From Sphingopyxis macrogoltabida (GTDB lineage: Bacteria > Pseudomonadota > Alphaproteobacteria > Sphingomonadales > Sphingomonadaceae), in the NCBI RefSeq assembly GCF_001314325.1, contig NZ_CP009429.1, positions 4,774,501 to 4,838,500 on the forward strand: DNA of 64,000 bases, read 5' to 3'. Positions within the stretch are counted from its first letter, which is position 1. Each line of letters starts with the position of its first letter. Shown here piece after piece: positions 1-64,000 of the stretch. Made by a program: the position numbers and the translations under genes. The notes under the pieces are model-generated. The model was given only the letters and a program-made list of their open reading frames with translations, did no database searches and was not told the DNA's origin.

Positions 1-746
1 CGGAACGCCTCCTGATCCTCGGCGGGGGTCGCATCCTCGATCCAGAAGGGACGATATGGCTCGAGGTCCTTGCCGAGCCGCGCCGCCTCGATCGGCGTCA
101 GCCGGTGGTGGACGTCGTGGAGCAGATGCACGTCCCACCCCAACGCCTCGCGCGCCGCGGCGAAGAGTTCGGGAACGACGCGGAGATATTTCGCGGTCGA
201 CCAGATATTCTCGGTCGGCAAATCATTGTCGGCAGGCTCGTAGAAATAGCGGTCCTTGCTGACGCCATAGGTCGAAGCCATGCCCGGCACGCCGCATTGC
301 AGGCGGATCGCCTTATAGCCCTGCCGCCGGTAATCGAGCGCCGCCTCGATCGTCTCGGCGATCGTCGTGCCATTGGCATGGCCATAGACCATGCAACCGT
401 CGCGCGATGCGCCGCCGAGCAGCTGATAGAGGGGCAGCCCCGCGACCTTGCCCTTGATGTCCCACAGCGCCATGTCGACCGCGGCGATCGCCGCCATCGT
501 CACCGGGCCGCGCCGCCAATAGGCGCCCTTGTAGAGATATTGCCAGATATCCTCGATCCGGTGCGCGTCGCGCCCGATCAGGCACGGGACGACATGGTCG
601 GCCAGATAGCTGGCCACCGCGAGCTCGCGGCCGTTCAGCGTCGCGTCGCCGACCCCGGTGGTGCCGTCGTCGCATGCAATCTTCAACGTCACGAAATTGC
701 GCCCCGGGCTCGTCACGATGACGCGCGCTGACACGATCTTCGGCAT
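1..746 (-). CDS. manD: D-mannonate dehydratase, enolase superfamily (3' end cut by window)
   Basis: Converts D-mannonate to 2-keto-3-deoxygluconate in hexuronate catabolism, in the cytoplasm. The reverse strand reads [20 protein letters not shown] at the N-terminus, then [43 protein letters not shown] and VYGHANGTT, which match what I recall of the ManD/RspA branch of the mandelate racemase group, including the Novosphingobium enzyme. Only the first 248 codons are inside the window, so the metal ligands and catalytic residues further on are not all visible. The ATG at 746 is the only start consistent with the conserved N-terminus. It is divergent from the GH105 gene, and a 13-bp perfect palindrome lies between the two starts. 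Confidence in the family is high; ManD versus a close sugar-acid dehydratase is less certain. Confidence 0.87.
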
Positions 747-771
747 GTTCTTCCTCTCGTCGATTCTCAAA

Positions 772-784
772 GTTGTCTGACAAC
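772..784. promoter_or_regulatory. Probable GntR/FadR-type operator between manD and the GH105 gene
   Basis: The 13 bases GTTGTCTGACAAC form a perfect inverted repeat (6-1-6). The core fits the TNGT-N3-ACNA pattern typical of FadR-subfamily GntR regulators of sugar-acid genes. It sits 26 bp upstream of the manD start and 79 bp upstream of the GH105 start, so it could control both directions. A related but weaker copy lies before the TonB receptor at 2114-2126. The regulator gene is not in this window. Confidence 0.6.
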
Positions 785-862
785 CTTATTGACAGGGCGC
801 GGCGGAAAGGGAAAGAGATATGTCGACGCCATCGGCCGTCCCGGCCCCGCAAAGGATATGCC

Positions 863-2017
863 ATGTCGCTGAGCCTGCTTGCCCCGCTCGTGATGATCAG
901 CGCCCCCGCGGCGGCGGCCCCGGCCGAGCCCGTCATGCCCGAACCCGCCGAGATCCTCGCCGCGACGCGCCGCGTCGCCGACTGGCAGCTCGCGCACCGC
1001 GCGGCGTGGGACAGGATGCCCGCGGCGCGGCCGAGCGTGCGCAATCTGCGCGACTGGCAACAGGCGACCTTCTGGGTTGCGCTCACCGAGCTCGCCGAAC
1101 GCGATGCCCGGTACCGCGATCCGGTCGTCGAACTGGGCCGCGCCGAACATTGGCAGCTTGGCCGGCTCGCCTTCCACGCCGACGACCAGTTGATCGCGCA
1201 GGCGTGGGAATGGGCGGCGCGGAACGGCGGCGGCGCCGAAGCGCTTGCCCCCGCGCGCGCCTATTTCGACAATGTGCTGACGAACCGCCGCACCAACGAT
1301 CTCGCCTTCGTGCCCACCGAACCCGGCGGCGGCTATTCGCTGTGCACCGAACGCTGGTGCTGGTGCGACGCGCTGTTCATGGCGCCGCCGACGATGCTGC
1401 GCATCGGCCGCGCGACGGCGGACCCGCGCTACGCCGGCTTCGTCCATGCCGAATGGAAGGCGACGACCGACTATCTCTTCGACCCGGCCGAAGACCTCTA
1501 TTTCCGCGACAGCCGTTTCTTCGACCAGCGGGACGCCAAGGGGCGCAAGCTGTTCTGGAGCCGCGGCAACGGCTGGGTGATGGGCGGGCTTGTCCGCGTG
1601 TTGCAAATGCTCGACGACAACGATCCACAGCGCCCCTATTATGAGGGCCTGTTCCGGAAAATGGCGGCAAAGCTGGTGACGCTGCAAAAGGCCGACGGCT
1701 ATTGGCCCGCGTCGCTGCTCGACAGCGATCCCGGCACCCCGCCCGAATCGAGCGGCACCGCCTTTTTCACCTATGCCTTTGCCTGGGGCGTCGACAACGG
1801 GCTGCTCGACCGGCAGGTCTATGAGCCCGCGGCGATCCGCGGCTGGCACGCGCTTGGGCGCGCGATCCAGCCCGACGGCATGCTCGGCTGGGTCCAGCAG
1901 GTCGGCGACCGTCCCGACAGCGTTTCGGCAGAGGAAACGCAATTCTACGGCACCGGCGCGTTCATTCTGGCGGGCACCGCGCTCTACGATCTGGCGCAAG
2001 CGCGAGCGGAACGCTGA
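863..2017 (+). CDS. Glycoside hydrolase family 88/105, unsaturated uronyl/rhamnogalacturonyl hydrolase
   Basis: Predicted to remove the 4,5-unsaturated uronic acid left at the non-reducing end of oligosaccharides by polysaccharide lyases. The 384-residue protein opens with a short signal-like segment (MSLSLLAPLVMISAPAAAA), pointing to the periplasm. The GH105 hallmarks are present: HADDQ at about 105-109 with the first acidic residue, and WCWCDALFMAPP at about 165-176 with the second Asp (D169). Start chosen at ATG 863 because AAAGGA lies 6 bases upstream and it begins the signal peptide; an upstream in-frame ATG at 773 would overlap the operator. Neighbours (ManD, TonB receptor, lyase) support a role in uronic-acid polysaccharide breakdown. 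The exact substrate cannot be read from the sequence. Confidence 0.88.
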   Translation: MSLSLLAPLVMISAPAAAAPAEPVMPEPAEILAATRRVADWQLAHRAAWDRMPAARPSVRNLRDWQQATFWVALTELAERDARYRDPVVELGRAEHWQLGRLAFHADDQLIAQAWEWAARNGGGAEALAPARAYFDNVLTNRRTNDLAFVPTEPGGGYSLCTERWCWCDALFMAPPTMLRIGRATADPRYAGFVHAEWKATTDYLFDPAEDLYFRDSRFFDQRDAKGRKLFWSRGNGWVMGGLVRVLQMLDDNDPQRPYYEGLFRKMAAKLVTLQKADGYWPASLLDSDPGTPPESSGTAFFTYAFAWGVDNGLLDRQVYEPAAIRGWHALGRAIQPDGMLGWVQQVGDRPDSVSAEETQFYGTGAFILAGTALYDLAQARAER

Positions 2018-2113
2018 GCCCCCATTTCCGGCGCTCCCCGCCGGTCGCCGCCGGTCACGGAAGGGCCGCCGACCCACGCCGCCACCGACAGGCCGATTGA
2101 CGACAAGGGCAAA

Positions 2114-2126
2114 GTTGTACTACATC
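2114..2126. promoter_or_regulatory. Second, weaker GntR-type site upstream of the TonB receptor
   Basis: GTTGTACTACATC matches the palindrome at 772-784 in 9 of 13 positions and contains TGTA-C-TACA, itself an inverted repeat. It lies just upstream of two LacI-like sites, so the receptor promoter may be read by two regulators. The match alone is modest; the position strengthens it. Confidence 0.35.
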
Positions 2127-2130
2127 TGAA

Positions 2131-2179
2131 ATTGACACCGGTATCAATTTCCATGCATGCGAATGACACCGGTAGCATT
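2131..2179. promoter_or_regulatory. Tandem LacI-family operator-like sites
   Basis: Two near-palindromes, ATTGACACCGGTATCAAT (2131-2148, one mismatch between arms) and AATGACACCGGTAGCATT (2162-2179, two mismatches), share TGACACCGGTA and the central CCGG typical of LacI-family operators. Their centres are 31 bp apart, about three helical turns, so dimers could bind on the same face. They end 43 bp upstream of the TonB receptor start. No LacI gene is in the window. Confidence 0.6.
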
Positions 2180-2222
2180 TTGCCGCGTCGGCGCGTAGAC
2201 CGGCGACACTGGGAGAGAGACA

Positions 2223-5087
2223 ATGACATCACGATCGGTCCTGATCGCCCGCACCTCGCTGCTCGCATCGGCGACGCTGCTCGCCGCCGCCCCCGTCTGG
2301 GGCCAGGACGGCGCCGCCGCGCCGGCAGACGCTGCCGATACGGCGGCCGGCGACGAGATCATCGTCACCGGCGCGCGCGCGACGCAGCGCTCGTCGATCG
2401 AATATAAGCGCGCCGCCGACGTCGTCGTCGACGGCCTCGTCAGCGACGAGATCGGCGCGACCCCCGACAATTCGATCGGCGATACGCTCGAACGGATCGT
2501 CGGCGTCTCGGCCGACCGCTTCAAGGGCAACGCCAACGAGCTGTCGGTCCGCGGTCTCGGACCGACACTCAGCTTTTCGACCTTCAACGGGCGCGAGGTG
2601 TCGACCGCCGGGCCCGACCGGTCGGTCGCCTTCCAGCAATTCCCCTCCGAACTCGTCAATGGCGTCCTCGTCTACAAGACGCAGCGCGCCGACTTTCTCG
2701 AAGGCGGCGTCGGCGGGGTGATCGAACTCCGCTCGATGAAGCCGCTCGACTATGGCAAGCGCCGCATCCAGTTCGAACTGCGCGGCGACTTCCAGCCGCA
2801 GGACGACGATGTCTATCAGCACGACGGCCTCGGCTATCGCGGCAACATTTCCTATGTCGACCAGTTCTCGACCGGCATCGGCGATATCGGCATCTCGATC
2901 GGCTACCAGCGGCAGGACACCACCGCGCCGGAGGATTATTACAACGGCAATTCGACCTTCCAGCTCTGCAACACCGCGGCAACGAACGGCGCGACGAACA
3001 GCCTCAATTGCACCTTCGCCGAAGAGCCGCGCAACGCCAACGAGACGATCGTCGATCCCTATTTCGCCAATTCGTCGCGCAGCTTCCGCACCCAGAAGAC
3101 GTCCGAAGTGCGCGACGCGATCATCGGCGCCATCCAGTGGCGCCCCGCCCCCGATTTCGAGATCGCCATCGACGGCCAATATTCGAAGCGCAATAGCCGC
3201 GAGGATCGCAACGTGCTCGGCATCACCGAGGGGCTGCGCGGCGTCGAACCGCTCGTCGTCGGCACCGGCAGCAACGGTTATTCTCCGCATTCGCTGATCA
3301 GCTATCGCGGCAATTCGAACCTCGAAAACCAGCTCGAAACGCGCCAGCGCAACGAGGAATATCTGGGCGGCGGGGTCAGCCTGATCTGGTCGCCCGAACG
3401 CTGGAATATCGCGCTCGACGCCTCCTATTCGAATAGCCACCGCACCGAGACGCAGAAACAGACGCGCATGCGTTCGAACCGCCGCGTCGGTTATACGCTG
3501 AGCTATGAGGGCGACAATGTCGTGCCGGTCGTCGAATTCGACGATTTCGACATCACCGACCCCGACCTGTTCGTCACCACCGCGCCCAATTCGGTCTATG
3601 CCCGCCGCCGCTTCGTCACCGATCGCGAAGACACGATCTGGGCCGCGAAGCTCGACATCGAACGCGAACTCGACGGCTTCCTGACCAGCGTGAAGTTCGG
3701 CGGCCGCTTTTCCGACCATCACCGCACCAACGACAATGCGCGCAACAACGACCTCAATACGTTGGTGCCGGTCGACGGCGTCAGCCCGGCCGAGCTCATC
3801 GCGCAGGCCAACCGGCAATGCCGCGCGCCCTACACCACCACCTCCTATATGCAGGGCATGGGGACCAACGTCACGCGCTGGGCGACCTTCGACAACGACT
3901 GCCTGTTCCGCACCTTCACCGGCAGCGACGATGCGCTGCCCACCCCGGCGGACGGCCGCGACCCCAGCGATATCGATGTCCGCGAACGCATCTATGCCGC
4001 CTATCCGATGGCCAATTTCGAAACCGAGATGGGCAGCGTGCCGGTCAGCGGCAATATCGGGCTGCGCTGGGTCAAGACCGACATCACCTCGAAAGGCTTT
4101 CGCCAGCCCTATATCCTGACCATCGAAAGCGCGGGCGACACCTACAGCGTCGACGTCGACCCGGACGGCGAACTCGTCTCGAATACCGCCAAGGGCAGCT
4201 ATAATTATTTCCTGCCGAGCGCGAATATCGCCTTCGACCTGTCGCAGCAGGTCAAGCTGCGCCTCGCCGCCTATCGCGCGATCGCGCGTTCGGGGATCGA
4301 AAGCTTCGGCGCGGGGATCAGCCTCAACCCGTCGGAGGGGACCGGCACGGGCAATATCATCTTCGACGCGACGACGGGCAACCCGAACCTCAAGCCGCTG
4401 CGCGCGTGGAATGTCGACGCCAGCCTCGAACTTTACGCGTCGGAGGATACGCTGGTCTCGCTCGCCGGCTATTATAAATGGGCGAAGGGCACGGTGATCA
4501 GCGCCGAGGAATCGATCCCCACCGACATCACCGTGACGACGATCCGCGACAATGGCGCGCCGGTGACCGAAACGATCACCATCAACCCCGTCGCCCCCGC
4601 TAACGACGGCGAAACGCGCCACCTCTACGGGCTCGAAGCGACCGCCAGCCACGCCTTCACCTGGCTGCCCGATCCGCTCGACGGGCTCGGCATCCAGGGC
4701 TCGGTCAACCGTGCCTTCGCCAATTTCGAATATCCCGACACCTCGCCGATCGCCGACTATATCGACCCCGCGAACCTGATCGGGCTATCGAAATGGACCG
4801 CGAGCGGATCGGTGTGGTTCGAGAAATGGGGTCTCTCGCTGCGCGCCAACCTTCGCTACCGCTCGGGCTATTACAAGCCCAACGGCGGCACCAACCGCGA
4901 GATTCGCGGCGGCACCTATCTCAACCTCTCGGCGCAATATGATCTGACGAAGAATATCCAGCTCAAGCTGCAGGCGCTCAATGTCACCGGCACCAACGAC
5001 ATCATGGTCAAGGGCGGCTATGACAGCATCGCCGAGGTGTCGCGCAGCGGGCCGCAATATTTCTTCGGCGTCCGCGTCCGCCTGTGA
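2223..5087 (+). CDS. TonB-dependent receptor, oligosaccharide type
   Basis: Outer-membrane active-transport receptor of 954 residues, probably importing oligosaccharides released from a uronic-acid polymer. A signal peptide ends near AAAPVWGQ, followed by a TonB box-like GDEIIVTGAR, a plug domain (DTLERIVGVSADR, ELSVRGLGP, GVGGVIELRS) and a large beta-barrel ending in FFGVRVRL. The layout matches the TonB-Xanthomonas-Caulobacter receptor group as I know it. Start ATG 2223 has GGGAGAG about 6 bases upstream. The lyase gene begins 10 bp after its stop, suggesting one transcript. The substrate is inferred from neighbours. Confidence 0.92.
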   Translation: MTSRSVLIARTSLLASATLLAAAPVWGQDGAAAPADAADTAAGDEIIVTGARATQRSSIEYKRAADVVVDGLVSDEIGATPDNSIGDTLERIVGVSADRFKGNANELSVRGLGPTLSFSTFNGREVSTAGPDRSVAFQQFPSELVNGVLVYKTQRADFLEGGVGGVIELRSMKPLDYGKRRIQFELRGDFQPQDDDVYQHDGLGYRGNISYVDQFSTGIGDIGISIGYQRQDTTAPEDYYNGNSTFQLCNTAATNGATNSLNCTFAEEPRNANETIVDPYFANSSRSFRTQKTSEVRDAIIGAIQWRPAPDFEIAIDGQYSKRNSREDRNVLGITEGLRGVEPLVVGTGSNGYSPHSLISYRGNSNLENQLETRQRNEEYLGGGVSLIWSPERWNIALDASYSNSHRTETQKQTRMRSNRRVGYTLSYEGDNVVPVVEFDDFDITDPDLFVTTAPNSVYARRRFVTDREDTIWAAKLDIERELDGFLTSVKFGGRFSDHHRTNDNARNNDLNTLVPVDGVSPAELIAQANRQCRAPYTTTSYMQGMGTNVTRWATFDNDCLFRTFTGSDDALPTPADGRDPSDIDVRERIYAAYPMANFETEMGSVPVSGNIGLRWVKTDITSKGFRQPYILTIESAGDTYSVDVDPDGELVSNTAKGSYNYFLPSANIAFDLSQQVKLRLAAYRAIARSGIESFGAGISLNPSEGTGTGNIIFDATTGNPNLKPLRAWNVDASLELYASEDTLVSLAGYYKWAKGTVISAEESIPTDITVTTIRDNGAPVTETITINPVAPANDGETRHLYGLEATASHAFTWLPDPLDGLGIQGSVNRAFANFEYPDTSPIADYIDPANLIGLSKWTASGSVWFEKWGLSLRANLRYRSGYYKPNGGTNREIRGGTYLNLSAQYDLTKNIQLKLQALNVTGTNDIMVKGGYDSIAEVSRSGPQYFFGVRVRL

Positions 5088-5097
5088 CGCCGCGCCG

Positions 5098-6279
5098 GTG
5101 ATCGCGCGCCGCACCCTGCTCCTCGCCGCGCTCGCCGCGGGCCCGGCGGCGTTCGCGCGCGCCGGGGGCGATCAGGGTCCACCCGACATCCGGGCGATCG
5201 AGCGCCGCCGGCTGTTGCCGCGGGCGGCCGCCCTGCTCGGCGCCGCGCCGCGCACCATCGCCGCGATTCCTGCTGCGCGCAGCCCGGCGGGACCGCATGA
5301 CTATTATTCGGAGGGCGATTATTGGTGGCCCGACCCGGCGAACCCGGGCGGGCCCTATGTGCGCCGCGACGGCCAGTCGAACCCCGGCAAGTTCGACGGC
5401 CACCGCGACGCGCTGATCGCCTTCGGGCGCGACGTCCCGACGCTCGCCGCGGCGTGGGAGCTGACCGGCGACCGCCGCTTTGCCGCGGCGGCGATGCGCC
5501 ATCTCGCCGCCTGGTTCGTCGATCCGGCGACGCGGATGACCCCCGCGCTCGACCATGCGCAGGCGATCATCGGGGTGAACCAGGGCCGCGCGATCGGGGT
5601 GATCGACACGCTGCAGATCGTCGAAGTCGCGCGCGCGGCCGAGCTGTTCGCGCGCCAGGAGGCACCGGGCTATGCAGAGATCCGGAGCGGCGTCGAGCGC
5701 TGGTTCGCCGATTATCTCGACTGGCTCACCGCATCGCCCTTCGGCATCGAGGAGCGCGAGCAGCCGAACAACCATGGCAGTTGCTGGCTGTTGCAGGCGG
5801 CCGCCTTCGCGGCGCTGCTCGGCCGGGAAGAAACCCTCGCGGCCGCGCGCACGCGGCTCAAGACCGTGCTCATCCCGACCCAGATTGCGCCCGACGGCCG
5901 CCAGCCGCTCGAACTCGCGCGGACCAAGCCCTATGCCTATTCGCTGTTCAACCTCGATGTTCTCGCCGCGACGTCATGGCTGCTCGTGGGCGGCACCGGC
6001 GACCTCATCGCATGGCGGACGCCCGACGGCCGCTCGATCGGCGGCGCGATCGGCTGGATGGCGCCGTTCATCGCCGACAAGAGCGCGTGGCCGCTGGCGC
6101 CTGACATCGAATATCCGAACGGCTTTCCCATACGTCAGCCGAGCCTCCTGTTCGGCGGGCTGGCGCTGGACCGCGCCGACTGGCTCGCGCTCTGGCAGCG
6201 GCTCGATCCCGATCCCGTAATCGGCGAGGTCGTGCGTAACTTCCCGGTCCGCCAGCCCTTGCTGTGGCTGCGCGCTTGA
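5098..6279 (+). CDS. Alginate-lyase-fold polysaccharide lyase (PL5/PL38-like)
   Basis: Predicted periplasmic lyase cleaving a uronate-containing polysaccharide by beta-elimination. The 393-residue protein starts at GTG 5098, giving a signal peptide with an Arg pair (RRTLLLAALAAGPAAFA), then the family block DYYSEGDYWWPDPANPGGPY at about 69-87 and NNHGSCW at about 224-230, where the Asn-His pair belongs to the active site of alginate_lyase-domain (PF05426) enzymes. A Tyr-containing stretch, TKPYAYSLFN, follows. The start lacks a strong ribosome site, and translation may be coupled to the receptor gene 10 bp upstream. Substrate could be alginate, glucuronan or another uronan; the sequence does not decide. 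Confidence 0.82.
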   Translation: MIARRTLLLAALAAGPAAFARAGGDQGPPDIRAIERRRLLPRAAALLGAAPRTIAAIPAARSPAGPHDYYSEGDYWWPDPANPGGPYVRRDGQSNPGKFDGHRDALIAFGRDVPTLAAAWELTGDRRFAAAAMRHLAAWFVDPATRMTPALDHAQAIIGVNQGRAIGVIDTLQIVEVARAAELFARQEAPGYAEIRSGVERWFADYLDWLTASPFGIEEREQPNNHGSCWLLQAAAFAALLGREETLAAARTRLKTVLIPTQIAPDGRQPLELARTKPYAYSLFNLDVLAATSWLLVGGTGDLIAWRTPDGRSIGGAIGWMAPFIADKSAWPLAPDIEYPNGFPIRQPSLLFGGLALDRADWLALWQRLDPDPVIGEVVRNFPVRQPLLWLRA

Positions 6280-6288
6280 TCGCGCCGC

Positions 6289-6909
6289 TCAGCCTTCGAG
6301 GCGGCGGATGCTCTCAAGATCGGTGCGTTCGAGCGGTTCGGTGAGCCACAGCCCGCCGCGGCCGCCGCGCGACCAGCGGACGACCGCCTGACGGCGGATG
6401 CCGCCTTCGAGCGTCAGTTTGAGCACCATCCCCGCTTCGAAGCGGCCGTCATGGACAAAGCCGGCGCCCGACTGCGACAGGTCGACCAGCTCGATCGGCA
6501 GCGTCCAGTCGTCGGTCGCGGCCGTCGCCTTGACCCGCACCGGCAGGCGCGGCGCGCGATAGCCGCCCTCGCGCTGTTCGGCGGCAAGCTGCTTCAGCAG
6601 GCCGACGCCGTCGACCTCTTCGTCGAAGGCGACGCCGCAGCGGCCCTTTTCGGCCCAGACGACGCGCCCGGTCAGGATGATGTTTTCGGAGAGCGCGATC
6701 TCCAGCCGTTCGCCCTTTTCGACCGGGACGTCGGCCGACAGCATCATGCCGCGGTCGGAAATATTGCGCACCCGCCACAGGCCGGCGTCATCCTGACGTT
6801 CGATCTTGGCGATGCGGCAGACAGTGCAGAAGCGATCGGCGGCGCGGCGATCGGTTTCGGTTTCGATATCCTGTGTCGGATCTTCCATGGGGCTGGGAAA
6901 ACTTCCCAT
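6289..6909 (-). CDS. Double PilZ-domain protein, probable c-di-GMP effector
   Basis: A cytoplasmic protein of about 206 residues with two PilZ units in tandem. The first has RRAADR followed by NISDRGMML; the second has RAPRLPVR followed by DLSQSGAGF. These are the RxxxR and (D/N)xSxxG elements that bind cyclic di-GMP, although RAPRLPVR departs from the exact spacing. No output domain is attached. Start chosen at ATG 6909, with AGGA 8 bases upstream; ATG 6918 and GTG 6933 are in-frame alternatives. It converges with the lyase gene 9 bp away and is unrelated to the sugar locus by sequence. Confidence 0.85.
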   Translation of the reverse strand: MGSFPSPMEDPTQDIETETDRRAADRFCTVCRIAKIERQDDAGLWRVRNISDRGMMLSADVPVEKGERLEIALSENIILTGRVVWAEKGRCGVAFDEEVDGVGLLKQLAAEQREGGYRAPRLPVRVKATAATDDWTLPIELVDLSQSGAGFVHDGRFEAGMVLKLTLEGGIRRQAVVRWSRGGRGGLWLTEPLERTDLESIRRLEG

Positions 6910-7095
6910 ATCCTTCATCCTCGCTTGCAGCACCCGAGGTCAGCGGGCGAGTGATTCCTTTGACGGCACGCGGCCCATTGTTATGAAGGATGTCCCCACA
7001 GCATCCGCTCGATTGCTGCGCATTATCCCTTAGCAATGGTTAGGGTTTCCCTAACGTCAATCAGGGGGCGCCCGATCGGCCGAGGAGATCGCCGC

Positions 7096-8262
7096 TTGAG
7101 TATCGCCAGCATCGCCCTGCCCCGCATCCTGCGCATCGGCGGCGGCGCGTCGCGTCAGTTGCCCGAGGTGCTGGCGACGCTCGGCCTGTCGCGGCCGCTG
7201 ATCGTCACCGATAGCTGGCTGGAGGGCAGCGGCCGCGTGGCCGAGCTAGCCGACGCGCTGGCGGCGGCCGGGATCGCGGCGCGCGTCTTCGCCGATACTG
7301 TCCCCGACCCGACGGTCGCGTCGATCGACGCGGGCGTGGCGTTTCTCAAGGACGGCGACCACGACTGCGTCGTCGGCTTCGGCGGCGGCAGCCCGCTCGA
7401 CAGCGCGAAGGCGATCGCGCTGCTCGGCCTGCACGGCGGCGCGATGGCCGATTACAAGGCGCCGCATGTGCAGGACATCCCCGGCCTGCCGGTGATCGCG
7501 ATCCCGACCACCGCGGGCACGGGATCGGAAGCGACCCGCTTCACGATCGTCACCGACGAGGCGACCGACGAGAAGATGCTCTGCCCCGGGCTCGCCTATC
7601 TGCCGGTCGCGGCGCTCGTCGATTACGAGCTGACCTTCACCAAGCCCAGACGGCTGACCGCCGACACCGGGATCGATTCGCTGACCCACGCGATCGAGGC
7701 CTATGTGTCGAAGCGCGCCAACCCGTTCAGCGACGGCATGGCCTTGCTGGCGATGCGCGCGATCGCGCCGAACCTGCGCCGCGTATGCACCGACCCCTCA
7801 GATGCTGCGGCGCGCGAAGCGATGATGCTCGGCGCGACGCAGGCCGGTATCGCCTTCTCGAACAGCTCGGTCGCGCTCGTCCACGGCATGAGCCGGCCGA
7901 TCGGCGCGCATTTCCACGTCCCGCACGGGCTGTCGAACGCGATGCTGCTGCCCGCGGTGACCGCCTGGTCGGCGCCCGCCGCGCTCCAGCGCTATGCGAC
8001 ATGCGCCCGCGCGATGGGTGTCGCCGACGACAGCGAGGGCGACCAGTCGGCGGTCGCGCGGCTGCTCGACGAACTGGCGGCGCTGAACCGCGAGCTCGAA
8101 GTACCGGGACCCGCGGCGTGGGGCATCGACGCGGCGCGCTGGGACACTTTGGTCCCGACGATGTGCGCGCAGGCGGCGGCGTCGGGATCGCCCGCGAACA
8201 ATCCGCGCGTGCCCGATGCCGACGAGATGGCGATGCTCTATGCGCAGGTCTGGGCGGGATAG
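7096..8262 (+). CDS. Iron-containing alcohol dehydrogenase family protein
   Basis: NAD(P)-linked group III alcohol dehydrogenase, 388 residues, cytoplasmic. FGGGSPLDSAKAIA is the nucleotide-binding loop, TTAGTGSEATRF the conserved threonine-rich segment, and DTGIDSLTHAIEAYVS with RPIGAHFHVPHGLSNA supply the metal-binding Asp and His residues. Start TTG 7096 is preferred because GAGGAG sits about 7 bases upstream and the family N-terminus follows at once; the longer frame from 7036 adds unconserved residues. It could act on a lactaldehyde, hydroxy-acid or sugar-derived alcohol, but no specific substrate can be assigned. It stands alone between genes on the other strand. Confidence 0.87.
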   Translation: MSIASIALPRILRIGGGASRQLPEVLATLGLSRPLIVTDSWLEGSGRVAELADALAAAGIAARVFADTVPDPTVASIDAGVAFLKDGDHDCVVGFGGGSPLDSAKAIALLGLHGGAMADYKAPHVQDIPGLPVIAIPTTAGTGSEATRFTIVTDEATDEKMLCPGLAYLPVAALVDYELTFTKPRRLTADTGIDSLTHAIEAYVSKRANPFSDGMALLAMRAIAPNLRRVCTDPSDAAAREAMMLGATQAGIAFSNSSVALVHGMSRPIGAHFHVPHGLSNAMLLPAVTAWSAPAALQRYATCARAMGVADDSEGDQSAVARLLDELAALNRELEVPGPAAWGIDAARWDTLVPTMCAQAAASGSPANNPRVPDADEMAMLYAQVWAG

Positions 8263-8404
8263 CCGGCGCCGTTCATCATCCCGCAACCAATATCCTGCTT
8301 AAGCGCGCTCGCCCCGTCTCCCTCTCTCCTACGTCTCATCGAGGAGGCGGGGCATCCCCATCATCATGATCCCGCCTTTTCCGGCAGCGCGCGACACATG
8401 CGAA

Positions 8405-8436
8405 GGGGCCGGAACGAGGGTTGTCGTTCCGGCCCC
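8405..8436 (-). terminator. Hairpin downstream of the autotransporter gene
   Basis: A perfect 13-bp stem, GGGGCCGGAACGA pairing with TCGTTCCGGCCCC around a 6-base loop, begins 36 bp past the stop of the autotransporter. There is no convincing T tract on either strand, so it may protect the mRNA end or act with Rho instead of being a classical terminator. Confidence 0.55.
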
Positions 8437-8471
8437 ACTGCAGGATTCGCCCCTGATAGGGTCGCTTCTGG

Positions 8472-11400
8472 TCAGAAAGCGATTCGAGCAGTAACGCGCA
8501 CCCCGTGGCTGTTGCGGTCCGACGCCAGCGTGCCGGTGTAGGCGGCGCCGATGTTGAACGCCCCGGCGCTGTAGTCGAAGCCGGCCTCGACCTCGGCCGA
8601 ATTCTTCGGGATCGGCGTACCGATGATCCCGAACGGCGTGCCGCCGGCGGCGAAGCGCGAGATCATGATCGCGCCGCGGTCGTCGAACGCCCGGTTCCAC
8701 GCCGCCGAAACATAGGGCTGGAAGCCCGCTTCGCCGGCATTGAAGCGCGCCCGCGCGCCGAGGCTGAGGAAGGTCGTTTTCTGGTCGACATCGGCGACCA
8801 CCAGCGCCGCGTTGCCGCCCGCTTCGGTGAAGCCTTCGCTGTCGGTCTTGACGTGCGCGAGGCGGGCGAACGGCGTGATCGCCGCCTTGCCCATCGTCAT
8901 GTCGTAACCGACCTCGCCGAAGATCTGCAGCGTGCTGGCATCATATTTCGACGTCAGCGTCTGCGCGAGCGGCGCGACGGTCACCGCCCGGCTGTTGTCG
9001 AGGTCATGCCACGCATAAGCGATACCGATCGTACCGCGGAAGCCGCCCTCGGGCGCGCCATAGGTGGCGTGCGCCGCCAGATATTTGCTTTCGACGTCAG
9101 CGCTGTCGCCCCGCCCCTTCGCCTTGAAGTCCGAGCCGCCGATTCCGGCCGAGAGCGCCGCCGCAAAGCCGTTGCCGCCATAGCCGATGCCGGCCACCAG
9201 ACCCTTGTGGTCGGTGCTCATGCCGAGCCCGCCGGGCTGCGCGTCGAACTTGCCCCAGCCGCCGAAGGCCGAGCCCCAGACGAAGGCCCCGCTTTCCACC
9301 GGCGCGCGCATGCCGAACAAGGCGTTGCGGAGGTGGCGGCTGTCGTCGGTGAGGCCGCTCACCGCATTGGCGTGGATCTCGCCCGACAGGTCGCCGAAGC
9401 TCGCCTGTGCGGTCGCGGCATTCTGGACGAGCACCGCCTCGAACAGCGGATTGTCGATGCCGAGCGACTGGATCGCGGTCGCAACGCTCGCCTGGTTGAA
9501 GCCGATCGCGACATCGGCAAAGTCGATGTCGTTGCGATAGAGCGACAGGGTGACGCTGTTCGCGCCGTAACGGAGCAGCGGGTCGAGGAAGGCGAGATCG
9601 GTGGTCACCGATCCGAAGGTCCCGGTGACGCCGCCCGCGCCGGTCAGGATCACATAGTCGGTGCGCGGGTTGTAATCGCCCTCTTCGGCGAGCACCGCGA
9701 CGCTCGCGGTGCTGGCGATCGTCACAGCACCCGTCGCGTCGAGCCGGTCGCCCTGCCCCGCCGCATTAACCTCGACCTCATAGACCGAGCCCGCCGCGAA
9801 GGCGAGGTCGCCGTTCACCGTGAGTCGGCCGATCGAGTTGCCCGGCGCGATCGTGCCGCCCGCCGCAACCGTCGTCGAACCGACGGTACCGTTACCGCCC
9901 AGCGTGCCGCCGTTGTTGACGGTAACGTCGGAAACGATCGAGCCGTTGACCGCCAGCTTGCCGCCATTGACCGCGGTCGGACCGGTATAGTCGCTGTCGC
10001 CGGTCAGGTTGAGCGTGCCGTCGCCTTCCTTGGTGAACGACCCGCTGCCCGAGATGGTGCCACCGAACTGGCTGTTGGCGTCCTGCGCGACGGTCAGGTT
10101 GTTTTCGCCCATCTGGACGTTCGAGCCTTGCTCGCCCGCCAGGCCGCCGATCGTCTGGTCCTTGCCGCTGATGTCGAGGCTGCCGCCCGCGCCGAGGTTG
10201 AAGTCGGTCGTCGGGTCGATCGTGCCGCCGATGCGGACCGAGCCGCCGAGGATATTGGTCACACCCTCGAAGCTGTAATCGCCCATGAAGGTCAGGATGC
10301 TGTCGCCCATCTTGTCGAGCGTCCCGTTGCCCGAGAAGGCACCGAGGAAGTCATAATCGTCCGAGCGGTTGAAGACGAAGCGGCCGTTGTTGACGATATC
10401 GCCCGAAAAATCGCCTTCGGTCCCGCCGGTGCCGAGCTGGAAGAAGCCGTCGCCTTCGGTCGTCACGTCGCCGAGCAGCGTGCCGGTCAGGATCAGCCCG
10501 CCGTTCGCGACGGTGGTGCCGCCGGTGTGCGCAAAGGACGCCGTATCGAGCGTGAAGACCCCCTCGCCGATCAGCTTGACGGCGCCGGTGCCGCTGACCG
10601 AGAGCTGGCCGAGACCCGACACGACGTCGTCATGATCGAAATTCGCGACGAGCAGGCCGTTATTGGCGATCGTCGGGGTGAAGATCGGGGTCGAGAACAG
10701 CCCCTCGTCATATTCGATTTCGTTGACCTGCAGCGCGCCGCCCTCGGCGATCGTCACCGCATTGAACTCGCCGACATAGCCCGTGGTAGACCAGTAACCC
10801 GCCGCAACGGTCAGCTCCTCGAAGTCGATGGCGGCGCCGACCTGCTGCGCTTCGGTCAGTTCGAGCACATCGCCGTCGAGGATCAGGCTGTCATGGCCCT
10901 CGCCCGCCAGCATCGCGCCGTTGACGACGCTGCCGGTGTGGAGGGTCACTGTGTCGTCGAAACGGTCGAGCGCGATCGCGGCGCCGCTGCCGCCGGCGAG
11001 CGTTCCCGCATTGACGACATTCGCCTGGACATGCGCGATGATCGCGACGCCGTCCGCGCTGGCAATCGTGCCGCTGTTGGTGAAATTGCCGACCTGGCCG
11101 GGCGTGTTGGCAAGGTCGCTCTGGATGAGCACGCCGGCGGCATTGCCGCTGATCGACCCCGCGTTGACGACATCGCCGCCACCCGAAACGATGACGCCGA
11201 AGCGATCGCCGGTGATCGCGCCGCCTTCGGCGTTCACGACGCTCGCGGCGAAGCTCGCGCTGTCCTGCCCTTCATAGGCATAGATCGAGATACCGTCGGC
11301 GAGCTGGCTGCCCGTGCCGCTGATCGTGCCGCTGTTGGCGACGGTCCCGCCGCCGATCAGCCGCACACCGTCGTTCGATTCGCCGGCGATCGTGCCGCTG

Positions 11401-14129
11401 TTCTCGATCTCGGTGCCGATCGCGAGGCCGACGAGCGTCTGGCTTTCCTCGTCATATTGATAGGCGGTGGTGATGCCCGCCCCGGCGCCCGAGATGGTGC
11501 CGCTGTTCGTCACCGCCGACGCCGCGGTGGTGATCGTGATGCCGGCGTCGGGCGCGGCGTCGAAGCCGTCATAGCTGCCTTCGCCGCGGATCGTGCCGGC
11601 ATTGTTCACGACGAGCGAGCCGGTGGCGAAGGAATAGATGCCCGACGTTGCGCCGGTGATCGTGCCGCCTTCGGCATTGGTGATTGCCACGTCGGCGCGC
11701 GAGCCCTGCGACACGCCCGCGCCGAAATCGCTGACGATCGTGCCGCTGTTGTCGAGGCTGGCGCTCGACATGTCGCTGCCGAAACCGACGCCGAAGCCGT
11801 CGCCGCCGCTGCCGCCGAGGTTGCCGGTGCCGCGGATCGTTCCCGAATTGACGACGCTCGCGGTCAGGCCGCTGCGGTCCTCGCCGGCGTCGGTGTTGGT
11901 CGCCGTGCCCTGGATATAGACGCCGCCGTTGAAGCCGGTGATTTCGCCGGCATTGGCGACGTCGCCGCCCGCCGAAAGGATGATGCCGAAGCGCTGGCCG
12001 GCGATCGAACCGCCTTCCTCGTTGGTGACGCTGGCGCTGTAATCCTCGTTCGCCTGATCGGTGTGCGGATACATCGAAATGCCGTCGGCGAAGGGCGTAC
12101 CGCGGCCTTCGATCGTACCGCTGTTGGTGACGCTGCCGCCGCCGATCAGCCGGACGCCGTCGTCGTTGTTGCCGATGATCGTGCCGCTGTTGGTGACGCT
12201 GGTATTGACCGCGCGGCCCTCGAAGACGCCCGGCGCGACCTGGAACGGGTTGGTGGTGATGCCGAACTGCCCGCCCTCGATCGTGCCGCTGTTGTTGATT
12301 ACCGCGTCGGCGGTCAGGATGTTGATGCCATTCTGGCTCTGGCCGCGGATCGTGCCGGCATTTTCGACCGTCAGCGTGCTGGTGTTCGCCGCAATGCCGT
12401 TGCCACCGGCGATGATTTCCGCGCCCTCGGCGTTGGTGACGATCAGGTCGCCCGTCGACTGGCCGAGAATCGCTCCGGCCTGACCGACGATGATACCCGC
12501 GTTGTTGATCGTCGTCGTTTCGAGCGAGCCGCCGGCGAGCACGCCGAAAAAGCCCTGGATGACGCCATGGTCGTTGTTGAGCGTCGCGCTCCGCCCCTGC
12601 TGTTCCTCGCTCGCGCCCATGACGATCCCGAACGGCACAGCGCCCGGATTATTGGGATCGAACTGGCCGGTGCTGCGGATATGGCCGCCATTATTGTCGA
12701 TCGTGCCGCCGCCCTGCAGGACGATGCCGAAGCGCTGGCCTTCGATCACGCCGTCTTCGTCGTTGACGATCGATCCGACCCCCGTCGCGTCGGGGTCGAC
12801 CGCGCCCGCAAACTCGCTGATCGCGACGCCGATTCCCGGCGCACTGCCGTTGGCGCTCGTGAATCCCTGGATCAGGCCGTTGTTGGTCACCGAGCCGCCG
12901 CCCGCGAGCGAAACGCCCGCGCCGCCATTGCCGACGATCGTCCCGCTGTTGACGATGGTCGTGTTCGCGGCGATGGGCTCGGTCACGCCCGGGCTGACCT
13001 GCGCGAGGTTGGTGACGATACCCGATTGCGCGCCCTCGATCGTGCCGCTGTTCTCGATCACCGCATCGGCGGTCAGGATGTTGATCGCATTCTGATTCGC
13101 GCCGCGAATCGTCCCCGCATTGTTGACCGTCAGCGTGCTGGTGTTCGCGATGATCGCGGTGCCGCCCGAGGCGATTTCGGCGCCGTCGGCATTGTTGACG
13201 ACGAGGTTGCCCGTCGACTGGCCCATGATGCCGGCGAACTGCCCGTTGATGATCCCGCCGTTATCGATCGTCGCATCGACCGGTCCGCCGGCGAGGACGC
13301 CGATGAAACCGAGAACGACGCCATCGTTATCGAGCGTCGCGACCCGGCCTTCCTGTTCCGGGGTCGCGCCCAGGACGATGCCGATCGGGGTAACGCCCGT
13401 CGCGGGGTTGAACGCGCCGGTGCTGCGGATCAGGCCGTCATTCTCGATCGTGCCGCCGCCCGAGAGGACGATGCCGAAGGTCTGCCCTTCGATCGTGCCG
13501 TCCTCGTCGTTGACGATCGAGCCGATGCCGGTCGCGTCGGGGTCGATCGCGCCGGGGAATTCGGTGATTGCGACGCCGATGCCGTTCGCGTTGGCGCCGC
13601 CGTTGACATTGTTATGGCCCTGGATCGTGCCGCTGTTGGTGAGGCTGCCGCCGCCGACCAGCCCGACGCCCGAGCCGCCTTCGCCGACGATCGTGCCGCT
13701 GTTGACGACCACCGTGTCGGCGACCAGCGCCTGCGGCGGCAGGTTTTCGCCATTCTCGTCCTCGCTGAAGAATTGCGAGGTCGCGATGCCATGCGCGCCG
13801 CCCGAAATCGTGCCGCTATTGGTGACCGACGATCCCGGCTGCGCGATCACGATACCGCCGCTCGGCCGGCTGTCGACACTACCGGTAAAGGTGCCGTTGC
13901 CGCGAATGTCGCCCAGATTGTCGACGATCACCGCGCCGTTGTCGGCATAGATGCCGATATCCTCGCCCACGACCTCATCGTCCTCGGCCACCGTGATTTC
14001 CAGCGGCTCGGGCTGGTCGTTGTGGATGCCGAAGCTGTCCTGCGCCTGCGCGAGCGGCGCGAATTGCAGGATCGACAGGCCGGCGACCGCGCTGGTCGCA
14101 AGCAGGCGCGATTTCGAAATCTTGGACAT
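8472..14129 (-). CDS. Large autotransporter with repeat-built beta-helix passenger
   Basis: A type Va secretion protein of 1,885 residues. The signal peptide (MSKISKSRLLATSAVAGL, ending near APLAQAQ) is followed by a passenger of about 1,500 residues made of NSGTIxG-type strands, long super-repeats, and then PATR-like segments (GNGTLDKMGDSILTFMGDY, GSGSFTKEGDGTLNLTGD). The C-terminal 290 or so residues (GAFVWGSAFGGWGKF onward) form the autotransporter beta-barrel ending in VRVTARIAF with terminal Phe. Start 14129 gives a clean signal peptide with GGGGAG 10 bases upstream; an in-frame start at 14216 adds an unrelated leader. A surface, adhesive or biofilm role is likely. It is divergent from a sensor kinase gene. 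Confidence 0.9.
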   Translation of the reverse strand: MSKISKSRLLATSAVAGLSILQFAPLAQAQDSFGIHNDQPEPLEITVAEDDEVVGEDIGIYADNGAVIVDNLGDIRGNGTFTGSVDSRPSGGIVIAQPGSSVTNSGTISGGAHGIATSQFFSEDENGENLPPQALVADTVVVNSGTIVGEGGSGVGLVGGGSLTNSGTIQGHNNVNGGANANGIGVAITEFPGAIDPDATGIGSIVNDEDGTIEGQTFGIVLSGGGTIENDGLIRSTGAFNPATGVTPIGIVLGATPEQEGRVATLDNDGVVLGFIGVLAGGPVDATIDNGGIINGQFAGIMGQSTGNLVVNNADGAEIASGGTAIIANTSTLTVNNAGTIRGANQNAINILTADAVIENSGTIEGAQSGIVTNLAQVSPGVTEPIAANTTIVNSGTIVGNGGAGVSLAGGGSVTNNGLIQGFTSANGSAPGIGVAISEFAGAVDPDATGVGSIVNDEDGVIEGQRFGIVLQGGGTIDNNGGHIRSTGQFDPNNPGAVPFGIVMGASEEQQGRSATLNNDHGVIQGFFGVLAGGSLETTTINNAGIIVGQAGAILGQSTGDLIVTNAEGAEIIAGGNGIAANTSTLTVENAGTIRGQSQNGINILTADAVINNSGTIEGGQFGITTNPFQVAPGVFEGRAVNTSVTNSGTIIGNNDDGVRLIGGGSVTNSGTIEGRGTPFADGISMYPHTDQANEDYSASVTNEEGGSIAGQRFGIILSAGGDVANAGEITGFNGGVYIQGTATNTDAGEDRSGLTASVVNSGTIRGTGNLGGSGGDGFGVGFGSDMSSASLDNSGTIVSDFGAGVSQGSRADVAITNAEGGTITGATSGIYSFATGSLVVNNAGTIRGEGSYDGFDAAPDAGITITTAASAVTNSGTISGAGAGITTAYQYDEESQTLVGLAIGTEIENSGTIAGESNDGVRLIGGGTVANSGTISGTGSQLADGISIYAYEGQDSASFAASVVNAEGGAITGDRFGVIVSGGGDVVNAGSISGNAAGVLIQSDLANTPGQVGNFTNSGTIASADGVAIIAHVQANVVNAGTLAGGSGAAIALDRFDDTVTLHTGSVVNGAMLAGEGHDSLILDGDVLELTEAQQVGAAIDFEELTVAAGYWSTTGYVGEFNAVTIAEGGALQVNEIEYDEGLFSTPIFTPTIANNGLLVANFDHDDVVSGLGQLSVSGTGAVKLIGEGVFTLDTASFAHTGGTTVANGGLILTGTLLGDVTTEGDGFFQLGTGGTEGDFSGDIVNNGRFVFNRSDDYDFLGAFSGNGTLDKMGDSILTFMGDYSFEGVTNILGGSVRIGGTIDPTTDFNLGAGGSLDISGKDQTIGGLAGEQGSNVQMGENNLTVAQDANSQFGGTISGSGSFTKEGDGTLNLTGDSDYTGPTAVNGGKLAVNGSIVSDVTVNNGGTLGGNGTVGSTTVAAGGTIAPGNSIGRLTVNGDLAFAAGSVYEVEVNAAGQGDRLDATGAVTIASTASVAVLAEEGDYNPRTDYVILTGAGGVTGTFGSVTTDLAFLDPLLRYGANSVTLSLYRNDIDFADVAIGFNQASVATAIQSLGIDNPLFEAVLVQNAATAQASFGDLSGEIHANAVSGLTDDSRHLRNALFGMRAPVESGAFVWGSAFGGWGKFDAQPGGLGMSTDHKGLVAGIGYGGNGFAAALSAGIGGSDFKAKGRGDSADVESKYLAAHATYGAPEGGFRGTIGIAYAWHDLDNSRAVTVAPLAQTLTSKYDASTLQIFGEVGYDMTMGKAAITPFARLAHVKTDSEGFTEAGGNAALVVADVDQKTTFLSLGARARFNAGEAGFQPYVSAAWNRAFDDRGAIMISRFAAGGTPFGIIGTPIPKNSAEVEAGFDYSAGAFNIGAAYTGTLASDRNSHGVRVTARIAF
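11100..13720 (-). repeat. Super-repeats of about 750-790 bp inside the autotransporter gene
   Basis: Blocks beginning near 13700, 12950, 12190 and 11400 each open with NSGTI(V/I/A)G and then GG(S/T)(L/V)(T/A)N. Blocks 1 and 2 share DPDATG(I/V)GSIVNDEDG, (T/D)FGIVL or RFGIVL, IRSTG, NTSTLTV and NILTADAVI in the same order. Blocks 3 and 4 share DDGVRLIGGG or NDGVRLIGGG, ADGIS and GGDV. The copies have drifted, so they are old duplications. Confidence 0.75.
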
Positions 14130-14430
14130 TGGCTGGAAACTCCCCATAAAACTGCAGGCGCAGGCAGGGGATCGCCGGACAGCCCAAAGGCCATCCGGCT
14201 GGTTTCCCCCACACACGAATTTGGCGTCCCGTCAAACTGTTCGGATGCCCCCCAGCATCTTCAGCTTTGTAACGACAGGAATAATTGCCGACGCGGCGCA
14301 CCGTCTACCCAATGTTTTTTAGGGTAACGTGTGATTTACCATATTTGGGACAGTCAGCGGCTTGCGGGGCGCGACATCGACGATTGACGCCGGCGCCCGG
14401 CTCGGCAAAGAAATCTGCGGGGCGGGCAAT
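14130..14430. other. 301-bp divergent promoter region between autotransporter and kinase
   Basis: No credible gene is seen here. The stretch is lower in GC than its flanks near 14260-14350 (for example the T6 run after AATG at about 14315) and must hold the promoters of both genes. A short inverted repeat, GGTAA and TTACC, lies at about 14323-14340, but arms of five bases are weak evidence for an operator. Confidence 0.5.
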
Positions 14431-16680
14431 ATGCGATATTGGGTTGCATTTCTGACATTTGTCGTCGCGGCGATCCTGTCGCCCGCAAAGGCGGCGCCGA
14501 CCGAGTTACCGGCGTTCGAGCTGCACGCCGGTATCGACCCCGCATCGGTCGCGCCCTTTATCCGCTATACCAAGAACGTCCCCGATTTCGAGGAGCTGCG
14601 CCCGGACGACATGCTCGCCAAGCCGCTCGAACGCATCGAGGGATCGTCGATCCATTTCGGTCCGCCGGGGGTCAAAACCGCGCTGCTGCTGAAGGTCCGC
14701 AATGCGGGGTCCGCGCAGGGTAGCTGGATCCTCACCACGGGGCGCGGATCGCTGAAATTTTTTCGGCTCTACGAAGCCACCGGCGACCGGTTCGAGCTGC
14801 TCGTCGACGGCACCGACCCCGAGGATGCGCGGCGCAATCTCGGCACCTATCAGGCCTTCAGCTCCGAACTGGTGCTCGACCCGGGGCAGGAGAAGCTGGT
14901 GCTGATCGAGTTCCTGTCCGAAAATTCGACCTATATGCCGCTCCGCATCAACACCTATGGCACCTTCTTCAAGGAGCGGCGGGCGAATATCTCAATGGTG
15001 TCGGGCGTCGTCATCGGCGCCTTCATCCTGCTCCTTTTGAACTTCCTCTTCTTCTCGATCACCGGGCATCGCGAATTTCTGTGGCTTGCCGTCGCCGAGG
15101 CCTTCTTCGCGCTGAACACCGTCCATTCGGAAGGCTATATCACCATCTTCTTCCTCTACGACAAACCGCTGACCGGCGTTGCGGTGGAGGATTTCTTCAA
15201 ATGCGGCTTTGCAGGAGCGATGGCGCAGTTCTGCCGCATCTTCGTCAATACGCCAGTCAATTTCCCGAAACGCGACGTGGCGCTGAGGGCGCTCATTCTC
15301 GCCTCGCTCGCGGTAATGCTGCTCCAGCCGGGTCTGTCGCTCTATCCGCCCGGGCTGCGCTTTGCGCTGCACGCCGCCGCCTGGCTGGTCGCGATCGCCG
15401 TCGCGCTGTTCCTGCCCTTCGTCGGTTTCGCCGCGATGAAACAGCTCGGCAACCAGCTCTGGCCGCTGTTCGTCGGCTGGGCCAGCCTGGCGCTGTTCAT
15501 CGTCTATGCGGCGATCGCCTCGATGGGCTTTTTCACCTGGCTGCCGATCAACTGGCATCTTTCGGGGCCGGTCGGGCTGTTCGAGGCGGTGATGGTGACT
15601 CTCGCGCTCGGCCTCAACCTCAAGAAGATTCAGCGCGACAAGCTCGCCGCCGACTTCAACTATGCCCGGTCGCTGTCGGAGCGGCTGGAGATCAGCGAGC
15701 GCGCGACGCGGCTAGCCGAGGAAAAGGCGTTCGCGCTCGCCACCGTCAACAGCCAGAATGCGTTGCTCCACGCATCGGGCCACGACAGCAAGCAGGTCAT
15801 CCTCGCGCTCAACAGCGCCGTCGACGTGCTGCGGCGGAGCGAAACCCCGGCGGGCAATGGCGAGCTGATCGACATGCTGCAAAGCTCCGCCACCTATTTG
15901 AACGAGATTGTTTCGACGACGATGTCGGGTGCGAACATCGTCGGCAGCGACGCGGGTTTCGTCGCGCTGAGCAGCTTCAGGGGGCAGGCGCTCGTCGAGC
16001 CGCTGATGATGATGTTCCGGACCCCGTTCGCGCGCAAGAAGCTGTCGCTGGAAGCCGATGGCGACGACGATATCGTCATCGTTTCGGACAAGCCGCTGCT
16101 GATGCGCGCGCTCGCGAACCTGCTCAGCAACAGCTATCAATATAGCGACGCGGGCGGTGCCCGGATTTCGCTGGCGCGCGATGGCGAGACGGCAACGATC
16201 ACGATCACCGATACCGGCCGCGGCATGTCCGATGCCGTCCGCAAGGCACTGAACGCGAGCGAAACGACCCGGCTGCGCGCCGACGAGGCGAAGGAAGGCA
16301 CGGGATCGGGATTCCATTCGGCGCGGCGGCTGGTCGAAAGCCTCGCGGGCCGGCTGGAAATCCTGTCGTCAACCTCGGCGGGCACCACGGTCCGCGTTAC
16401 CCTTCCCTGCGCATTCGCCGCGACCAACCCGTGCCCGCCCGAAACGCTGCAGGCAGCGCTACCCGGTTGGCTGATCGTCGATTTCGACCAGCGCGACGCC
16501 TTCGAGGCGGCGCTCGCCGCCGCGACGCTGCCCGCCAACCAAATCGTTGCGCTGACCTATGACGACACCACCGTCACGCGCGGACGGCTGAGCGAGATGG
16601 TCGGGATGATGATGATCAAGCCGCCGTGCAGCGAGCTGATCGCCCATCCGTTACTGCGCCGGGGATCAGAGCAGGTTTAA
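14431..16680 (+). CDS. Sensor histidine kinase with 7TMR-DISM input module
   Basis: Inner-membrane sensor of about 749 residues. A signal-like N-terminus (MRYWVAFLTFVVAAIL) leads into a periplasmic 7TMR-DISMED2-like domain, then seven membrane segments (starting VSGVVIGAFILLLLNFLFF), a short coiled linker, a HisKA-like helix with the phospho-acceptor in ASGHDSKQ (about H451), an N-box LANLLSNSYQYSD (about N563) and ATP-lid motifs DTGRGMS and GTGSGFHSARR. A C-terminal extension of about 90 residues resembles a degenerate receiver and lacks an obvious phospho-Asp. Start 14431 was chosen because it begins the signal peptide. Its 3' end overlaps that of the response regulator gene by 15 bp, so the two probably form a pair. 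The ligand is unknown; DISMED2 domains often resemble carbohydrate-binding folds. Confidence 0.88.
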   Translation: MRYWVAFLTFVVAAILSPAKAAPTELPAFELHAGIDPASVAPFIRYTKNVPDFEELRPDDMLAKPLERIEGSSIHFGPPGVKTALLLKVRNAGSAQGSWILTTGRGSLKFFRLYEATGDRFELLVDGTDPEDARRNLGTYQAFSSELVLDPGQEKLVLIEFLSENSTYMPLRINTYGTFFKERRANISMVSGVVIGAFILLLLNFLFFSITGHREFLWLAVAEAFFALNTVHSEGYITIFFLYDKPLTGVAVEDFFKCGFAGAMAQFCRIFVNTPVNFPKRDVALRALILASLAVMLLQPGLSLYPPGLRFALHAAAWLVAIAVALFLPFVGFAAMKQLGNQLWPLFVGWASLALFIVYAAIASMGFFTWLPINWHLSGPVGLFEAVMVTLALGLNLKKIQRDKLAADFNYARSLSERLEISERATRLAEEKAFALATVNSQNALLHASGHDSKQVILALNSAVDVLRRSETPAGNGELIDMLQSSATYLNEIVSTTMSGANIVGSDAGFVALSSFRGQALVEPLMMMFRTPFARKKLSLEADGDDDIVIVSDKPLLMRALANLLSNSYQYSDAGGARISLARDGETATITITDTGRGMSDAVRKALNASETTRLRADEAKEGTGSGFHSARRLVESLAGRLEILSSTSAGTTVRVTLPCAFAATNPCPPETLQAALPGWLIVDFDQRDAFEAALAAATLPANQIVALTYDDTTVTRGRLSEMVGMMMIKPPCSELIAHPLLRRGSEQV

Positions 16681-17283
16681 TTCCTGCGCCCGTTCGACGA
16701 TCTTGCGGTTGTGGGTGACATCGAGCTTGCGCCGCAACTCGGCGATGTGGAACGATACCGTCGGCTGCGCGATCGACAGGCGATAGGAGATTTCCTTGTT
16801 GCTCTCCCCCTGCGCCAGATAGTGCAGGATCGCCATCTGGCGCGACGACAGCGCGACCGGCGGCTGCTGATATTTGCCGAGCGCCTCGGCGATATGGGGC
16901 GAGATGTGAATATCGCCCGCCAACGCCGCATCGCACGCCGCGATGATCTGGTCCGACGGGTCGGCCTTGCTGACCACCGCGCGCGCGCCGAGCTTCAGCG
17001 CATAGTCGATCTCGCCGAGGTTCGTCTCGCCGGTCAGGATGATCACCGTCATGTCGCGCGACCCGACGATCTCGGCGAGGATATTGATCCCGCGCACGTC
17101 GGGCATGTTGAGATCGAGGATGACGAGGTCGACCGGCTGCGACTGGACGAAGGCCCCCACCGTCGCACCGCGATCGAGCGCCCCGACGACGGTGAAACGC
17201 TGGTACGAAGCGAACAGCAGCCGAAGGCCGTTCTGCGTGATCGGATGATCGTCGACGATCAGGATATTGTGCGTCAGGCTCAT
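16666..17283 (-). CDS. NarL/LuxR-type response regulator
   Basis: A DNA-binding response regulator of 205 residues. The receiver has the acidic pair in ILIVDDHP (D11, D12), the phospho-acceptor in LVILDLNMPD (D57), the conserved Thr in VIILTGE and Lys in AVVSKAD. The C-terminal LuxR helix-turn-helix reads LSSRQMAILHYLAQGESNKE and TVSFHIAELRRKLDV. Start ATG 17283 begins the receiver directly; 13 extra residues upstream are unconserved. It is convergent with the DISM kinase, its likely partner. The nearby autotransporter is a plausible target, but no operator is evident. Confidence 0.9.
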   Translation of the reverse strand: MSLTHNILIVDDHPITQNGLRLLFASYQRFTVVGALDRGATVGAFVQSQPVDLVILDLNMPDVRGINILAEIVGSRDMTVIILTGETNLGEIDYALKLGARAVVSKADPSDQIIAACDAALAGDIHISPHIAEALGKYQQPPVALSSRQMAILHYLAQGESNKEISYRLSIAQPTVSFHIAELRRKLDVTHNRKIVERAQELNLL

Positions 17284-17412
17284 GTCGGCGTTCGCTGGCC
17301 CCCGTTTGCGACCCGGCGGCAATGGATCAGCGACGGCACGCTTTTACAACCCGAATAAATCTGGGGTTGGCGGATGAAAAAGGCAGGGAATCCGGCGCAT
17401 AGCCAGATATTC

Positions 17413-18054
17413 TCAGCCCCGCCGGACGATCTGCGCCAGCGGGTTCGGCTCCGCCTCGGCGATCTTGGCCAGATGGTTGCGATCGCGGTGAAGGAAAGGT
17501 TCGGCCCGCCCGTGCACCATCAGCACCGTGTCCGAAACATAACTCCACGTCCCGTCGTCGTGGAAATCGACCGTGATCGTATAGCTGTCGGTGCGAAAGG
17601 CCTGTTCGAGGAAGGTCGTCGAACAGATGCCATATTCGCTGCTCCCCCGCTCGGCCTTCAGCACCAGTTGCTTCGCGTCGGCGGTGGCATGTCCGGCGGC
17701 GATCGCCACCTGCCCGCGCGGGATGGAAAGCGTCTGCAGCACCAGCCCGGTCGCCGGTTCCCACAGCCAGTATCCGACCTGGTCGTGGAAGGCGATATCC
17801 TCGTCGGGGGTATTGATATGGACATGGTAGCGCAGGCCGTAGAAAAGCTGCGGCCCGTTCGCCTGCGGATCGATCGGCTGCATCTCGATCCGCTCGTAAT
17901 AGTCGCGCTGCTCGGGGCCGTCGGCCTTGGGATTGATATCGACGCCGCGATGGCCTTCCCAGATGCCGGCGAGCCGGCGCAGCGGCCCGAGATTCTCGAG
18001 CGTATCGGGCGCGACGTCGTCGGGCTCGGTGAAGATATCGTCCGGAATGTCCAT
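17413..18054 (-). CDS. Nitrobindin-like (DUF1794/FABP-like) heme-binding beta-barrel protein
   Basis: A 213-residue cytoplasmic protein. GPLRRLAGIWEGHRG near residue 24 resembles the GxWxGxG signature that opens the nitrobindin/THAP4 ten-stranded barrel, and the alternating hydrophobic strands that follow (YYERIEMQPI, GLRYHVHI, WLWEPATGLVLQTLSIPRG) fit that fold. I cannot point to a heme-ligating His with confidence. The start ATG 18054 is the only one before the motif. A longer reading through 18978 runs antisense to the amidohydrolase and is rejected. Divergent from that gene, with 117 bp between starts. Confidence 0.72.
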   Translation of the reverse strand: MDIPDDIFTEPDDVAPDTLENLGPLRRLAGIWEGHRGVDINPKADGPEQRDYYERIEMQPIDPQANGPQLFYGLRYHVHINTPDEDIAFHDQVGYWLWEPATGLVLQTLSIPRGQVAIAAGHATADAKQLVLKAERGSSEYGICSTTFLEQAFRTDSYTITVDFHDDGTWSYVSDTVLMVHGRAEPFLHRDRNHLAKIAEAEPNPLAQIVRRG

Positions 18055-18171
18055 GGTGCCCCCCGTCCTTACAATGCCGCCCGCCGCGCCGCGGCGCAAG
18101 AAGCGCTTGTGATTTTTCGGGAATTCGGATGAGAATGCGGCAAGGTCAAGCGGCAATCGGGGAGATGCACG

Positions 18172-19860
18172 ATGGACATGAAACGACGGTTGGCGCTTGG
18201 CGCCGCGCTTTGGCTTTCGACGTCGGGCATGGCGCTCGCGGCCGAAGGCAGTCATGACGTCGTGATCCGCGGCGGCACCATCTATGACGGGTCGGGGGCG
18301 CCGGGCGTCGTCGGCGACGTCGCGATCGACGGCGACCGCGTCGTCGCCGTCGGCAAGGTCGCGGGCAAGGGCCGCACCGAAATATCCGCCGCCGGCATGG
18401 CGGTCGCGCCCGGCTTCATCAACATGCTGAGCTGGGCGACCGAATCGCTGATCGCCGATCCGAAAAGCCAGAGCGACATAAGGCAGGGCGTCACGCTGGA
18501 AGTGATGGGCGAAGGCTGGTCGATGGGGCCGCTCAATGCAAAGATGAAGACCCTCGAAACCGAGCGTCAGGGCGATATCAGATATCCGATCGAATGGACC
18601 AGCCTCGGCGATTATCTTTCCTGGCTCGAAAAACGCGGCATCGCGCCGAATGTCGCGAGCTTCGTCGGCGCAGCGACGGTGCGTGTCCATGAACTCGGCG
18701 AAGACGATGTCGACCCGACGCCCGAACAGCTCGACCGCATGCGCGCGCTCGTCCGGCAGGCGATGGACGAAGGCGCGCTCGGCGTCGGCAGTTCGCTCAT
18801 CTATGCGCCCGGCTCCTATGCCGAAACCGACGAGCTCGTCGCACTGACCGGCGAGGCGGCGAAATGCGGCGGCATGTACATCAGCCACATGCGGTCCGAA
18901 GGCGACCGGCTCGAGGAAGCGGTCGACGAGCTGATCGAGATATCGAAGCGGTCGGGCGCCCCGGCCGAAATCTATCACCTCAAAATGGCGGGCCGCGAAA
19001 ACTGGGGCAAGCTCGCCCCCGTCGTCGCCAAGGTCGAGGCAGCGCGCGCTGCGGGACAGCGGATCACCGCCGACATGTACACCTATACCGCCGGCGCCAC
19101 CGGGCTCGACGCGGCGATGCCGACCTGGGTACAGGCCGGCGGGCTCGAAAAATGGATCGAGCGGCTGAAAGATCCCGCGATCCGCGCGCGCGTCGCCGCC
19201 GAGATGCAGAAACCGGGCAACGACTGGGAAAATCTCTACTTCGGCGCCGGTGCCGACAAGATGATCCTGTCGGGTTTCAAGAACGACGCGCTCAAGCCGC
19301 TAACCGGCAAGACGCTCGCCGAGGTTGCGCAGATGCGCGGCAAGTCGCCCGAGGAGACGGCGATGGACCTCGTCGTCGAGGATGGCTCGCGCGTCGGCAC
19401 CGTCTATTTCCTGATGTCGGAGGACAATGTGCGCGCGCAGATCAAGCTGCCGTGGATGAGCTTCGGGTCCGATGCGGCATCGCAGGCGACCGAGGGCGTC
19501 TTCCTGAAATCGGGCGCCCATCCGCGCACCTATGGCAATGTCGCGCGCCTGCTCGGCCGCTATGTCCGCGACGAGAAGCTGATCCCGCTCGAACAGGCGG
19601 TGCACCGGCTGACCACCCTGCCCGCGACCAACCTCGGGATCAAGGAACGCGGCGCGCTGAAGCCCGGCTATTTCGCCGACGTCGTAATCTTCGACCCGGC
19701 GGCGGTCACCGACCGCTCGACCTTCGAGGCGCCGCACCAATATTCGCTCGGCGTCCGCGATGTCTTCGTCAACGGCGCGGCGGTGCTGAAGGACGGCGAG
19801 CCGACCGGCGCGACGCCGGGACGCGCGGTGCGCGGCGCCGGCTGGGGCAAATGCCGCTGA
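18172..19860 (+). CDS. Secreted amidohydrolase, D-aminoacylase-like, lacking the HxH motif
   Basis: Amidohydrolase-superfamily enzyme of 562 residues with a signal peptide (MKRRLALGAALWLSTSGMAL), so probably periplasmic. The order of motifs follows N-acyl-D-amino-acid deacylases: DVVIRGGTIYDGSG, AVAPGFINML, DIRQGVTLEVMGEGWSMGP, YISHMRSEG, IYHLKMAG, SFGSDA and LGIKERGALKPGYFADVV. Two differences stand out. The site that is normally PGFID(x)HTH reads PGFINMLSWATE (about 80-91), and the GNCG-type cysteine position appears to be Glu in GEGWS. Metal binding must therefore differ from the classical enzymes, or the active site uses a single metal. The GGGGAG upstream supports ATG 18172. Substrate unknown; an acylated amino acid or peptide is likely. 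Confidence 0.8.
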   Translation: MDMKRRLALGAALWLSTSGMALAAEGSHDVVIRGGTIYDGSGAPGVVGDVAIDGDRVVAVGKVAGKGRTEISAAGMAVAPGFINMLSWATESLIADPKSQSDIRQGVTLEVMGEGWSMGPLNAKMKTLETERQGDIRYPIEWTSLGDYLSWLEKRGIAPNVASFVGAATVRVHELGEDDVDPTPEQLDRMRALVRQAMDEGALGVGSSLIYAPGSYAETDELVALTGEAAKCGGMYISHMRSEGDRLEEAVDELIEISKRSGAPAEIYHLKMAGRENWGKLAPVVAKVEAARAAGQRITADMYTYTAGATGLDAAMPTWVQAGGLEKWIERLKDPAIRARVAAEMQKPGNDWENLYFGAGADKMILSGFKNDALKPLTGKTLAEVAQMRGKSPEETAMDLVVEDGSRVGTVYFLMSEDNVRAQIKLPWMSFGSDAASQATEGVFLKSGAHPRTYGNVARLLGRYVRDEKLIPLEQAVHRLTTLPATNLGIKERGALKPGYFADVVIFDPAAVTDRSTFEAPHQYSLGVRDVFVNGAAVLKDGEPTGATPGRAVRGAGWGKCR

Positions 19861-19964
19861 GCGAAAAGGCGTAATATTTCTGGGCCTTTGCCCCAGACAT
19901 ATCCGCGTTGCAACTTTCCCCGTACCGACCATTCTGGTCGCTCAGAACAGACATGGGGATGGAA

Positions 19965-21926
19965 ATGATCAAGAAGTCGCTCGCCGCGCTGACGCTGGTG
20001 CTGACCCTTTCGCCGCTGGTCGGCGCGCATGCCCAGCGCACGGTAACACCCGTCGTGCAGCCGGGCGGCGACATCCCCAAAAGCTATTCGCCCGAAAGCG
20101 AAGGCACCGACTATGAACGGCGCGTCGTCATGGTGCCGATGCGCGACGGCGTGAAGCTGCAGACGATCATCATCGTGCCCAAGGGCGCGAAGAACGCGCC
20201 GATCCTGATGGACCGTACGCCCTATAATGCGACGGCGCGTTCGACGCGGTCGACGAGCGCGCGCATGGTCAACGCGCTGCCGTTCGAGAATGAGCAGTTC
20301 GTCAGAAACGGCTATATCATCGTCTGGCAGGACACCCGCGGCAAGTTCGGGTCCGAGGGCGATTATACGATGATCATGCCGGTCGCGGGGCCGCTCAACA
20401 AGACCGGGGTCGACCATTCGACCGACGCCTATGACACGATCGACTGGCTGGTGAACAAGGCGAACCTGCCCGAAAGCAACGGCCGCGTCGGGATGATCGG
20501 CTCATCCTACGAAGGCTATACGACCGCGATGGCGTTGCTCAATCCGCACCCGGCACTGCGGGCGGCGGCGCCCGAAAGCCCGATCATCGATGGCTGGATG
20601 GGTGACGACTGGTTCCATTACGGCGCCTTCCGCCAGCTGATGCTCGGCTTCATCGCGATGCAGTCGGGCGAAAAGGGCTTCGCGAGCGCCCCCTCGCACG
20701 GCGGCGGCGACGATTATGACGTGTTCCGCGAAGCGGGGTCGGCCGGCGACTGGGCGCGCGCCCGCGGCTTCGACCAGCTTCCGGCGTTCAAGCGGGTGGT
20801 CGCCAATCCCGAATATAACGAGACATGGTCGGGGCAGGCGGTCGACAAGCTGCTCGCCGCCAATCCGTCCAACGTGCCGACGCTGTGGGTCCAGCCGATC
20901 TGGGATCAGGAGGACGGCTATGGCGCGATCCACTCGTTCGAGGCGCTGCGCGCCGCGGGCAAGACCGGCAACAACCATCTGATCCTCGGCCCGTGGTTCC
21001 ACAGCCAGGTCAACCGCGCCGCCGGCGGCCGCAGCGTCGGGCCGCTCAACTGGGACGGCGACACCGTCGAACATTATTGGAAGCGCATGGTGCTGCCCTT
21101 CTTCAACGAGCATCTGAAGGACGGCCCGCCGTCGAACATGCCTGTCGCGACGGTCTACAACACCGGCGAGGACCGCTGGGAGAGACTGACGACCTGGCCG
21201 CTCGCTTGCGAAAAAGGCTGCCCCTCACCGCTGACCCCGCTCTATCTCGCCGCCGACGGCGGGCTCAGCTTCAAGGCGGGTGGCACGGGCGGCGACAACT
21301 ATGTCTCCGATCCCGCCAAGCCGGTGCCCTTCCTGCAACGCCCGTTCAGCATGCAGCGTTCGGTCTACACCCCCGAATGGCCGACCTGGCTGGTCAGCGA
21401 CCAGCGCCACGTCGACGGGCGGCCCGACGTCATGACCTATCGCAGCGAGGTGCTGACCGCACCGGTGCGTGTGTCGGGCGCACCGATCGCCGACATCATC
21501 GCGCGCACGACCGGCACCGACGGCGATTTCGTCGTCAAGGTGATCGACGTCTTCCCGCAGGAAAATGCGAATAATCCCAATATGGGCGGCTATCAGCTCG
21601 CGATCGCGCTCGACATTTTCCGCGGCCGGTACCGGGACAGTTTCTCCGACCCCTCGCCAATTCCGGCTGGCAAGGCGCAGCGCTACAAGTTCCGCCTGCC
21701 GACCGTGAACCATGTGTTCCAGCCGGGGCACCGCATCATGATCCAGGTCCAGTCGAGCCTGTTCCCGCTCTACGACCGCAATCCGCAGACCTATGTCCCC
21801 AATATCTTCAACGCGAAGAAGGCGGACTATAAGGCGGCGACGATCACGCTCGAACGCGGCGCGAACGGCAGTCGCGTCTGGCTTCCGGTGGTGCCGGTCG
21901 ACCAGTCGGCGGCGGCGGCACAATAA
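19965..21926 (+). CDS. CocE/NonD family hydrolase, alpha-amino-acid ester hydrolase type
   Basis: A secreted serine hydrolase of 653 residues (signal peptide MIKKSLAALTLVLTLSPL). The nucleophile lies in IGSSYEGY (about S181). The acidic clusters DDWFHYGAF and WDQEDGYGAIHS match, as I recall them, the carboxylate residues that bind the substrate amino group in alpha-amino-acid ester hydrolases of Xanthomonas and Acetobacter. The C-terminal jelly-roll domain (YRSEVLTAPVRVSGAP onward) completes the family layout. Start ATG 19965 has GGGGA five bases upstream; ATG 19959 and 19953 are alternatives. The next gene starts 14 bp later behind GGAGGG, so the two form an operon. Natural substrates may be amino-acid esters, peptides or beta-lactam-like amides. 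Confidence 0.86.
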   Translation: MIKKSLAALTLVLTLSPLVGAHAQRTVTPVVQPGGDIPKSYSPESEGTDYERRVVMVPMRDGVKLQTIIIVPKGAKNAPILMDRTPYNATARSTRSTSARMVNALPFENEQFVRNGYIIVWQDTRGKFGSEGDYTMIMPVAGPLNKTGVDHSTDAYDTIDWLVNKANLPESNGRVGMIGSSYEGYTTAMALLNPHPALRAAAPESPIIDGWMGDDWFHYGAFRQLMLGFIAMQSGEKGFASAPSHGGGDDYDVFREAGSAGDWARARGFDQLPAFKRVVANPEYNETWSGQAVDKLLAANPSNVPTLWVQPIWDQEDGYGAIHSFEALRAAGKTGNNHLILGPWFHSQVNRAAGGRSVGPLNWDGDTVEHYWKRMVLPFFNEHLKDGPPSNMPVATVYNTGEDRWERLTTWPLACEKGCPSPLTPLYLAADGGLSFKAGGTGGDNYVSDPAKPVPFLQRPFSMQRSVYTPEWPTWLVSDQRHVDGRPDVMTYRSEVLTAPVRVSGAPIADIIARTTGTDGDFVVKVIDVFPQENANNPNMGGYQLAIALDIFRGRYRDSFSDPSPIPAGKAQRYKFRLPTVNHVFQPGHRIMIQVQSSLFPLYDRNPQTYVPNIFNAKKADYKAATITLERGANGSRVWLPVVPVDQSAAAAQ

Positions 21927-21940
21927 AAGCGGAGGGACAG

Positions 21941-24403
21941 TTGGCCGATCGACGTCACCGGCGGCTCGCTGCTGCCCGCTTCCTGTTCGCCGCGCCGCTT
22001 TGCCTTTTTGCGGCGGCGCCGGCCCAGGGCGAATGGACCAGCCAATATCCGCACGTCGAAAATGCCGCGAAGAATGTCGGCCACCAGCTTTATCTGGAGG
22101 CCTATAATCTGCCGACCTTCGCGGCGAGCCCGACCGATCCGGCGCCGTCGCCCGACGGCCGCTCGGTCGCCTTTGCCGCGCGCGGGTGGCTGTGGACGAT
22201 GGATGTCGCGACGCGGCAGGCGCGGCGCCTGACGCGCGGGCCCCGCATCGATTCGCGCCCGGCCTGGTCGCCCGACGGCCGCCAGATCGCCTTCGTCCGC
22301 GACAGCGGGCGCGACACCGACATCATGCTGGTCGACGTCGCGACGGGCAAGGAACGTGCGCTGGTCGCGAGCCCGGCGCTCGACCTCGACCCCGCCTTTG
22401 CGCCCGACGGCCAGTCGCTGTTCTACAGCTCTGCCGAAGCGGGCGATTTCGACCTGTGGCGGGTCGAGCTTGCCACCGGAACGAAAACCCGCCTGACCAC
22501 CGACACCGGTCAGGAACTGAACCCGCAGCCGATCGGCGGCGGCACCGGCCTCGCCTATGTCAACCGTGCCAAATATTTCAGCGACGCGGTTGCGACCCTC
22601 TCGCTCGCCGACGGCGAGCGCCGGACGCTGCTGTCGACGGGCATGGCACCGCAGCTCCGCGTCGCCGCATCGCCCGACGGGCGCTCCGTCGCCGTCACCG
22701 AACCCGATGGCGACCGGTTGAAGTTGATCACCCTCGACGCCGGTGGCGGCGACACGATCCGCGTTGCCCCCGACGCGACCTATCCGCTCGCGCCGAGCTG
22801 GTCGCGCGGCGGCGCGCTGTGGTTCGTCCAGCCGAACCGCGACAAGCAATTCACCCTTTACCGTACCCCGGCCGACGGCGGCGCCAGCGAGGACATGTCG
22901 CCGCTCGACTGGGATTTCGGCGAGCGCACCGCCCGCGTCACCATCCGCACCCGGCAGGCCGGCAAGCTGACGCCCGCCCGGCTGGCGATCGTCGACGGCA
23001 GCGGCCATCCTGCGGTTCCCGCAACCGGCCTCGCCTATTTCGACTTCCAGCAAGGCCGCGTCTTCACCCATTCGCCCGGCGTGGTAACGGTCGAGGTGCC
23101 CGCGGGCGCGATCCGGCTGACCGCGACGCACGGCTTCGACGGCGTGGCCGAAGCAACGCGGCAGGTGCGCGCCGGCGACACGGTGACGATCGACCTCGAC
23201 CTGCCCTCGACCGGCTTCGACGCCGCGGCGCGCGGCTGGTATTCGGGCGACCTCCACAACCATCTCAATTACGGCGGCCCCTATCAGCTCGAACCCGATG
23301 ATCTGGTGACGATGATGCGCGCCGAGGCACTCGACGTCGCGACGCCGCAGCTCGCCAACCTCCAGACGCGGCAGGTCGACGCCAAATGGTGGGGCTGGCA
23401 ACGCACCGAACTGCCGCTGATCCGCGTCTCGCAGGAGGTGCGCGCGCATTTCCTCGGCCATATCGGCGTGATCGGCACCGACGCACCGTTCGACCCGTGG
23501 TTCTTCGGCCCGAGCTACCCGGTCCGCGCGCAGAGCGAGCTGACCAACGCCGACGTGCTCCACTTCACCCGCGCGCACGGCGGACTCAATATCTATGTCC
23601 ATCCGGTGATCGGCAACGATCCCTTTCCGGCAACCGGCAACCCCGGCGGCTTTCCGCTCGCGCTGGTGCCCGACGCGGTGCTCGGCGACGTCGATGCGAT
23701 CGAGATCGCGTGCCTGTGGAGCGACGAGCTCGGCACCAGTGAGCTCTGGTATCGCCTCCTCAACCTCGGCCTGCCGGTTGCCCCGACCGCGGGCAGCGAC
23801 ACGATGCAGAATATCCACCGCATGATGGCGATCGGCTCGACCCGCGTCTACGCCAAGCCGGAGGGGCCGGTCGGCATGACGAGCTTCCTCGACGCGCTGC
23901 GCAAGGGCCGCAGCTTCGTCACCACCGGACCGATGATCGATTTCACCGCCGCCGGCGCGGGTCCGGGCGAAGTCGTCGCGGGCGGCAGCACATCGATCCC
24001 CTGGTCGCTCGACCTGTTTTCGCCGACCGCGGTCGAGACCGTCGAAATCCTCGTCAACGGGCGCGTCGTGTGGAGCGGCAAGGGGCTGCCCGCTGCGGGC
24101 AAGCGCAATTACAGCGGCACGATCGAGGTACCCGCGGGCGGCTGGATCGCCGCGCGCGTCCATGGCGGCGCCGCGGTCTGGCCGGTGCAGGACGGCGCGC
24201 CCTTCGCGCATAGCGCGCCGGTCTGGATCGGCCGGGTGGGCAGCACCGACCCCGCCGCGGCGCGCGGCGCCGCCGCCGACCTGCTGCGCTGGATGCCGGT
24301 CGGCGAAGCGCGACTCGCGACCGGCTATCCGGGCGAAAGCGGCGCGCGCCTCAAGGCCCGCTTTGCCGAAGCGCGCCAGCGGCTCGAAGCGTGGGCGAAA
24401 TGA
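21941..24403 (+). CDS. TolB-like beta-propeller fused to CehA/McbA-family metallohydrolase
   Basis: An exported two-domain protein of 820 residues. The N-terminal half holds PD40/TolB-type propeller blades (APSPDGRSVAFAARG, RPAWSPDGRQIAFVRD, DPAFAPDGQSLFY). The C-terminal half is a PHP-like metallohydrolase of the CehA/McbA group: YSGDLHNHLNYGG supplies the metal-binding HxH, with NIYVHPVIGN, IEIACLWSDE and TAGSDTMQNIHRM further on. Start is TTG 21941 behind a strong GGAGGG. Known CehA/McbA enzymes hydrolyse phosphoesters or carbamates; the substrate here is not predictable. It is the second gene of an operon with the ester hydrolase and may end at a T-rich stretch near 24464. Confidence 0.82.
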   Translation: MADRRHRRLAAARFLFAAPLCLFAAAPAQGEWTSQYPHVENAAKNVGHQLYLEAYNLPTFAASPTDPAPSPDGRSVAFAARGWLWTMDVATRQARRLTRGPRIDSRPAWSPDGRQIAFVRDSGRDTDIMLVDVATGKERALVASPALDLDPAFAPDGQSLFYSSAEAGDFDLWRVELATGTKTRLTTDTGQELNPQPIGGGTGLAYVNRAKYFSDAVATLSLADGERRTLLSTGMAPQLRVAASPDGRSVAVTEPDGDRLKLITLDAGGGDTIRVAPDATYPLAPSWSRGGALWFVQPNRDKQFTLYRTPADGGASEDMSPLDWDFGERTARVTIRTRQAGKLTPARLAIVDGSGHPAVPATGLAYFDFQQGRVFTHSPGVVTVEVPAGAIRLTATHGFDGVAEATRQVRAGDTVTIDLDLPSTGFDAAARGWYSGDLHNHLNYGGPYQLEPDDLVTMMRAEALDVATPQLANLQTRQVDAKWWGWQRTELPLIRVSQEVRAHFLGHIGVIGTDAPFDPWFFGPSYPVRAQSELTNADVLHFTRAHGGLNIYVHPVIGNDPFPATGNPGGFPLALVPDAVLGDVDAIEIACLWSDELGTSELWYRLLNLGLPVAPTAGSDTMQNIHRMMAIGSTRVYAKPEGPVGMTSFLDALRKGRSFVTTGPMIDFTAAGAGPGEVVAGGSTSIPWSLDLFSPTAVETVEILVNGRVVWSGKGLPAAGKRNYSGTIEVPAGGWIAARVHGGAAVWPVQDGAPFAHSAPVWIGRVGSTDPAAARGAAADLLRWMPVGEARLATGYPGESGARLKARFAEARQRLEAWAK

Positions 24404-24436
24404 TATCGGCATAAGAGTGCCAAAAAGGGATCGAAT

Positions 24437-24464
24437 CCGTCCCGCCCCGATACGGCTTTTTTTT
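24437..24464 (+). terminator. Possible terminator after the CehA/McbA gene
   Basis: CCGT and ACGG can pair around an 11-base loop directly before a run of eight T residues (24457-24464), 34 bp past the stop codon. The stem is short, so this is a weak call. The rest of 24404-24741 contains no gene I can support and should hold the promoter of the precursor gene. Confidence 0.35.
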
Positions 24465-24721
24465 CGTCGTCCTTTCCGCTCGACCGGCCGTCGATTGTCG
24501 TTTTGATCCAATGATTGCGCGCACCCGGCGCGCATCCCGTCGCCACGGCCAGCGCAGGGACGCTTAGGCCGACAACAGATACGGCACAGGCTGGCCGGCG
24601 CCCGATCGATAGGGACGCCAGCGATCCCGCGCCCGCATCGTCGGCCGAATAACCGCTGTCCGCTACCCAAGCAAAACCCGCCGTCTGTCGACGCGTGCCC
24701 TTTCGCGCGCGGGCAAATCCC

Positions 24722-24730
24722 TATGCACAA
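24722..24730 (+). promoter_or_regulatory. Single half-site of the TetR-type palindrome before the precursor gene
   Basis: TATGCACAA equals one exact arm of the 18-bp palindrome found at 35623-35640 and touches the ribosome site AAGGAG of the precursor gene. The second arm is absent. A nine-base match could arise by chance once or less in a window this size, so this is only suggestive. Confidence 0.25.
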
Positions 24731-24741
24731 GGAGAATGGAA

Positions 24742-25068
24742 ATGGCTGGAAAACATGACGCCGACAAGCTCAAGACATTGGCATCGGTCTCGACCGAGCG
24801 CCGCAAGCTGATCGGCCAGGCGATTATCGACGGGCTGATCTCGCCCGGCGAAGCCGCCTTCTCGCCCGTCGCTGCCGACCCCGATTATAATCAGGGTCAG
24901 GGCGGCTACACCCAGAAGGGCGGCGACCACAAGCAGGGCGGCGGCGACTATAACCAGTCGCAGGCGCTCACCAACATCCGCGATCTCGTCACCAACGTCA
25001 TCCAGCCGGGCAATGTCGTTCAGCCCGGCAATGTCGCAGGCGGCGTGACGCGCGGCGGCGGCGGCTGA
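24742..25068 (+). CDS. Putative RiPP precursor with four Tyr/His-x-Gln heptads
   Basis: Encodes 108 residues that I do not recognise as a named family. Residues 1-45 look like a leader (charged, with a helix around ERRKLIGQAIIDGLI and LISPGEAAFSP). Residues 48-75 form four consecutive heptads, DYNQGQG, GYTQKGG, DHKQGGG and DYNQSQA, placing aromatic residues at 49, 56, 63 and 70, each followed by x-Gln. A tail follows with a doubled VQPGNV-like unit (88-98) and a final GGGG. Start ATG 24742 is chosen because AAGGAG ends 7 bases upstream; ATG 24736 lies too close. Directly downstream are a radical SAM/SPASM enzyme, a JmjC oxygenase and a sulfotransferase. This is the setting of a ribosomally made, modified peptide, with each aromatic-x-Gln a candidate three-residue cyclophane. 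Confidence 0.8.
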   Translation: MAGKHDADKLKTLASVSTERRKLIGQAIIDGLISPGEAAFSPVAADPDYNQGQGGYTQKGGDHKQGGGDYNQSQALTNIRDLVTNVIQPGNVVQPGNVAGGVTRGGGG

Positions 25069-25110
25069 TCGCGCTCGCTCCCATGATCTCAAGACGATGA
25101 AGGATTGCTC

Positions 25111-26355
25111 GTGAACCAGCAACTCGGCATCGCTCCGGCGGCGGACACCCTTGTCCGTCGCCGCGAGTGGCGGGCCAGCCAGCCCGATTCGATCGACGCG
25201 CTTCAGGTCGTCTACAAGGTGGCCGAGCGCTGCAACATCAACTGCAGCTATTGCTATTATTTCCATATGGGCGACGAAACGCCGCTCGAACGCCCCGCCT
25301 ATGCGCCGCATGCGGTGACCGAGCGGCTGGCGCACTGGATGGCCGACGGCTGCGCCGAACTGCGCATCCCGCACGCCAAGCTCGCCTTCCACGGCGGCGA
25401 GCCGGCGATGATCGGCGCCGACGCGTTCGGCAAGGCGTGCCGGACGCTGCGCGACGTGATCGAACCCGTCGCGACGCTGTCGCTCGCGATCCAGACCAAC
25501 GGCGTGCTGCTCGACGAACGCTGGACCGACAGGTTCATCGAACATGCCGTCGGCGTCGGGATCAGCATCGACGGCCCGCAAGCCGCCAACGACCGTTTTC
25601 GGCTCGACAAGCGCGGCCGGTCGACCTTTCAGCGCAGCGAGGATGCGATCCGCCGCCTCGTCGCCGCGCGCCCCTATGGCGCGCCGCTGCCCTCGACGAT
25701 CAGCGTGCTGCACAGCGCCAACGACTATCGCGACATCTATCATTATCTGCGCGATCTGGGGGTCGAGGAACTCAATTTCCTGCTCCCCGACCGCAATGTC
25801 GACGATACCGCCTTCCGCGCCTCGGACGAAGCGGCCGACTATGGCCGCTGCCTGTCCGAAATCTTCGACGCCTGGCTCGCCGAGGACAATCAGGCGGTGC
25901 GCATCAAGTTCATCGACCAGACGATGGTCCATTTCCGCGCCAACGTGACGCCGGGCGCGATCTTTCGCCGCGGCCGCAAGAGCAATCAGGTGGTGATCGC
26001 GCGCAGCGACGGCACGGTGGCGATCGACGACAGCTATATCCCGGCGCTCGACTGGTACAGCCGCGCCCCGGTGCGGCCGATGGCAACGCATTCGCTGCGC
26101 GATTTCCTGGGCAATCCGATCTTTCAGGAGATCGAGACGACTGCGAACAGTATCCCCACCGGCTGCCGCGACTGCCGCTGGCGCGACATGTGCCGCGGCG
26201 GCGACCTCGAAAATCGTTTCTCGGCCGCGAGCGGCTTCGACAATCCGTCGGTCTATTGCGGCGCGTACAAGGGCCTGTACGCGACGGTTTGCCAGCGGCT
26301 CGTCGAAGGCGGCTATCCCGCCCATCTCGTCACAGAAAAATTCGGTGCCCTATGA
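25111..26355 (+). CDS. Radical SAM/SPASM peptide maturase, probable cyclophane-forming
   Basis: 414 residues. The radical SAM cluster motif CxxxCxxC is C41-C45-C48 in AERCNINCSYCYYF; FHGGEPAM (about 93-100) is the SAM-binding GGEP strand. The C-terminal SPASM domain has C352-x2-C355-x5-C361-x21-C383, the same spacing I recall for auxiliary cluster II of anSME. No cysteines lie between residues 248 and 351, so auxiliary cluster I seems absent. Start GTG 25111 has AAGGA six bases upstream; TTG 25105 is in frame but abuts that site. It lies 42 bp after the precursor and overlaps the JmjC gene (ATGA). The resemblance is to FxsB/triceptide maturases that join an aromatic ring to a beta-carbon two residues on. 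The reaction is inferred. Confidence 0.87.
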   Translation: MNQQLGIAPAADTLVRRREWRASQPDSIDALQVVYKVAERCNINCSYCYYFHMGDETPLERPAYAPHAVTERLAHWMADGCAELRIPHAKLAFHGGEPAMIGADAFGKACRTLRDVIEPVATLSLAIQTNGVLLDERWTDRFIEHAVGVGISIDGPQAANDRFRLDKRGRSTFQRSEDAIRRLVAARPYGAPLPSTISVLHSANDYRDIYHYLRDLGVEELNFLLPDRNVDDTAFRASDEAADYGRCLSEIFDAWLAEDNQAVRIKFIDQTMVHFRANVTPGAIFRRGRKSNQVVIARSDGTVAIDDSYIPALDWYSRAPVRPMATHSLRDFLGNPIFQEIETTANSIPTGCRDCRWRDMCRGGDLENRFSAASGFDNPSVYCGAYKGLYATVCQRLVEGGYPAHLVTEKFGAL

Positions 26356-27542
26356 TCCACGACCAGACCGCGGCATGGCTGTTCCATCCGCTTTCGACCG
26401 ACCGCTTCCTGTCCGACTTCTGGGCGAAGGAGCATCATGTCGTCCGCCGGGGCGACCCCGGCTATTTCGCCGGGCTGTTCAGCGCGCAGGCGCTCGAGGA
26501 GTTCCTCGAATATGGCCGCCCCGACCCCGCCGGTGTCCGGCTGGTCAAGGGCAAGGAGAAAAAGGAGCTCGCCGCCTATCGCCTCGGCAACGGCGCGATC
26601 GACATGGTTGCGCTGCGCAACGATTTCGCGGCGGGCTTCACGATCATCCTTAACGGGCTCGAACGCTATGTCGGCGCGGTCGCGGCGCTGGCGCGCTCGC
26701 TGGAGGTCGAACTCAACTTCGAAACGCAGGTCAACGCCTATATCACCCCGCCCGGATCGCAGGGGTTCCTGCCGCATTATGACGATCATGACGTCATCAT
26801 CCTGCAGATCGAGGGGTCGAAGCGCTGGCATATCTATGAGCAGGAAGGCGACGTGCCCGCCAGCGAGTTGCAGCAGCGCGAGCTGTTCGTCGGCGAAGAC
26901 CTGTCGCCCGCGACGCAATTGATCCTTCGCGCCGGCGACGTGCTCTACGTCCCCCGCGGCCGCGTCCATGCCGCCGAAACGCTCGACGAGACGTCGATTC
27001 ACCTGACGCTCGGCATCCATCCGCCGAACATGCTCGAACTCGTCAAGGCGGCGCTCGACACGATGGCGATCCGCGACGACCGGGTGCTCGAACGGCTGCC
27101 GCCGCGCTATCTCAACGATCCGGCGCAGCGCGCCCGCCTTGCCGGGCTGGCGCGCGAGCTGGCGGCGATGATCGACGACCGCGCGATCGGCGATGCGGTC
27201 GGCGCGATCGAAGACAGCCTACTCCGCCGCGGACGCTGTCCCCCCGCCGGCCGGCTGGTCGACGACGTCACTGGCAGCGGCAGCATCACCGAGGCGAGCC
27301 GACTCGCGCGCAACCAGCCGCTCTATGCCCGCGTCATGGCGCTGCCCGGCGGGGTCGGGCTGCAATTCGCGCAGACTCTCGTCACCGCAGACAGCAACCA
27401 CCGCGATGCGATGCTGTTCCTGTCGCGACAGAAAGAGCCGTTCCGCGTTGCCGAGATCCCGGGCATATCGGCGGGCGAACGGACGGACCTTGCGCGCAAG
27501 CTGCTGGTCGACGGGTTCCTCGTCCAGATGCCTGCGGACTGA
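26352..27542 (+). CDS. JmjC/cupin-4 2-oxoglutarate Fe(II) oxygenase, probable peptide hydroxylase
   Basis: 396 residues. The Fe-binding facial triad is H142-x-D144 in LPHYDDHDVIILQIEGSKRW and distal H206 in VPRGRVHAAE, the arrangement of bacterial ROXA/YcfD-like JmjC enzymes (PF08007). The C-terminal region beyond about residue 230 is helical and likely mediates dimer formation or substrate recognition. ROXA enzymes hydroxylate ribosomal protein L16, but this gene overlaps the radical SAM gene by 4 bp (ATGA) next to the precursor. Hydroxylation of the RiPP, for example at Asn, Gln or a cyclophane beta-carbon, is therefore the better guess. It is translationally coupled and has no promoter of its own. 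Confidence 0.85.
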   Translation: MIHDQTAAWLFHPLSTDRFLSDFWAKEHHVVRRGDPGYFAGLFSAQALEEFLEYGRPDPAGVRLVKGKEKKELAAYRLGNGAIDMVALRNDFAAGFTIILNGLERYVGAVAALARSLEVELNFETQVNAYITPPGSQGFLPHYDDHDVIILQIEGSKRWHIYEQEGDVPASELQQRELFVGEDLSPATQLILRAGDVLYVPRGRVHAAETLDETSIHLTLGIHPPNMLELVKAALDTMAIRDDRVLERLPPRYLNDPAQRARLAGLARELAAMIDDRAIGDAVGAIEDSLLRRGRCPPAGRLVDDVTGSGSITEASRLARNQPLYARVMALPGGVGLQFAQTLVTADSNHRDAMLFLSRQKEPFRVAEIPGISAGERTDLARKLLVDGFLVQMPAD

Positions 27543-27544
27543 CG

Positions 27545-28624
27545 ATGCACGGGCTCGCATCGTCATCCCGAGCCATGATCGGTGATAGGGCGGCGATCGA
27601 TATCGGTCTTCTGCTCGCCGGCCTCGCGGGCGAGGCGGAGACGGCGGCGCGGCTCGGGATTCACCCGGCGGAATTGCGCGAACTGCTCGACGGATCGGCA
27701 TTGTCGCGCTGCACGATGATGCCGGTCGGGGTCGGCGATAATCTCGATATCCGTTTCCTCGATATGGCGGGCGAAGCGTTCGATGCACCGACCTTCGACG
27801 ACAGCGTCGGCCGCGCAAGGTCGCGGGCCGGTGGGCGCCGGACGTTCAGCCTGCCGGCCAACGCCATCGCTGGCGCCGAGCCGCCGCGTGCCGCCCCGGA
27901 CGGCATCATCCTCCACGTCGGCCGCTGCGGCTCGACCCTCCTTTGCAATCTGCTGGCGAGCGGCGGCGACTGGGTCGCGCTGCGCGAACCCGAATGTCTG
28001 AACAGCCTCTTCCTTGCCCGCGCCGCGACGCGCGATCCGGCCGCGATCGATCGAATCGACACGCTGGCCGGGCAGTTGGCGGGCTGCCTCGCCCACGCCG
28101 TGCGCCCACGCAAATCGCTCGTGAAGCTCAGTTCGTGGACGACCCCGCTCGCCGCGCCGCTGCTGGCGCGCTTCCCCGGCACCCCGGTCATCGTCGTCGT
28201 TCGCGACCCCTGGCAAACGGTCGCCTCCTTCCTTGCCGAACCGCCGCACTGGTATGGTCCCGCCAGCGCGCAGCTCGCGGCAAGCGAAAGGGCCGGCGCG
28301 GTCCGGTTCTTCGCCGAAGCCTGGCGAAGCACGGTCACGGCCGCGCGGTGCCTGCCCGGCAAGCGCATCATGTTCGTCGATTATGAGGATATCGTCGGCA
28401 ACCCCGCTGCAACCCTCGCCAAGCTCCGCAGCCATCTGGGCGACGATGGCCCGCCGCTCGCCCCGGCCGCGCTGGAAGCGACGCTGGCATCCTATTCCAA
28501 GGCCGCGTCGGCCGAGGTGTTCGACCCGTCGGGAAAGCACCGGCGCGCGGTTCTGGCCCCCGATCTCGCCGAAATCGTGACCGCGGTCACCGCCGGCGAA
28601 TCGCTTGGCTGTCGATGCCGCTGA
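27545..28624 (+). CDS. Sulfotransferase-like P-loop protein, putative RiPP tailoring enzyme
   Basis: 359 residues. LHVGRCGSTLLCNLLAS (about 123-139) matches the 5'-phosphosulfate-binding loop of PAPS sulfotransferases, and IVVVRDPWQTVASF (about 216-229) matches the 3'-phosphate-binding segment. The N-terminal 110 residues are not recognised and may bind the acceptor peptide. The start ATG 27545 is 2 bp after the JmjC stop, implying one operon; ATG 27575 is an alternative. In context the acceptor could be a Tyr phenol or a hydroxyl added by the JmjC enzyme. It converges with the esterase gene on the other strand, 6 bp away, which marks the end of the biosynthetic operon. Sulfation itself is inference; similar P-loop proteins sometimes have other roles. 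Confidence 0.75.
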   Translation: MHGLASSSRAMIGDRAAIDIGLLLAGLAGEAETAARLGIHPAELRELLDGSALSRCTMMPVGVGDNLDIRFLDMAGEAFDAPTFDDSVGRARSRAGGRRTFSLPANAIAGAEPPRAAPDGIILHVGRCGSTLLCNLLASGGDWVALREPECLNSLFLARAATRDPAAIDRIDTLAGQLAGCLAHAVRPRKSLVKLSSWTTPLAAPLLARFPGTPVIVVVRDPWQTVASFLAEPPHWYGPASAQLAASERAGAVRFFAEAWRSTVTAARCLPGKRIMFVDYEDIVGNPAATLAKLRSHLGDDGPPLAPAALEATLASYSKAASAEVFDPSGKHRRAVLAPDLAEIVTAVTAGESLGCRCR

Positions 28625-28630
28625 AGACAC

Positions 28631-29587
28631 TCATCCGGGATCGCAATCCGGCGTGGCGGCGGATCCTGCGGCAACGTCGGCCGTCACTTGCCGATATATG
28701 CCGGGCCGGACGCGGTGCACCGATCGCAAGCCGGCCGAAATTGCCCGCGCCGCGATGGACACATGATCTTCGTTGTTCATGATCTCGCAGTCGAACCGCG
28801 TGCCCGGCCACTGCCGCAGCGCCAGTTGCTCCGCACACCATGTCACCGCGCTGCCGAAGCCGCAAAGCGCATTGTCGCGGCTCGTGCCGACCTCCTCCTT
28901 CCCGGCGCAGATGAAAATGTCCGCCGCCAGATCGCCATGCACCGAAGCAAATTCGGCCTCGGCGCGTTCGATCGATCCGGGCGCGGTCCTGAGGCTCGGG
29001 CTGATCGCAACATAGCGCGAGAAGGGCGAACCCGCGTCGAAGAGCGCGCGCAAAGCGAAATGTCCGCCAGCCGAATCGCCGATCAACGTGTGGCGCGCGG
29101 CCAGATCGACCGGATAGTGCGCCGCCAGACCAGGCAACAGGTCGTCGCGCAGAAACGCCAAGAAACGCTCGTAACCACCGGCCCGCATCCGCAGATCGCC
29201 CCGGCCCTCGACCGATTTGAGGTGCCCGAAAATCTCGTGCAGCCGCAGACCGAGGTCGTCGGTCATGTCCCACGGGCCATGAAAATCGAAGTTGCGGCGC
29301 GCATAGAAGCTCGCGAAACCCTCCTGCTCCGGATAGCCGACACCCACGACGATCGACGGCGGCAGCGGGCTGGCGACGCTCGCGAAGCGGCCGTGGACGA
29401 CCGTTTGCACGATGTCGAACAGCAGGTTGCCGTCCACCGCGAGGATGACCGGCAGGCGCGCGTCGTCCGGCACATTCGCCGGCATCGATACGTCGATCGC
29501 ATAATCGCCGAGGCCCGCCGCCTCGACCGTGAACTGGTCGTGCCGCTGCGGAACGAATGGACACGGGTCGATGGCGGATATCACCAT
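28631..29587 (-). CDS. Esterase of the Fes/BesA (esterase D, PF00756) type
   Basis: 318-residue alpha/beta hydrolase without a signal peptide. The nucleophile elbow is IGDSAGGHFA, VILAVDGN near the N-terminus is the strand shared with enterobactin/bacillibactin trilactone esterases, and NNEDHVSI carries the likely catalytic His. Pairwise reading suggests it is a distant paralogue of the + strand esterase at 33106, since both have a VDG strand, VVGIGYPE or VVGVGYPE, and the same length. It overlaps the peptidase gene upstream by 7 bp, so it is the last gene of the receptor-peptidase-esterase operon. Probable role: cleaving an ester bond in an imported compound. Confidence 0.8.
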   Translation of the reverse strand: MVISAIDPCPFVPQRHDQFTVEAAGLGDYAIDVSMPANVPDDARLPVILAVDGNLLFDIVQTVVHGRFASVASPLPPSIVVGVGYPEQEGFASFYARRNFDFHGPWDMTDDLGLRLHEIFGHLKSVEGRGDLRMRAGGYERFLAFLRDDLLPGLAAHYPVDLAARHTLIGDSAGGHFALRALFDAGSPFSRYVAISPSLRTAPGSIERAEAEFASVHGDLAADIFICAGKEEVGTSRDNALCGFGSAVTWCAEQLALRQWPGTRFDCEIMNNEDHVSIAARAISAGLRSVHRVRPGIYRQVTADVAAGSAATPDCDPG

Positions 29588-30669
29588 GCCAGCAACCCGG
29601 CGAGCATCTGCGCCTGCGCCGCGCAGCCGTTGGCGACCGCCCGGCTGCGCCAGACCGGATCGGCCGGGCAGAGCCGGTCCATCATCACCGCACGCAACGC
29701 TTCGCGCTGCTCCGCCGATCCCTTGCCGAACTTCAACCAGCGGTCGATCCGCAGCGCGTCCGTCACCTTTTCATTGTCGTATGTGCCGACCTCGATCGCG
29801 AGCCCCGCGCATTCGGCCCACGGCACGGCACCGGGTAGCCAGGCCGAGAAGAGCCCGGTGTAGGACGGGGTGACCCCCGCAGCGCCATCGAACGCCGCCG
29901 CCATCGTCGCGCGCGCCTCTTCCCCGAGCCAGTCGAACACCCGCGCATGGTGCGGCGAGGCGGGATCGTGGACACAGATGTGGCAAAGCTCGCCATAGGC
30001 GCCGAGGCCGGTGTGCCATTCGGCGAACGCCAGCTTTCGCGTGTTCCGGAGCATCTGCGGCAACAGCTCCGACACCGCCTCGTTCGACCAGGCCGGCGCT
30101 TGTCCGCCGAAGTTCATGCCCTGCGGATTTTCGAACTGCCCGCCGGTAAAGCCGCTCAGAAAATCCGCCCAGCCATGTTCGGCGACGATGCGGTCGCGCA
30201 TCGCGGTCCAATCGATCGTCGCCTCGTTCCAGTCGTCGGGGCACAAGGCCTGGTGCAATTTCCGGTAGACCGGGTTCGCGGGAAGCCCCGCGGCGAAATC
30301 ACGGAAATTGCGGTTGAGATCGATATTGGCCTCGTCGGTGCGCGACAGGTGCGAAAAGCCCCACGGGTTGAGCGCGTGGAGCAGGACGATATTGGCACCC
30401 GCCGGAACATCCAGATTGTCCAGATATGCGAGCTGGATCGCCGATCCCGTATAGCCTTCCTGTCCGTGCGTCCCCGATATCAGCAGCAGCGTCCGCGCGG
30501 CGTCGGGGTCGCCGAACACGGCAAGGTCCATCGCCAGCGCCTCGCCGCTCACGCCCGTCCGCGAGGGATGCGCCCGTGAAAGCAGGCGCGCGCCGCGACG
30601 TTGGGCAAGCGTCAGAAACTTGCCGCGCGCCTCGGCATAGCTCGCGCTGAAGGCCTGACTGGCGTCCAT
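29581..30669 (-). CDS. DUF2817 M14-like zinc peptidase
   Basis: 362 residues, cytoplasmic. The zinc-peptidase signature is clear: SGTHGQEGYTGSA gives HxxE, NIDLNRNFRDF gives the substrate-carboxylate Arg/Asn block, AEWHTGLG the second zinc His, and LAIEVGTY the general-base Glu. DUF2817 proteins belong to the carboxypeptidase/deacylase M14 group. It begins 3 bp after the TonB receptor stop and overlaps the esterase gene, so the three are co-transcribed. In this setting it probably trims or cleaves an imported peptide; a role in trimming the RiPP tail before export is also possible. Start ATG 30669 is the only fitting choice. Confidence 0.84.
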   Translation of the reverse strand: MDASQAFSASYAEARGKFLTLAQRRGARLLSRAHPSRTGVSGEALAMDLAVFGDPDAARTLLLISGTHGQEGYTGSAIQLAYLDNLDVPAGANIVLLHALNPWGFSHLSRTDEANIDLNRNFRDFAAGLPANPVYRKLHQALCPDDWNEATIDWTAMRDRIVAEHGWADFLSGFTGGQFENPQGMNFGGQAPAWSNEAVSELLPQMLRNTRKLAFAEWHTGLGAYGELCHICVHDPASPHHARVFDWLGEEARATMAAAFDGAAGVTPSYTGLFSAWLPGAVPWAECAGLAIEVGTYDNEKVTDALRIDRWLKFGKGSAEQREALRAVMMDRLCPADPVWRSRAVANGCAAQAQMLAGLLAW

Positions 30670-30672
30670 CGA

Positions 30673-32931
30673 TCAAAAACGCTTGCTGATAGCGGCGCCG
30701 ATCGTCCGGGGGCGCTGGACGGCCACCAGATTACTCGCCAGCGTCGTGGCGCCGAGTTGCGCGCGCTCGTCGCCGAGGTTGCGGACGAAGAGGCTGAACT
30801 CCCAGTCGTCGACCCGCACCCCGCCACGCAGGTTGACCAGCGTGTAGGACGGCAGGACATATTGCGCATAGACGAGGCTGCTCTGGAAACCCGAATAGCG
30901 TTTGCCGACGAAATTCGCGGACGCGCCGACGAAACCTTCCGCATCGCCCATCGGCCATTCGTAATCCGCCGACAAAGAACCGCTCCATTTGGGGTTCATC
31001 GGCATCGGGTCGCCCTTGGTGCCCAGCCCGCCTGGGATCGTTTCGTTGAGCTTGGCATCCGAATAGGCGAAGCTGCCCGACAGCGTCAGTCCGTCGGCGG
31101 GCTCGAGGCGCAGCGACGCCTCGACGCCGCGGCTCGTCGCGCTGCCGCCGTTGGTCTGCCCGTTGATTCCGTTCGCGATCGTCAGGATCTGGATATTCTT
31201 CCAGTCGATATTGTAGAGGCTGAGGTCGAAAAAGCCGCGCCCCTCCCAAAAGCTCGTCTTGACCCCCAGCTCGTAATCATAGGTCGTGTCAGGCTCGAAG
31301 GTCGTCGGCAGGCCGGGCACGATGATGTTCGGGCCGCCGGGGCGGAAGCCCGTCGCGAAGCGCGCATAAACCATGCTGCGCGGCGAGAATTTATAGCGGA
31401 CGCTGGCAAGGTAGGTGACGACGCTGTCGCTGTCCTTCGCCAGGCCGGAGTCGGCAGGGGTCGGCGAGAAGCCGAAGTCGCCGAACAACGCGTTGAGCGC
31501 CGCCGCGTCGCTGCCCGAATAGAGCTGACGATAATCCTGATCGATGAACTGCACCCGGATGCCGCCGGTGATGTCGAGTTTGGGGGTGGGCGACCAGGTC
31601 GCGTTCCCGAAGCCCGCATATTCGGTGTAGTGCGTCAGCAGGTCATAGCGGACCAACGGCGAGAGATTGCCGGGACGCGGCCGGCCATTTTCGTCGTAGG
31701 ACGAGACGACCTGCGCGTTCTGCGATTTCTCATGATTGTAGAACAGGCCGACGACCCATTTGAACGAGCCGTCGTCGGGCGAGGTCAGGCGCAGTTCCTG
31801 CGTGATCTTGTCGGTACCGAGTTCGACCGACACCGCCGGATTGGCCGGGGTCGGCAGCGTCACCCCGCCATAAAGCGGCAGGAAGTTCACGACGATGGCG
31901 CCCAGCCGTGCGGCGGTGAAGTCGACCAGATTGCGCGAATCCAGATTCTGGTAGCTGGTGATCGACGACAGGGTTGCCCAGTGCAGATCGGCGTCGACGT
32001 TCAGCGCGACCATGTTGAGCTTGCTGTTGTAGACCGGCAGTACGGCATCGTTGTTGACGAGATCGCCAGCCGCCGGCCGCTGCGTCGCCGGGTTGTAGAC
32101 GACCAGATCCTGTTTTGATTCGACGCGCGAATAGAGGTCCGAAATCGTGACCCTGAGATCGGGCGTAAGCTCTGCCGCGAGCGCGATCCGGCCGCCGTAG
32201 GATTTGCGGTTGTTGAAATCCTCCCGGCCCGCCGCGACATTGTCGACGAAACCGCCGAGCGCGCTACCGAAGCCCCCAATCTGGAGCGCGACGCGGTCGG
32301 TCGCGAGCGGCGTGTTGACCATGGCGCGGAGCGTGCCGCCGAGTTCGCCTTTGCGTGTCGTCATGCCCTCGGCAAAGAAGCTGCCTTCGGTCTCGCCAAG
32401 ATTTGGCTGTTTCAGGACATAATTCACGATGCCGCCGAGCGTGCTCGATCCATAGAGCGTGCCTTGCGGGCCGCGCAGCACCTCGACCTGCGTCAGCAGC
32501 GAGGGATCGAGTTCGGGCATATAGGAGCCGCCCGCGGCGCCGAACGCCGCCGGGCCGACCGGCGCGCCGTCGATCTGCAGCCCGACGGTCGAATTGCCGT
32601 CGTTGCCCGAGGTGATCCCGCGAATCGTCAGCGAGCCCGACCCGATGCCGCCCGCAATCTGCAGGCCGGGCGCCGACGCGCTCAAATCGCGGAGCGTGAC
32701 CGCGCCGGCGGCCTGGAGTTGGTCGGCGCTCACGGCGGTGACGGCGACCGGGACGTCGCTCAATTTCTCCGAGCGCTTCTGCGCCGTCACGACGATTTCG
32801 CTGTCGTCGTCCGCCGATGCCGCAGAACCGGCGGACCTATCCTGCGCCCACGCAGCGCCGCCGGCCGCAAGCGCCGCCAAAGCGGCGCCGCAGCCGAACA
32901 TGGTTTTCCACATAGCTGTCCGAACGATCAT
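30673..32931 (-). CDS. TonB-dependent receptor of the RiPP-linked operon
   Basis: Outer-membrane receptor of 752 residues. Signal peptide MIVRTAMWKTMFGCGAALAA ends near AAWAQ; the TonB box region is DSEIVVTAQKRSEKLSDVPV; plug motifs include LRDLSASAPGL, LTIRGITSGN and VLRGPQGTLYGSSTLGGIVN; the barrel ends in GAAISKRF with terminal Phe. Start ATG 32931 has GGAG 8 bases upstream (a longer frame begins at 32949). The operon continues with an M14-like peptidase and an esterase. A palindrome shared with another promoter lies 93 bp upstream. The combination of receptor plus peptide and ester hydrolases suggests uptake of a peptidic compound, perhaps the neighbouring RiPP. Confidence 0.92.
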   Translation of the reverse strand: MIVRTAMWKTMFGCGAALAALAAGGAAWAQDRSAGSAASADDDSEIVVTAQKRSEKLSDVPVAVTAVSADQLQAAGAVTLRDLSASAPGLQIAGGIGSGSLTIRGITSGNDGNSTVGLQIDGAPVGPAAFGAAGGSYMPELDPSLLTQVEVLRGPQGTLYGSSTLGGIVNYVLKQPNLGETEGSFFAEGMTTRKGELGGTLRAMVNTPLATDRVALQIGGFGSALGGFVDNVAAGREDFNNRKSYGGRIALAAELTPDLRVTISDLYSRVESKQDLVVYNPATQRPAAGDLVNNDAVLPVYNSKLNMVALNVDADLHWATLSSITSYQNLDSRNLVDFTAARLGAIVVNFLPLYGGVTLPTPANPAVSVELGTDKITQELRLTSPDDGSFKWVVGLFYNHEKSQNAQVVSSYDENGRPRPGNLSPLVRYDLLTHYTEYAGFGNATWSPTPKLDITGGIRVQFIDQDYRQLYSGSDAAALNALFGDFGFSPTPADSGLAKDSDSVVTYLASVRYKFSPRSMVYARFATGFRPGGPNIIVPGLPTTFEPDTTYDYELGVKTSFWEGRGFFDLSLYNIDWKNIQILTIANGINGQTNGGSATSRGVEASLRLEPADGLTLSGSFAYSDAKLNETIPGGLGTKGDPMPMNPKWSGSLSADYEWPMGDAEGFVGASANFVGKRYSGFQSSLVYAQYVLPSYTLVNLRGGVRVDDWEFSLFVRNLGDERAQLGATTLASNLVAVQRPRTIGAAISKRF

Positions 32932-33021
32932 CTTGCGAGCTCCCTCCACCCGATCGGCGCTCGAGCCCGGATATTCACCCGCCCTGGCACCGAATCCATC
33001 CTATGCCCGCCGATTCTCTCG

Positions 33022-33054
33022 ACTGCACAATTGTGCACTACACGATTGTGCATA
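33022..33054. promoter_or_regulatory. TetR-type operator in the divergent receptor/esterase promoter
   Basis: TGCACAATTGTGCA (33024-33037) is a perfect 14-bp palindrome and equals the core of the 18-bp palindrome at 35623-35640. A second, degenerate copy overlaps it: TTGTGCATA (33046-33054) is an exact right arm, with centres 15 bp apart. The site lies 93 bp before the receptor start and about 52-82 bp before the esterase start, so it can serve both directions. The TetR gene at 34092 is the nearest candidate regulator. Confidence 0.72.
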
Positions 33055-33105
33055 TTTTGCAAGCGGTCTATTCGAGTCGGGCAACAGACCGAAAGGCAAT
33101 CCGAC

Positions 33106-34026
33106 ATGAGCGAATATTGGCACTCCTCCTCGCTGCCCGCGGCAACCGTTCCGATGAGCGGCCAGATCGACTTCCGCTCGGGGCTCAATGGGCGCGATTA
33201 TTGCGTGCAGATCGCCTTCCCGGCCGGGGCGCCGCCCGAAGGCGGATATCCCGTGCTCTATGTTGTCGACGGCGACATGCACTTTCCGGCCTTTGTCTCC
33301 ACCGCACGCATCCGCAGCCATACGCTCGAACTCGAACCGGCCGTTGTCGTCGGCATCGGCTATCCCGAATCGCGATCCGACCTCCTCGCCTGCCTCCAGC
33401 GCCGCAATGCCGATCTGACGCCGACGCAGGCGAGCAGCGAAGAGCAGGCGGGCATTTCCCGTCAGCTTGGCGGGCTCGCCGTCGATCGCTTCGGCGAGGC
33501 TGACATTTTCCTCGACATCATCGAAACCGAGATCAAACCGCGCGTCAGCGAACTGGTCCCGGTCGCGGCCGGACGCGACATACTGTTCGGACACTCGCTC
33601 GGCGGCATGTTCACGCTTCACGCACTTTTCACACGCCCGGCAATGTTCTCGACCTTTCTCGCCCTCAGCCCGTCAATCTGGTGGGACGGACAAGCGGTGC
33701 TGAAGGGCGAAGCCGGTTTCGTGCACCGGGTCCGCACGGGCGAAGCTGCCCCGAGGGTGTTCGTCGGCGTCGGCGAGCATGAGCAAGACCCCTCCTACAT
33801 TCCCCAGATGCCGGCCGAAGCCGTGCTCCAGGCAGCGATGGTCGACAACGCGCAAAGCCTTGCCGAACGACTGGCGGCGGTCGAAGGTGCGGCGGGATAT
33901 CGAGTCGAATCCAGGCTGTTCGCAGGCGAAACCCACACCGCCGTCGCAACGACCGCCATCAATGCGCTGCTCGACTTCGCCTTGCCCGGCCCGACGCCCA
34001 GGGCCCGCGCCGCGCTGGCAGCCTGA
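33106..34026 (+). CDS. Second esterase of the Fes/BesA type
   Basis: 306-residue cytoplasmic alpha/beta hydrolase. YPVLYVVDGDMHFPAF, PAVVVGIGYPE, the nucleophile elbow FGHSLGGMFTLHALF and the late ETHTAVAT segment with the likely catalytic His match the siderophore-esterase group (PF00756). It is divergent from the TonB receptor across the palindromic operator, and the TetR gene follows 65 bp after its stop on the same strand, probably in one transcript. AAAGG lies 9 bases before ATG 33106. Having two related esterases under one apparent regulon suggests two different ester or depsipeptide substrates, or sequential cuts. Confidence 0.83.
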   Translation: MSEYWHSSSLPAATVPMSGQIDFRSGLNGRDYCVQIAFPAGAPPEGGYPVLYVVDGDMHFPAFVSTARIRSHTLELEPAVVVGIGYPESRSDLLACLQRRNADLTPTQASSEEQAGISRQLGGLAVDRFGEADIFLDIIETEIKPRVSELVPVAAGRDILFGHSLGGMFTLHALFTRPAMFSTFLALSPSIWWDGQAVLKGEAGFVHRVRTGEAAPRVFVGVGEHEQDPSYIPQMPAEAVLQAAMVDNAQSLAERLAAVEGAAGYRVESRLFAGETHTAVATTAINALLDFALPGPTPRARAALAA

Positions 34027-34091
34027 GGCTTGTGCCGGCGCGGCTCCGGTGCGAAAGCCGCAACACAAGACGAGAGAGGAATTGTCCGCCC

Positions 34092-34751
34092 GTGCCTGCG
34101 CTGCCTGCCGAGAACGCCCCGATCGACGATGCGGCCCAGCCGCTTTCGAAGGGCAAGGAGCGGCTGCTCGAAGCCGCGATCGAATTATTCGGCCGCGACG
34201 GGTTCGACGGCACCTCGGTTCGCGCGGTTGCCGACCGTGCGGGCGTCTCCTTTGCACTGATCCGCGTCGCCTTTGGATCGAAGGAAGGCCTCCGTGACGC
34301 GGCAGAAAAGATGGTCTTCGACGAGATATTCCGCCTCTCGACCTTCACCGGTTTCGTCAGCTCGTCGGACGAGGTGATCGGCTTTATCCGCGATCAGGCC
34401 GAACAATTCCGGCAGCTCAAGCCGAAGCTCGCCTTCATCCGGCGCTGCATCCTCGAGCAGCGGCCGGCGGCGAACGACTATATCCGCCGGATGATCGATC
34501 ATCTGCGGGAGAACGGCATCTATCGCCTCAACCAGCAGCTTCCGGAGGATAGCTGGCTGCAGGATCCGATCCGCATGATCATGATCCGGCTCGGCTATTT
34601 CCTGCTGTCGCCCAATATCGAGCAACTGATGGGCGTCGACCTGATGTCGATGGAAGAAATTGAGCGCACTAACAGGGGCGAGGTGCGCCTGTGGCAGCTT
34701 ATCGAAGCAGGCCTCCAGTTCGAGGCGATGCAGGCGAAAGGCAAAGCCTAG
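34092..34751 (+). CDS. TetR-family regulator, candidate controller of the TGCACAATTGTGCA regulon
   Basis: 219 residues. The N-terminal helix-turn-helix domain reads KERLLEAAIELFGRDGFDGT, SVRAVADRAGVSFALIRVAF and GSKEGLRD, typical of TetR proteins, followed by a helical ligand-binding domain. Start GTG 34092 is preferred: AGAGGA lies 11 bases upstream and the frame before it (from GTG 34032) is unconserved. It shares a strand with the esterase, and its stop overlaps the stop of the converging hydrolase by the four bases CTAG. It sits between the two copies of the palindromic operator, so it probably represses both sets until a ligand, perhaps the imported peptide, is bound. Confidence 0.87.
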   Translation: MPALPAENAPIDDAAQPLSKGKERLLEAAIELFGRDGFDGTSVRAVADRAGVSFALIRVAFGSKEGLRDAAEKMVFDEIFRLSTFTGFVSSSDEVIGFIRDQAEQFRQLKPKLAFIRRCILEQRPAANDYIRRMIDHLRENGIYRLNQQLPEDSWLQDPIRMIMIRLGYFLLSPNIEQLMGVDLMSMEEIERTNRGEVRLWQLIEAGLQFEAMQAKGKA

Positions 34752-35593
34752 GCAGCGAGGAACGCCCGCATCGCCTTATCGGCCCCGTCGGGATCGTCGC
34801 GGTGCACGCCGTGCCCCGCATTGTCGAACACCAGCAACTGCGCCAGCCCGGCCGGGATTGCCGCCGCCATATCCTCACTGCACGGCACCGGCGTGATCGG
34901 GTCGTGCCGCCCCGCGAGAATGAGCGTCGGGCAGGCGATGCGCGCAAGAGCCGGCAATTGGTCCATCGTCCGCATCTCGCCGAGAAAGAAATGGCGCGCG
35001 ACCTCGTGCCGGATGATCGCGCGGTCGCGGGCCGCCGCTGCGTCGGGATCGGCGGTGGTATTATAGAGCGGGATGCAGACGGAACGATATTCCTCCATCG
35101 CCGCATCGTCGGCTGTCGCAAACACGCGCTCCGCCACCTCCCGCGCATGGGCGCCGCCACGTTCCTCCATGATCGCATAGGTCGCGCGCAGGTCGAGCTT
35201 CGCCGCAGTCGAGGACAGGATCAGTTTTGCCGGATGATCGGGAAACTGGATGGCATAGGACATCGCGACCATCCCGCCGAACGAGACCCCGAATATGACG
35301 GGCTTTTCGATCCCGAGCGCTTCGCAGAAGGATTTCACATCCCTGCCCCACTGCCGCAATGTCCAGCTATCGGGCGCCCCGCTCGACCGTCCGTTGCCGC
35401 GATGATCGAGATAGACGACCTGATGCGTATCCGCATAGCGATCGAAATAGGGTCGCATCGGCGAATGATCGAAACCCGGCCCGCCGTGCAGCACGATCAA
35501 GGTGGGGCGCGCCTCCATCCGGCCTGCGGCGGCGTGTAACCCGGGCCCGGCGACATCGAAGAAAAGTCGGGCGCCTTCCACATTGACAATCAT
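34748..35593 (-). CDS. Proline iminopeptidase-like alpha/beta hydrolase
   Basis: 281 residues, cytoplasmic. LIVLHGGPGFDHSPMRP is the HGGPG oxyanion motif of the proline iminopeptidase (S33) group, DHRGNGRS precedes the nucleophile elbow FGVSFGGMVAMS, and GRHDPITPV plus DNAGHGVH supply the late Asp and His. Start ATG 35593 has GGAGG five bases upstream; the adjacent ATG 35596 is too close. The 18-bp palindrome lies 30 bp before the start, overlapping where RNA polymerase should bind. Likely function: release of an N-terminal residue (such as Pro) or cleavage of a small amide or ester. The precursor tail contains QPG units, a possible but unproven link. Confidence 0.82.
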   Translation of the reverse strand: MIVNVEGARLFFDVAGPGLHAAAGRMEARPTLIVLHGGPGFDHSPMRPYFDRYADTHQVVYLDHRGNGRSSGAPDSWTLRQWGRDVKSFCEALGIEKPVIFGVSFGGMVAMSYAIQFPDHPAKLILSSTAAKLDLRATYAIMEERGGAHAREVAERVFATADDAAMEEYRSVCIPLYNTTADPDAAAARDRAIIRHEVARHFFLGEMRTMDQLPALARIACPTLILAGRHDPITPVPCSEDMAAAIPAGLAQLLVFDNAGHGVHRDDPDGADKAMRAFLAA

Positions 35594-35622
35594 CATCACC
35601 TCCAATCGCTGCCGAAAAACCA

Positions 35623-35640
35623 TATGCACAATTGTGCATA
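35623..35640. promoter_or_regulatory. 18-bp perfect palindromic operator
   Basis: TATGCACAATTGTGCATA is a perfect inverted repeat, very AT-rich for this genome, placed 30 bp upstream of the iminopeptidase-like gene. Its 14-bp core recurs exactly at 33024-33037. The size and symmetry suit a TetR dimer or pair of dimers. The remaining sequence from 35641 to 35823 contains no gene I can support. Confidence 0.75.
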
Positions 35641-35823
35641 ATGGCTAGCAAATTGTGGAGGTACTATCCGCGGGGGCGCCGAATGGCGCGAAGCCGGCAG
35701 GGCGTTTGCGAAGGAATGGCGGGCTCAGTCGCTTCCCCAAGCCGACGCCGATCCGGCGAAGAAGGCTCGCATTGGCGGTAAAGATATCGATGGCTGCAAA
35801 GATCGAAGCCGTTCCCCAGGCCC

Positions 35824-37185
35824 TTACAGTGGGGAAGGGTCGGCGGCGAGATCGCCTGCCCCCTGCCGCGAGCGATAGCTTGTGGCATCTGTCGTGAAGT
35901 GCGCCTTGCCATAACCGGCGAGCTGTTTTTCGATTTTCGCCACCAGCCGCCGGTCGGCAATATCGCGCAATCCCGGCAGCCGCGATGCCAGAGCGAAGAG
36001 CCCGATGCGGGCCGCCACGAAAGCTCCGGCAGCGCCAGCCACGATCAGGTCGCCGACGCCGATATCGACGCCGATCGCTGCGGCCTTGGCCCGGTCACCG
36101 CCCATGAAGCTCCGCAGGAAAAAGAGCTTCGCCATCGCCCGCTCGAAGAAGGCATGCACCGTTTCGGCGAGGCTATCGCTCGCCCGGAGGTCCGCGGCCA
36201 TCGTCGCCCGCAAAAGCTCGCCGCAAATATTGTCGTCATAGTCCTGGCGCAGCGTCGCGGCACGGGTCGACATCAAGTCGACGATGCCCTGAGGGGTATC
36301 GGCAAGCAGTTCTTCGGGAAGGCCGAGCAGGAAGCAGCGATAACGGGCAAGCTCGACACGCGCGCGCTCTTCGCGGGTAAATTCGGTCCGCCCCTCGGCA
36401 ATCATCTTGTACGACAGCAGAAAAATCGGAATCAGTCCGGCGGGCATCTGGTCGACCTGCGGAATCGGGAAGCCGTAGACGCGTTGGTCCCAGTCCCCGG
36501 GCCGCCGCAAGATGTTGGCCCGCACCATCGAATGCATCAGACGCACCATCGCGGCCGCCTTGAACCCCGGCCCGTACCGCTCCAGCGCGCCCGGAAGGAC
36601 CGATGTCGAGAAGAAGGTGGCGGTCTCCTTGACCCGCCGGCCGGCGGTCTCGCTCGACAATGTGTTGGTGATCGCCATCGGCAGCGCCGAATATTTGTTC
36701 ATGAACGTCGCAATGAAGGCGCCGCGAATGATGAAGGGCCCGAAATTGGCGGCGGAGTTCCGGTCTATCCGCGCGCCCTCCTCCACCAGTGCCATGTCGA
36801 CCCAGTCGGGCTTGCGCTCCATGTCGGCGATAAAGGCAGCGAGTTCGGGCGGTGCCCCGGCCACGCTTTCGACGCCGCTGTCGCAAGCCTGGACGAGCAT
36901 GTCGACGAGCGCGCGAAAGCCATATTGGCGCATCAGCGCGGCATAGGCGTCGGCGACCAGGTCGCCCATCATCGAATAGGCGCGGATCACCTCGACGCGC
37001 TCGCGATTCGACAGGATGGCCTGACGCTGCTTCTCGGTCGCCTCGCCAAGCTGCGTCACGTCGCCCGGCTGGTCGGCGAAGCGCTCCGGCACGACGGTAA
37101 AATCGAAGGAGCCGTACATGCCGGGATTCACGGCCTTCTGCGATTCCACTTTTGCCCAGAGGCTTTCCGTCGCAAGCTCGCTCAT
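35824..37185 (-). CDS. MpaB-family (DUF2236) oxygenase-like protein
   Basis: 453 residues. The central region (RGAFIATFMNKYSALPMAITN, AAAMVRLMHSMVRANILRR, DWDQRVYGFPIPQVDQ) matches the DUF2236 family, which includes rubber-cleaving Lcp oxygenases and the fungal MpaB' oxygenase; the H in RLMHSMVR is a candidate heme ligand. A possible membrane-contact helix lies near the C-terminus (VGDLIVAGAAGAFVAARIGLF). Start ATG 37185 follows AAGGA by 9 bases; 37203 is an in-frame alternative. It is divergent from a TetR gene with an inverted repeat between them. The substrate is unknown, and I see no direct evidence linking it to the RiPP genes. Confidence 0.75.
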   Translation of the reverse strand: MSELATESLWAKVESQKAVNPGMYGSFDFTVVPERFADQPGDVTQLGEATEKQRQAILSNRERVEVIRAYSMMGDLVADAYAALMRQYGFRALVDMLVQACDSGVESVAGAPPELAAFIADMERKPDWVDMALVEEGARIDRNSAANFGPFIIRGAFIATFMNKYSALPMAITNTLSSETAGRRVKETATFFSTSVLPGALERYGPGFKAAAMVRLMHSMVRANILRRPGDWDQRVYGFPIPQVDQMPAGLIPIFLLSYKMIAEGRTEFTREERARVELARYRCFLLGLPEELLADTPQGIVDLMSTRAATLRQDYDDNICGELLRATMAADLRASDSLAETVHAFFERAMAKLFFLRSFMGGDRAKAAAIGVDIGVGDLIVAGAAGAFVAARIGLFALASRLPGLRDIADRRLVAKIEKQLAGYGKAHFTTDATSYRSRQGAGDLAADPSPL

Positions 37186-37214
37186 CGAGATTCGTCCTTC
37201 CATTCGGTTCCCGG

Positions 37215-37228
37215 ATGATATGTATCAT
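37215..37228. promoter_or_regulatory. Inverted repeat between MpaB-family gene and TetR gene
   Basis: ATGATA-TG-TATCAT is a 6-2-6 inverted repeat in the 70-bp divergent gap, 29 bp before the oxygenase start and 27 bp before the TetR start. This is the usual place for an autoregulatory TetR operator. It differs from the TGCACAATTGTGCA motif. Confidence 0.5.
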
Positions 37229-37255
37229 TTGATAGAAATTCAAGCAGGTTCAGCA

Positions 37256-37942
37256 ATGCCACCCTCGACCGGGAAAAATACCCAGAAAACTGCCCCCATA
37301 CGTTCGACCGACGGTGGCTATCGCAAGGGCGAGGAAACGCGGGTGCGCATTCTGCACGCGGCGCTCGCGGCATTCGGCAGCAAGGGATTTGCGGCTGTGA
37401 CGACGCGCCAGATTGCCGAATCGGCCGGTACCAACCTGCCCGGACTCACTTATTATTTCGGCAACAAGGAAGGGCTCTATCTCGCCTGCGCGCATGAAAT
37501 CGTCGCCTCTTTCCGCCGCGGCATCGGCGCCGTCGGCGAGGCGGCCGGCGGCGCATTGGCGCGGCCATTGGCGCGCGAGGACGCGGCAGGGCATCTCAAA
37601 CAACTCTTCGCGGCGCTCGCGCATTTCCTCTTGTCCGAAGCGGGAGCCGAGGATCGCGCGATGTTCGTCCAGCGCGAAATGACCAGCCCCGGGCCGGCGT
37701 TCGAAATCCTCTACGCCGATCTATGGCAGCCGGGCATCGAACTCGCGGCGGCCCTTTTGGAGCGCGCTGCGGGAGGGCGCCTCTCGACCACGGACAGCAG
37801 GGTTCGCGCCGTGATGATGATCGCCAGCCTGACCGGTTTCCGCTCGGGACAGCGCGTCGTTGCCCGGACCGCGGGCGACGATGATCACGTCGCGCAAATC
37901 ACGGCCGCTCTCAACGAGCAGATCGACGCGTTCTGCCGTTAG
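37256..37942 (+). CDS. TetR-family regulator, CecR/DUF1956 type
   Basis: 228 residues. The DNA-binding domain reads TRVRILHAALAAFGSKGFAA, TTRQIAESAGTNLPGLTYYF and GNKEGLYLA. The effector half contains FVQREMTSPGPAFEILY, which fits the C-terminal DUF1956 domain of CecR-like repressors. It is divergent from the MpaB-family gene and probably represses it and itself through the inverted repeat at 37215. Start ATG 37256 precedes a 26-residue flexible N-terminus; the longer frame overlaps the oxygenase gene and is not used. There is no strong ribosome site. Confidence 0.86.
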   Translation: MPPSTGKNTQKTAPIRSTDGGYRKGEETRVRILHAALAAFGSKGFAAVTTRQIAESAGTNLPGLTYYFGNKEGLYLACAHEIVASFRRGIGAVGEAAGGALARPLAREDAAGHLKQLFAALAHFLLSEAGAEDRAMFVQREMTSPGPAFEILYADLWQPGIELAAALLERAAGGRLSTTDSRVRAVMMIASLTGFRSGQRVVARTAGDDDHVAQITAALNEQIDAFCR

Positions 37943-38029
37943 AATAGCGCTTGGCGAAACGCAGGGCAGCGAATTCGAACCCCGAGCCTGCTGCCGAGAG
38001 CCATTTAAAGCAATAAAATACCGAGGTAA

Positions 38030-38106
<77 letters not shown>

Positions 38107-38212
38107 CGGTAGAGCGCGGCCTCTAGCAAGCCTGCAGCGCGCCAGCAATGGCCTATCGACCGGACCGCACAGATGTGCCAAGCCGAGCCGCGAAACGGGA
38201 CCCGGAACGCGC

Positions 38213-39274
38213 GTGAAAGCATCCGAACAGCATTGGCCGATGGCCGCCGACCTGTATGGCGAGATGCAGCTCGAAGCGCATCCGCCCGCACGCCATCGTT
38301 GGCGCGACTATCTGCCCGGAGTGCTCGTCACCGCGATCGCCGCGCTCGCCGCCGCCTGGCTTGCCGATCATTATGCCGCGCCGATCGTGCTGATGGGACT
38401 GCTGATCGGGCTCGCGCTCAGTTTCCTGTCGCAGGATGCACGCACCCACGCCGGGCTCGACCTGATGTCGCAAACCGCGTTGCGGATCGGCATCGTTCTG
38501 GTCGGCGCACGCGTCACCGCGCAGCAGCTTGCCGAACTCGGGCCGCTGCCCTTCGCGCTGCTCCTCATCATCATGCTCGCGGTGATCGTCGTTACCGTCT
38601 CGACCGCGCGGCTGTTCGCGCAGGACCGCCATGCCGCGCTGCTGGCGGGCGGCGCCACCGCGATCTGCGGCGCGTCGGCGGCGCTCGCGCTTTATTCGCT
38701 GATCGGCGACAAGCGCGTCGATCAGGCGCGCTTCACGCTGACGCTGGTCGGGATCACCGTCGCGAGCGCGCTGGCGATGACGCTCTATCCGGTGCTCGCG
38801 GCGCAGCTTGGCCTGACCGATGCACAGGCGGGTTTCCTGATCGGCGCCTCGATCCACGACGTGGCGCAGGCGATCGGCGGCGGCTTCTCCTTCTCGCCGC
38901 AAGCGGGCGAGGTCGCGACGATCGTCAAGCTCGCGCGCGTCGCGCTGCTCGCGCCGATGCTGATGCTCGTCGCGCTATGGCTCGGCCGCAGCGGCGAAAG
39001 CGACGGAAAGATCCGTATCCCGCTACGCCTCCCGTGGTTCATTGTCGGCTTTCTCGCCGTCGCCGCGGTCAATTCGCTCGTCGCGATCCCGAAACCGGTG
39101 CAGGGCGCCGCCGCCACCGGCGCGCAGGCGCTGCTCCTGCTCGCGATCGTCGCCACCGCGATGAAGGCGCGGCTGCACCTGCTGCTCGATCAGGGATGGC
39201 GCAGTTTCGCGCCGATCATCGTCGCGACGCTGACCAGCTTCCTGCTCTCGCTCGCCGCGGCGCTCAGCCTGTGA
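38213..39274 (+). CDS. YeiH/UPF0324 family putative sulfate exporter
   Basis: Inner-membrane protein of 353 residues with about ten hydrophobic segments (DYLPGVLVTAIAALAAAW, IVLMGLLIGLALSFLS, LLLIIMLAVIVVTVSTA and others). The family hallmarks LLAGGATAICGASAALALYS and GASIHDVAQAIGGGFSFS are present. Homologues are annotated as putative sulfate exporters, but experimental support for the family is thin. Start GTG 38213 gives the fullest N-terminus; ATG 38240 is an alternative. Neither has a strong ribosome site. It stands alone, converging with the zinc-ribbon gene. Confidence 0.85.
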   Translation: MKASEQHWPMAADLYGEMQLEAHPPARHRWRDYLPGVLVTAIAALAAAWLADHYAAPIVLMGLLIGLALSFLSQDARTHAGLDLMSQTALRIGIVLVGARVTAQQLAELGPLPFALLLIIMLAVIVVTVSTARLFAQDRHAALLAGGATAICGASAALALYSLIGDKRVDQARFTLTLVGITVASALAMTLYPVLAAQLGLTDAQAGFLIGASIHDVAQAIGGGFSFSPQAGEVATIVKLARVALLAPMLMLVALWLGRSGESDGKIRIPLRLPWFIVGFLAVAAVNSLVAIPKPVQGAAATGAQALLLLAIVATAMKARLHLLLDQGWRSFAPIIVATLTSFLLSLAAALSL

Positions 39275-39303
39275 CGCCGCGACGTCACACTAAATAGCGG
39301 AAA

Positions 39304-40098
39304 TCATTCTTTCGGGAGCGCCCAGCTTACCGTGAGCTGCGTTGCCCGGCGCGGGATGTCGAGCTTGGCCTCGCTGAAATTGACCTTCTCGTTCGGCGGC
39401 AGCATGCGCACCGGCGGCTTGATCGTCCAGCTATAGACGATCGTCCCCTGCGCATCGCGCAGCTCGGCGAGGATCGGCGGCACGCGCTGTTCGCGGTCGG
39501 TCGGGTTGATGATCACCCCCGACGCGGCGAAATAGATCGTCCCGTCGGCGAGTTCGCGATGGTCCTGATTGGGCGGGAGCTCGATCACGAGGTCGGGCTC
39601 GTCAGCCATGCCCGGAATGCCGAGCCCCTGTGCCCAGCCCGGCAGCCCGAACCAATAGAGCGCGCCGGTGGCGGCGATCATCAGCACCGCGGCACTCGCG
39701 GCGATCAGCGTCCAGCGCTTCGCCGGATTGCGCCGCGGGCGCCGGAAAGGCAGGGGCGCCTCGCTCGCAGCAACCGCCGGGGCGGGCCGCGGCGCGGGTT
39801 CGGCGGCAAAGGCCTCGGGCGGCGGCGCCGGAGCCGGTTCGACGACCGGGGTGGGCGCGGGGGGCGGAGGCTCGACCGGGGGAGGAGAAGCCGGAGCTGC
39901 CGGGGCCGGCGCCGATGCAGTAGGCGCGGCTTCAGCCGGCGTCGCACTCGTGACCGGCGGTGCCACCGTCGCCGCGGCGGCGGGTTCCTGGAACCAGCTA
40001 TGCCGGCAATTGGCGCATCGGACGGTGCGGCCATTGGGTCCGATTGCCGTATCGGGCACGACATACCGCGTATGACAGGACGGGCAGGCAAGGATCAT
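39304..40098 (-). CDS. Zinc-ribbon membrane protein (MJ0042 finger, DUF3426)
   Basis: 264 residues. The N-terminal finger [15 protein letters not shown] with [11 protein letters not shown] gives two CxxC pairs. A long Pro/Ala-rich linker follows (about 40-130), then one membrane helix ([18 protein letters not shown]) and a C-terminal beta domain ([20 protein letters not shown]) typical of DUF3426, which resembles an FxLYD-like fold. Topology suggests a cytoplasmic zinc finger and periplasmic beta domain. The function is not established. It is divergent from ftsE across 169 bp, an arrangement I recall as common in sphingomonads. Confidence 0.83.
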
Positions 40099-40267
40099 GC
40101 GTCACTCTAAACACGCTGATTCGCACCGTTGCAAGCGCCGCGTCGCGACAGCGAGGTTACTCCCCACTTTACCTCGCCCGGCAGCCGTGTAACAGGCAGC
40201 GAATGAGCGCCGCAGCGCCCCCGAACCTTATTCCGACGCCCGCGCGGCCTGACGCGCGCGTGACGCC

Positions 40268-40996
40268 ATGACCGACGCCCTCAGCCCGCGCCCGGGCGGC
40301 GCGATGGTCGAATTCAACGGTGTCGGGCTACGCTACGGTCCCGATGCCGAAGTGCTTTCGGACATCAGCTTCAACCTTCAGCCGGGCAGCTTCTATTTCC
40401 TCACCGGCGCTTCGGGCGCGGGCAAGACCTCGCTGCTCAAGATGCTCTATCTCGCGCAGCGGCCGAGCCGCGGCATCGTGCGGCTGTTCGGCGAGGATCT
40501 GGTCAGCATGCCGCGCCACCGCCTGCCCGGCTTTCGCCGCCGTATCGGCGTCGTCTTCCAGGACTTCCGCCTGATCCCCCATCTGTCGGCGCGCGACAAT
40601 ATCGCGCTGCCGCTGCGCATCGCGGGGGTGAGCGAAGAGGATCTGTCGGGACCGGTTGGCGAGATGCTGAGCTGGATCGGCCTCGACGAACGCGCCGATG
40701 CGCGCCCCGCGACGCTGTCGGGCGGTGAGCAACAGCGCGTCGCGATCGCGCGCGCGGTGATCGCGCGGCCGCAATTGCTGGTCGCCGACGAACCGACGGG
40801 TAACGTCGATCCCGACATGGCGATGCGCCTGCTCGGGCTGTTCGAGGCATTGAACCGCCTCGGCACGACCGTCGTCGTCGCGACCCACGATATCCATCTG
40901 ATCAGCCGTATCGACAATGCGCAGATGATGCGGCTCGAAAAGGGGCGGCTCGCCGATCCGACCGGCGCGCTGCGCTATCCGCCGAATCGCGCATGA
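40268..40996 (+). CDS. ftsE: Cell division ATP-binding protein FtsE
   Basis: ABC ATPase of 242 residues that pairs with FtsX at the division site to activate peptidoglycan hydrolases. Walker A GASGAGKTS, Q-loop FQDFRLIPHLSARDN (FtsE-specific), signature LSGGEQQRVAIARA, Walker B LLVADEPTGNVDP and switch His in VVVATHDIHL are all intact. Its stop overlaps the ftsX start (ATGA at 40993). The operon continues with a DUF218 protein and an acyltransferase. Start ATG 40268. Confidence 0.96.
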   Translation: MTDALSPRPGGAMVEFNGVGLRYGPDAEVLSDISFNLQPGSFYFLTGASGAGKTSLLKMLYLAQRPSRGIVRLFGEDLVSMPRHRLPGFRRRIGVVFQDFRLIPHLSARDNIALPLRIAGVSEEDLSGPVGEMLSWIGLDERADARPATLSGGEQQRVAIARAVIARPQLLVADEPTGNVDPDMAMRLLGLFEALNRLGTTVVVATHDIHLISRIDNAQMMRLEKGRLADPTGALRYPPNRA

Positions 40997-41910
40997 TCAT
41001 CCCCCGCGTTCCCGTCCAGCACCGCCGCCTGCTCCCCGACCGCCGCCTGTCGGGACCGACGCCGTGGGTCATCGCGATATTGATGATGCTGACCCTGCTT
41101 GCCGCCGCCGCCGGGGTCGGCCTCGCGCGCTCGGCAAATGCGATCGGCAGTGCGATCGCCGGCCGGGTGACGGTGCAGATCGTTACCGCCAATCCGGTGG
41201 CCCGCGCCGAACAGGCGGCGGCGCTCCGCCGCCGCGCCGCCGCGCAATCCTTTGTCCGCTCGGCGCGCAGCGTCGACCAGCAGGAACTGCGGGCGACGCT
41301 CGGCCAGTGGTTCGGCGGCGAGGACGGCGGCGCGGGGGGCGACGACCCGGTGCTGCGTTCGCTGCCCCTGCCCGCATTGGTCGATATCGACTTCGTCGGC
41401 GAGGATCGCGCCGGGCATATGGAAGCGCTACGCACGCTCGTCGCCCAGGAAGCCCCCGGTGCGCGCATCATCCCGCACGCGGAATGGCTGGGGCCCGTCG
41501 CGCGGCTGATCCGCAGCCTCGCGTGGGTCGCGGGCGCCCTCGTGCTGCTAATGACACTCGCGAGCGCCGCCGTCGTGATCATGACCGCGCGCGCCGCGCT
41601 CGGCACCCATTATGCGACTATCGAGATGCTGCACCTGATCGGCGCGACCGACCGCCAGATCACCCGCCTGTTCCAGCGCCGCATCGCGATCGACACCGCT
41701 TACGGGATCGCGCTTGGCAGTGTCGTCGCGGCGGCGATCTTGCTGTTGATCGGCTGGCAATGGTCGGGGGTCACGTCGGGGCTCGCCGCGACCGCGTCGC
41801 TGGGTCCGGCGGGCTGGGCGCTCTTGCTGGCGTTGCCGCTATTGGCTATCGCGCTCGCAGCCCTGACGGCGCGCCAGACCCTGCTCGCCGCGCTCAAGAA
41901 GATTTTATGA
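40993..41910 (+). CDS. ftsX: Cell division permease-like protein FtsX
   Basis: Inner-membrane partner of FtsE, 305 residues. The first membrane helix (PWVIAILMMLTLLAAAAGVG) is followed by a periplasmic domain of about 150 residues, then three helices (LAWVAGALVLLMTLASAA, ALGSVVAAAILLLIGW, AGWALLLALPLLAIALAA). ATIEMLHLIGATDRQI is the conserved cytoplasmic loop of FtsX proteins. It overlaps both neighbours by 4 bp (ATGA), so translation is coupled through ftsE-ftsX-DUF218. Confidence 0.93.
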   Translation: MIIPRVPVQHRRLLPDRRLSGPTPWVIAILMMLTLLAAAAGVGLARSANAIGSAIAGRVTVQIVTANPVARAEQAAALRRRAAAQSFVRSARSVDQQELRATLGQWFGGEDGGAGGDDPVLRSLPLPALVDIDFVGEDRAGHMEALRTLVAQEAPGARIIPHAEWLGPVARLIRSLAWVAGALVLLMTLASAAVVIMTARAALGTHYATIEMLHLIGATDRQITRLFQRRIAIDTAYGIALGSVVAAAILLLIGWQWSGVTSGLAATASLGPAGWALLLALPLLAIALAALTARQTLLAALKKIL

Positions 41911-42437
41911 TCAAGCGCCTGCTTTCCCTCCTGTTCCTGGCCTGGGTGCTCGGCTTCGCATGGTTCGCGCTGCTGCTGCCGCTCCCCGCCAAGGCCGAAA
42001 AGACCGACGCCATCGTCGTCCTCACCGGCGGCCCGGGCCGGATCGACCGCGCGCTCGAGCGGCTCGAGGCGGGCGACGCCAAGCGCCTGTTGATCAGCGG
42101 CGTTGCGCGCGAGGTGAAGCCCAGGGAGCTCGCCGCCGAATATAAGCGCCCCGAAGAATTGTTCGATTGCTGCATCGCACTGGGTTTCGAGGCCGAAGAC
42201 ACGCGGTCGAACGCGACCGAAGTGGCGACATGGGTTGCACGGCGGGGCTACAAGAGCATCCGCCTGATCACCACCGACTGGCATATGCGCCGCGCCGAAT
42301 ATGAGATCGGCCGCGCGATCGGCGACAAGGTGACGATCCTTCCCGATGCGGTACGCAGCCAGCCCAATTTCGCGACATTGTTCCGCGAATATCATAAATA
42401 TCTCGCGGGGCTGGCGGGCGGGCTGCTCGGCCTGTAA
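41907..42437 (+). CDS. YdcF/ElyC-like DUF218 domain protein
   Basis: 176 residues with one N-terminal membrane helix (LLSLLFLAWVLGFAWFALLL) and a periplasm-facing or cytoplasmic DUF218 domain. TDAIVVLTGGPGRIDRAL and EDTRSNATEVATW with TTDWHMRRAEYE are the family motifs. Homologues include ElyC and SanA of E. coli, linked to envelope integrity; the enzyme activity is not established. It overlaps ftsX by 4 bp and precedes the acyltransferase by 10 bp, so it belongs to the cell-envelope operon. Confidence 0.87.
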   Translation: MIKRLLSLLFLAWVLGFAWFALLLPLPAKAEKTDAIVVLTGGPGRIDRALERLEAGDAKRLLISGVAREVKPRELAAEYKRPEELFDCCIALGFEAEDTRSNATEVATWVARRGYKSIRLITTDWHMRRAEYEIGRAIGDKVTILPDAVRSQPNFATLFREYHKYLAGLAGGLLGL

Positions 42438-42447
42438 ACGCCCTTTC

Positions 42448-43179
42448 GTGCGCTACACCATCGCCCTCCTCCGCTCGATCCTGTTCTGGCTGCTGTTCGT
42501 CCTGATGAGCAGCTTCAGCTCGATCGGCGCGGTGATCTCGCTGCCGGTCTCGCACAAGGCGACGATCTGGTTCGTGCGCATCTGGGCGCAGTTCCACCGG
42601 CTGATCTGCCGCTTCGTGCTTGGCCACAAGATCGTCGTCGATGGCGAGATGCCCGACATTCCCGTCCTCTATGTCTTCAAGCATGAAGGCGCGTTCGAGA
42701 CGATCGAGCAGCCGGGACTCTTCAGGCATCCTGCGGTGTTCGCCAAGGAACAATTGTTCAATATTCCCGTCTGGGGGCAGGCGGCGCATTTCTATGGCCT
42801 GATTCCGGTCGACCGCGACGGCGGCGGCAAGGCGATGCGCGCCATGCTGAACGCTGCCAAGGCCGCGCTCGCCAAGGGCCGCCCGCTGGTGCTGTTCGCC
42901 GAAGGAACACGCATTCCGCATGGCGAAGCGCCGCCGCTGCGCTCGGGCTTCGCGGGCATCTACCGCCTGCTCGGCGTGCCGGTGATCCCCGTCGCGGTGA
43001 ACAGTGGCATCGCCTATCCGCCGCGCCGCTGGGTCAAATGGCCGGGGACGATCACCTACAAGATCGGTGAAACCATCCCCGCCGGCCTGCCGCGCGAGGA
43101 GGCCGAGGACCGCGTGTGGCGCGCGATCAATGCGCTGAACCCGCCCGAAGCGCTGCTGGCGGGCAAGGCTTCGGCCTGA
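42448..43179 (+). CDS. 1-acyl-sn-glycerol-3-phosphate acyltransferase (PlsC-like)
   Basis: Predicted membrane acyltransferase of 243 residues acting in phospholipid synthesis (lysophosphatidate to phosphatidate). An N-terminal helix (LLRSILFWLLFVLMSSF) is followed by the acyltransferase blocks: FKHEGAFET at the H(X)4D site, GLIPVDRDGG, VLFAEGTRIP and VPVIPVAVNSG. The first motif reads HX4E instead of HX4D, a conservative change at the catalytic dyad. Start GTG 42448 lies 10 bp after the DUF218 stop. It is the last gene of the ftsE operon. Confidence 0.88.
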   Translation: MRYTIALLRSILFWLLFVLMSSFSSIGAVISLPVSHKATIWFVRIWAQFHRLICRFVLGHKIVVDGEMPDIPVLYVFKHEGAFETIEQPGLFRHPAVFAKEQLFNIPVWGQAAHFYGLIPVDRDGGGKAMRAMLNAAKAALAKGRPLVLFAEGTRIPHGEAPPLRSGFAGIYRLLGVPVIPVAVNSGIAYPPRRWVKWPGTITYKIGETIPAGLPREEAEDRVWRAINALNPPEALLAGKASA

Positions 43180-43186
43180 ATCGCCC

Positions 43187-44089
43187 TTAGTGTTTCCGCC
43201 CGAAGTCGGGCGCGGCGTCATCCTGTCCCTGCTCGATGATCGAACGGCGGATCGCGCGCGTCCGCGTGAACCAGTCCTCGAGCTTGCCGGCATCGCCGCG
43301 GCGGATCGCCTGCTGGAGCACGGTCAGATCCTCGTTGAAGCGCTGCAGCGTCGCGAGCACCGCTTCCTTGTTGGCGAGGAAGACGTCGCGCCACATCACG
43401 GGATCGCTCGCCGCGATGCGCGTGAAGTCGCGGAAACCGCCCGCCGAATATTTGATCACCTCGCTCTCGGTCACTTCCTCGAGCTCGCTGGCCGTGCCGA
43501 CGATCGTATAGGCGATGAGGTGCGGCAGGTGGCTGGTCACCGCGAGCACCATGTCGTGGTGCGCCGCGTCCATCGTCTCGACCCGGGCACCGAGCGCCTG
43601 CCAGAAACCGGCGAGCGCCGCGACGGCATCCTCGGGCGCACCGGCGCCCGGGGTGACGATGCACCAGCGGCCCTCGAACAGGCTCGCGAACCCCGCTGCC
43701 GGACCGCTGTTCTCGGTCCCTGCGACCGGGTGCGCCGGAATGACGATATGGCCGGGCAGCGCGGCGCCGAGCGCGGCGGCAACCCCCGCCTTCGACGAAC
43801 CGACGTCCGAAATGATCACGCCGTCGCGGAGGCCCGGCGCCACCGCGCGCGCCGCATCGGCCATGCCGCCGACGGGGACGGCAAAGATGACGAGGTCGGC
43901 GTCGGCGACCGCAGCGGCCGGCGCATCGGCGATTATGTCACAGAAGCCGAGTTCGCGTGCGATGTCGCGCACCTCGGCCTTGGCGTCATGGCCGACGACC
44001 GTCACCTGCGGCAACCGCTCCTTGACGGCGCGCGCGACCGAGGAGCCGATCAGGCCCAACCCGACGATGGCGACGCGCTCTATCGCCAT
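43187..44089 (-). CDS. tyrA: Prephenate/arogenate dehydrogenase (tyrosine synthesis)
   Basis: 300-residue cytoplasmic enzyme oxidising prephenate or arogenate on the route to tyrosine. VAIVGLGLIGSSVARAV is the NAD(P)-binding fold, ISDVGSSKAGV, PAHPVAGTENSGP and AVTSHLPHLIAY are the family blocks, the latter with the catalytic His. In sphingomonads the enzyme is often the broad cyclohexadienyl form (tyrC); cofactor and substrate preference cannot be told here. The start overlaps the hisC stop (ATGA), giving a hisC-tyrA operon. Confidence 0.93.
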   Translation of the reverse strand: MAIERVAIVGLGLIGSSVARAVKERLPQVTVVGHDAKAEVRDIARELGFCDIIADAPAAAVADADLVIFAVPVGGMADAARAVAPGLRDGVIISDVGSSKAGVAAALGAALPGHIVIPAHPVAGTENSGPAAGFASLFEGRWCIVTPGAGAPEDAVAALAGFWQALGARVETMDAAHHDMVLAVTSHLPHLIAYTIVGTASELEEVTESEVIKYSAGGFRDFTRIAASDPVMWRDVFLANKEAVLATLQRFNEDLTVLQQAIRRGDAGKLEDWFTRTRAIRRSIIEQGQDDAAPDFGRKH

Positions 44090-45204
44090 CAGCCGTTCAG
44101 CGCGGCGCGGATCGCCGCCGCGAGCCCGCGCGTTTCATCCTCGGTGCCGATCGTCATGCGCAGCGCCTGCGGAATTCCCTGCCCCGGCAACCAGCGGACG
44201 ATATAGCCCGCCTCCATCAGCCGGTTATAGACGGTCTCGGCGCTCGTCTCGCCCTCGAACAGCACGAGCAGGAAATTGCATGCCGACGGCACGACGCGAA
44301 TCCCGTGATTGCCGAGGCTTTCGAGCTCGCCGGTCAACCACGCCCGCCACTTCGCATTATGCTCGCGGCTGTGCGTCACGAAGTCGTCGTCGCCGAGCGC
44401 CGCGACCGCCGCGGCCTGTCCGGCGCGCGTGACGTTGAACGGCAGGCGGATCCGGTGCAGCGCCGAAATCACCTCCGCCGCCGCATAGCCCCAGCCGATG
44501 CGCTCGGCGGCAAGCCCGTGAATCTTGGAAAAGGTGCGCGTGACGAACACATTGGGCTGCGTCTTCGCGAGCTCGAGCCCGCCATCGTCCTCGGCCTCCG
44601 ACAGATATTCGCTATAGGCCTGATCGATCACGAACAGGACATTCTTCGGCAACCCGGCATAGAGGCGCGCGACCTCTTCGCGCGTCGCGAGCGTGCCCGT
44701 CGGATTGTTCGGGTTGGCAAGATAGACGACGCGCGTCTTGTCGGTCACCGCGGCGAGCAGCGCGTCGACGTCGGTCGCATAATCGCGGTCGTCGGCCTCG
44801 ACCGGCACCGCGCCGACCCGGCGCGCAGCGATCTCGTAGACCGCAAAGCCGTAACGGACATAGAGGATCTCGTCCCCCGCCCCGGCATAGGTTCCCGCGG
44901 CGAGGTGGAGCAGTTCGTCCGACCCGTTGCCGCAGATCACCCGCTCCGGGTCGAGCCCGAATTTCGCCGCGATCGTCTCGCGCAACTGGGCCGAACCCGG
45001 ATCGGGATAACGCGACAGCGCGTCGGAAGCCGCCTGCGCCGCCGCGAAAGCGGCGCGCGCCTTTTCGCCAGTGCCGAGCGGATTTTCGTTCGCCGAAAGC
45101 TTGATGAGGGGACGACCGTCGGCACCCGCCGACTTGCCCGGCACATAGGGCGCGATACCGCTGATCCACGGCTTGGGGGTGAGGATGGCGCTGCTGTCGG
45201 TCAT
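44089..45204 (-). CDS. hisC: Histidinol-phosphate/aromatic aminotransferase
   Basis: PLP-dependent class I/II aminotransferase of 371 residues. [11 protein letters not shown] opens the fold, [11 protein letters not shown] and [11 protein letters not shown] bind [13 protein letters not shown] holds the cofactor Asp/Tyr, and [16 protein letters not shown] contains the PLP lysine (SKIHGL). Placement with tyrA suggests it also transaminates prephenate or phenylpyruvate, as I recall for related alphaproteobacterial HisC enzymes. Start ATG 45204 begins the conserved N-terminus; 27 upstream codons overlap the metX promoter region. Confidence 0.93.
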
Positions 45205-45283
45205 GCGGCGCCGTTTAGCGGCTGCACGCGCCAAGTCCAGCGCATTGACAGCACTCCCGCACCCGCTTAGCCCCGCGCCTGTC

Positions 45284-46405
45284 ATGGCGAGCCTGCTCCA
45301 CCAGATCCAGCACCAGAGCGTGACGATTGCCGCGCCGCTGCCGCTCGACAGCGGACAGATCTTGCCGTCGGTGACGATCGCCTATCAAAGCTATGGCACG
45401 CTCGCCGCCGACCGGGCGAATGCGGTGCTCGTCTGCCACGCGCTCACCGGCGACCAATATGTCGCGAGCGACCATCCCGCGACGGGCAAGCCCGGCTGGT
45501 GGGCGCGCATGGTCGGCCCCGGCAAGCCGATCGACACCGACCGCTATTTCGTCCTCTGCGCCAATGTGCTCGGCAGTTGCATGGGGTCGAGCGGCCCCGC
45601 GAGCCCCGATGCGGCGACCGGCGCGCCGCTCGGCATGCATTTCCCCGTCATCACTATCGCCGACATGGTGCGCGCGCAGGCGATGCTGCTCGATCATCTC
45701 GGCATCGACCGCCTGCATGCGGTCGTCGGCGGCTCGATGGGCGGGATGCAGGCGCTCGCGTGGACCGCCCATTATCCCGAACGCCTAGGCTCGGCGATCG
45801 TCATCGCCAGCGCGGCACGCCATTCGGCGCAGAACATCGCGTTCCACGAAGTCGGGCGGCAGGCGATCATGGCCGACCCCGACTGGCAGGACGGCCAATA
45901 TTACGGCAGCCGCCGCGCCCCGGCCAAGGGCCTCGCGGTCGCCCGGATGGCGGCGCATATCACCTATCTTTCCGAAGCGGGGCTGACCGAGAAGTTCGGC
46001 CGCCGCCTGCAGGCGCGCGACATCAAGAGCTTCGGCTTCGACGCCGATTTCCAGATCGAATCCTATCTGCGGCACCAGGGGCTCGCCTTTACCGACCGCT
46101 TCGACGCCAACGCCTATCTCTATATCACGCGCGCGATGGACTATTTCGACCTCGCCGACGCGCACGACGGGCGGCTCGCCGGTGCCTTCACCGGCGCGAA
46201 GGATGTGCGCTTCACACTCGTCAGCTTCGACACCGACTGGCTCTATCCGACCGCCGAATCGCGCCGCATTGTCCAGGCGCTGCAAAGCGTCGGCGCGGCG
46301 GCGAGCTTCGTCGAGCTGTCGGCGCCGTTCGGGCACGACTCGTTCCTCCTCGACGTCCCCGCGCTCGACCGGCTCGTCGCCGGCGCCCTCGGCAGCGGCG
46401 GCTGA
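45284..46405 (+). CDS. metX: Homoserine O-acetyltransferase
   Basis: 373-residue alpha/beta-hydrolase-fold enzyme that acylates L-homoserine with acetyl-CoA (or succinyl-CoA in some proteobacteria) for methionine synthesis. [31 protein letters not shown], the nucleophile elbow [14 protein letters not shown], and the late [11 protein letters not shown] and FGHDSFLLD with catalytic Asp and His are all present. The start ATG 45284 has little leader or ribosome site. metW follows after one base, the usual metX-metW pair. Confidence 0.94.
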
Positions 46406-46406
46406 C

Positions 46407-46994
46407 ATGGCGCTGCGCCCCGACCTTGCGATCATCGCCGGCGCCGTGCCGTCCGGCGCGCGCGCGCTCGACATCGGTTGCGGCGACGGCGAGCTGATGG
46501 CGGCGCTGCGCGACAAGGGCGTCGACGCGCGCGGGCTCGAAATCGACCCCGCGAACGTCACCGCGGCGATCGCGCGGGGCCAGTCGGTCGTGCAGGGCGA
46601 CGCCAACCGCGACCTCGCCGACTATCCGGGCGACGCGTTCGACTATGCGATCCTGTCGCAGACGCTGCAGACGACCGAGCGTCCCGACCGCGTCGTCGAC
46701 GAGCTGCTGCGCATCGCGCCGCGCGCCTTCGTCAGCTTTCCTAATTTCGCGCACTGGCGCATCCGCCTCGCGCTTTTGTGGGGCGGACGCATGCCGGTGA
46801 CGCGGCTGATCCCGGTCGCCTGGTATGCGACCCCCAATATCCACCATGTCACGGTCAGCGATTTTCGCGACCTGCTGCGCGAAAAGGGCATCGCGGTCGA
46901 GGCGGCATGGTATCTGTCGGGCGACAAGCCGACGAGCGACGCCGCCGCAAGCTGGCGCGCGGAACATGCGATTTTCCTGATTTCGCGTACTTAA
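46407..46994 (+). CDS. metW: Methionine biosynthesis protein MetW
   Basis: 195-residue methyltransferase-fold protein. ALDIGCGDGELMAALRDKG is the SAM-type motif I, YAILSQTLQTTERPD is characteristic of MetW, and FPNFAHWRIRLALLWGGRMP is the family fingerprint. It partners MetX in homoserine acylation in many proteobacteria. It starts one base after the metX stop. A palindromic intergenic repeat follows directly and may end the transcript. Confidence 0.94.
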   Translation: MALRPDLAIIAGAVPSGARALDIGCGDGELMAALRDKGVDARGLEIDPANVTAAIARGQSVVQGDANRDLADYPGDAFDYAILSQTLQTTERPDRVVDELLRIAPRAFVSFPNFAHWRIRLALLWGGRMPVTRLIPVAWYATPNIHHVTVSDFRDLLREKGIAVEAAWYLSGDKPTSDAAASWRAEHAIFLISRT

Positions 46995-46995
46995 A

Positions 46996-47112
46996 TCCCC
47001 TTCCGCTTGCGGGAGGGGCAGCGAGGCTTGCGAGCTTGCTCGCTCGTCGCAGCGGGGCGGGCGAATGCGACGTCGCTGCCCACCCCTAACCCCTCCCGCA
47101 AGCGGGAGGGGA
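46996..47112. repeat. Intergenic palindromic repeat between metW and a TetR gene
   Basis: Two inverted 23-base arms (46996-47018 and 47090-47112), differing at one position, each contain CCGCTTGCGGGAGGGG or its complement. The centre carries smaller repeats such as GCTTGCGAGCTTGCTCGC. It could fold into a long hairpin serving both converging genes. I recall similar elements between genes in sphingomonad genomes. Confidence 0.75.
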
Positions 47113-47117
47113 ACAAT

Positions 47118-47759
47118 CTAATCCTGCTTCTTCAGCCCATTCGCGAGCAGGTCGTTCGCTATGCGCGCGATCTCGGCGATGTCGGCGTCGGCGTCCCACA
47201 ATCCGTAGCGCATCCCGAGAAAGACGTTCATGCCGCCGATCGCCCAGGCATGGACCTCGCCGACGTCGGCGCGAATCTCGCCGCGCGCGGCGCCGTCCTC
47301 CAGCCGCTGGCGGACGCGCGCCACGGTCGTTTCATAATGGCGGCGATAGCTGGCGTAATCGACGAACTCGGCCTCGTCGATGATCCGGTAGATTTCCTTG
47401 TGCTCGCGCACGAAGCCAAGGAAGGATTCGAGCCCGATGCGTTCGGCGCTGATCTCGTCGGGTGCCGCCTGCACCAGCGGCGTGACATGGTCGCGCAACT
47501 GTTCGCTCATATAGCGGACCAGCGCCTGGAAGATTTCGTCCTTCGAATCGAAATAGGTGTAGAAGCTGCCGAGCGCGGTCCCGGCACGGCGGGTGATCGC
47601 GCTGATCGAGGCATCGTGAAAGCCGCGCTCGCCGAACTCTATCGCCGCAGCGTCGAGCAGCTTGCGCAAGGTGCGCCGCCCGCGTTCGGTGCGCGGCGTC
47701 TTGTCCGGATTGCCCGCCTCGGCTGCGGTATCGCCTGTCGCGACATGCGGCTGATCCAT
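47118..47759 (-). CDS. TetR-family regulator beside a TonB receptor
   Basis: 213 residues. The helix-turn-helix region reads GRRTLRKLLDAAAIEFGERG, ASISAITRRAGTALGSFYTY and DSKDEIFQAL. The C-terminal half (VREHKEIYRIIDEAEFVDY) is a helical effector domain of the type seen in regulators of lipid or acyl-CoA genes. Start ATG 47759; a longer frame to 47876 runs through the operator and is rejected. It is divergent from the TonB receptor with a strong palindrome between them, so it probably controls the receptor and itself. Confidence 0.87.
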   Translation of the reverse strand: MDQPHVATGDTAAEAGNPDKTPRTERGRRTLRKLLDAAAIEFGERGFHDASISAITRRAGTALGSFYTYFDSKDEIFQALVRYMSEQLRDHVTPLVQAAPDEISAERIGLESFLGFVREHKEIYRIIDEAEFVDYASYRRHYETTVARVRQRLEDGAARGEIRADVGEVHAWAIGGMNVFLGMRYGLWDADADIAEIARIANDLLANGLKKQD

Positions 47760-47848
47760 CTGCCTCGGTCCTTCCCCGCTCTTCCGCCCCGCTTCGCCAT
47801 CGTGGCTTTTCCGCACCAGTGGCAAGCAAAAAACGCGCGATCGACATT

Positions 47849-47864
47849 CCAAGTTGAAACTTGG
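47849..47864. promoter_or_regulatory. Palindromic operator between TetR gene and TonB receptor
   Basis: CCAAGTT-GA-AACTTGG is a perfect 7-2-7 inverted repeat in the 203-bp divergent gap, 90 bp before the TetR start and 99 bp before the receptor start. A following TTCATGTTTCATT stretch is AT-rich and may contain a promoter. Confidence 0.62.
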
Positions 47865-47962
47865 TTCATGTTTCATTATTGGCTGGCGCGCGGCTTGGCA
47901 AGACCGGGCACGATAAAAGCAAGCGGGTGGCGAGGGGTCACCCCCGACATGGGAGAGTTTTC

Positions 47963-50251
47963 ATGCGTCCTTTCGCCCGCGGCCTGCGCAGCGCCGTCCT
48001 CGCCTCGACCACGCTTTCGATGCTCGCCTTCGTCCCGGCCGCTTTCGCGCAGGACGCCGCCGATGACAGCGCGACCGCCGATGTCGGCGGCGAAGAGATC
48101 GTCGTAACTGCCCGCCGCACCGAAGAACGGCTCGAAACCGTTCCCGTTTCGGTATCGGCCTTCTCCGAACGCGCGCTCGACCGCATCCAGGCGTCGGACA
48201 CCACCGGGCTGCAGGGCGCCGTCCCCAATCTCAACGTCGTGCAGGGCCGCGGTTCGTCGAACGCGACCAACATCTATATCCGCGGCATCGGCCAGCCCGA
48301 CGCGCTGCAGACCTTCGATCCCGCGGTCGGCGTCTATGTCGACGATGTCTATTACAGCCGCATCCGCGGCACCCAGCTCGACCTGCTCGACCTCGAACGC
48401 GTCGAGGTGCTGCGCGGGCCGCAGGGCACGCTCTATGGCAAGAACACGATCGGCGGCGCGCTGAAAGTCGTCACCCGCAAACCCGGCCAGACCTTCCGTG
48501 GCGGCGTTTCGGCCGCCTACGGCTCCTACGACCAGTTCGAGATCAAGGCGTCGGCTTCGGGTCCCGTTTCGGACACGCTCGCCGCCGGCTTCGCGGTGAT
48601 GCGGGCGAAGCGCGACGGCTATGTCGAGGATGCGGTGCTCGACCGCGATTATAACGACAAGGACACGATCGCCGCGCGCGGGGCGCTGGCCTTCACCCCC
48701 AGCGCCGATTTCCGCCTCGACGTCTCGCTCGACTATACGCGCGACGACGCGTCGCTGACCGTCGGCCAGCCGCTCAATTCGCTGACCTATCTGATCGGCG
48801 GTGGCACCGCCCTTGCGCTGCCGACCAACCCCGATCCCAAGGACTATGACTTCACCGGCCGCACGACGCCCAGCCTGCCCAATTCGACCAAGCTGCGCCA
48901 CTGGGGCACCAGCGCGGCCGCCGCGTGGAACGTGACCGACGATCTCCAGCTGAAGTCGATCACCGCCTATCGCCGGCTCGTCACCAAGGATTATGTCGAT
49001 ATCGACGCGACCGAGCTTGAGATGGGCGACGTGTTCGTCGGCGTCTGGCAGAAACAGTTCAGCCAGGAATTGCAGCTCAACTATACCGGCGAGCGGCTGC
49101 AGGCGGTCGGCGGGCTCTATTATCTGAAAGAAGATATCGCGTCGCATCAGGAGGCCTATGCCGACGACCTGATCGGGCCGCTGCTCGGCAACCCGACTTT
49201 CCTGCGGACGATCGACGATACGCTGACGACGAAAAGCTACGCCGCCTATGCCAATGCCAGCTTCGCGGTCACCGATGCGCTGCGCATCTCGGCGGGCCTC
49301 CGCTATACCGACGAGAAGAAGGATTACTGGCGCACCACCTCGACCTTCTCGACCAGCCCGCTGCTGACCAGCGTCGTGCCCTATGTGTTCGCGCGCAAGC
49401 AGAGCTGGGACGACTGGTCGCCGATGGCCTCGATCGACTATCGCTTCACCGACAATCTGATGTTCTATGCGCGCGCCGCCAAGGGCTTCAAATCGGGCGG
49501 CTTTAACGGCCGCGCGAACAGCGCCGCCGAATCGACCGCCTATGCGCCCGAGAAAGTCTGGTCGTACGAGGCTGGGTTCAAGGGATCGGTCGCCGACATC
49601 GCGCGCTTCAGCATCGCGGTGTTCCACAACGACTATAAGGATTTCCAGGCGCGTGTGTCAGGCATCGACACCGACCCGAACACGGGGCTGCCGGTGCCGG
49701 TGCTGAGCGTGCTCAACGCGGGCAAGCTGCAGATCCGCGGCGCCGAACTCGAACTCGCGCTCACTCCGGCGACCGGGCTGCTGCTCGACACCCAGATCGG
49801 CTATCTCGACGCCGAGTACAAGGAATTCGACGACGCGCGCTTCCCCGACGGCAGCCGCGCCTTCCAGCGCCCCGCCTTCGCGCCGAAATGGACGATGCGC
49901 TTCGGGGCGCAATATGAGGCCGATCTCGGCGGGTCGGGTTTCCTGACGGTCGGCGGCCAGACGCGCTATCGCTCGACCACGGCGCTCGCGGTCGACAACA
50001 CCTATATCGTCGGCACCGTCGGCACGACGACCGAGATCGAGGGGCTGTTCCAGCGCGGCTACTGGCTCCACGACGCCCGCATCGTCTGGGAAGACGAGGC
50101 GCGCAAGTTCAGCCTTGGCCTCTATGGCCAGAACCTCTCGGACAAGCGCTACAAGACCGATGGACAGGATTTCTCCAGCATCGGCAGCATCCGCACCGTC
50201 TATTACGGCGCGCCGCGCACCTTCACCGTGCGCGCCGGCGTCAAATTCTGA
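47963..50251 (+). CDS. TonB-dependent receptor
   Basis: Outer-membrane receptor of 762 residues. The signal peptide (MRPFARGLRSAVLASTTLSM) ends near AAFAQ; the TonB box is EEIVVTARRTEERLETVPV; the plug includes LNVVQGRGSSNATNIYIRGI and VLRGPQGTLYGKNTIGGALK; the barrel ends in TFTVRAGVKF with terminal Phe. GGGAGAG precedes ATG 47963. A strong terminator follows at 50286. It resembles sphingomonad receptors for small organic compounds more than the large oligosaccharide type. The nearby glutaryl-CoA dehydrogenase and CoA-transferase genes hint at an organic-acid substrate, but they are on the other strand. Confidence 0.92.
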   Translation: MRPFARGLRSAVLASTTLSMLAFVPAAFAQDAADDSATADVGGEEIVVTARRTEERLETVPVSVSAFSERALDRIQASDTTGLQGAVPNLNVVQGRGSSNATNIYIRGIGQPDALQTFDPAVGVYVDDVYYSRIRGTQLDLLDLERVEVLRGPQGTLYGKNTIGGALKVVTRKPGQTFRGGVSAAYGSYDQFEIKASASGPVSDTLAAGFAVMRAKRDGYVEDAVLDRDYNDKDTIAARGALAFTPSADFRLDVSLDYTRDDASLTVGQPLNSLTYLIGGGTALALPTNPDPKDYDFTGRTTPSLPNSTKLRHWGTSAAAAWNVTDDLQLKSITAYRRLVTKDYVDIDATELEMGDVFVGVWQKQFSQELQLNYTGERLQAVGGLYYLKEDIASHQEAYADDLIGPLLGNPTFLRTIDDTLTTKSYAAYANASFAVTDALRISAGLRYTDEKKDYWRTTSTFSTSPLLTSVVPYVFARKQSWDDWSPMASIDYRFTDNLMFYARAAKGFKSGGFNGRANSAAESTAYAPEKVWSYEAGFKGSVADIARFSIAVFHNDYKDFQARVSGIDTDPNTGLPVPVLSVLNAGKLQIRGAELELALTPATGLLLDTQIGYLDAEYKEFDDARFPDGSRAFQRPAFAPKWTMRFGAQYEADLGGSGFLTVGGQTRYRSTTALAVDNTYIVGTVGTTTEIEGLFQRGYWLHDARIVWEDEARKFSLGLYGQNLSDKRYKTDGQDFSSIGSIRTVYYGAPRTFTVRAGVKF

Positions 50252-50285
50252 TCGACCGGAAAAAGGGAACGGAAAAAAGGGGAAA

Positions 50286-50313
50286 GGGGCGTCCGTAACG
50301 GCGCCCCTTTTTT
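50286..50313 (+). terminator. Rho-independent terminator of the TonB receptor gene
   Basis: GGGGCG-(T)-CCG pairs with CGG-CGCCCC around the loop TAA, followed by six T residues (50308-50313). It lies 35 bp past the receptor stop, and its T tract runs into the stop codon of the converging CoA-transferase gene, so it may serve both strands. Confidence 0.85.
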
Positions 50314-51442
50314 ATGTGCCGAGCCGCGGCGCGCCGGTGGCCGCAACCATACGCTCGCCGTCGATGACGATCGGGCTCGCGACGCCGTCGATCGACGCGC
50401 CTTCGGGACGGAAGCGCAGACCGCGCGCGACGACCTGCGGATCGGCGAAGACCCCCGCCATGTCGTTGATCGGTCCCGACGGCACGCCCTCGGCCTCGAG
50501 CGCCAGCGACAGCGGCTGCGCGTCCCACGCGGCGATCTTTGCCGCGAGCAGCGGGATCAACTCGGCACGGTTGGCGAGCCGCGCGGCATTATTGGCAAAA
50601 CGCGGGTCGTCGCCCCACTCGGGCACCCCCAGGATTGCGCAAAGCTTGCGATACTGGCTGTCGTTGCCGACCGCGATGACGAGCTGGCCGTCGGCGGTCG
50701 CAAACACCTGGTAGGGCACGACATTGACGTGGCCGTTGCCCATCCGCTTGGGCACCACGCCGCTCGCCAGATAATTGGCGGCCTGATTCGCGAGCACCGC
50801 GACCTGACTATCGAGCAGCGCCATGTCGATATGCGCGCCGCCCCCGTCGCTATCGCCCGCGACGTCACGGCGTCGCAGCGCGGCGAGGATCGCGACCGTC
50901 GCATACATGCCGGTGAAGATGTCGGCATAGGCGATACCCGCCTTTTGCGGCGCGCCGTCGGGTTCGCCGGTCAGCGACATGAAGCCGCTCATCGCCTGGA
51001 CGATATAGTCGTAGCCGGCGCGATGCGCATAAGGGCCGGTCTGCCCGAAACCGGTGATCGAGCAGATAATCAGCCGCGGAAAATCGGCACGCAGCCGCGC
51101 CGGGTCGAGCCCGTATTTGACGAGCCCGCCGACCTTGTAATTCTCGATCACGACATCGGCATCGGCGAGCAGCGCGCGCACCTCGGCCTGCCCCTCGGGA
51201 CTGGCGATGTCGATCGCGACGCTCCGCTTGCCGCGGTTGCAGCTATGATAATAGGCCGCGCCAAGCGCTTCGCCGTCCGGTCCGGTCACGAAGGGCGGCC
51301 CCCATTCGCGCGTATCGTCGCCGGCGCCCGGCCGCTCGACCTTGGTCACCTCGGCGCCGAGGTCGGCGAGCAGTTGACCGCACCATGGCCCGGCAAGCAC
51401 GCGCGCCAGCTCAACGACGCGCAGACCTTCCAGCGGCTTCAT
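50312..51442 (-). CDS. CaiB/BaiF family CoA-transferase (class III)
   Basis: 376 residues. LRVVELARVLAGPWCGQLLADLGAEV is the family N-terminus (shown here in parts: VVELARVLAGPW and LLADLGAEVTKVE), with NRGKRSVAIDI, ENYKVGGLVKYG and GFGQTGPYAHRAGYDYI following. The Asp nucleophile is probably that of IAYADIFTGMYA, as in class III enzymes. It starts 1 bp after the glutaryl-CoA dehydrogenase stop, so the pair is one operon and glutarate is the likely CoA acceptor (succinyl-CoA:glutarate type). Its own start is ATG 51442. Confidence 0.9.
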   Translation of the reverse strand: MKPLEGLRVVELARVLAGPWCGQLLADLGAEVTKVERPGAGDDTREWGPPFVTGPDGEALGAAYYHSCNRGKRSVAIDIASPEGQAEVRALLADADVVIENYKVGGLVKYGLDPARLRADFPRLIICSITGFGQTGPYAHRAGYDYIVQAMSGFMSLTGEPDGAPQKAGIAYADIFTGMYATVAILAALRRRDVAGDSDGGGAHIDMALLDSQVAVLANQAANYLASGVVPKRMGNGHVNVVPYQVFATADGQLVIAVGNDSQYRKLCAILGVPEWGDDPRFANNAARLANRAELIPLLAAKIAAWDAQPLSLALEAEGVPSGPINDMAGVFADPQVVARGLRFRPEGASIDGVASPIVIDGERMVAATGAPRLGT

Positions 51443-51443
51443 C

Positions 51444-52646
51444 TCAGGAAAAAGCGGCGATGCCGGTGATCGCGCGACCGAGAATCAGCGCATGGACGTC
51501 GTGCGTGCCCTCATAGGTGTTCACCGTCTCGAGGTTCACCGCGTGGCGGATGACGTGATAGTCGGCCGAAATGCCGTTGCCGCCGTGCATGTCACGCGCG
51601 ACGCGCGCGATATCGAGTGCCTTGCCGCAATTGTTGCGCTTCAAAAGGCTGATCGCGTCGGGGACGAGCCGCCCGTCGTCGATCAGCCGGCCGACGCGCA
51701 GCGCCGCCTGCAGCCCGAGCGAGATTTCGGTGAGCATATTGGCCAGTTTCAACTGGACGATCTGGTTTGCCGCGAGCGGGCGACCGAACTGCTTGCGCTC
51801 CAGCGTGTAGTTACGCGCGGCTTCATAGCAGAATTCGGCGGCGCCCATCGCGCCCCAGCCGATGCCGTAGCGCGCGCGGTTGAGACAGCCGAAGGGACCC
51901 TTGAGACCCGAGACATGCGGCAGCAGCGCGTCCTCGCCGACCTCGACCCCGTCCATCACGATCTCGCCGGTGATCGAGGCGCGCAGGCTCACCTTGCCCT
52001 CGATCTTCGGCGCCGACAGACCCTTCATGCCCTTTTCGAGGACGAAGCCGCGGATCGCGCCGTCATGCGCTTCCGACTTCGCCCAGACGACGAAGACGTC
52101 GGCGATCGGCGAATTGGTGATCCACATCTTCGCGCCCTTGAGGCGATAGCCGCCTTCGATCTTCTCGGCGCGGGTGCGCATGCTGCCGGGGTCGCTGCCC
52201 GCGTCGGGCTCGGTCAGGCCGAAGCAGCCGACCAGCTCGCCCGAGGTGAGTCCGGGCAGATATTTGCGCTTCTGTTCCTCGCTGCCATAGGCATTGATCG
52301 GGTGGATGACGAGCGAGCTCTGCACCGAGCAGGCCGAGCGATAGCCCGAATCGACGCGTTCGACTTCGCGGGCGATCAGGCCGTAGCTGACATAATTCAG
52401 CCCCGCGCCGCCATATTCGGGGTCGATCGTCGCCCCGAGCAGGCCGAGCGCGCCCATTTCGGACATGATCTCGCGGTCGAACCGCTCGTCGAGGAAGGCC
52501 GAGGTGACGCGCGGCAGCAATTCACCTTCGGCATAGGCGCGCGCGGCGTCGCGGATCATCCGCTCCTCTTCGCTCAGCTGGTCGTCGAGCTGGAGCGGGT
52601 CGAACGGGTCGAGCGCCTCGATGCGCTGCGGATCAGCCAAGGCCAT
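51444..52646 (-). CDS. gcdH: Glutaryl-CoA dehydrogenase
   Basis: FAD-dependent acyl-CoA dehydrogenase of 400 residues converting glutaryl-CoA to crotonyl-CoA in lysine, tryptophan or aromatic breakdown. [17 protein letters not shown] and [11 protein letters not shown] line the FAD/substrate site. [20 protein letters not shown] carries the catalytic Glu and is the typical C-terminal sequence of Gcd[19 protein letters not shown] is also characteristic. Start taken at ATG 52646 with AAGAAAG upstream; GTG 52652 is in frame. Translationally close to the CoA-transferase gene downstream. Confidence 0.93.
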
Positions 52647-52693
52647 GGTCACGGGCTTTCTTCAGAAGGCGAGCCGCCCTGCCGGGCGACGCA

Positions 52694-53611
52694 CTAGGGG
52701 GTTTCGGTCGGTGCCGGTTTGCGCCCGGCCATCGCAGCAGCCGGGCTGTCGCGCGGCTCCAATATCGCTGCGGTCTCGATGAGGTCAAGCGCGCGACGCG
52801 CCTCGTGATAACGGCGCGCGTCGATCAGCCACTCGCCTGCAGCCTCGGCACCCGGCATCGCCTCGACCTCGGCGATCGCCTTGTCGACCTGCCCGGCCGC
52901 CAGATAGCGGCGCGCGCGATCGAGCCGTTCGGAGGCGCGCGTCGATTGCGTTCCCGCCGGCCGCACCGTGAACAACTCGCTGATCTCGCGGCGAAACCCG
53001 GTCCACAGGCTGCCGTCGCCGTCGCTGCGTCCGACAAGCTGCGGGGCGAGCGTGTCGAGATCGCTGCGCAACTGCTCCAGCGTCACCGGCTCGCGCGAGG
53101 TGTCGATGATCGTCTTGACAGCATTGGGCTGATCGTCGCCGAAGCGCAGGCGGAGCTGCGCGTCGAGATAGCCGAGCGACAGACCGCGATCGAGCGCCCG
53201 GCGGACGGCAAAGGCGACAAGCAGCCCTTCGGCCCGCGACGCATTGCCCGATGCCGATTCGGCTTCGAGCGTGATCCGCGACAGCCGCTGTTCGAGTTCG
53301 GCAACCCGCGCTGCCAAGGCATTCGCGCCGTCGACCGGCGCCACCACCATCGCCGGCTGCCCGGCCGCCGCTTCGGCCTCGGCCTGCTCGGCAAGCCCCA
53401 ACGCGCCGGCCACCGCCGGCGTGTCGATCACCTTCGTCAGCGGCGTCTTGTCCTTGCCGTCGGCGAGCAGGCGATTCATCGCCCAGCCGCCGCCGACCAC
53501 GCCGATCAGGAGCAGGATGAACGCGCCGATGGCGAGCGTCCGGAACGATAGCCGTCTCACCGGAGCCTCGCCGCCGATCGGCGAGGACGTGTCGATGCTG
53601 TCGATTGCCAT
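52694..53611 (-). CDS. Mitofilin/HemX-like membrane protein downstream of hemD
   Basis: 305 residues: a short cytoplasmic N-terminus, one membrane helix (LAIGAFILLLIGVVGGGWAM), a coiled-coil stretch (LAARVAELEQRLSRITLEAE) and a helical C-terminal domain (LDRARRYLAAGQVDKAIAEVEAMP). This layout matches the COG4223 mitofilin-related proteins often found after hemC-hemD in alphaproteobacteria, thought to shape or organise the inner membrane. ATG 53611 begins the protein 19 bp after hemD; the longer frame overlaps hemD. Function not proven for this branch. Confidence 0.82.
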   Translation of the reverse strand: MAIDSIDTSSPIGGEAPVRRLSFRTLAIGAFILLLIGVVGGGWAMNRLLADGKDKTPLTKVIDTPAVAGALGLAEQAEAEAAAGQPAMVVAPVDGANALAARVAELEQRLSRITLEAESASGNASRAEGLLVAFAVRRALDRGLSLGYLDAQLRLRFGDDQPNAVKTIIDTSREPVTLEQLRSDLDTLAPQLVGRSDGDGSLWTGFRREISELFTVRPAGTQSTRASERLDRARRYLAAGQVDKAIAEVEAMPGAEAAGEWLIDARRYHEARRALDLIETAAILEPRDSPAAAMAGRKPAPTETP

Positions 53612-53630
53612 GTGTCTCTTTCGAACGACC

Positions 53631-54320
53631 CTATTTGCCCCCCTTGTGGCACAAAGCATGCGCCTCTGCCAACATCGCGGCGTCATCGGGGCGCCCGGCA
53701 ACGGCAATTTCCGCCCACCCGCTTCCCGCTGCGGCGGCCGCTTTCGCGCTGATCGCTACCAGTTTCAAATGCTTATGCGCCGCGCCGGCCAGATTAGCGA
53801 TCCGCGCCGCGCCGCGCGCCGAATGGGCGAGCAGCACCGCCGGCGCCGCGAGCAGCGCATCCCATCCGGGCGGCGGCGGCACCGGATCGACGGCATAGCA
53901 GGGAACAGGCACCAGCGCCGCGCCACGCGCGTCGAACGCCGAACGGTCGCGGCCGCAAAGCCACAGAATGCGGGTAATGCCCTCCGATACCATGGCGTCC
54001 AGCAGATGCTGCGCGTCGCTGTCGCCCGCCGCCGCGACCGACAATCCTGCCGCTTCGGCCGCCTGCGCGGTGGCGGCGCCGACGGCATGGACGGGCAACG
54101 TCGCAAGGCGGGCGAGTTCGGGACCGGCAAGCCGCACCGCCTGCGCGCTGGTCACCAGCATGGCATCGAAATCCGCCACGTCCGGCGCCGTCCAGGCCAA
54201 CGCATGCGCCTCGAACAGCGGCATAGGCCGCGCATCGAGTCCCAGCGCCCGCGCCCGTTCCACCGTCGCCGCGCCGCCCGGATCGGGCCGTGTAACAAGC
54301 AGCGGCAGGCCCGCCGTCAT
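53631..54320 (-). CDS. hemD: Uroporphyrinogen-III synthase
   Basis: 229 residues with the loose HemD pattern: LLVTRPDPGGAATVERA at the N-terminus, FDAMLVTSAQAVRL, VHAVGAATAQAAEAAGL and AVLLAHSARGAARI. It closes and inverts ring D of hydroxymethylbilane to give uroporphyrinogen III. HemD sequences are weakly conserved, and the call is secured by the overlap with hemC (ATGA at 54317-54320). The mitofilin-like gene follows. Confidence 0.9.
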   Translation of the reverse strand: MTAGLPLLVTRPDPGGAATVERARALGLDARPMPLFEAHALAWTAPDVADFDAMLVTSAQAVRLAGPELARLATLPVHAVGAATAQAAEAAGLSVAAAGDSDAQHLLDAMVSEGITRILWLCGRDRSAFDARGAALVPVPCYAVDPVPPPPGWDALLAAPAVLLAHSARGAARIANLAGAAHKHLKLVAISAKAAAAAGSGWAEIAVAGRPDDAAMLAEAHALCHKGGK

Positions 54321-55270
54321 GCCGCGAACAGACTCCGCACCGCCTCGGGCGCTTCGTCGAGCAGCCGGCGCGCCAGATCCGCGGCGGCTGCGGCATCGCT
54401 GACCAGCGCGTGCCCGGCGACATGCTCGGCGCCGTCTTCCGAATAGATTTCGGCGTCGAGCCGTAGCGTGCCGTCGTGCCGCCAATGCGCATGCGCCGCC
54501 ACCGGCGAGCGACAATCGCCGCCAAGCCCGGCCAGAAACGCCCGCTCGGCAGCGACTGCCGCGTGTGTCGCCGCATGGTCGACCGCCGCAAGCAGCGCGC
54601 GGGTCGCGGCATCGTCGGCGCGGCATTCGATCCCGATCGCGCCCTGCGACGCCGCGGGCAGCAAGAGGTCGATCGGTATCACCTGGCCGACTTCGTACAT
54701 CCCCAGCCGGTCGAGCCCCGCCGCCGCGAGCAAGGTCGCATCGACGTCACCCGCCGCGAGCTTGCCGAGCCGCGTCGCGACATTGCCGCGCAGCAGCGTC
54801 GTTTCGATATCGGGGCGTAGCCGCCGGACCTGCGCCGCGCGGCGCGGGCTGCTTGTCCCCAGCCGCGCGCCCTGCGGCAGCTCGGCGATCGCCGTCCCAT
54901 CGATCCCGTCGCGGACGACGAGCCGGTCGCGCGGATCGGCGCGCTCGAGCATCGCGATAAGGGCAAAGCGCGGATCGCGCAGCGTCTCGACATCCTTCAG
55001 CGAGTGTACCGCTATGTCGATCTCGCCCGCGTCGAGCGCGGCGTCTAGTTCGCGCGTCCACAGCGCCTTGCCGCCGACCTCGGCGAGCGCGCGGTCCTGA
55101 ATCCGGTCGCCGGTCGCGGTCATCGGCACGATTTCGAGCGCCGCGAGGTCGAGGCCGTGTGCGGCGACCAGCGCGGCGGCGGCCATATTCGCCTGCGCCA
55201 GCGCGAGCGGCGAGGCGCGCGTGCCGATGCGCAGCGGGCGGGCGGGGGTGGGAAGCGGGATCGAAGCCAT
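54317..55270 (-). CDS. hemC: Hydroxymethylbilane synthase (porphobilinogen deaminase)
   Basis: 317 residues. RIGTRASPLALAQANMAAAA, VHSLKDVET, LGTSSPRRAAQVRRLRPD and GNVATRLGKL are the substrate and cofactor blocks, and LGGDCRSPVAAHA holds the cysteine that carries the dipyrromethane cofactor. It condenses four porphobilinogen units in heme synthesis. Start ATG 55270 fits the family N-terminus. It is divergent from tsaD, with a palindromic repeat in the gap. Confidence 0.96.
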   Translation of the reverse strand: MASIPLPTPARPLRIGTRASPLALAQANMAAAALVAAHGLDLAALEIVPMTATGDRIQDRALAEVGGKALWTRELDAALDAGEIDIAVHSLKDVETLRDPRFALIAMLERADPRDRLVVRDGIDGTAIAELPQGARLGTSSPRRAAQVRRLRPDIETTLLRGNVATRLGKLAAGDVDATLLAAAGLDRLGMYEVGQVIPIDLLLPAASQGAIGIECRADDAATRALLAAVDHAATHAAVAAERAFLAGLGGDCRSPVAAHAHWRHDGTLRLDAEIYSEDGAEHVAGHALVSDAAAAADLARRLLDEAPEAVRSLFAA

Positions 55271-55281
55271 ATCCCCCGCTA

Positions 55282-55329
55282 GAGCATTTCCCGAAAAAGT
55301 GGGAACCGGTTTTTGGGCAGGAAATGCTC
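55282..55329. repeat. Palindromic intergenic element between hemC and tsaD
   Basis: GAGCATTTC (55282-55290) and GAAATGCTC (55321-55329) are perfect inverted arms, with inner complementary stretches CCGAAAAA and TTTTTGG. The element folds into a long hairpin. I recall similar GAGCATTTCC elements scattered in alphaproteobacterial genomes. Confidence 0.7.
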
Positions 55330-55384
55330 CGGAGGCTTCACTTGCCCTCGCGACAAAGGGGCGGGTAAAGGGACGCGCGACAAT

Positions 55385-56419
55385 ATGACCCTGATCCTCG
55401 GCCTCGAATCGAGCTGCGACGAAACCGCGGCAGCGCTCGTCGACAGCGACCGGCGCATATTGGCGCACCGTGTCGCGGGACAGGAGGCCGATCACGCGCC
55501 CTATGGCGGCGTCGTGCCCGAGATTGCGGCGCGCGCGCATGTCGTCCGGCTCGCGCCGATCGTCGCCGGCGTGCTGAAGGACGCCGGCGTCACCCTCGCC
55601 GACATCGACGCGGTCGCCGCGACCGCCGGGCCGGGGCTGATCGGCGGGGTGATGGTCGGCCTCGTCACGGGCAAGGCGCTGGCGCATGCCGCGAACAAGC
55701 CGCTGATCGCGGTCAATCATCTCGAAGGCCATGCGCTGAGCCCGCGCCTCGCCGATCCGGCGCTCGAATTTCCCTATCTGCTGCTGCTCGTCTCGGGCGG
55801 CCATTGCCAACTCCTGCTCGTCAAGGGCGTCGGCGATTACCGCCGGCTTGCGACGACGATCGACGACGCCGCCGGCGAAGCCTTCGACAAGACCGCCAAG
55901 CTGCTCGGCCTCGGTTATCCCGGCGGGCCCGCGGTCGAACGCGTCGCAAGGGATGGCAACCGCCAAGCCGTACCGCTGCCGCGCCCGCTCGTCGGCAGCG
56001 CCGAGCCGCACTTCTCCTTCGCCGGGCTCAAGAGCGCGGTCGCGCGCGCCGCCGCATCCGGCGCGCACAGCGTCCCCGACCTCGCCGCCTCCTTCCAGCA
56101 GGCGGTGGTCGACTGCCTCGTCGATCGCAGCCGCATCGCGCTGGGCGCCTGCCCCGAAGCGACCGCCTTCGTCGTCGCCGGCGGCGTCGCCGCGAACGGC
56201 GCGATCCGCGATGCGCTGACCGGTCTCGCCGCGCGTTTCGACAAGCCCTTCGTCGCGCCGCCGCTCTGGCTTTGCACCGACAATGGCGCGATGATCGCCT
56301 GGGCCGGTGCCGAGCGTTTCGCGGCCGGGATCACCGACGACCTCGGGGTCGCGGCGCGCCCGCGCTGGCCGCTCGATCCCGCAGCCGAGGCGGTGCGCGG
56401 CGCGGGAGTGAAAGCATGA
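55385..56419 (+). CDS. tsaD: tRNA N6-adenosine threonylcarbamoyltransferase TsaD
   Basis: 344 residues. [15 protein letters not shown] is the ASKHA nucleotide-binding start, VNHLEGHAL carries the two metal-binding His, [12 protein letters not shown] and [11 protein letters not shown] are conserved, and [15 protein letters not shown] completes the fold. It transfers the threonylcarbamoyl group to A37 of ANN-decoding tRNAs. Start ATG 55385 begins the conserved N-terminus. Its stop overlaps the gpsA start (ATGA). Confidence 0.96.
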
Positions 56420-57408
56420 CGTCATATTCGAACTTCGGTGTGGTCGGCGGCGGCGCTTGGGGTACCGCGCTCGCGCAACTGCTCGCCGCCGAAGGCGCGC
56501 CGGTCCGGCTCTGGGCGCGCGAGGCCGACGTCGTCGCAGCGATAAACGCCGATCATCGCAACCCGCTGTTCCTTCCCGATGCCGCGCTGTCGCCTTCGCT
56601 GACCGCGACCGGCGACCTCGCCGACCTCGCCGCCTGCGACGCGCTGCTCGTCGTCGTGCCGGTGCCGTTCCTCCGCGCGGTGCTCGCCGAACTCCCGGCG
56701 GGCGACGCGCCGCTGATCCTGTGCAGCAAGGGGATGGAGGCCGGCAGCTTTGCCTTTCCGATCGACATGGCGCGCGAGCTTGCGCCGGGGCGGCCGCATG
56801 CGGTGCTGTCGGGGCCGACATTCGCGCATGAGGTCGCCGCGGGCCTGCCGACCGCAATCACCCTCGCCGCCGACGATGCCGCGGTAGCAGTCGATATCGC
56901 GCGCGCGCTCGCCCGGCCGCATTTCCGTCCCTATGCCTCGACCGACGTGATCGGCGCCGAAATCGGCGGCGCGATCAAGAATATCCTCGCGATCGCCTGC
57001 GGTATCGTCGACGGGGCCGGGCTCGGGCTCAACGCGCGCGCGGCGCTGATCAGCCGCGGTTTCGCCGAAATGACGCGCTTCGGTCTGGCGCGCGGCGCGG
57101 CGGCCGAAACGCTCGCCGGGCTCGCCGGTCTCGGCGACCTCGTCCTCACCTGCACCTCGGCCAACTCGCGCAACTTTGCGCTCGGCCAGGGGCTCGGGCG
57201 CGGCGAAGCCGCCGCGACATTGATGGCCGACCGCCGCACCGTAGCGGAAGGGGCGTTCAGCGCCCCGGTCGTCGCAGCGGCCGCGCATGCGGACGGCATC
57301 GACATGCCGATCACCGACGCCGTCGCGCGGCTGGTCGCCGGCGAAACCCGTGTCGCCGAGGCCGTTCAGGCATTGCTCAGCCGCCCGCTGCGAACCGAGG
57401 GCCGGTGA
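56416..57408 (+). CDS. gpsA: Glycerol-3-phosphate dehydrogenase [NAD(P)+]
   Basis: 330-residue cytoplasmic enzyme reducing dihydroxyacetone phosphate to sn-glycerol-3-phosphate for phospholipid synthesis. [18 protein letters not shown] binds NAD(P)[30 protein letters not shown] and [16 protein letters not shown] (with the catalytic Lys) are the family motifs. Coupled to tsaD by a 4-bp overlap; the flippase gene follows after 76 bp with its own ribosome site. Confidence 0.95.
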
Positions 57409-57484
57409 CGCCCTACATTCAATTGCCTGCCCTTCCCCGCCGCGCTAGAACGAGGCGCGGGACGCAGCAGAAGGGGCGCGAGGC

Positions 57485-59011
57485 TTGAGCCAGACGGACA
57501 GCGCAGCCGCGCCCGATTCGGCCGACACACCGCGCGACGCCGATACCGCCGCGCTCGCCAAGGGCGGGCGCACCAATTTGCTCGGCTTCATCATCCGCCT
57601 CGTCGCGCGCCTCCCCTTCCTCTACGTCGCGGGCCGCTGGTACGGTCCCGAAGCGGTCGGCCGCTTCGCCTTCGCGGTGCTCGTCATCGAACTCGTCGCG
57701 CAGCTTGCGACGCTCGGGCTCAAGCGCGGCCTCGCCGAGCAATTGAGCGCGCCGGGCGCCGATCACCGCATCGTCGTGTGGGACGGCATGTTCGTCGCCT
57801 TCCTCGCGTCGGCCGCGGGATCGGCGCTGCTTTTCGTCTTGCCGCAACTGATGTTCCCGGCGGGCGACCTCGACGGCACCGACCGCTGGATGGCGCTGCT
57901 CGTTTTCGCGATCGCCGGCACCGACATCGCGCTTGCCGCCTGCGCCTACCGCTTCGATATCGGCGCAACGGTGCGCGCGCGCGCGATCGTCGAACCGTGG
58001 GTGATCAGCGCCGCCGCGGCGGGATTCTGGTTCGTGTCGGTCCGCGACGGGCTGATGCTGTCCTACGCCGCCGCGATGGTCGGCGCATTCCTGACCGCGC
58101 TGATCCCGATGATCCGCCACTATGGCGGCCCCGGCGTCTGGCGCCCGCATCCGGCGCATCTGATCACAGTTGCGCGGCGCAACGCGCCGCTCGCCGCCGC
58201 CGATGCCATCGAATGGGGCACCCGCCGCCTCGACCTGTTCATCCTCGGCCAGTTCACCTCGCCGACGATCTACGGCATCTATTATATGGCGCAGCAGGTC
58301 GCCTCGCTGCCGCAGAAGCTCAAGACCAGCTTCGAGCCGATCCTCGGCCCCGTCATAACGCGCAATCTCGCCGAAAATCGCCTTGCCGCCGTGGCGGCGC
58401 AGGTCAGCCAGGTCGGCTTCTGGATCATCGCCGCGCAGGCCGGCGTCGCGCTCGCGCTCGGCATCCCGGGCGAAGCAGTGATGGGCCTCGTCGGACCGCA
58501 ATTCGTCAGCGGTACCGGCGCGCTTGCCTTCCTGCTCGCCGCCGAGGTCGTCGCCGCGACCGCCGTCGTCAGCGAAGCGGCGCTCGTCTATGTTGCACGC
58601 CACCGCAATCTCGCGATCAGCCTCGCGACGCTGGCGCTACAGGCCGTCCTCAGCGTTGCCCTCATCCTGATCGCCCAATCGATGGGGTTGCACCCCATTT
58701 ATTATGCCGTCGCGGTCGCCGCCGCGCTGATGCTCGCGCTCGGTTTCGCGTCGGTCGTCAAGGCCCGCCTGCTCGCGCATATCCTGAAGGCGCCGGTCAA
58801 CAGTCTGCGCTGGGCGCTCGTCTGGGCCACCGCAGGCGCCGCCGCGCTCGGCTGGGGCGCGACGCAGCTTCCCGAATGGGCGGAGCTCTTGATCGGCGTG
58901 CCCTTCATCCTCGGCATCTATGCCTGGCTGATCTGGACGCGCGGTTTCGGCCCCGCCGACCGGGCGCTGTTCAAGAAGCACCCGGCGACGGCGGAAACCC
59001 CGGCAAGCTGA
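57485..59011 (+). CDS. Oligosaccharide flippase / polysaccharide biosynthesis membrane protein
   Basis: 508-residue inner-membrane protein with about twelve to fourteen helices, of the MOP (Wzx/MATE-like) superfamily. GGRTNLLGFIIRLVARLPFL opens the transporter domain, and RAIVEPWVISAAAAGFWFV and DLFILGQFTSPTIYGIYYMA fit the flippase pattern. It probably flips lipid-linked saccharide units across the membrane, but no polysaccharide synthesis genes are adjacent. Start TTG 57485 is preceded by GAAGGGG. It converges with the small membrane protein gene with no gap. Confidence 0.82.
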   Translation: MSQTDSAAAPDSADTPRDADTAALAKGGRTNLLGFIIRLVARLPFLYVAGRWYGPEAVGRFAFAVLVIELVAQLATLGLKRGLAEQLSAPGADHRIVVWDGMFVAFLASAAGSALLFVLPQLMFPAGDLDGTDRWMALLVFAIAGTDIALAACAYRFDIGATVRARAIVEPWVISAAAAGFWFVSVRDGLMLSYAAAMVGAFLTALIPMIRHYGGPGVWRPHPAHLITVARRNAPLAAADAIEWGTRRLDLFILGQFTSPTIYGIYYMAQQVASLPQKLKTSFEPILGPVITRNLAENRLAAVAAQVSQVGFWIIAAQAGVALALGIPGEAVMGLVGPQFVSGTGALAFLLAAEVVAATAVVSEAALVYVARHRNLAISLATLALQAVLSVALILIAQSMGLHPIYYAVAVAAALMLALGFASVVKARLLAHILKAPVNSLRWALVWATAGAAALGWGATQLPEWAELLIGVPFILGIYAWLIWTRGFGPADRALFKKHPATAETPAS

Positions 59012-59269
59012 TTATTTCACCGCTTCCTGTGCGGCATCGCCGACATTTTCGGCGGCATCGCCGACCTTTTGCGCCGCTTCGGTGATCGCGCCGCTCTCTG
59101 CCTTATCGTTGGCGAGGAACTGGAAGGCAAAGAATCCCGCGATCACGATCGCGACAAGCAGGATCAGGCCAAGCCCCATCCCCCCACCGCGCCGGGGCTC
59201 GCGGTCGATGACAGTGGTGGTGTGCGTCGTCCCGTCGGGATCGCGCGTCGTGTGGATTTCATCGGCCAT
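59012..59269 (-). CDS. Small single-helix membrane protein
   Basis: 85 residues, not matched to a named family. The N-terminus is polar and Thr-rich (TTRDPDGTTHTTTVIDREP), then comes one membrane helix (GLGLILLVAIVIAGFFAFQF) and an Ala-rich amphipathic C-terminus (EAAQKVGDAAENVGDAAQEA) that repeats VGDAAE/Q. Such proteins are common in sphingomonads without an assigned role. AGGAGA lies shortly upstream of ATG 59269. Its stop codon touches that of the flippase gene. Confidence 0.75.
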   Translation of the reverse strand: MADEIHTTRDPDGTTHTTTVIDREPRRGGGMGLGLILLVAIVIAGFFAFQFLANDKAESGAITEAAQKVGDAAENVGDAAQEAVK

Positions 59270-59324
59270 AAGAATTCTCCTATGCTGGATGGCGCATAGG
59301 ACGCGTCAACGCCGATGAAGGTTC

Positions 59325-60323
59325 CTATCCCAACCGCGCCGCGACCTTGGCCTTGAGGTCGGTCTGCGCCCGCGGGCCGACCTGCGCGATGATCTCGCGC
59401 GCGCAGACGGCGCCCATCGTCAGGCAATCCTTGAGCGAACGCCCTTCGGCGAAGCCCGACAGGAAACCCGCCGCGAACAAGTCGCCTGCGCCTGTCGTGT
59501 CGACGACCGTTTCGATCGGTTCGGCACCGACCGCAGTGCGTTCGCCATCCTGCAGCGCGATCGCCCCGTCCGAGCCGCGCGTCACCACGAGCAGCGGCAC
59601 CTGCGGCGCGATCTTCGCAACCGCCGCCTCGAAATCGTCGGTTTCGGCAAGTGCCTGGATCTCGACCTCATTCGCGAACAATATGTCGAACAGCCCTTCG
59701 GCGATCAGTTTGCGGAAATCGGCGCCGTGGCGGTCGATGATGAAGGCGTCCGAAAGCGTGAAGGCGACCTTGCGCCCCGCACCGCGCGATACGTCGATCG
59801 CCCGCCGCATCGCCGCGCGCGACAATTCGGGATCCCACAGATAGCCTTCGAGATAGAGGATTTCGGCATCGGCGATCCACTCCTCGTCGATCATCGCCTG
59901 TTCGAGCAGGTGACTGGCGCCGAGGAAGGTATTCATCGTGCGCTGGCCGTCGGGCGTCACGAGGATCAGGCAGCGCGCCGTCGGCGCGCCTTCCGTCAGC
60001 GGCGGCGTTTCATAGGCGACACCGAGCGCGCGGAGGTCGTGCGTGAAGACATGGCCAAGCTGATCGTCGGCGACCTGCCCGATGAACGCGCAGCGTTCGC
60101 CCAGCACCGCCATGCCCGCAAGCGTGTTCGCCGCGCTGCCCCCCGATACCTCGACCGCCGGCCCCATCGCCGCATAGAGGCGCTCGGCCTCCGCCGCGTC
60201 GATCAGCCGCATCGAGCCCTTGGTGAGTCCTTCGGCCTCGATGAGGCTGTCGTCGGCGCGGGCGAGAACGTCGACGATCGCATTGCCGATGGCGACGACG
60301 TCGAAACGAGCAGTGGAGGCCAT
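59325..60323 (-). CDS. PfkB-family kinase, adenosine/nucleoside kinase type
   Basis: 332 residues. FDVVAIGNAIVDVLARADD, SGGSAANTLAGMAVLG (PfkB signature 1 region), and VVDTTGAGDLFAAGFLSGFA (signature 2 with the catalytic Asp) are clear. Proteins of this group are usually annotated adenosine kinase, phosphorylating adenosine with ATP, but ribokinase-type sugars cannot be excluded. Start ATG 60323 follows the in-frame leader that overlaps the divergent gene's promoter. The gene is 110 bp from the EI24 gene start on the other strand. Confidence 0.86.
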   Translation of the reverse strand: MASTARFDVVAIGNAIVDVLARADDSLIEAEGLTKGSMRLIDAAEAERLYAAMGPAVEVSGGSAANTLAGMAVLGERCAFIGQVADDQLGHVFTHDLRALGVAYETPPLTEGAPTARCLILVTPDGQRTMNTFLGASHLLEQAMIDEEWIADAEILYLEGYLWDPELSRAAMRRAIDVSRGAGRKVAFTLSDAFIIDRHGADFRKLIAEGLFDILFANEVEIQALAETDDFEAAVAKIAPQVPLLVVTRGSDGAIALQDGERTAVGAEPIETVVDTTGAGDLFAAGFLSGFAEGRSLKDCLTMGAVCAREIIAQVGPRAQTDLKAKVAARLG

Positions 60324-60432
60324 GAAATTTCCTGTCCGGGAGAGAAAAGCTGCGCGGGCCTTTACGGGTGGCAGCACGGCAGTGCAAGCGTGCGCGCTTG
60401 ACGCAGCGCCCGTTCGCGCGCCATTCACGCCC

Positions 60433-61116
60433 ATGACCCGCGCCGTTCACGCCCTGCTTCTGGCGCTTCGCGACCTGCCGCAGCCGCGCGTGCTCCGCAT
60501 CCTCGCGCTCAGCCTCGCGCTGACCCTGCTGATCTTCGCGGCCTCCGGTACGGGGCTTTTCTTTGCCGCCCGCTGGGGCCTCGCGCACTGGCAATGGCTG
60601 GGCGAGGCCGGGACCGACATGGCGGGGCTGTTGATCATCCTGCTGCTGATCGCGGGAAGCTGGCTGCTGTTCCGCGCCGTCGCGATCGTCGTTGTCGGGC
60701 TGTTCGCCGATGGTATCGTCGCCGATGTCGAGGGGCGCCATTATCCCGCCGCGGCGGCGCAGGCCGTGGATGTCGGCTGGCGACAGAATATCGCGCTTGC
60801 CCTCGCCTCGCTGGCGCGGCTGATAGGCGGCAACCTGCTCGCCCTGCCGCTCTACATCCTCTTGCTCGTCACCGGCGTCGGCACCGTCCTGCTCGCGCTG
60901 GCGGTCAACGCGCTGCTGCTCGGCCGCGACCTCGAGGCGATGGTGCTGGCGCGCCATCCCGCGCAGCCGCGCTTCGACCGCGCCGCGCGCTGGTCGCTCG
61001 GGCTGCTGTCCGCCGCAAGCTTCATGGTGCCCGTCGCCAATTTGTTTGCGCCGATATTGAGCGCCGCTATGGCCGTGCACATGCTGCACCTGCGGAACGG
61101 GGACCGACTGACATGA
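60433..61116 (+). CDS. EI24/CysZ-like membrane protein
   Basis: 227-residue inner-membrane protein with about five to six helices (VLRILALSLALTLLIFAA, MAGLLIILLLIAGSWLLF, GGNLLALPLYILLLVTGVG). The central GLFADGIVADVE and the pattern NALLLGRDLEAMVLARH match the EI24 domain family, which includes the sulfate permease CysZ. Substrate not established. The stop overlaps the next gene (ATGA), forming a two-gene operon with a lipoprotein. Confidence 0.8.
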   Translation: MTRAVHALLLALRDLPQPRVLRILALSLALTLLIFAASGTGLFFAARWGLAHWQWLGEAGTDMAGLLIILLLIAGSWLLFRAVAIVVVGLFADGIVADVEGRHYPAAAAQAVDVGWRQNIALALASLARLIGGNLLALPLYILLLVTGVGTVLLALAVNALLLGRDLEAMVLARHPAQPRFDRAARWSLGLLSAASFMVPVANLFAPILSAAMAVHMLHLRNGDRLT

Positions 61117-61493
61117 TCCAAAGCCACCGCCTGGCCGCCATCGCCGGGCTCGCGCTGACCCTCGGCGCCTGCGCCGGCCCCGCAATTCCGCGCCCTTCGA
61201 CGCCGCCCGCCGTGACCGCCCCCCCGCCGACGGTGGTCAAGCCGGTGCAGAACAATGCGCTGATCGGCAACAGCGCCGATGCGATCGGCCGCATGTTCGG
61301 CAAGCCGCGGCTCGATGTCACCGAAGGTGCAGGACGAAAACTGCAATTCGCCGGCACGGCGTGCGTCCTCGACATTTATTTCTACGCGGCGCGCGCCGGC
61401 GCCGCTCCGGTCGCAACACATGTCGATGCGCGGACGCCCGACGGCCGCAACGCCGAAGTGAATAGCTGCGCGCAGGCGCTGCAACAGCGTTAG
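61113..61493 (+). CDS. Small lipoprotein
   Basis: 126 residues. The signal peptide ends in the lipobox LTLGAC (C20 lipid-modified), then comes a Pro-rich spacer and a domain with IGNSADAIGRMFGKPRLDVT and LQFAGTACVLDIYFY, the pattern of small SmpA/OmlA-like lipoproteins that sense a short beta domain; I cannot name the family. Two further cysteines (in GTACVLD and NSCAQ) could form a disulfide. It is coupled to the EI24 gene by a 4-bp overlap. Confidence 0.8.
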   Translation: MIQSHRLAAIAGLALTLGACAGPAIPRPSTPPAVTAPPPTVVKPVQNNALIGNSADAIGRMFGKPRLDVTEGAGRKLQFAGTACVLDIYFYAARAGAAPVATHVDARTPDGRNAEVNSCAQALQQR

Positions 61494-61506
61494 GATCGCG
61501 CCGCCG

Positions 61507-62559
61507 TCATGACGCCAGCTCGGCGAGCGCCCACGCCGCGGCATCGGCAACCATCGGCGATTCGTCCGAAGTAAGCTGCTGCAATATCCCGCGAAACCCC
61601 GGATCGCCGCTGTTGCCGGCAGCGATCGCGGCGTTGCGCACCATCCGGTTGCGGCCGATCCGCTTGATCGGCGATCCCGCAAAGACCTGCCGGAACCCCG
61701 CGTCGTCGAGCGCCAGCAGGTCGGCGAGCGCCGGAGCCACCAGTTCGGCACGCGGCAGGAAAGCGCGATGCGCATGCGCGGTTTCGGCAAACTTGTTCCA
61801 CGGACAGGCAGCCAGGCAATCGTCGCAGCCATAGATGCGGTTGCCGATCCCGCGCCGCAGCTCTTCGGGGATCGGCCCGTCATGCTCGATCGTCAGATAG
61901 GAAACGCAGCGGCGCGCATCGAGCCGGTAAGGGGCGGGAAAGGCGTTGGTCGGGCACGCGTCCTGACACGCCGAACAGCTCCCGCACGTATCGCGCCCCG
62001 GCGTCGACGGCGCGAGGTCGAGCGTCGTGTAGATGGCACCGAGGAACAGCCAGCTGCCATGGTCGCGGCTGACGAGGTTGGTGTGCTTGCCTTGCCAGCC
62101 GAGCCCCGCCGCGGCCGACAGCGGTTTTTCCATCACCGGCGCGGTATCGACGAACACCTTGACCTCGGCGTCCTTCACCTCGGCGACGAGCCAGCGCGCC
62201 ACTGCCTTGAGCGCCTTTTTGACGACGTCATGATAGTCGCCGCCCTGCGCATAGACCGAAATGCGTCCGCGGTCGGGCACGCCCTCCAGCGCGAGCGGAT
62301 CGTGCGCCGGGGCATAGCTCATGCCGAGCGCGATCACCGACCGGACCTCGGGCCATAGTCCGGTGGGCGAGCCGCGCTGCGCCGCGCGGCTTTCCATCCA
62401 GATCATGCTGCCGTGGCACCCGTCGGCGAGCCACTGGTTCAGCCGCGCCGCCGTCTGCGGCGCCGCATCGGCGCGCGCGATGCCGAACGCGACGAAGCCG
62501 TGGGCGCGCGCGACATCGGCGAGTCTTTGCTCCAGTGAAGGCAAGGCTTCCGCAACCAT
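61507..62559 (-). CDS. queG: Epoxyqueuosine reductase QueG
   Basis: 350-residue cobalamin-dependent enzyme that finishes queuosine synthesis at tRNA wobble G34. Two ferredoxin-type clusters are seen in [16 protein letters not shown] and [32 protein letters not shown] and [20 protein letters not shown] are hallmark QueG blocks. The C-terminus ([19 protein letters not shown]) is a HEAT-like repeat that contacts tRNA. Start ATG 62559. Complete and intact. Confidence 0.95.
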
Positions 62560-62626
62560 TGGCGCTCTATACGCGAGCCGCCTTGCCGTGCCATAGCTTG
62601 CAGGTGAGAAGATCGGGGACCCGGGT

Positions 62627-63577
62627 TTGAACGATTACAGCGTCGAGGCGAACGGCCTCACCAAATATTTCGGCGATTTCAAGGCGGTCGATCATGTCAG
62701 CCTCGCGGTGCCGACGGGCAGCATCTACGGCGTGCTCGGCCCCAATGGCGCGGGCAAGACGACCAGCCTCAGGATGACGCTCGGCATCATCGACCCCGAC
62801 GCGGGCACGAGCCGCATCTTCGGCACGCACCGGCCGCAATCGGTGCGCCACCGCATCGGCTATCTTCCCGAAGAGCGCGGCCTCTATCCCGGCATGAAGG
62901 CGCGCGAGGCAATCGCCTTCATGGGCGCGCTGCGCGGGCTCGACTGGTCCGAAGGCCGCCGCCGCGCCGCCGCCTTCATGACCGAACTCGGCCTTGAGCG
63001 CGTGATCGACGAAAAGATCCGCAAGATGTCGAAGGGCATGGCGCAGATGGTCCAGCTCATCGGCTCGATCGTCCACGCCCCCGACCTGATCGTGCTCGAC
63101 GAGCCTTTCTCGGGGCTCGACCCGGTCAATCAGGAACGGCTCGAAATGCTGGTGCGGCGCGAACGCGATCGCGGCGCGACGATCCTCTTTTCGACCCATG
63201 TCATGGCGCACGCCGAACGCCTCTGCGACCGGATCGCGATCATCGCGCGATCGCAGCGGCGTTTTGAGGGCACGGTTGACGAGGCGCGCGCGCTGCTGCC
63301 GATGCAGGTCCGCTACACGCCGCGCACCGACGGCGACGCGGCGGCCGCGCTGCTCCCCGCCGGCGCCGAGCGCAAGGGCGAGGCGTGGCATTTTGCGATC
63401 GAGGAGGCCGATGTCGAGCCGCTGCTGGCGCGGATCACCGCGAGCGGGCATGGCGTCGCGGGCCTGTCGATCGCGCGGCCCGGGCTGCACGACGCCTTCG
63501 TTCACATCGTCCGCCAGGTCGACGCCGGCTTCGACGCGACCCCCGAAAAAGACGCCATCGAGGAGGCGGCCGCATGA
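62627..63577 (+). CDS. ABC transporter ATP-binding protein (NatA-like)
   Basis: 316 residues. Walker [14 protein letters not shown]-loop region [14 protein letters not shown], Walker [14 protein letters not shown] and switch [10 protein letters not shown] are intact; the signature motif is the variant MSKGMAQ seen in NatA-type exporters. A C-terminal domain of about 90 residues (DUF4162-like) follows. Start is TTG 62627 with only a weak GGGGA upstream. The permease gene overlaps by 4 bp. NatAB exports sodium in Bacillus, but related pairs move other substrates. Confidence 0.9.
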
Positions 63578-64000
63578 ACGCCTTCCTCAAGAATATGTTC
63601 GTCATCGCGCGCCGCGATTTTCTGGCGATCGTCGCGACGCCGACTTTCCTCCTGTTCCTGCTCGCGCCGCTCTTCATGATCGGGATGGGCGCGGTGGGCG
63701 GCATCGGCGCCTCGCAGCTTGCCGACAGTGCGCGCGGCAAGGGCCGCATCGTCGCGATCGTCGCCGCGGGCGATGTCGAGGATCTGCGCGCCGCCGACGA
63801 CCGTCTGCGCGAGGCACTCCCACGCGGCGAACGTCCGGTGACGCTCGAGATCCGCGTCGCCGGCGCCACGCCGGCCGATCCTTTCGCGATCGCACAGGAG
63901 AAAGGCGCCGACACCTACGCCGTGCTGTCCGGGCCGCTAGGCAAACCGCAGATCGTCGAGCGCGAGGCGGGGAGCAGCGCCGGGCGCTATCTCGCGCTGC
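63574..64000 (+). CDS. ABC-2 type permease (NatB-like), cut by window end
   Basis: The first 142 codons are visible. [20 protein letters not shown] and TPTFLLFLLAPLFMIGMGAV form the first membrane helix of an ABC-2 permease, followed by a large periplasmic loop beginning ADSARGKGRIVAIVAAG. The start ATG 63574 overlaps the ATPase stop (ATGA). The remaining helices lie beyond the window, so the assignment rests on this N-terminus and the partner gene. Confidence 0.85.
   Translation, partial: MNAFLKNMFVIARRDFLAIVATPTFLLFLLAPLFMIGMGAVGGIGASQLADSARGKGRIVAIVAAGDVEDLRAADDRLREALPRGERPVTLEIRVAGATPADPFAIAQEKGADTYAVLSGPLGKPQIVEREAGSSAGRYLAL

Follow-up and report, generated by a model that had tools for sequence, protein, structure and literature searches.

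Gene content of the operon

The stretch of Sphingopyxis macrogoltabida DNA analyzed here, 64,000 nucleotides in length and referred to as the window, lies on a 5.17-Mb contig of a 5.75-Mb genome. At positions 24742 to 28624 it carries a tandem operon of four genes on the + strand, which encode a precursor peptide, a radical SAM/SPASM enzyme, a JmjC_2 oxygenase, and a PAPS-type sulfotransferase. The features are as follows.

24742 to 25068, + strand: precursor peptide gene, 108 amino acids, ATG start, assigned from homologues and from its position upstream of the radical SAM gene
24802 to 24837, + strand: conserved leader segment RKLIGQAIIDGL, residues 21 to 32, from alignments A1 and A3
24883 to 24960, + strand: precursor core with four [Y/H]xQ motifs, D-YNQ-GQGG-YTQ-KGGD-HKQ-GGGD-YNQ-S
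25111 to 26355, + strand: radical SAM/SPASM enzyme, 414 amino acids, GTG start, PF04055, predicted cyclophane synthase
26352 to 27542, + strand: JmjC_2 Fe(II)/2-oxoglutarate oxygenase, 396 amino acids, PF08007, predicted peptide hydroxylase
27545 to 28624, + strand: PAPS-dependent sulfotransferase, 359 amino acids, assigned from PF13469 and the predicted fold

The gene coordinates confirmed the tight spacing given in a preliminary description of this DNA, with a gap of 42 bp between the precursor and radical SAM genes, an overlap of 4 bp between the radical SAM and JmjC genes, and a gap of 2 bp between the JmjC and sulfotransferase genes. Two genes have alternative starts: for the precursor, an ATG in the same frame six nucleotides earlier, which nearly coincides with the AAGGAG site, and for the radical SAM enzyme, a TTG at 25105. 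The same description had noted the absence of an RRE/PqqD-type protein, a peptidase-transporter, and a lanthipeptide enzyme, and no PqqD, peptidase-transporter, or lanthipeptide model matched in a Pfam scan of ten genes of the region, a scan that a divergent RRE could escape.

The nearest named relative of the locus is found in Sphingopyxis flava, whose radical SAM enzyme is 87% identical. By blastn, the DNA of the two species is similar from 24742 to 27526 (80.5%) and then over part of the sulfotransferase gene (68%). The similarity sets in with the start codon of the precursor gene and is confined to the operon; the S. flava contig stops just past the sulfotransferase gene, and the comparison of the flanks there refers to the upstream side. 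Between the two precursors, 28 codon differences are synonymous and 12 are not.

The precursor carries repeated Tyr/His-x-Gln motifs

The precursor is a short peptide rich in Gly and Tyr, as had been described, and its main feature, which the preliminary description lacked, is a [YH]xQ repeat (Y49-Q51, Y56-Q58, H63-Q65, and Y70-Q72 in the window). Precursor homologues were collected with a single-sequence search (50 at E ≤ 1, of which five were adapter chimeras) and with a search using an alignment of 21 diverse members (198 at E ≤ 1e-3). We inspected 125 precursors, namely, the 50 at E ≤ 1 and 75 new ones among the matches listed (120 of the 198), and the counts that follow refer to these listed matches. 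Exactly four motifs were present in 113 of the 125. The other 12 comprise six precursors with five motifs (the additional one in P0192, P0197, and P0205 being an F-x-Q that lies further along the sequence), two with three (P0009 and P0236, which appear cut off or frameshifted), one with two (P0005, which is diverged), and three with none (P0046, P0048, and P0050, which are read-adapter-like chimeras). Five database homologues (P0008, P0009, P0046, P0048, and P0050) are fused to a sequencing-adapter-like peptide and are probably artefacts; P0008 was counted among the precursors despite its adapter-flanked look.

The start-to-start spacing of the motifs was 7 or 8 residues in 362 of 368 intervals of the inspected precursors. 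Among the 113 four-motif precursors, motif 1 begins with Y in 112, the remaining one having H, and the same numbers apply to motif 2; motif 3 begins with H in 105 and with Y in the other 8, and motif 4 begins with Y throughout. The middle residue is of 16 kinds, and the outer pair is fixed. In alignment A3, residues Y56, Q58, Q65, Y70, Q72, G25, I28, and G68 are invariant, and G25 and I28 are also invariant in alignment A1. The conserved leader segment is likely the recognition element for the radical SAM enzyme.

Judged from these alignments, a fixed outer pair with a free middle residue is the signature of a substrate for three-residue cyclophane (triceptide) formation, with Gln as the putative partner; triceptide precursors have aromatic-x-X motifs with just this constancy of the outer residues and variability of the middle one. 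The constant outer residues, the variable middle one, the exchange of Tyr and His, and the kinship of the enzyme to cyclophane maturases together lead to the prediction of cross-links from residue i to residue i + 2. In triceptides, this link is a C-C bond between an aromatic ring and the beta carbon of residue i + 2. Sactipeptides and ranthipeptides, on the other hand, require precursor Cys for their thioethers; the precursor has no Cys in any of its 108 residues, and therefore, thioethers are out.

Co-occurrence and distribution of the gene pair

A pattern-based, nonexhaustive scan of a collection of species genomes yielded 30 loci. The set compared below consists of 18 loci, that is, the window, L002 to L017, and L021, whose radical SAM enzymes are at least 41% identical. 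In 17 of them, the radical SAM gene is preceded on the same strand by a small ORF that has three to five [YH]xQ motifs. In the 18th, L017 from Mitsuaria, two small ORFs (11310 to 11845) with the motifs FVQ/FQQ and YTQ/YSQ/YSQ lie downstream. A precursor thus adjoins the radical SAM/SPASM maturase, as is typical of triceptide systems. The preliminary description would have been refuted if homologues of the radical SAM gene never occurred beside a similar small gene; this check was run, and the description withstood it. L017 is a deeper branch, and its two ORFs have leaders that differ from those of the other precursors, which argues for a motif tied to the enzyme rather than to the leader. The Mitsuaria genome encodes two more such radical SAM enzymes close together (G785 C135). 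In L005, from Enhygromyxa, a 482-residue ORF without a Pfam match (8541 to 9986) separates the precursor from the radical SAM gene.

As a control, we screened 2,777 six-frame ORFs of 50 to 220 amino acids from the window and the 30 loci, and 20 had at least three [YH]xQ motifs within 40 residues. Seventeen of these lie upstream of the radical SAM gene, one lies just downstream (L017), and two lie kilobases away (L027 and L028) and look unrelated to the pathway. The pairing of motif-bearing ORF and radical SAM gene is not due to chance. No [YH]xQ neighbor was seen in the 13 other loci (L018 to L020 and L022 to L031; 25 to 40% identity), some of which are on short contigs.

Loci with the pair come from Pseudomonadota, Actinomycetota, Myxococcota, and Planctomycetota. 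The distribution within these groups is sparse: in the family of the window, only 1 of 397 genomes matched the radical SAM enzyme at E ≤ 1e-100, and this was the window's own; in a sample of the phylum, 4 of 398 matched at 1e-60, the three besides the window's genome only distantly (27 to 33% identity); and in Nonomuraea, the genus of L003, 3 of 54 matched at 1e-100. In a tree calculated without L021, L030, and L031, and from which the program dropped L020 and L025, members with and without JmjC fall on opposite sides of one branch (moderate support, 84/87; 15 rows ungrouped). The tree mixes phyla, which is consistent with transfer, although L016 is a long branch. In three related alphaproteobacteria (L010, L011, and L012), precursor and radical SAM genes without an adjacent JmjC gene occupy one common place beside trpF- and trpB-like genes (assigned by eye), which suggests stable vertical inheritance.

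Upstream and downstream of the operon (window positions 18172 to 24403 and 28631 to 32949) are genes for an amidohydrolase, a CocE/NonD protein of family S15, a CehA/McbA protein, an esterase, a DUF2817 protein, and a TonB-dependent receptor. We considered these hydrolases and the receptor as parts of the pathway and rejected them, because the similarity to S. flava is limited to the operon and the flanks are not part of any gene family shared more widely among the loci. Antisense frames aside, no family of ORFs of at least 100 amino acids other than the precursor, radical SAM, and JmjC families was common to more than 3 of the 18 loci, some of which are on short contigs. A peptidase or transporter common to the 18 loci was not seen.

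If the modified precursor stayed whole inside the cell, as a modified protein or a cofactor-like part rather than an exported product, the small number of gene families shared by the loci, the location beside trp-like genes in L010 to L012, and the long follower of some precursors would fit. However, the followers differ among precursors and are nearly missing from those of Nonomuraea and L021, the patchy spread suggests a specialized metabolite, and many RiPPs rely on proteases coded elsewhere. We therefore regard an intracellular role as rather unlikely and a released peptide as the better reading.

The radical SAM enzyme is related to cyclophane maturases

The enzyme matches Pfam Radical_SAM (PF04055) with 44 bits (cut-off, 29.5) and has the Cys residues of a CxxxCxxC motif at 41, 45, and 48 and those of the SPASM region at 352, 355, 361, and 383, in agreement with the preliminary description. 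Its best NCBIfam models are YhhB (NF041707; 241 bits versus a cut-off of 445), XyeB (TIGR04496; 234 versus 450), and FxsB (TIGR04269; 225 versus 370), all three of which are cyclophane maturases. Ten relatives, namely, nine further locus enzymes and P0163, which is labeled as XyeB family in its public record, scored 214 to 250 bits with YhhB and 217 to 264 bits with XyeB. The window's scores are about half to three-fifths of the cut-offs, and therefore, the reaction may differ from those of the three families. A search for the YhhB family in 299 genomes gave no true YhhB over the cut-off. The best solved relative is ChlB (PDB 9gm3; E = 1.1e-36), and the four cysteines that lie in the C-terminal cluster region are common to both.

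The same motifs could carry another bond, such as an ether to the Tyr oxygen, a link to the alpha or gamma carbon of Gln, a carbon-nitrogen bond to His, or a cross-link from one motif to another. The bonds formed by related SPASM enzymes are diverse and include the ether in darobactin (PMC9055067, in the part available), the DarE model matched the present enzyme at 95 bits, and the scores are below the cut-off of every cyclophane family. On the other hand, the combination of free middle residue, fixed outer residues, and Tyr/His exchange fits a link from a ring carbon at i to i + 2 best, and the three top models as well as the nearest solved chain are from the cyclophane field. Another bond is thus quite unlikely, and we prefer the cyclophane.

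The JmjC oxygenase and the sulfotransferase

The third gene product matches Pfam JmjC_2 (PF08007) with 103 bits (cut-off, 22), and its HxD...H metal site (H142, D144, and H206) is invariant across ten cluster copies; the fourth matches Sulfotransfer_3 (PF13469) with 49 bits (cut-off, 27). Both assignments, an Fe(II)/2-oxoglutarate oxygenase with HxD...H and a sulfotransferase-like protein, had been made before and are borne out. An NCBIfam model for the JmjC protein was not found at E ≤ 0.1, and its best solved relatives are the ribosomal oxygenases NO66 and MINA53.

Among the 18 loci, a JmjC gene is adjacent in ten, from four phyla, and is lacking in eight; in nine of the ten it follows in the same orientation, and in L016 it is on the opposite strand. 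A sulfotransferase gene is adjacent only in the window and in S. flava and is lacking in the other 16, so it is a local add-on outside the conserved unit. The RiPP operon with triceptide-like logic of the preliminary description is supported, within the limit that the sulfotransferase is confined to two of these loci.

The kinship to NO66 and MINA53 and the rarity of the sulfotransferase could mean that the JmjC protein modifies a ribosomal protein, as ribosomal oxygenases do, and that it is a mere neighbor, with the sulfotransferase unrelated as well. We consider this very unlikely: the JmjC gene overlaps the radical SAM gene by four bases, it recurs beside it across four phyla, and two more JmjC_2 genes over the cut-off are present elsewhere in the window's genome, so housekeeping could be served by those. 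A peptide hydroxylase remains our assignment. Two candidate target sites did not hold. His at motif 3 is unsupported, as the Nonomuraea loci L003, L004, and L007 and the Colwellia locus L016 have JmjC and only Tyr; D/N before motif 3 was dropped (9/10 versus 3/7, with L005 added outside the alignment and L017 left out; p = 0.10).

For the sulfotransferase, we used a predicted model with a pLDDT of 80; an alignment-free model (pLDDT of 40) was left out. The predicted fold is closest to tyrosylprotein sulfotransferases (TPSTs); the matches listed were all PAPS sulfotransferases, with ranks within about 1 Z being ties. With Foldseek, the best TPST gave a TM-score of only 0.47 to 0.50. E148 aligned to a Glu of TPST1, and in the profile comparison, CurM, an enzyme of a polyketide pathway, scored as high as TPST1. 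For the supply of PAPS, the window's genome has two APS kinase matches over the cut-off. Related sulfotransferases are encoded in other sphingomonads near an Asp_Arg_Hydrox or JmjC_2 2-oxoglutarate oxygenase (L053, 5236 to 7190; L054, 6344 to 10442; L055, 2056 to 8020), together with an asparagine synthase in L055 (Pfam) and L054 (by eye). L055 also encodes an HPr-kinase-like protein, recognized by Pfam, and proteins that resemble tail-collar proteins by eye. This arrangement looks like a separate peptide-modifying cluster.

Proposed pathway

Gene order, conservation of motifs and active sites, co-occurrence, and the APS kinase genes are direct observations; from the sequences, we infer every chemical step given here, the order of the steps, leader recognition, and release by proteases. 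The radical SAM/SPASM enzyme would bind the precursor via the conserved leader segment and, in each motif, link the beta carbon of the third residue, Gln, to the ring of the first, Tyr or His. The result would be up to four three-residue cyclophanes chained by flexible Gly linkers, and each cyclophane should lower the mass by 2.016 Da. Hydroxylation of the cross-linked peptide by the JmjC oxygenase would follow (+15.995), probably at the beta carbon of a residue that belongs to a motif or adjoins one. Only in the Sphingopyxis-like loci would the sulfotransferase then add sulfate (+79.957) to a peptide oxygen, for which the Tyr phenol is slightly likelier than the new alcohol. The peptide would presumably be released by proteases coded elsewhere.

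The sequence data support the operon as a RiPP pathway with triceptide-like logic, and we hold the pathway as a whole, with four Tyr/His-x-Gln cyclophanes, JmjC hydroxylation, and sulfation in Sphingopyxis-like loci, to be probable. A stricter version is put forward tentatively, as possible though somewhat short of an even case: a separate, phylum-crossing RiPP clade with four successive, Gly-spaced Tyr(C3)-Gln(C-beta) or His(C2)-Gln(C-beta) cyclophanes and a stand-alone JmjC hydroxylase, the clade's product in Sphingopyxis being a sulfated triceptide. The pathway is a promising candidate for a new branch of a known peptide family with relatives in distant phyla. It would be a compact system of two to four genes for rigid multiring peptides, with a Tyr/His-Gln pairing that is not among the described ones found, and a natural case in which a peptide pathway has taken over a JmjC enzyme of the ribosomal-oxygenase type. 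The precursors with Tyr for His at motif 3 (8 of 113 among the matches listed, which may not be independent) make the ring specificity of one enzyme clade testable.

Comparison with known systems

In the literature covered, no report of this gene set, of the YxQ motif, of a Tyr/His-Gln cyclophane pairing, or of a sulfated triceptide was found; the main survey of the triceptide landscape (JACS 2022) is outside this coverage, and an earlier mention of YxQ there is possible. Single elements have counterparts elsewhere. In the available parts of the respective papers, the JmjC-like hydroxylase of biphenomycin biosynthesis (BpmG/PbsQ) acts after earlier modifications (PMC12257519), and the methanobactin operon contains a sulfotransferase, MbnS (PMC3621798). 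However, the core enzymes and precursors of both systems differ from the present ones, and MbnS belongs to PF00685, whereas the present sulfotransferase belongs to PF13469. NO66 and MINA53 share the JmjC_2 family and the HxD...H site, but the present gene is in an operon with a RiPP-like precursor.

Among cyclophane systems, XyeB is the second-best model of the present enzyme, but the motifs of XncB are reported, in the part of PMC11002830 available, with Trp or Phe and not with Tyr/His-x-Gln. A title in the reference list of PMC12636437 calls ChlB, the nearest solved sequence, a multiple cyclophane synthase. According to the available part of that paper, a radical SAM domain of the ChlB type occurs as a fusion with an HExxH enzyme that uses 2-oxoglutarate; this enzyme hydroxylates Asp and His at their beta carbons, for which a preinstalled cyclophane is required. 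The four operon proteins contain no HExxH, and the present hydroxylase is a separate JmjC_2 protein rather than a fused domain; by analogy, it would fill the part of the ChlB hydroxylase domain.

A close likeness is to YhhB triceptides and H(Y)NR clusters, which we infer to belong together. In the available part of PMC11002830, YhhB connects C3 of Tyr and C2 of His with the Arg beta carbon, YxdB links Tyr to Asp, HaaB links His to Ala, and the partners of XncB, OscB, and MscB are Arg, Asn, Asp, and Ser. Gln was not found among the aliphatic partners there, so the pairing may be new or the reaction may differ. The H(Y)NR gene clusters hold an alpha-ketoglutarate oxidase and a peptidase (PMC9062424, section 4, in the part available). 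Repeated Tyr/His-x-X motifs and a radical SAM enzyme of the same SPASM group are common to these systems and the present one, and the H(Y)NR clusters also have an oxygenase in common with it. In contrast to them, the present system has Gln instead of Arg as the third residue, a radical SAM enzyme below the 445-bit cut-off, a JmjC_2 oxygenase, a sulfotransferase, four Gly-spaced motifs, and no peptidase gene in the operon. It is a sister arrangement to the H(Y)NR clusters, with Gln, JmjC_2, and no operon-borne peptidase.
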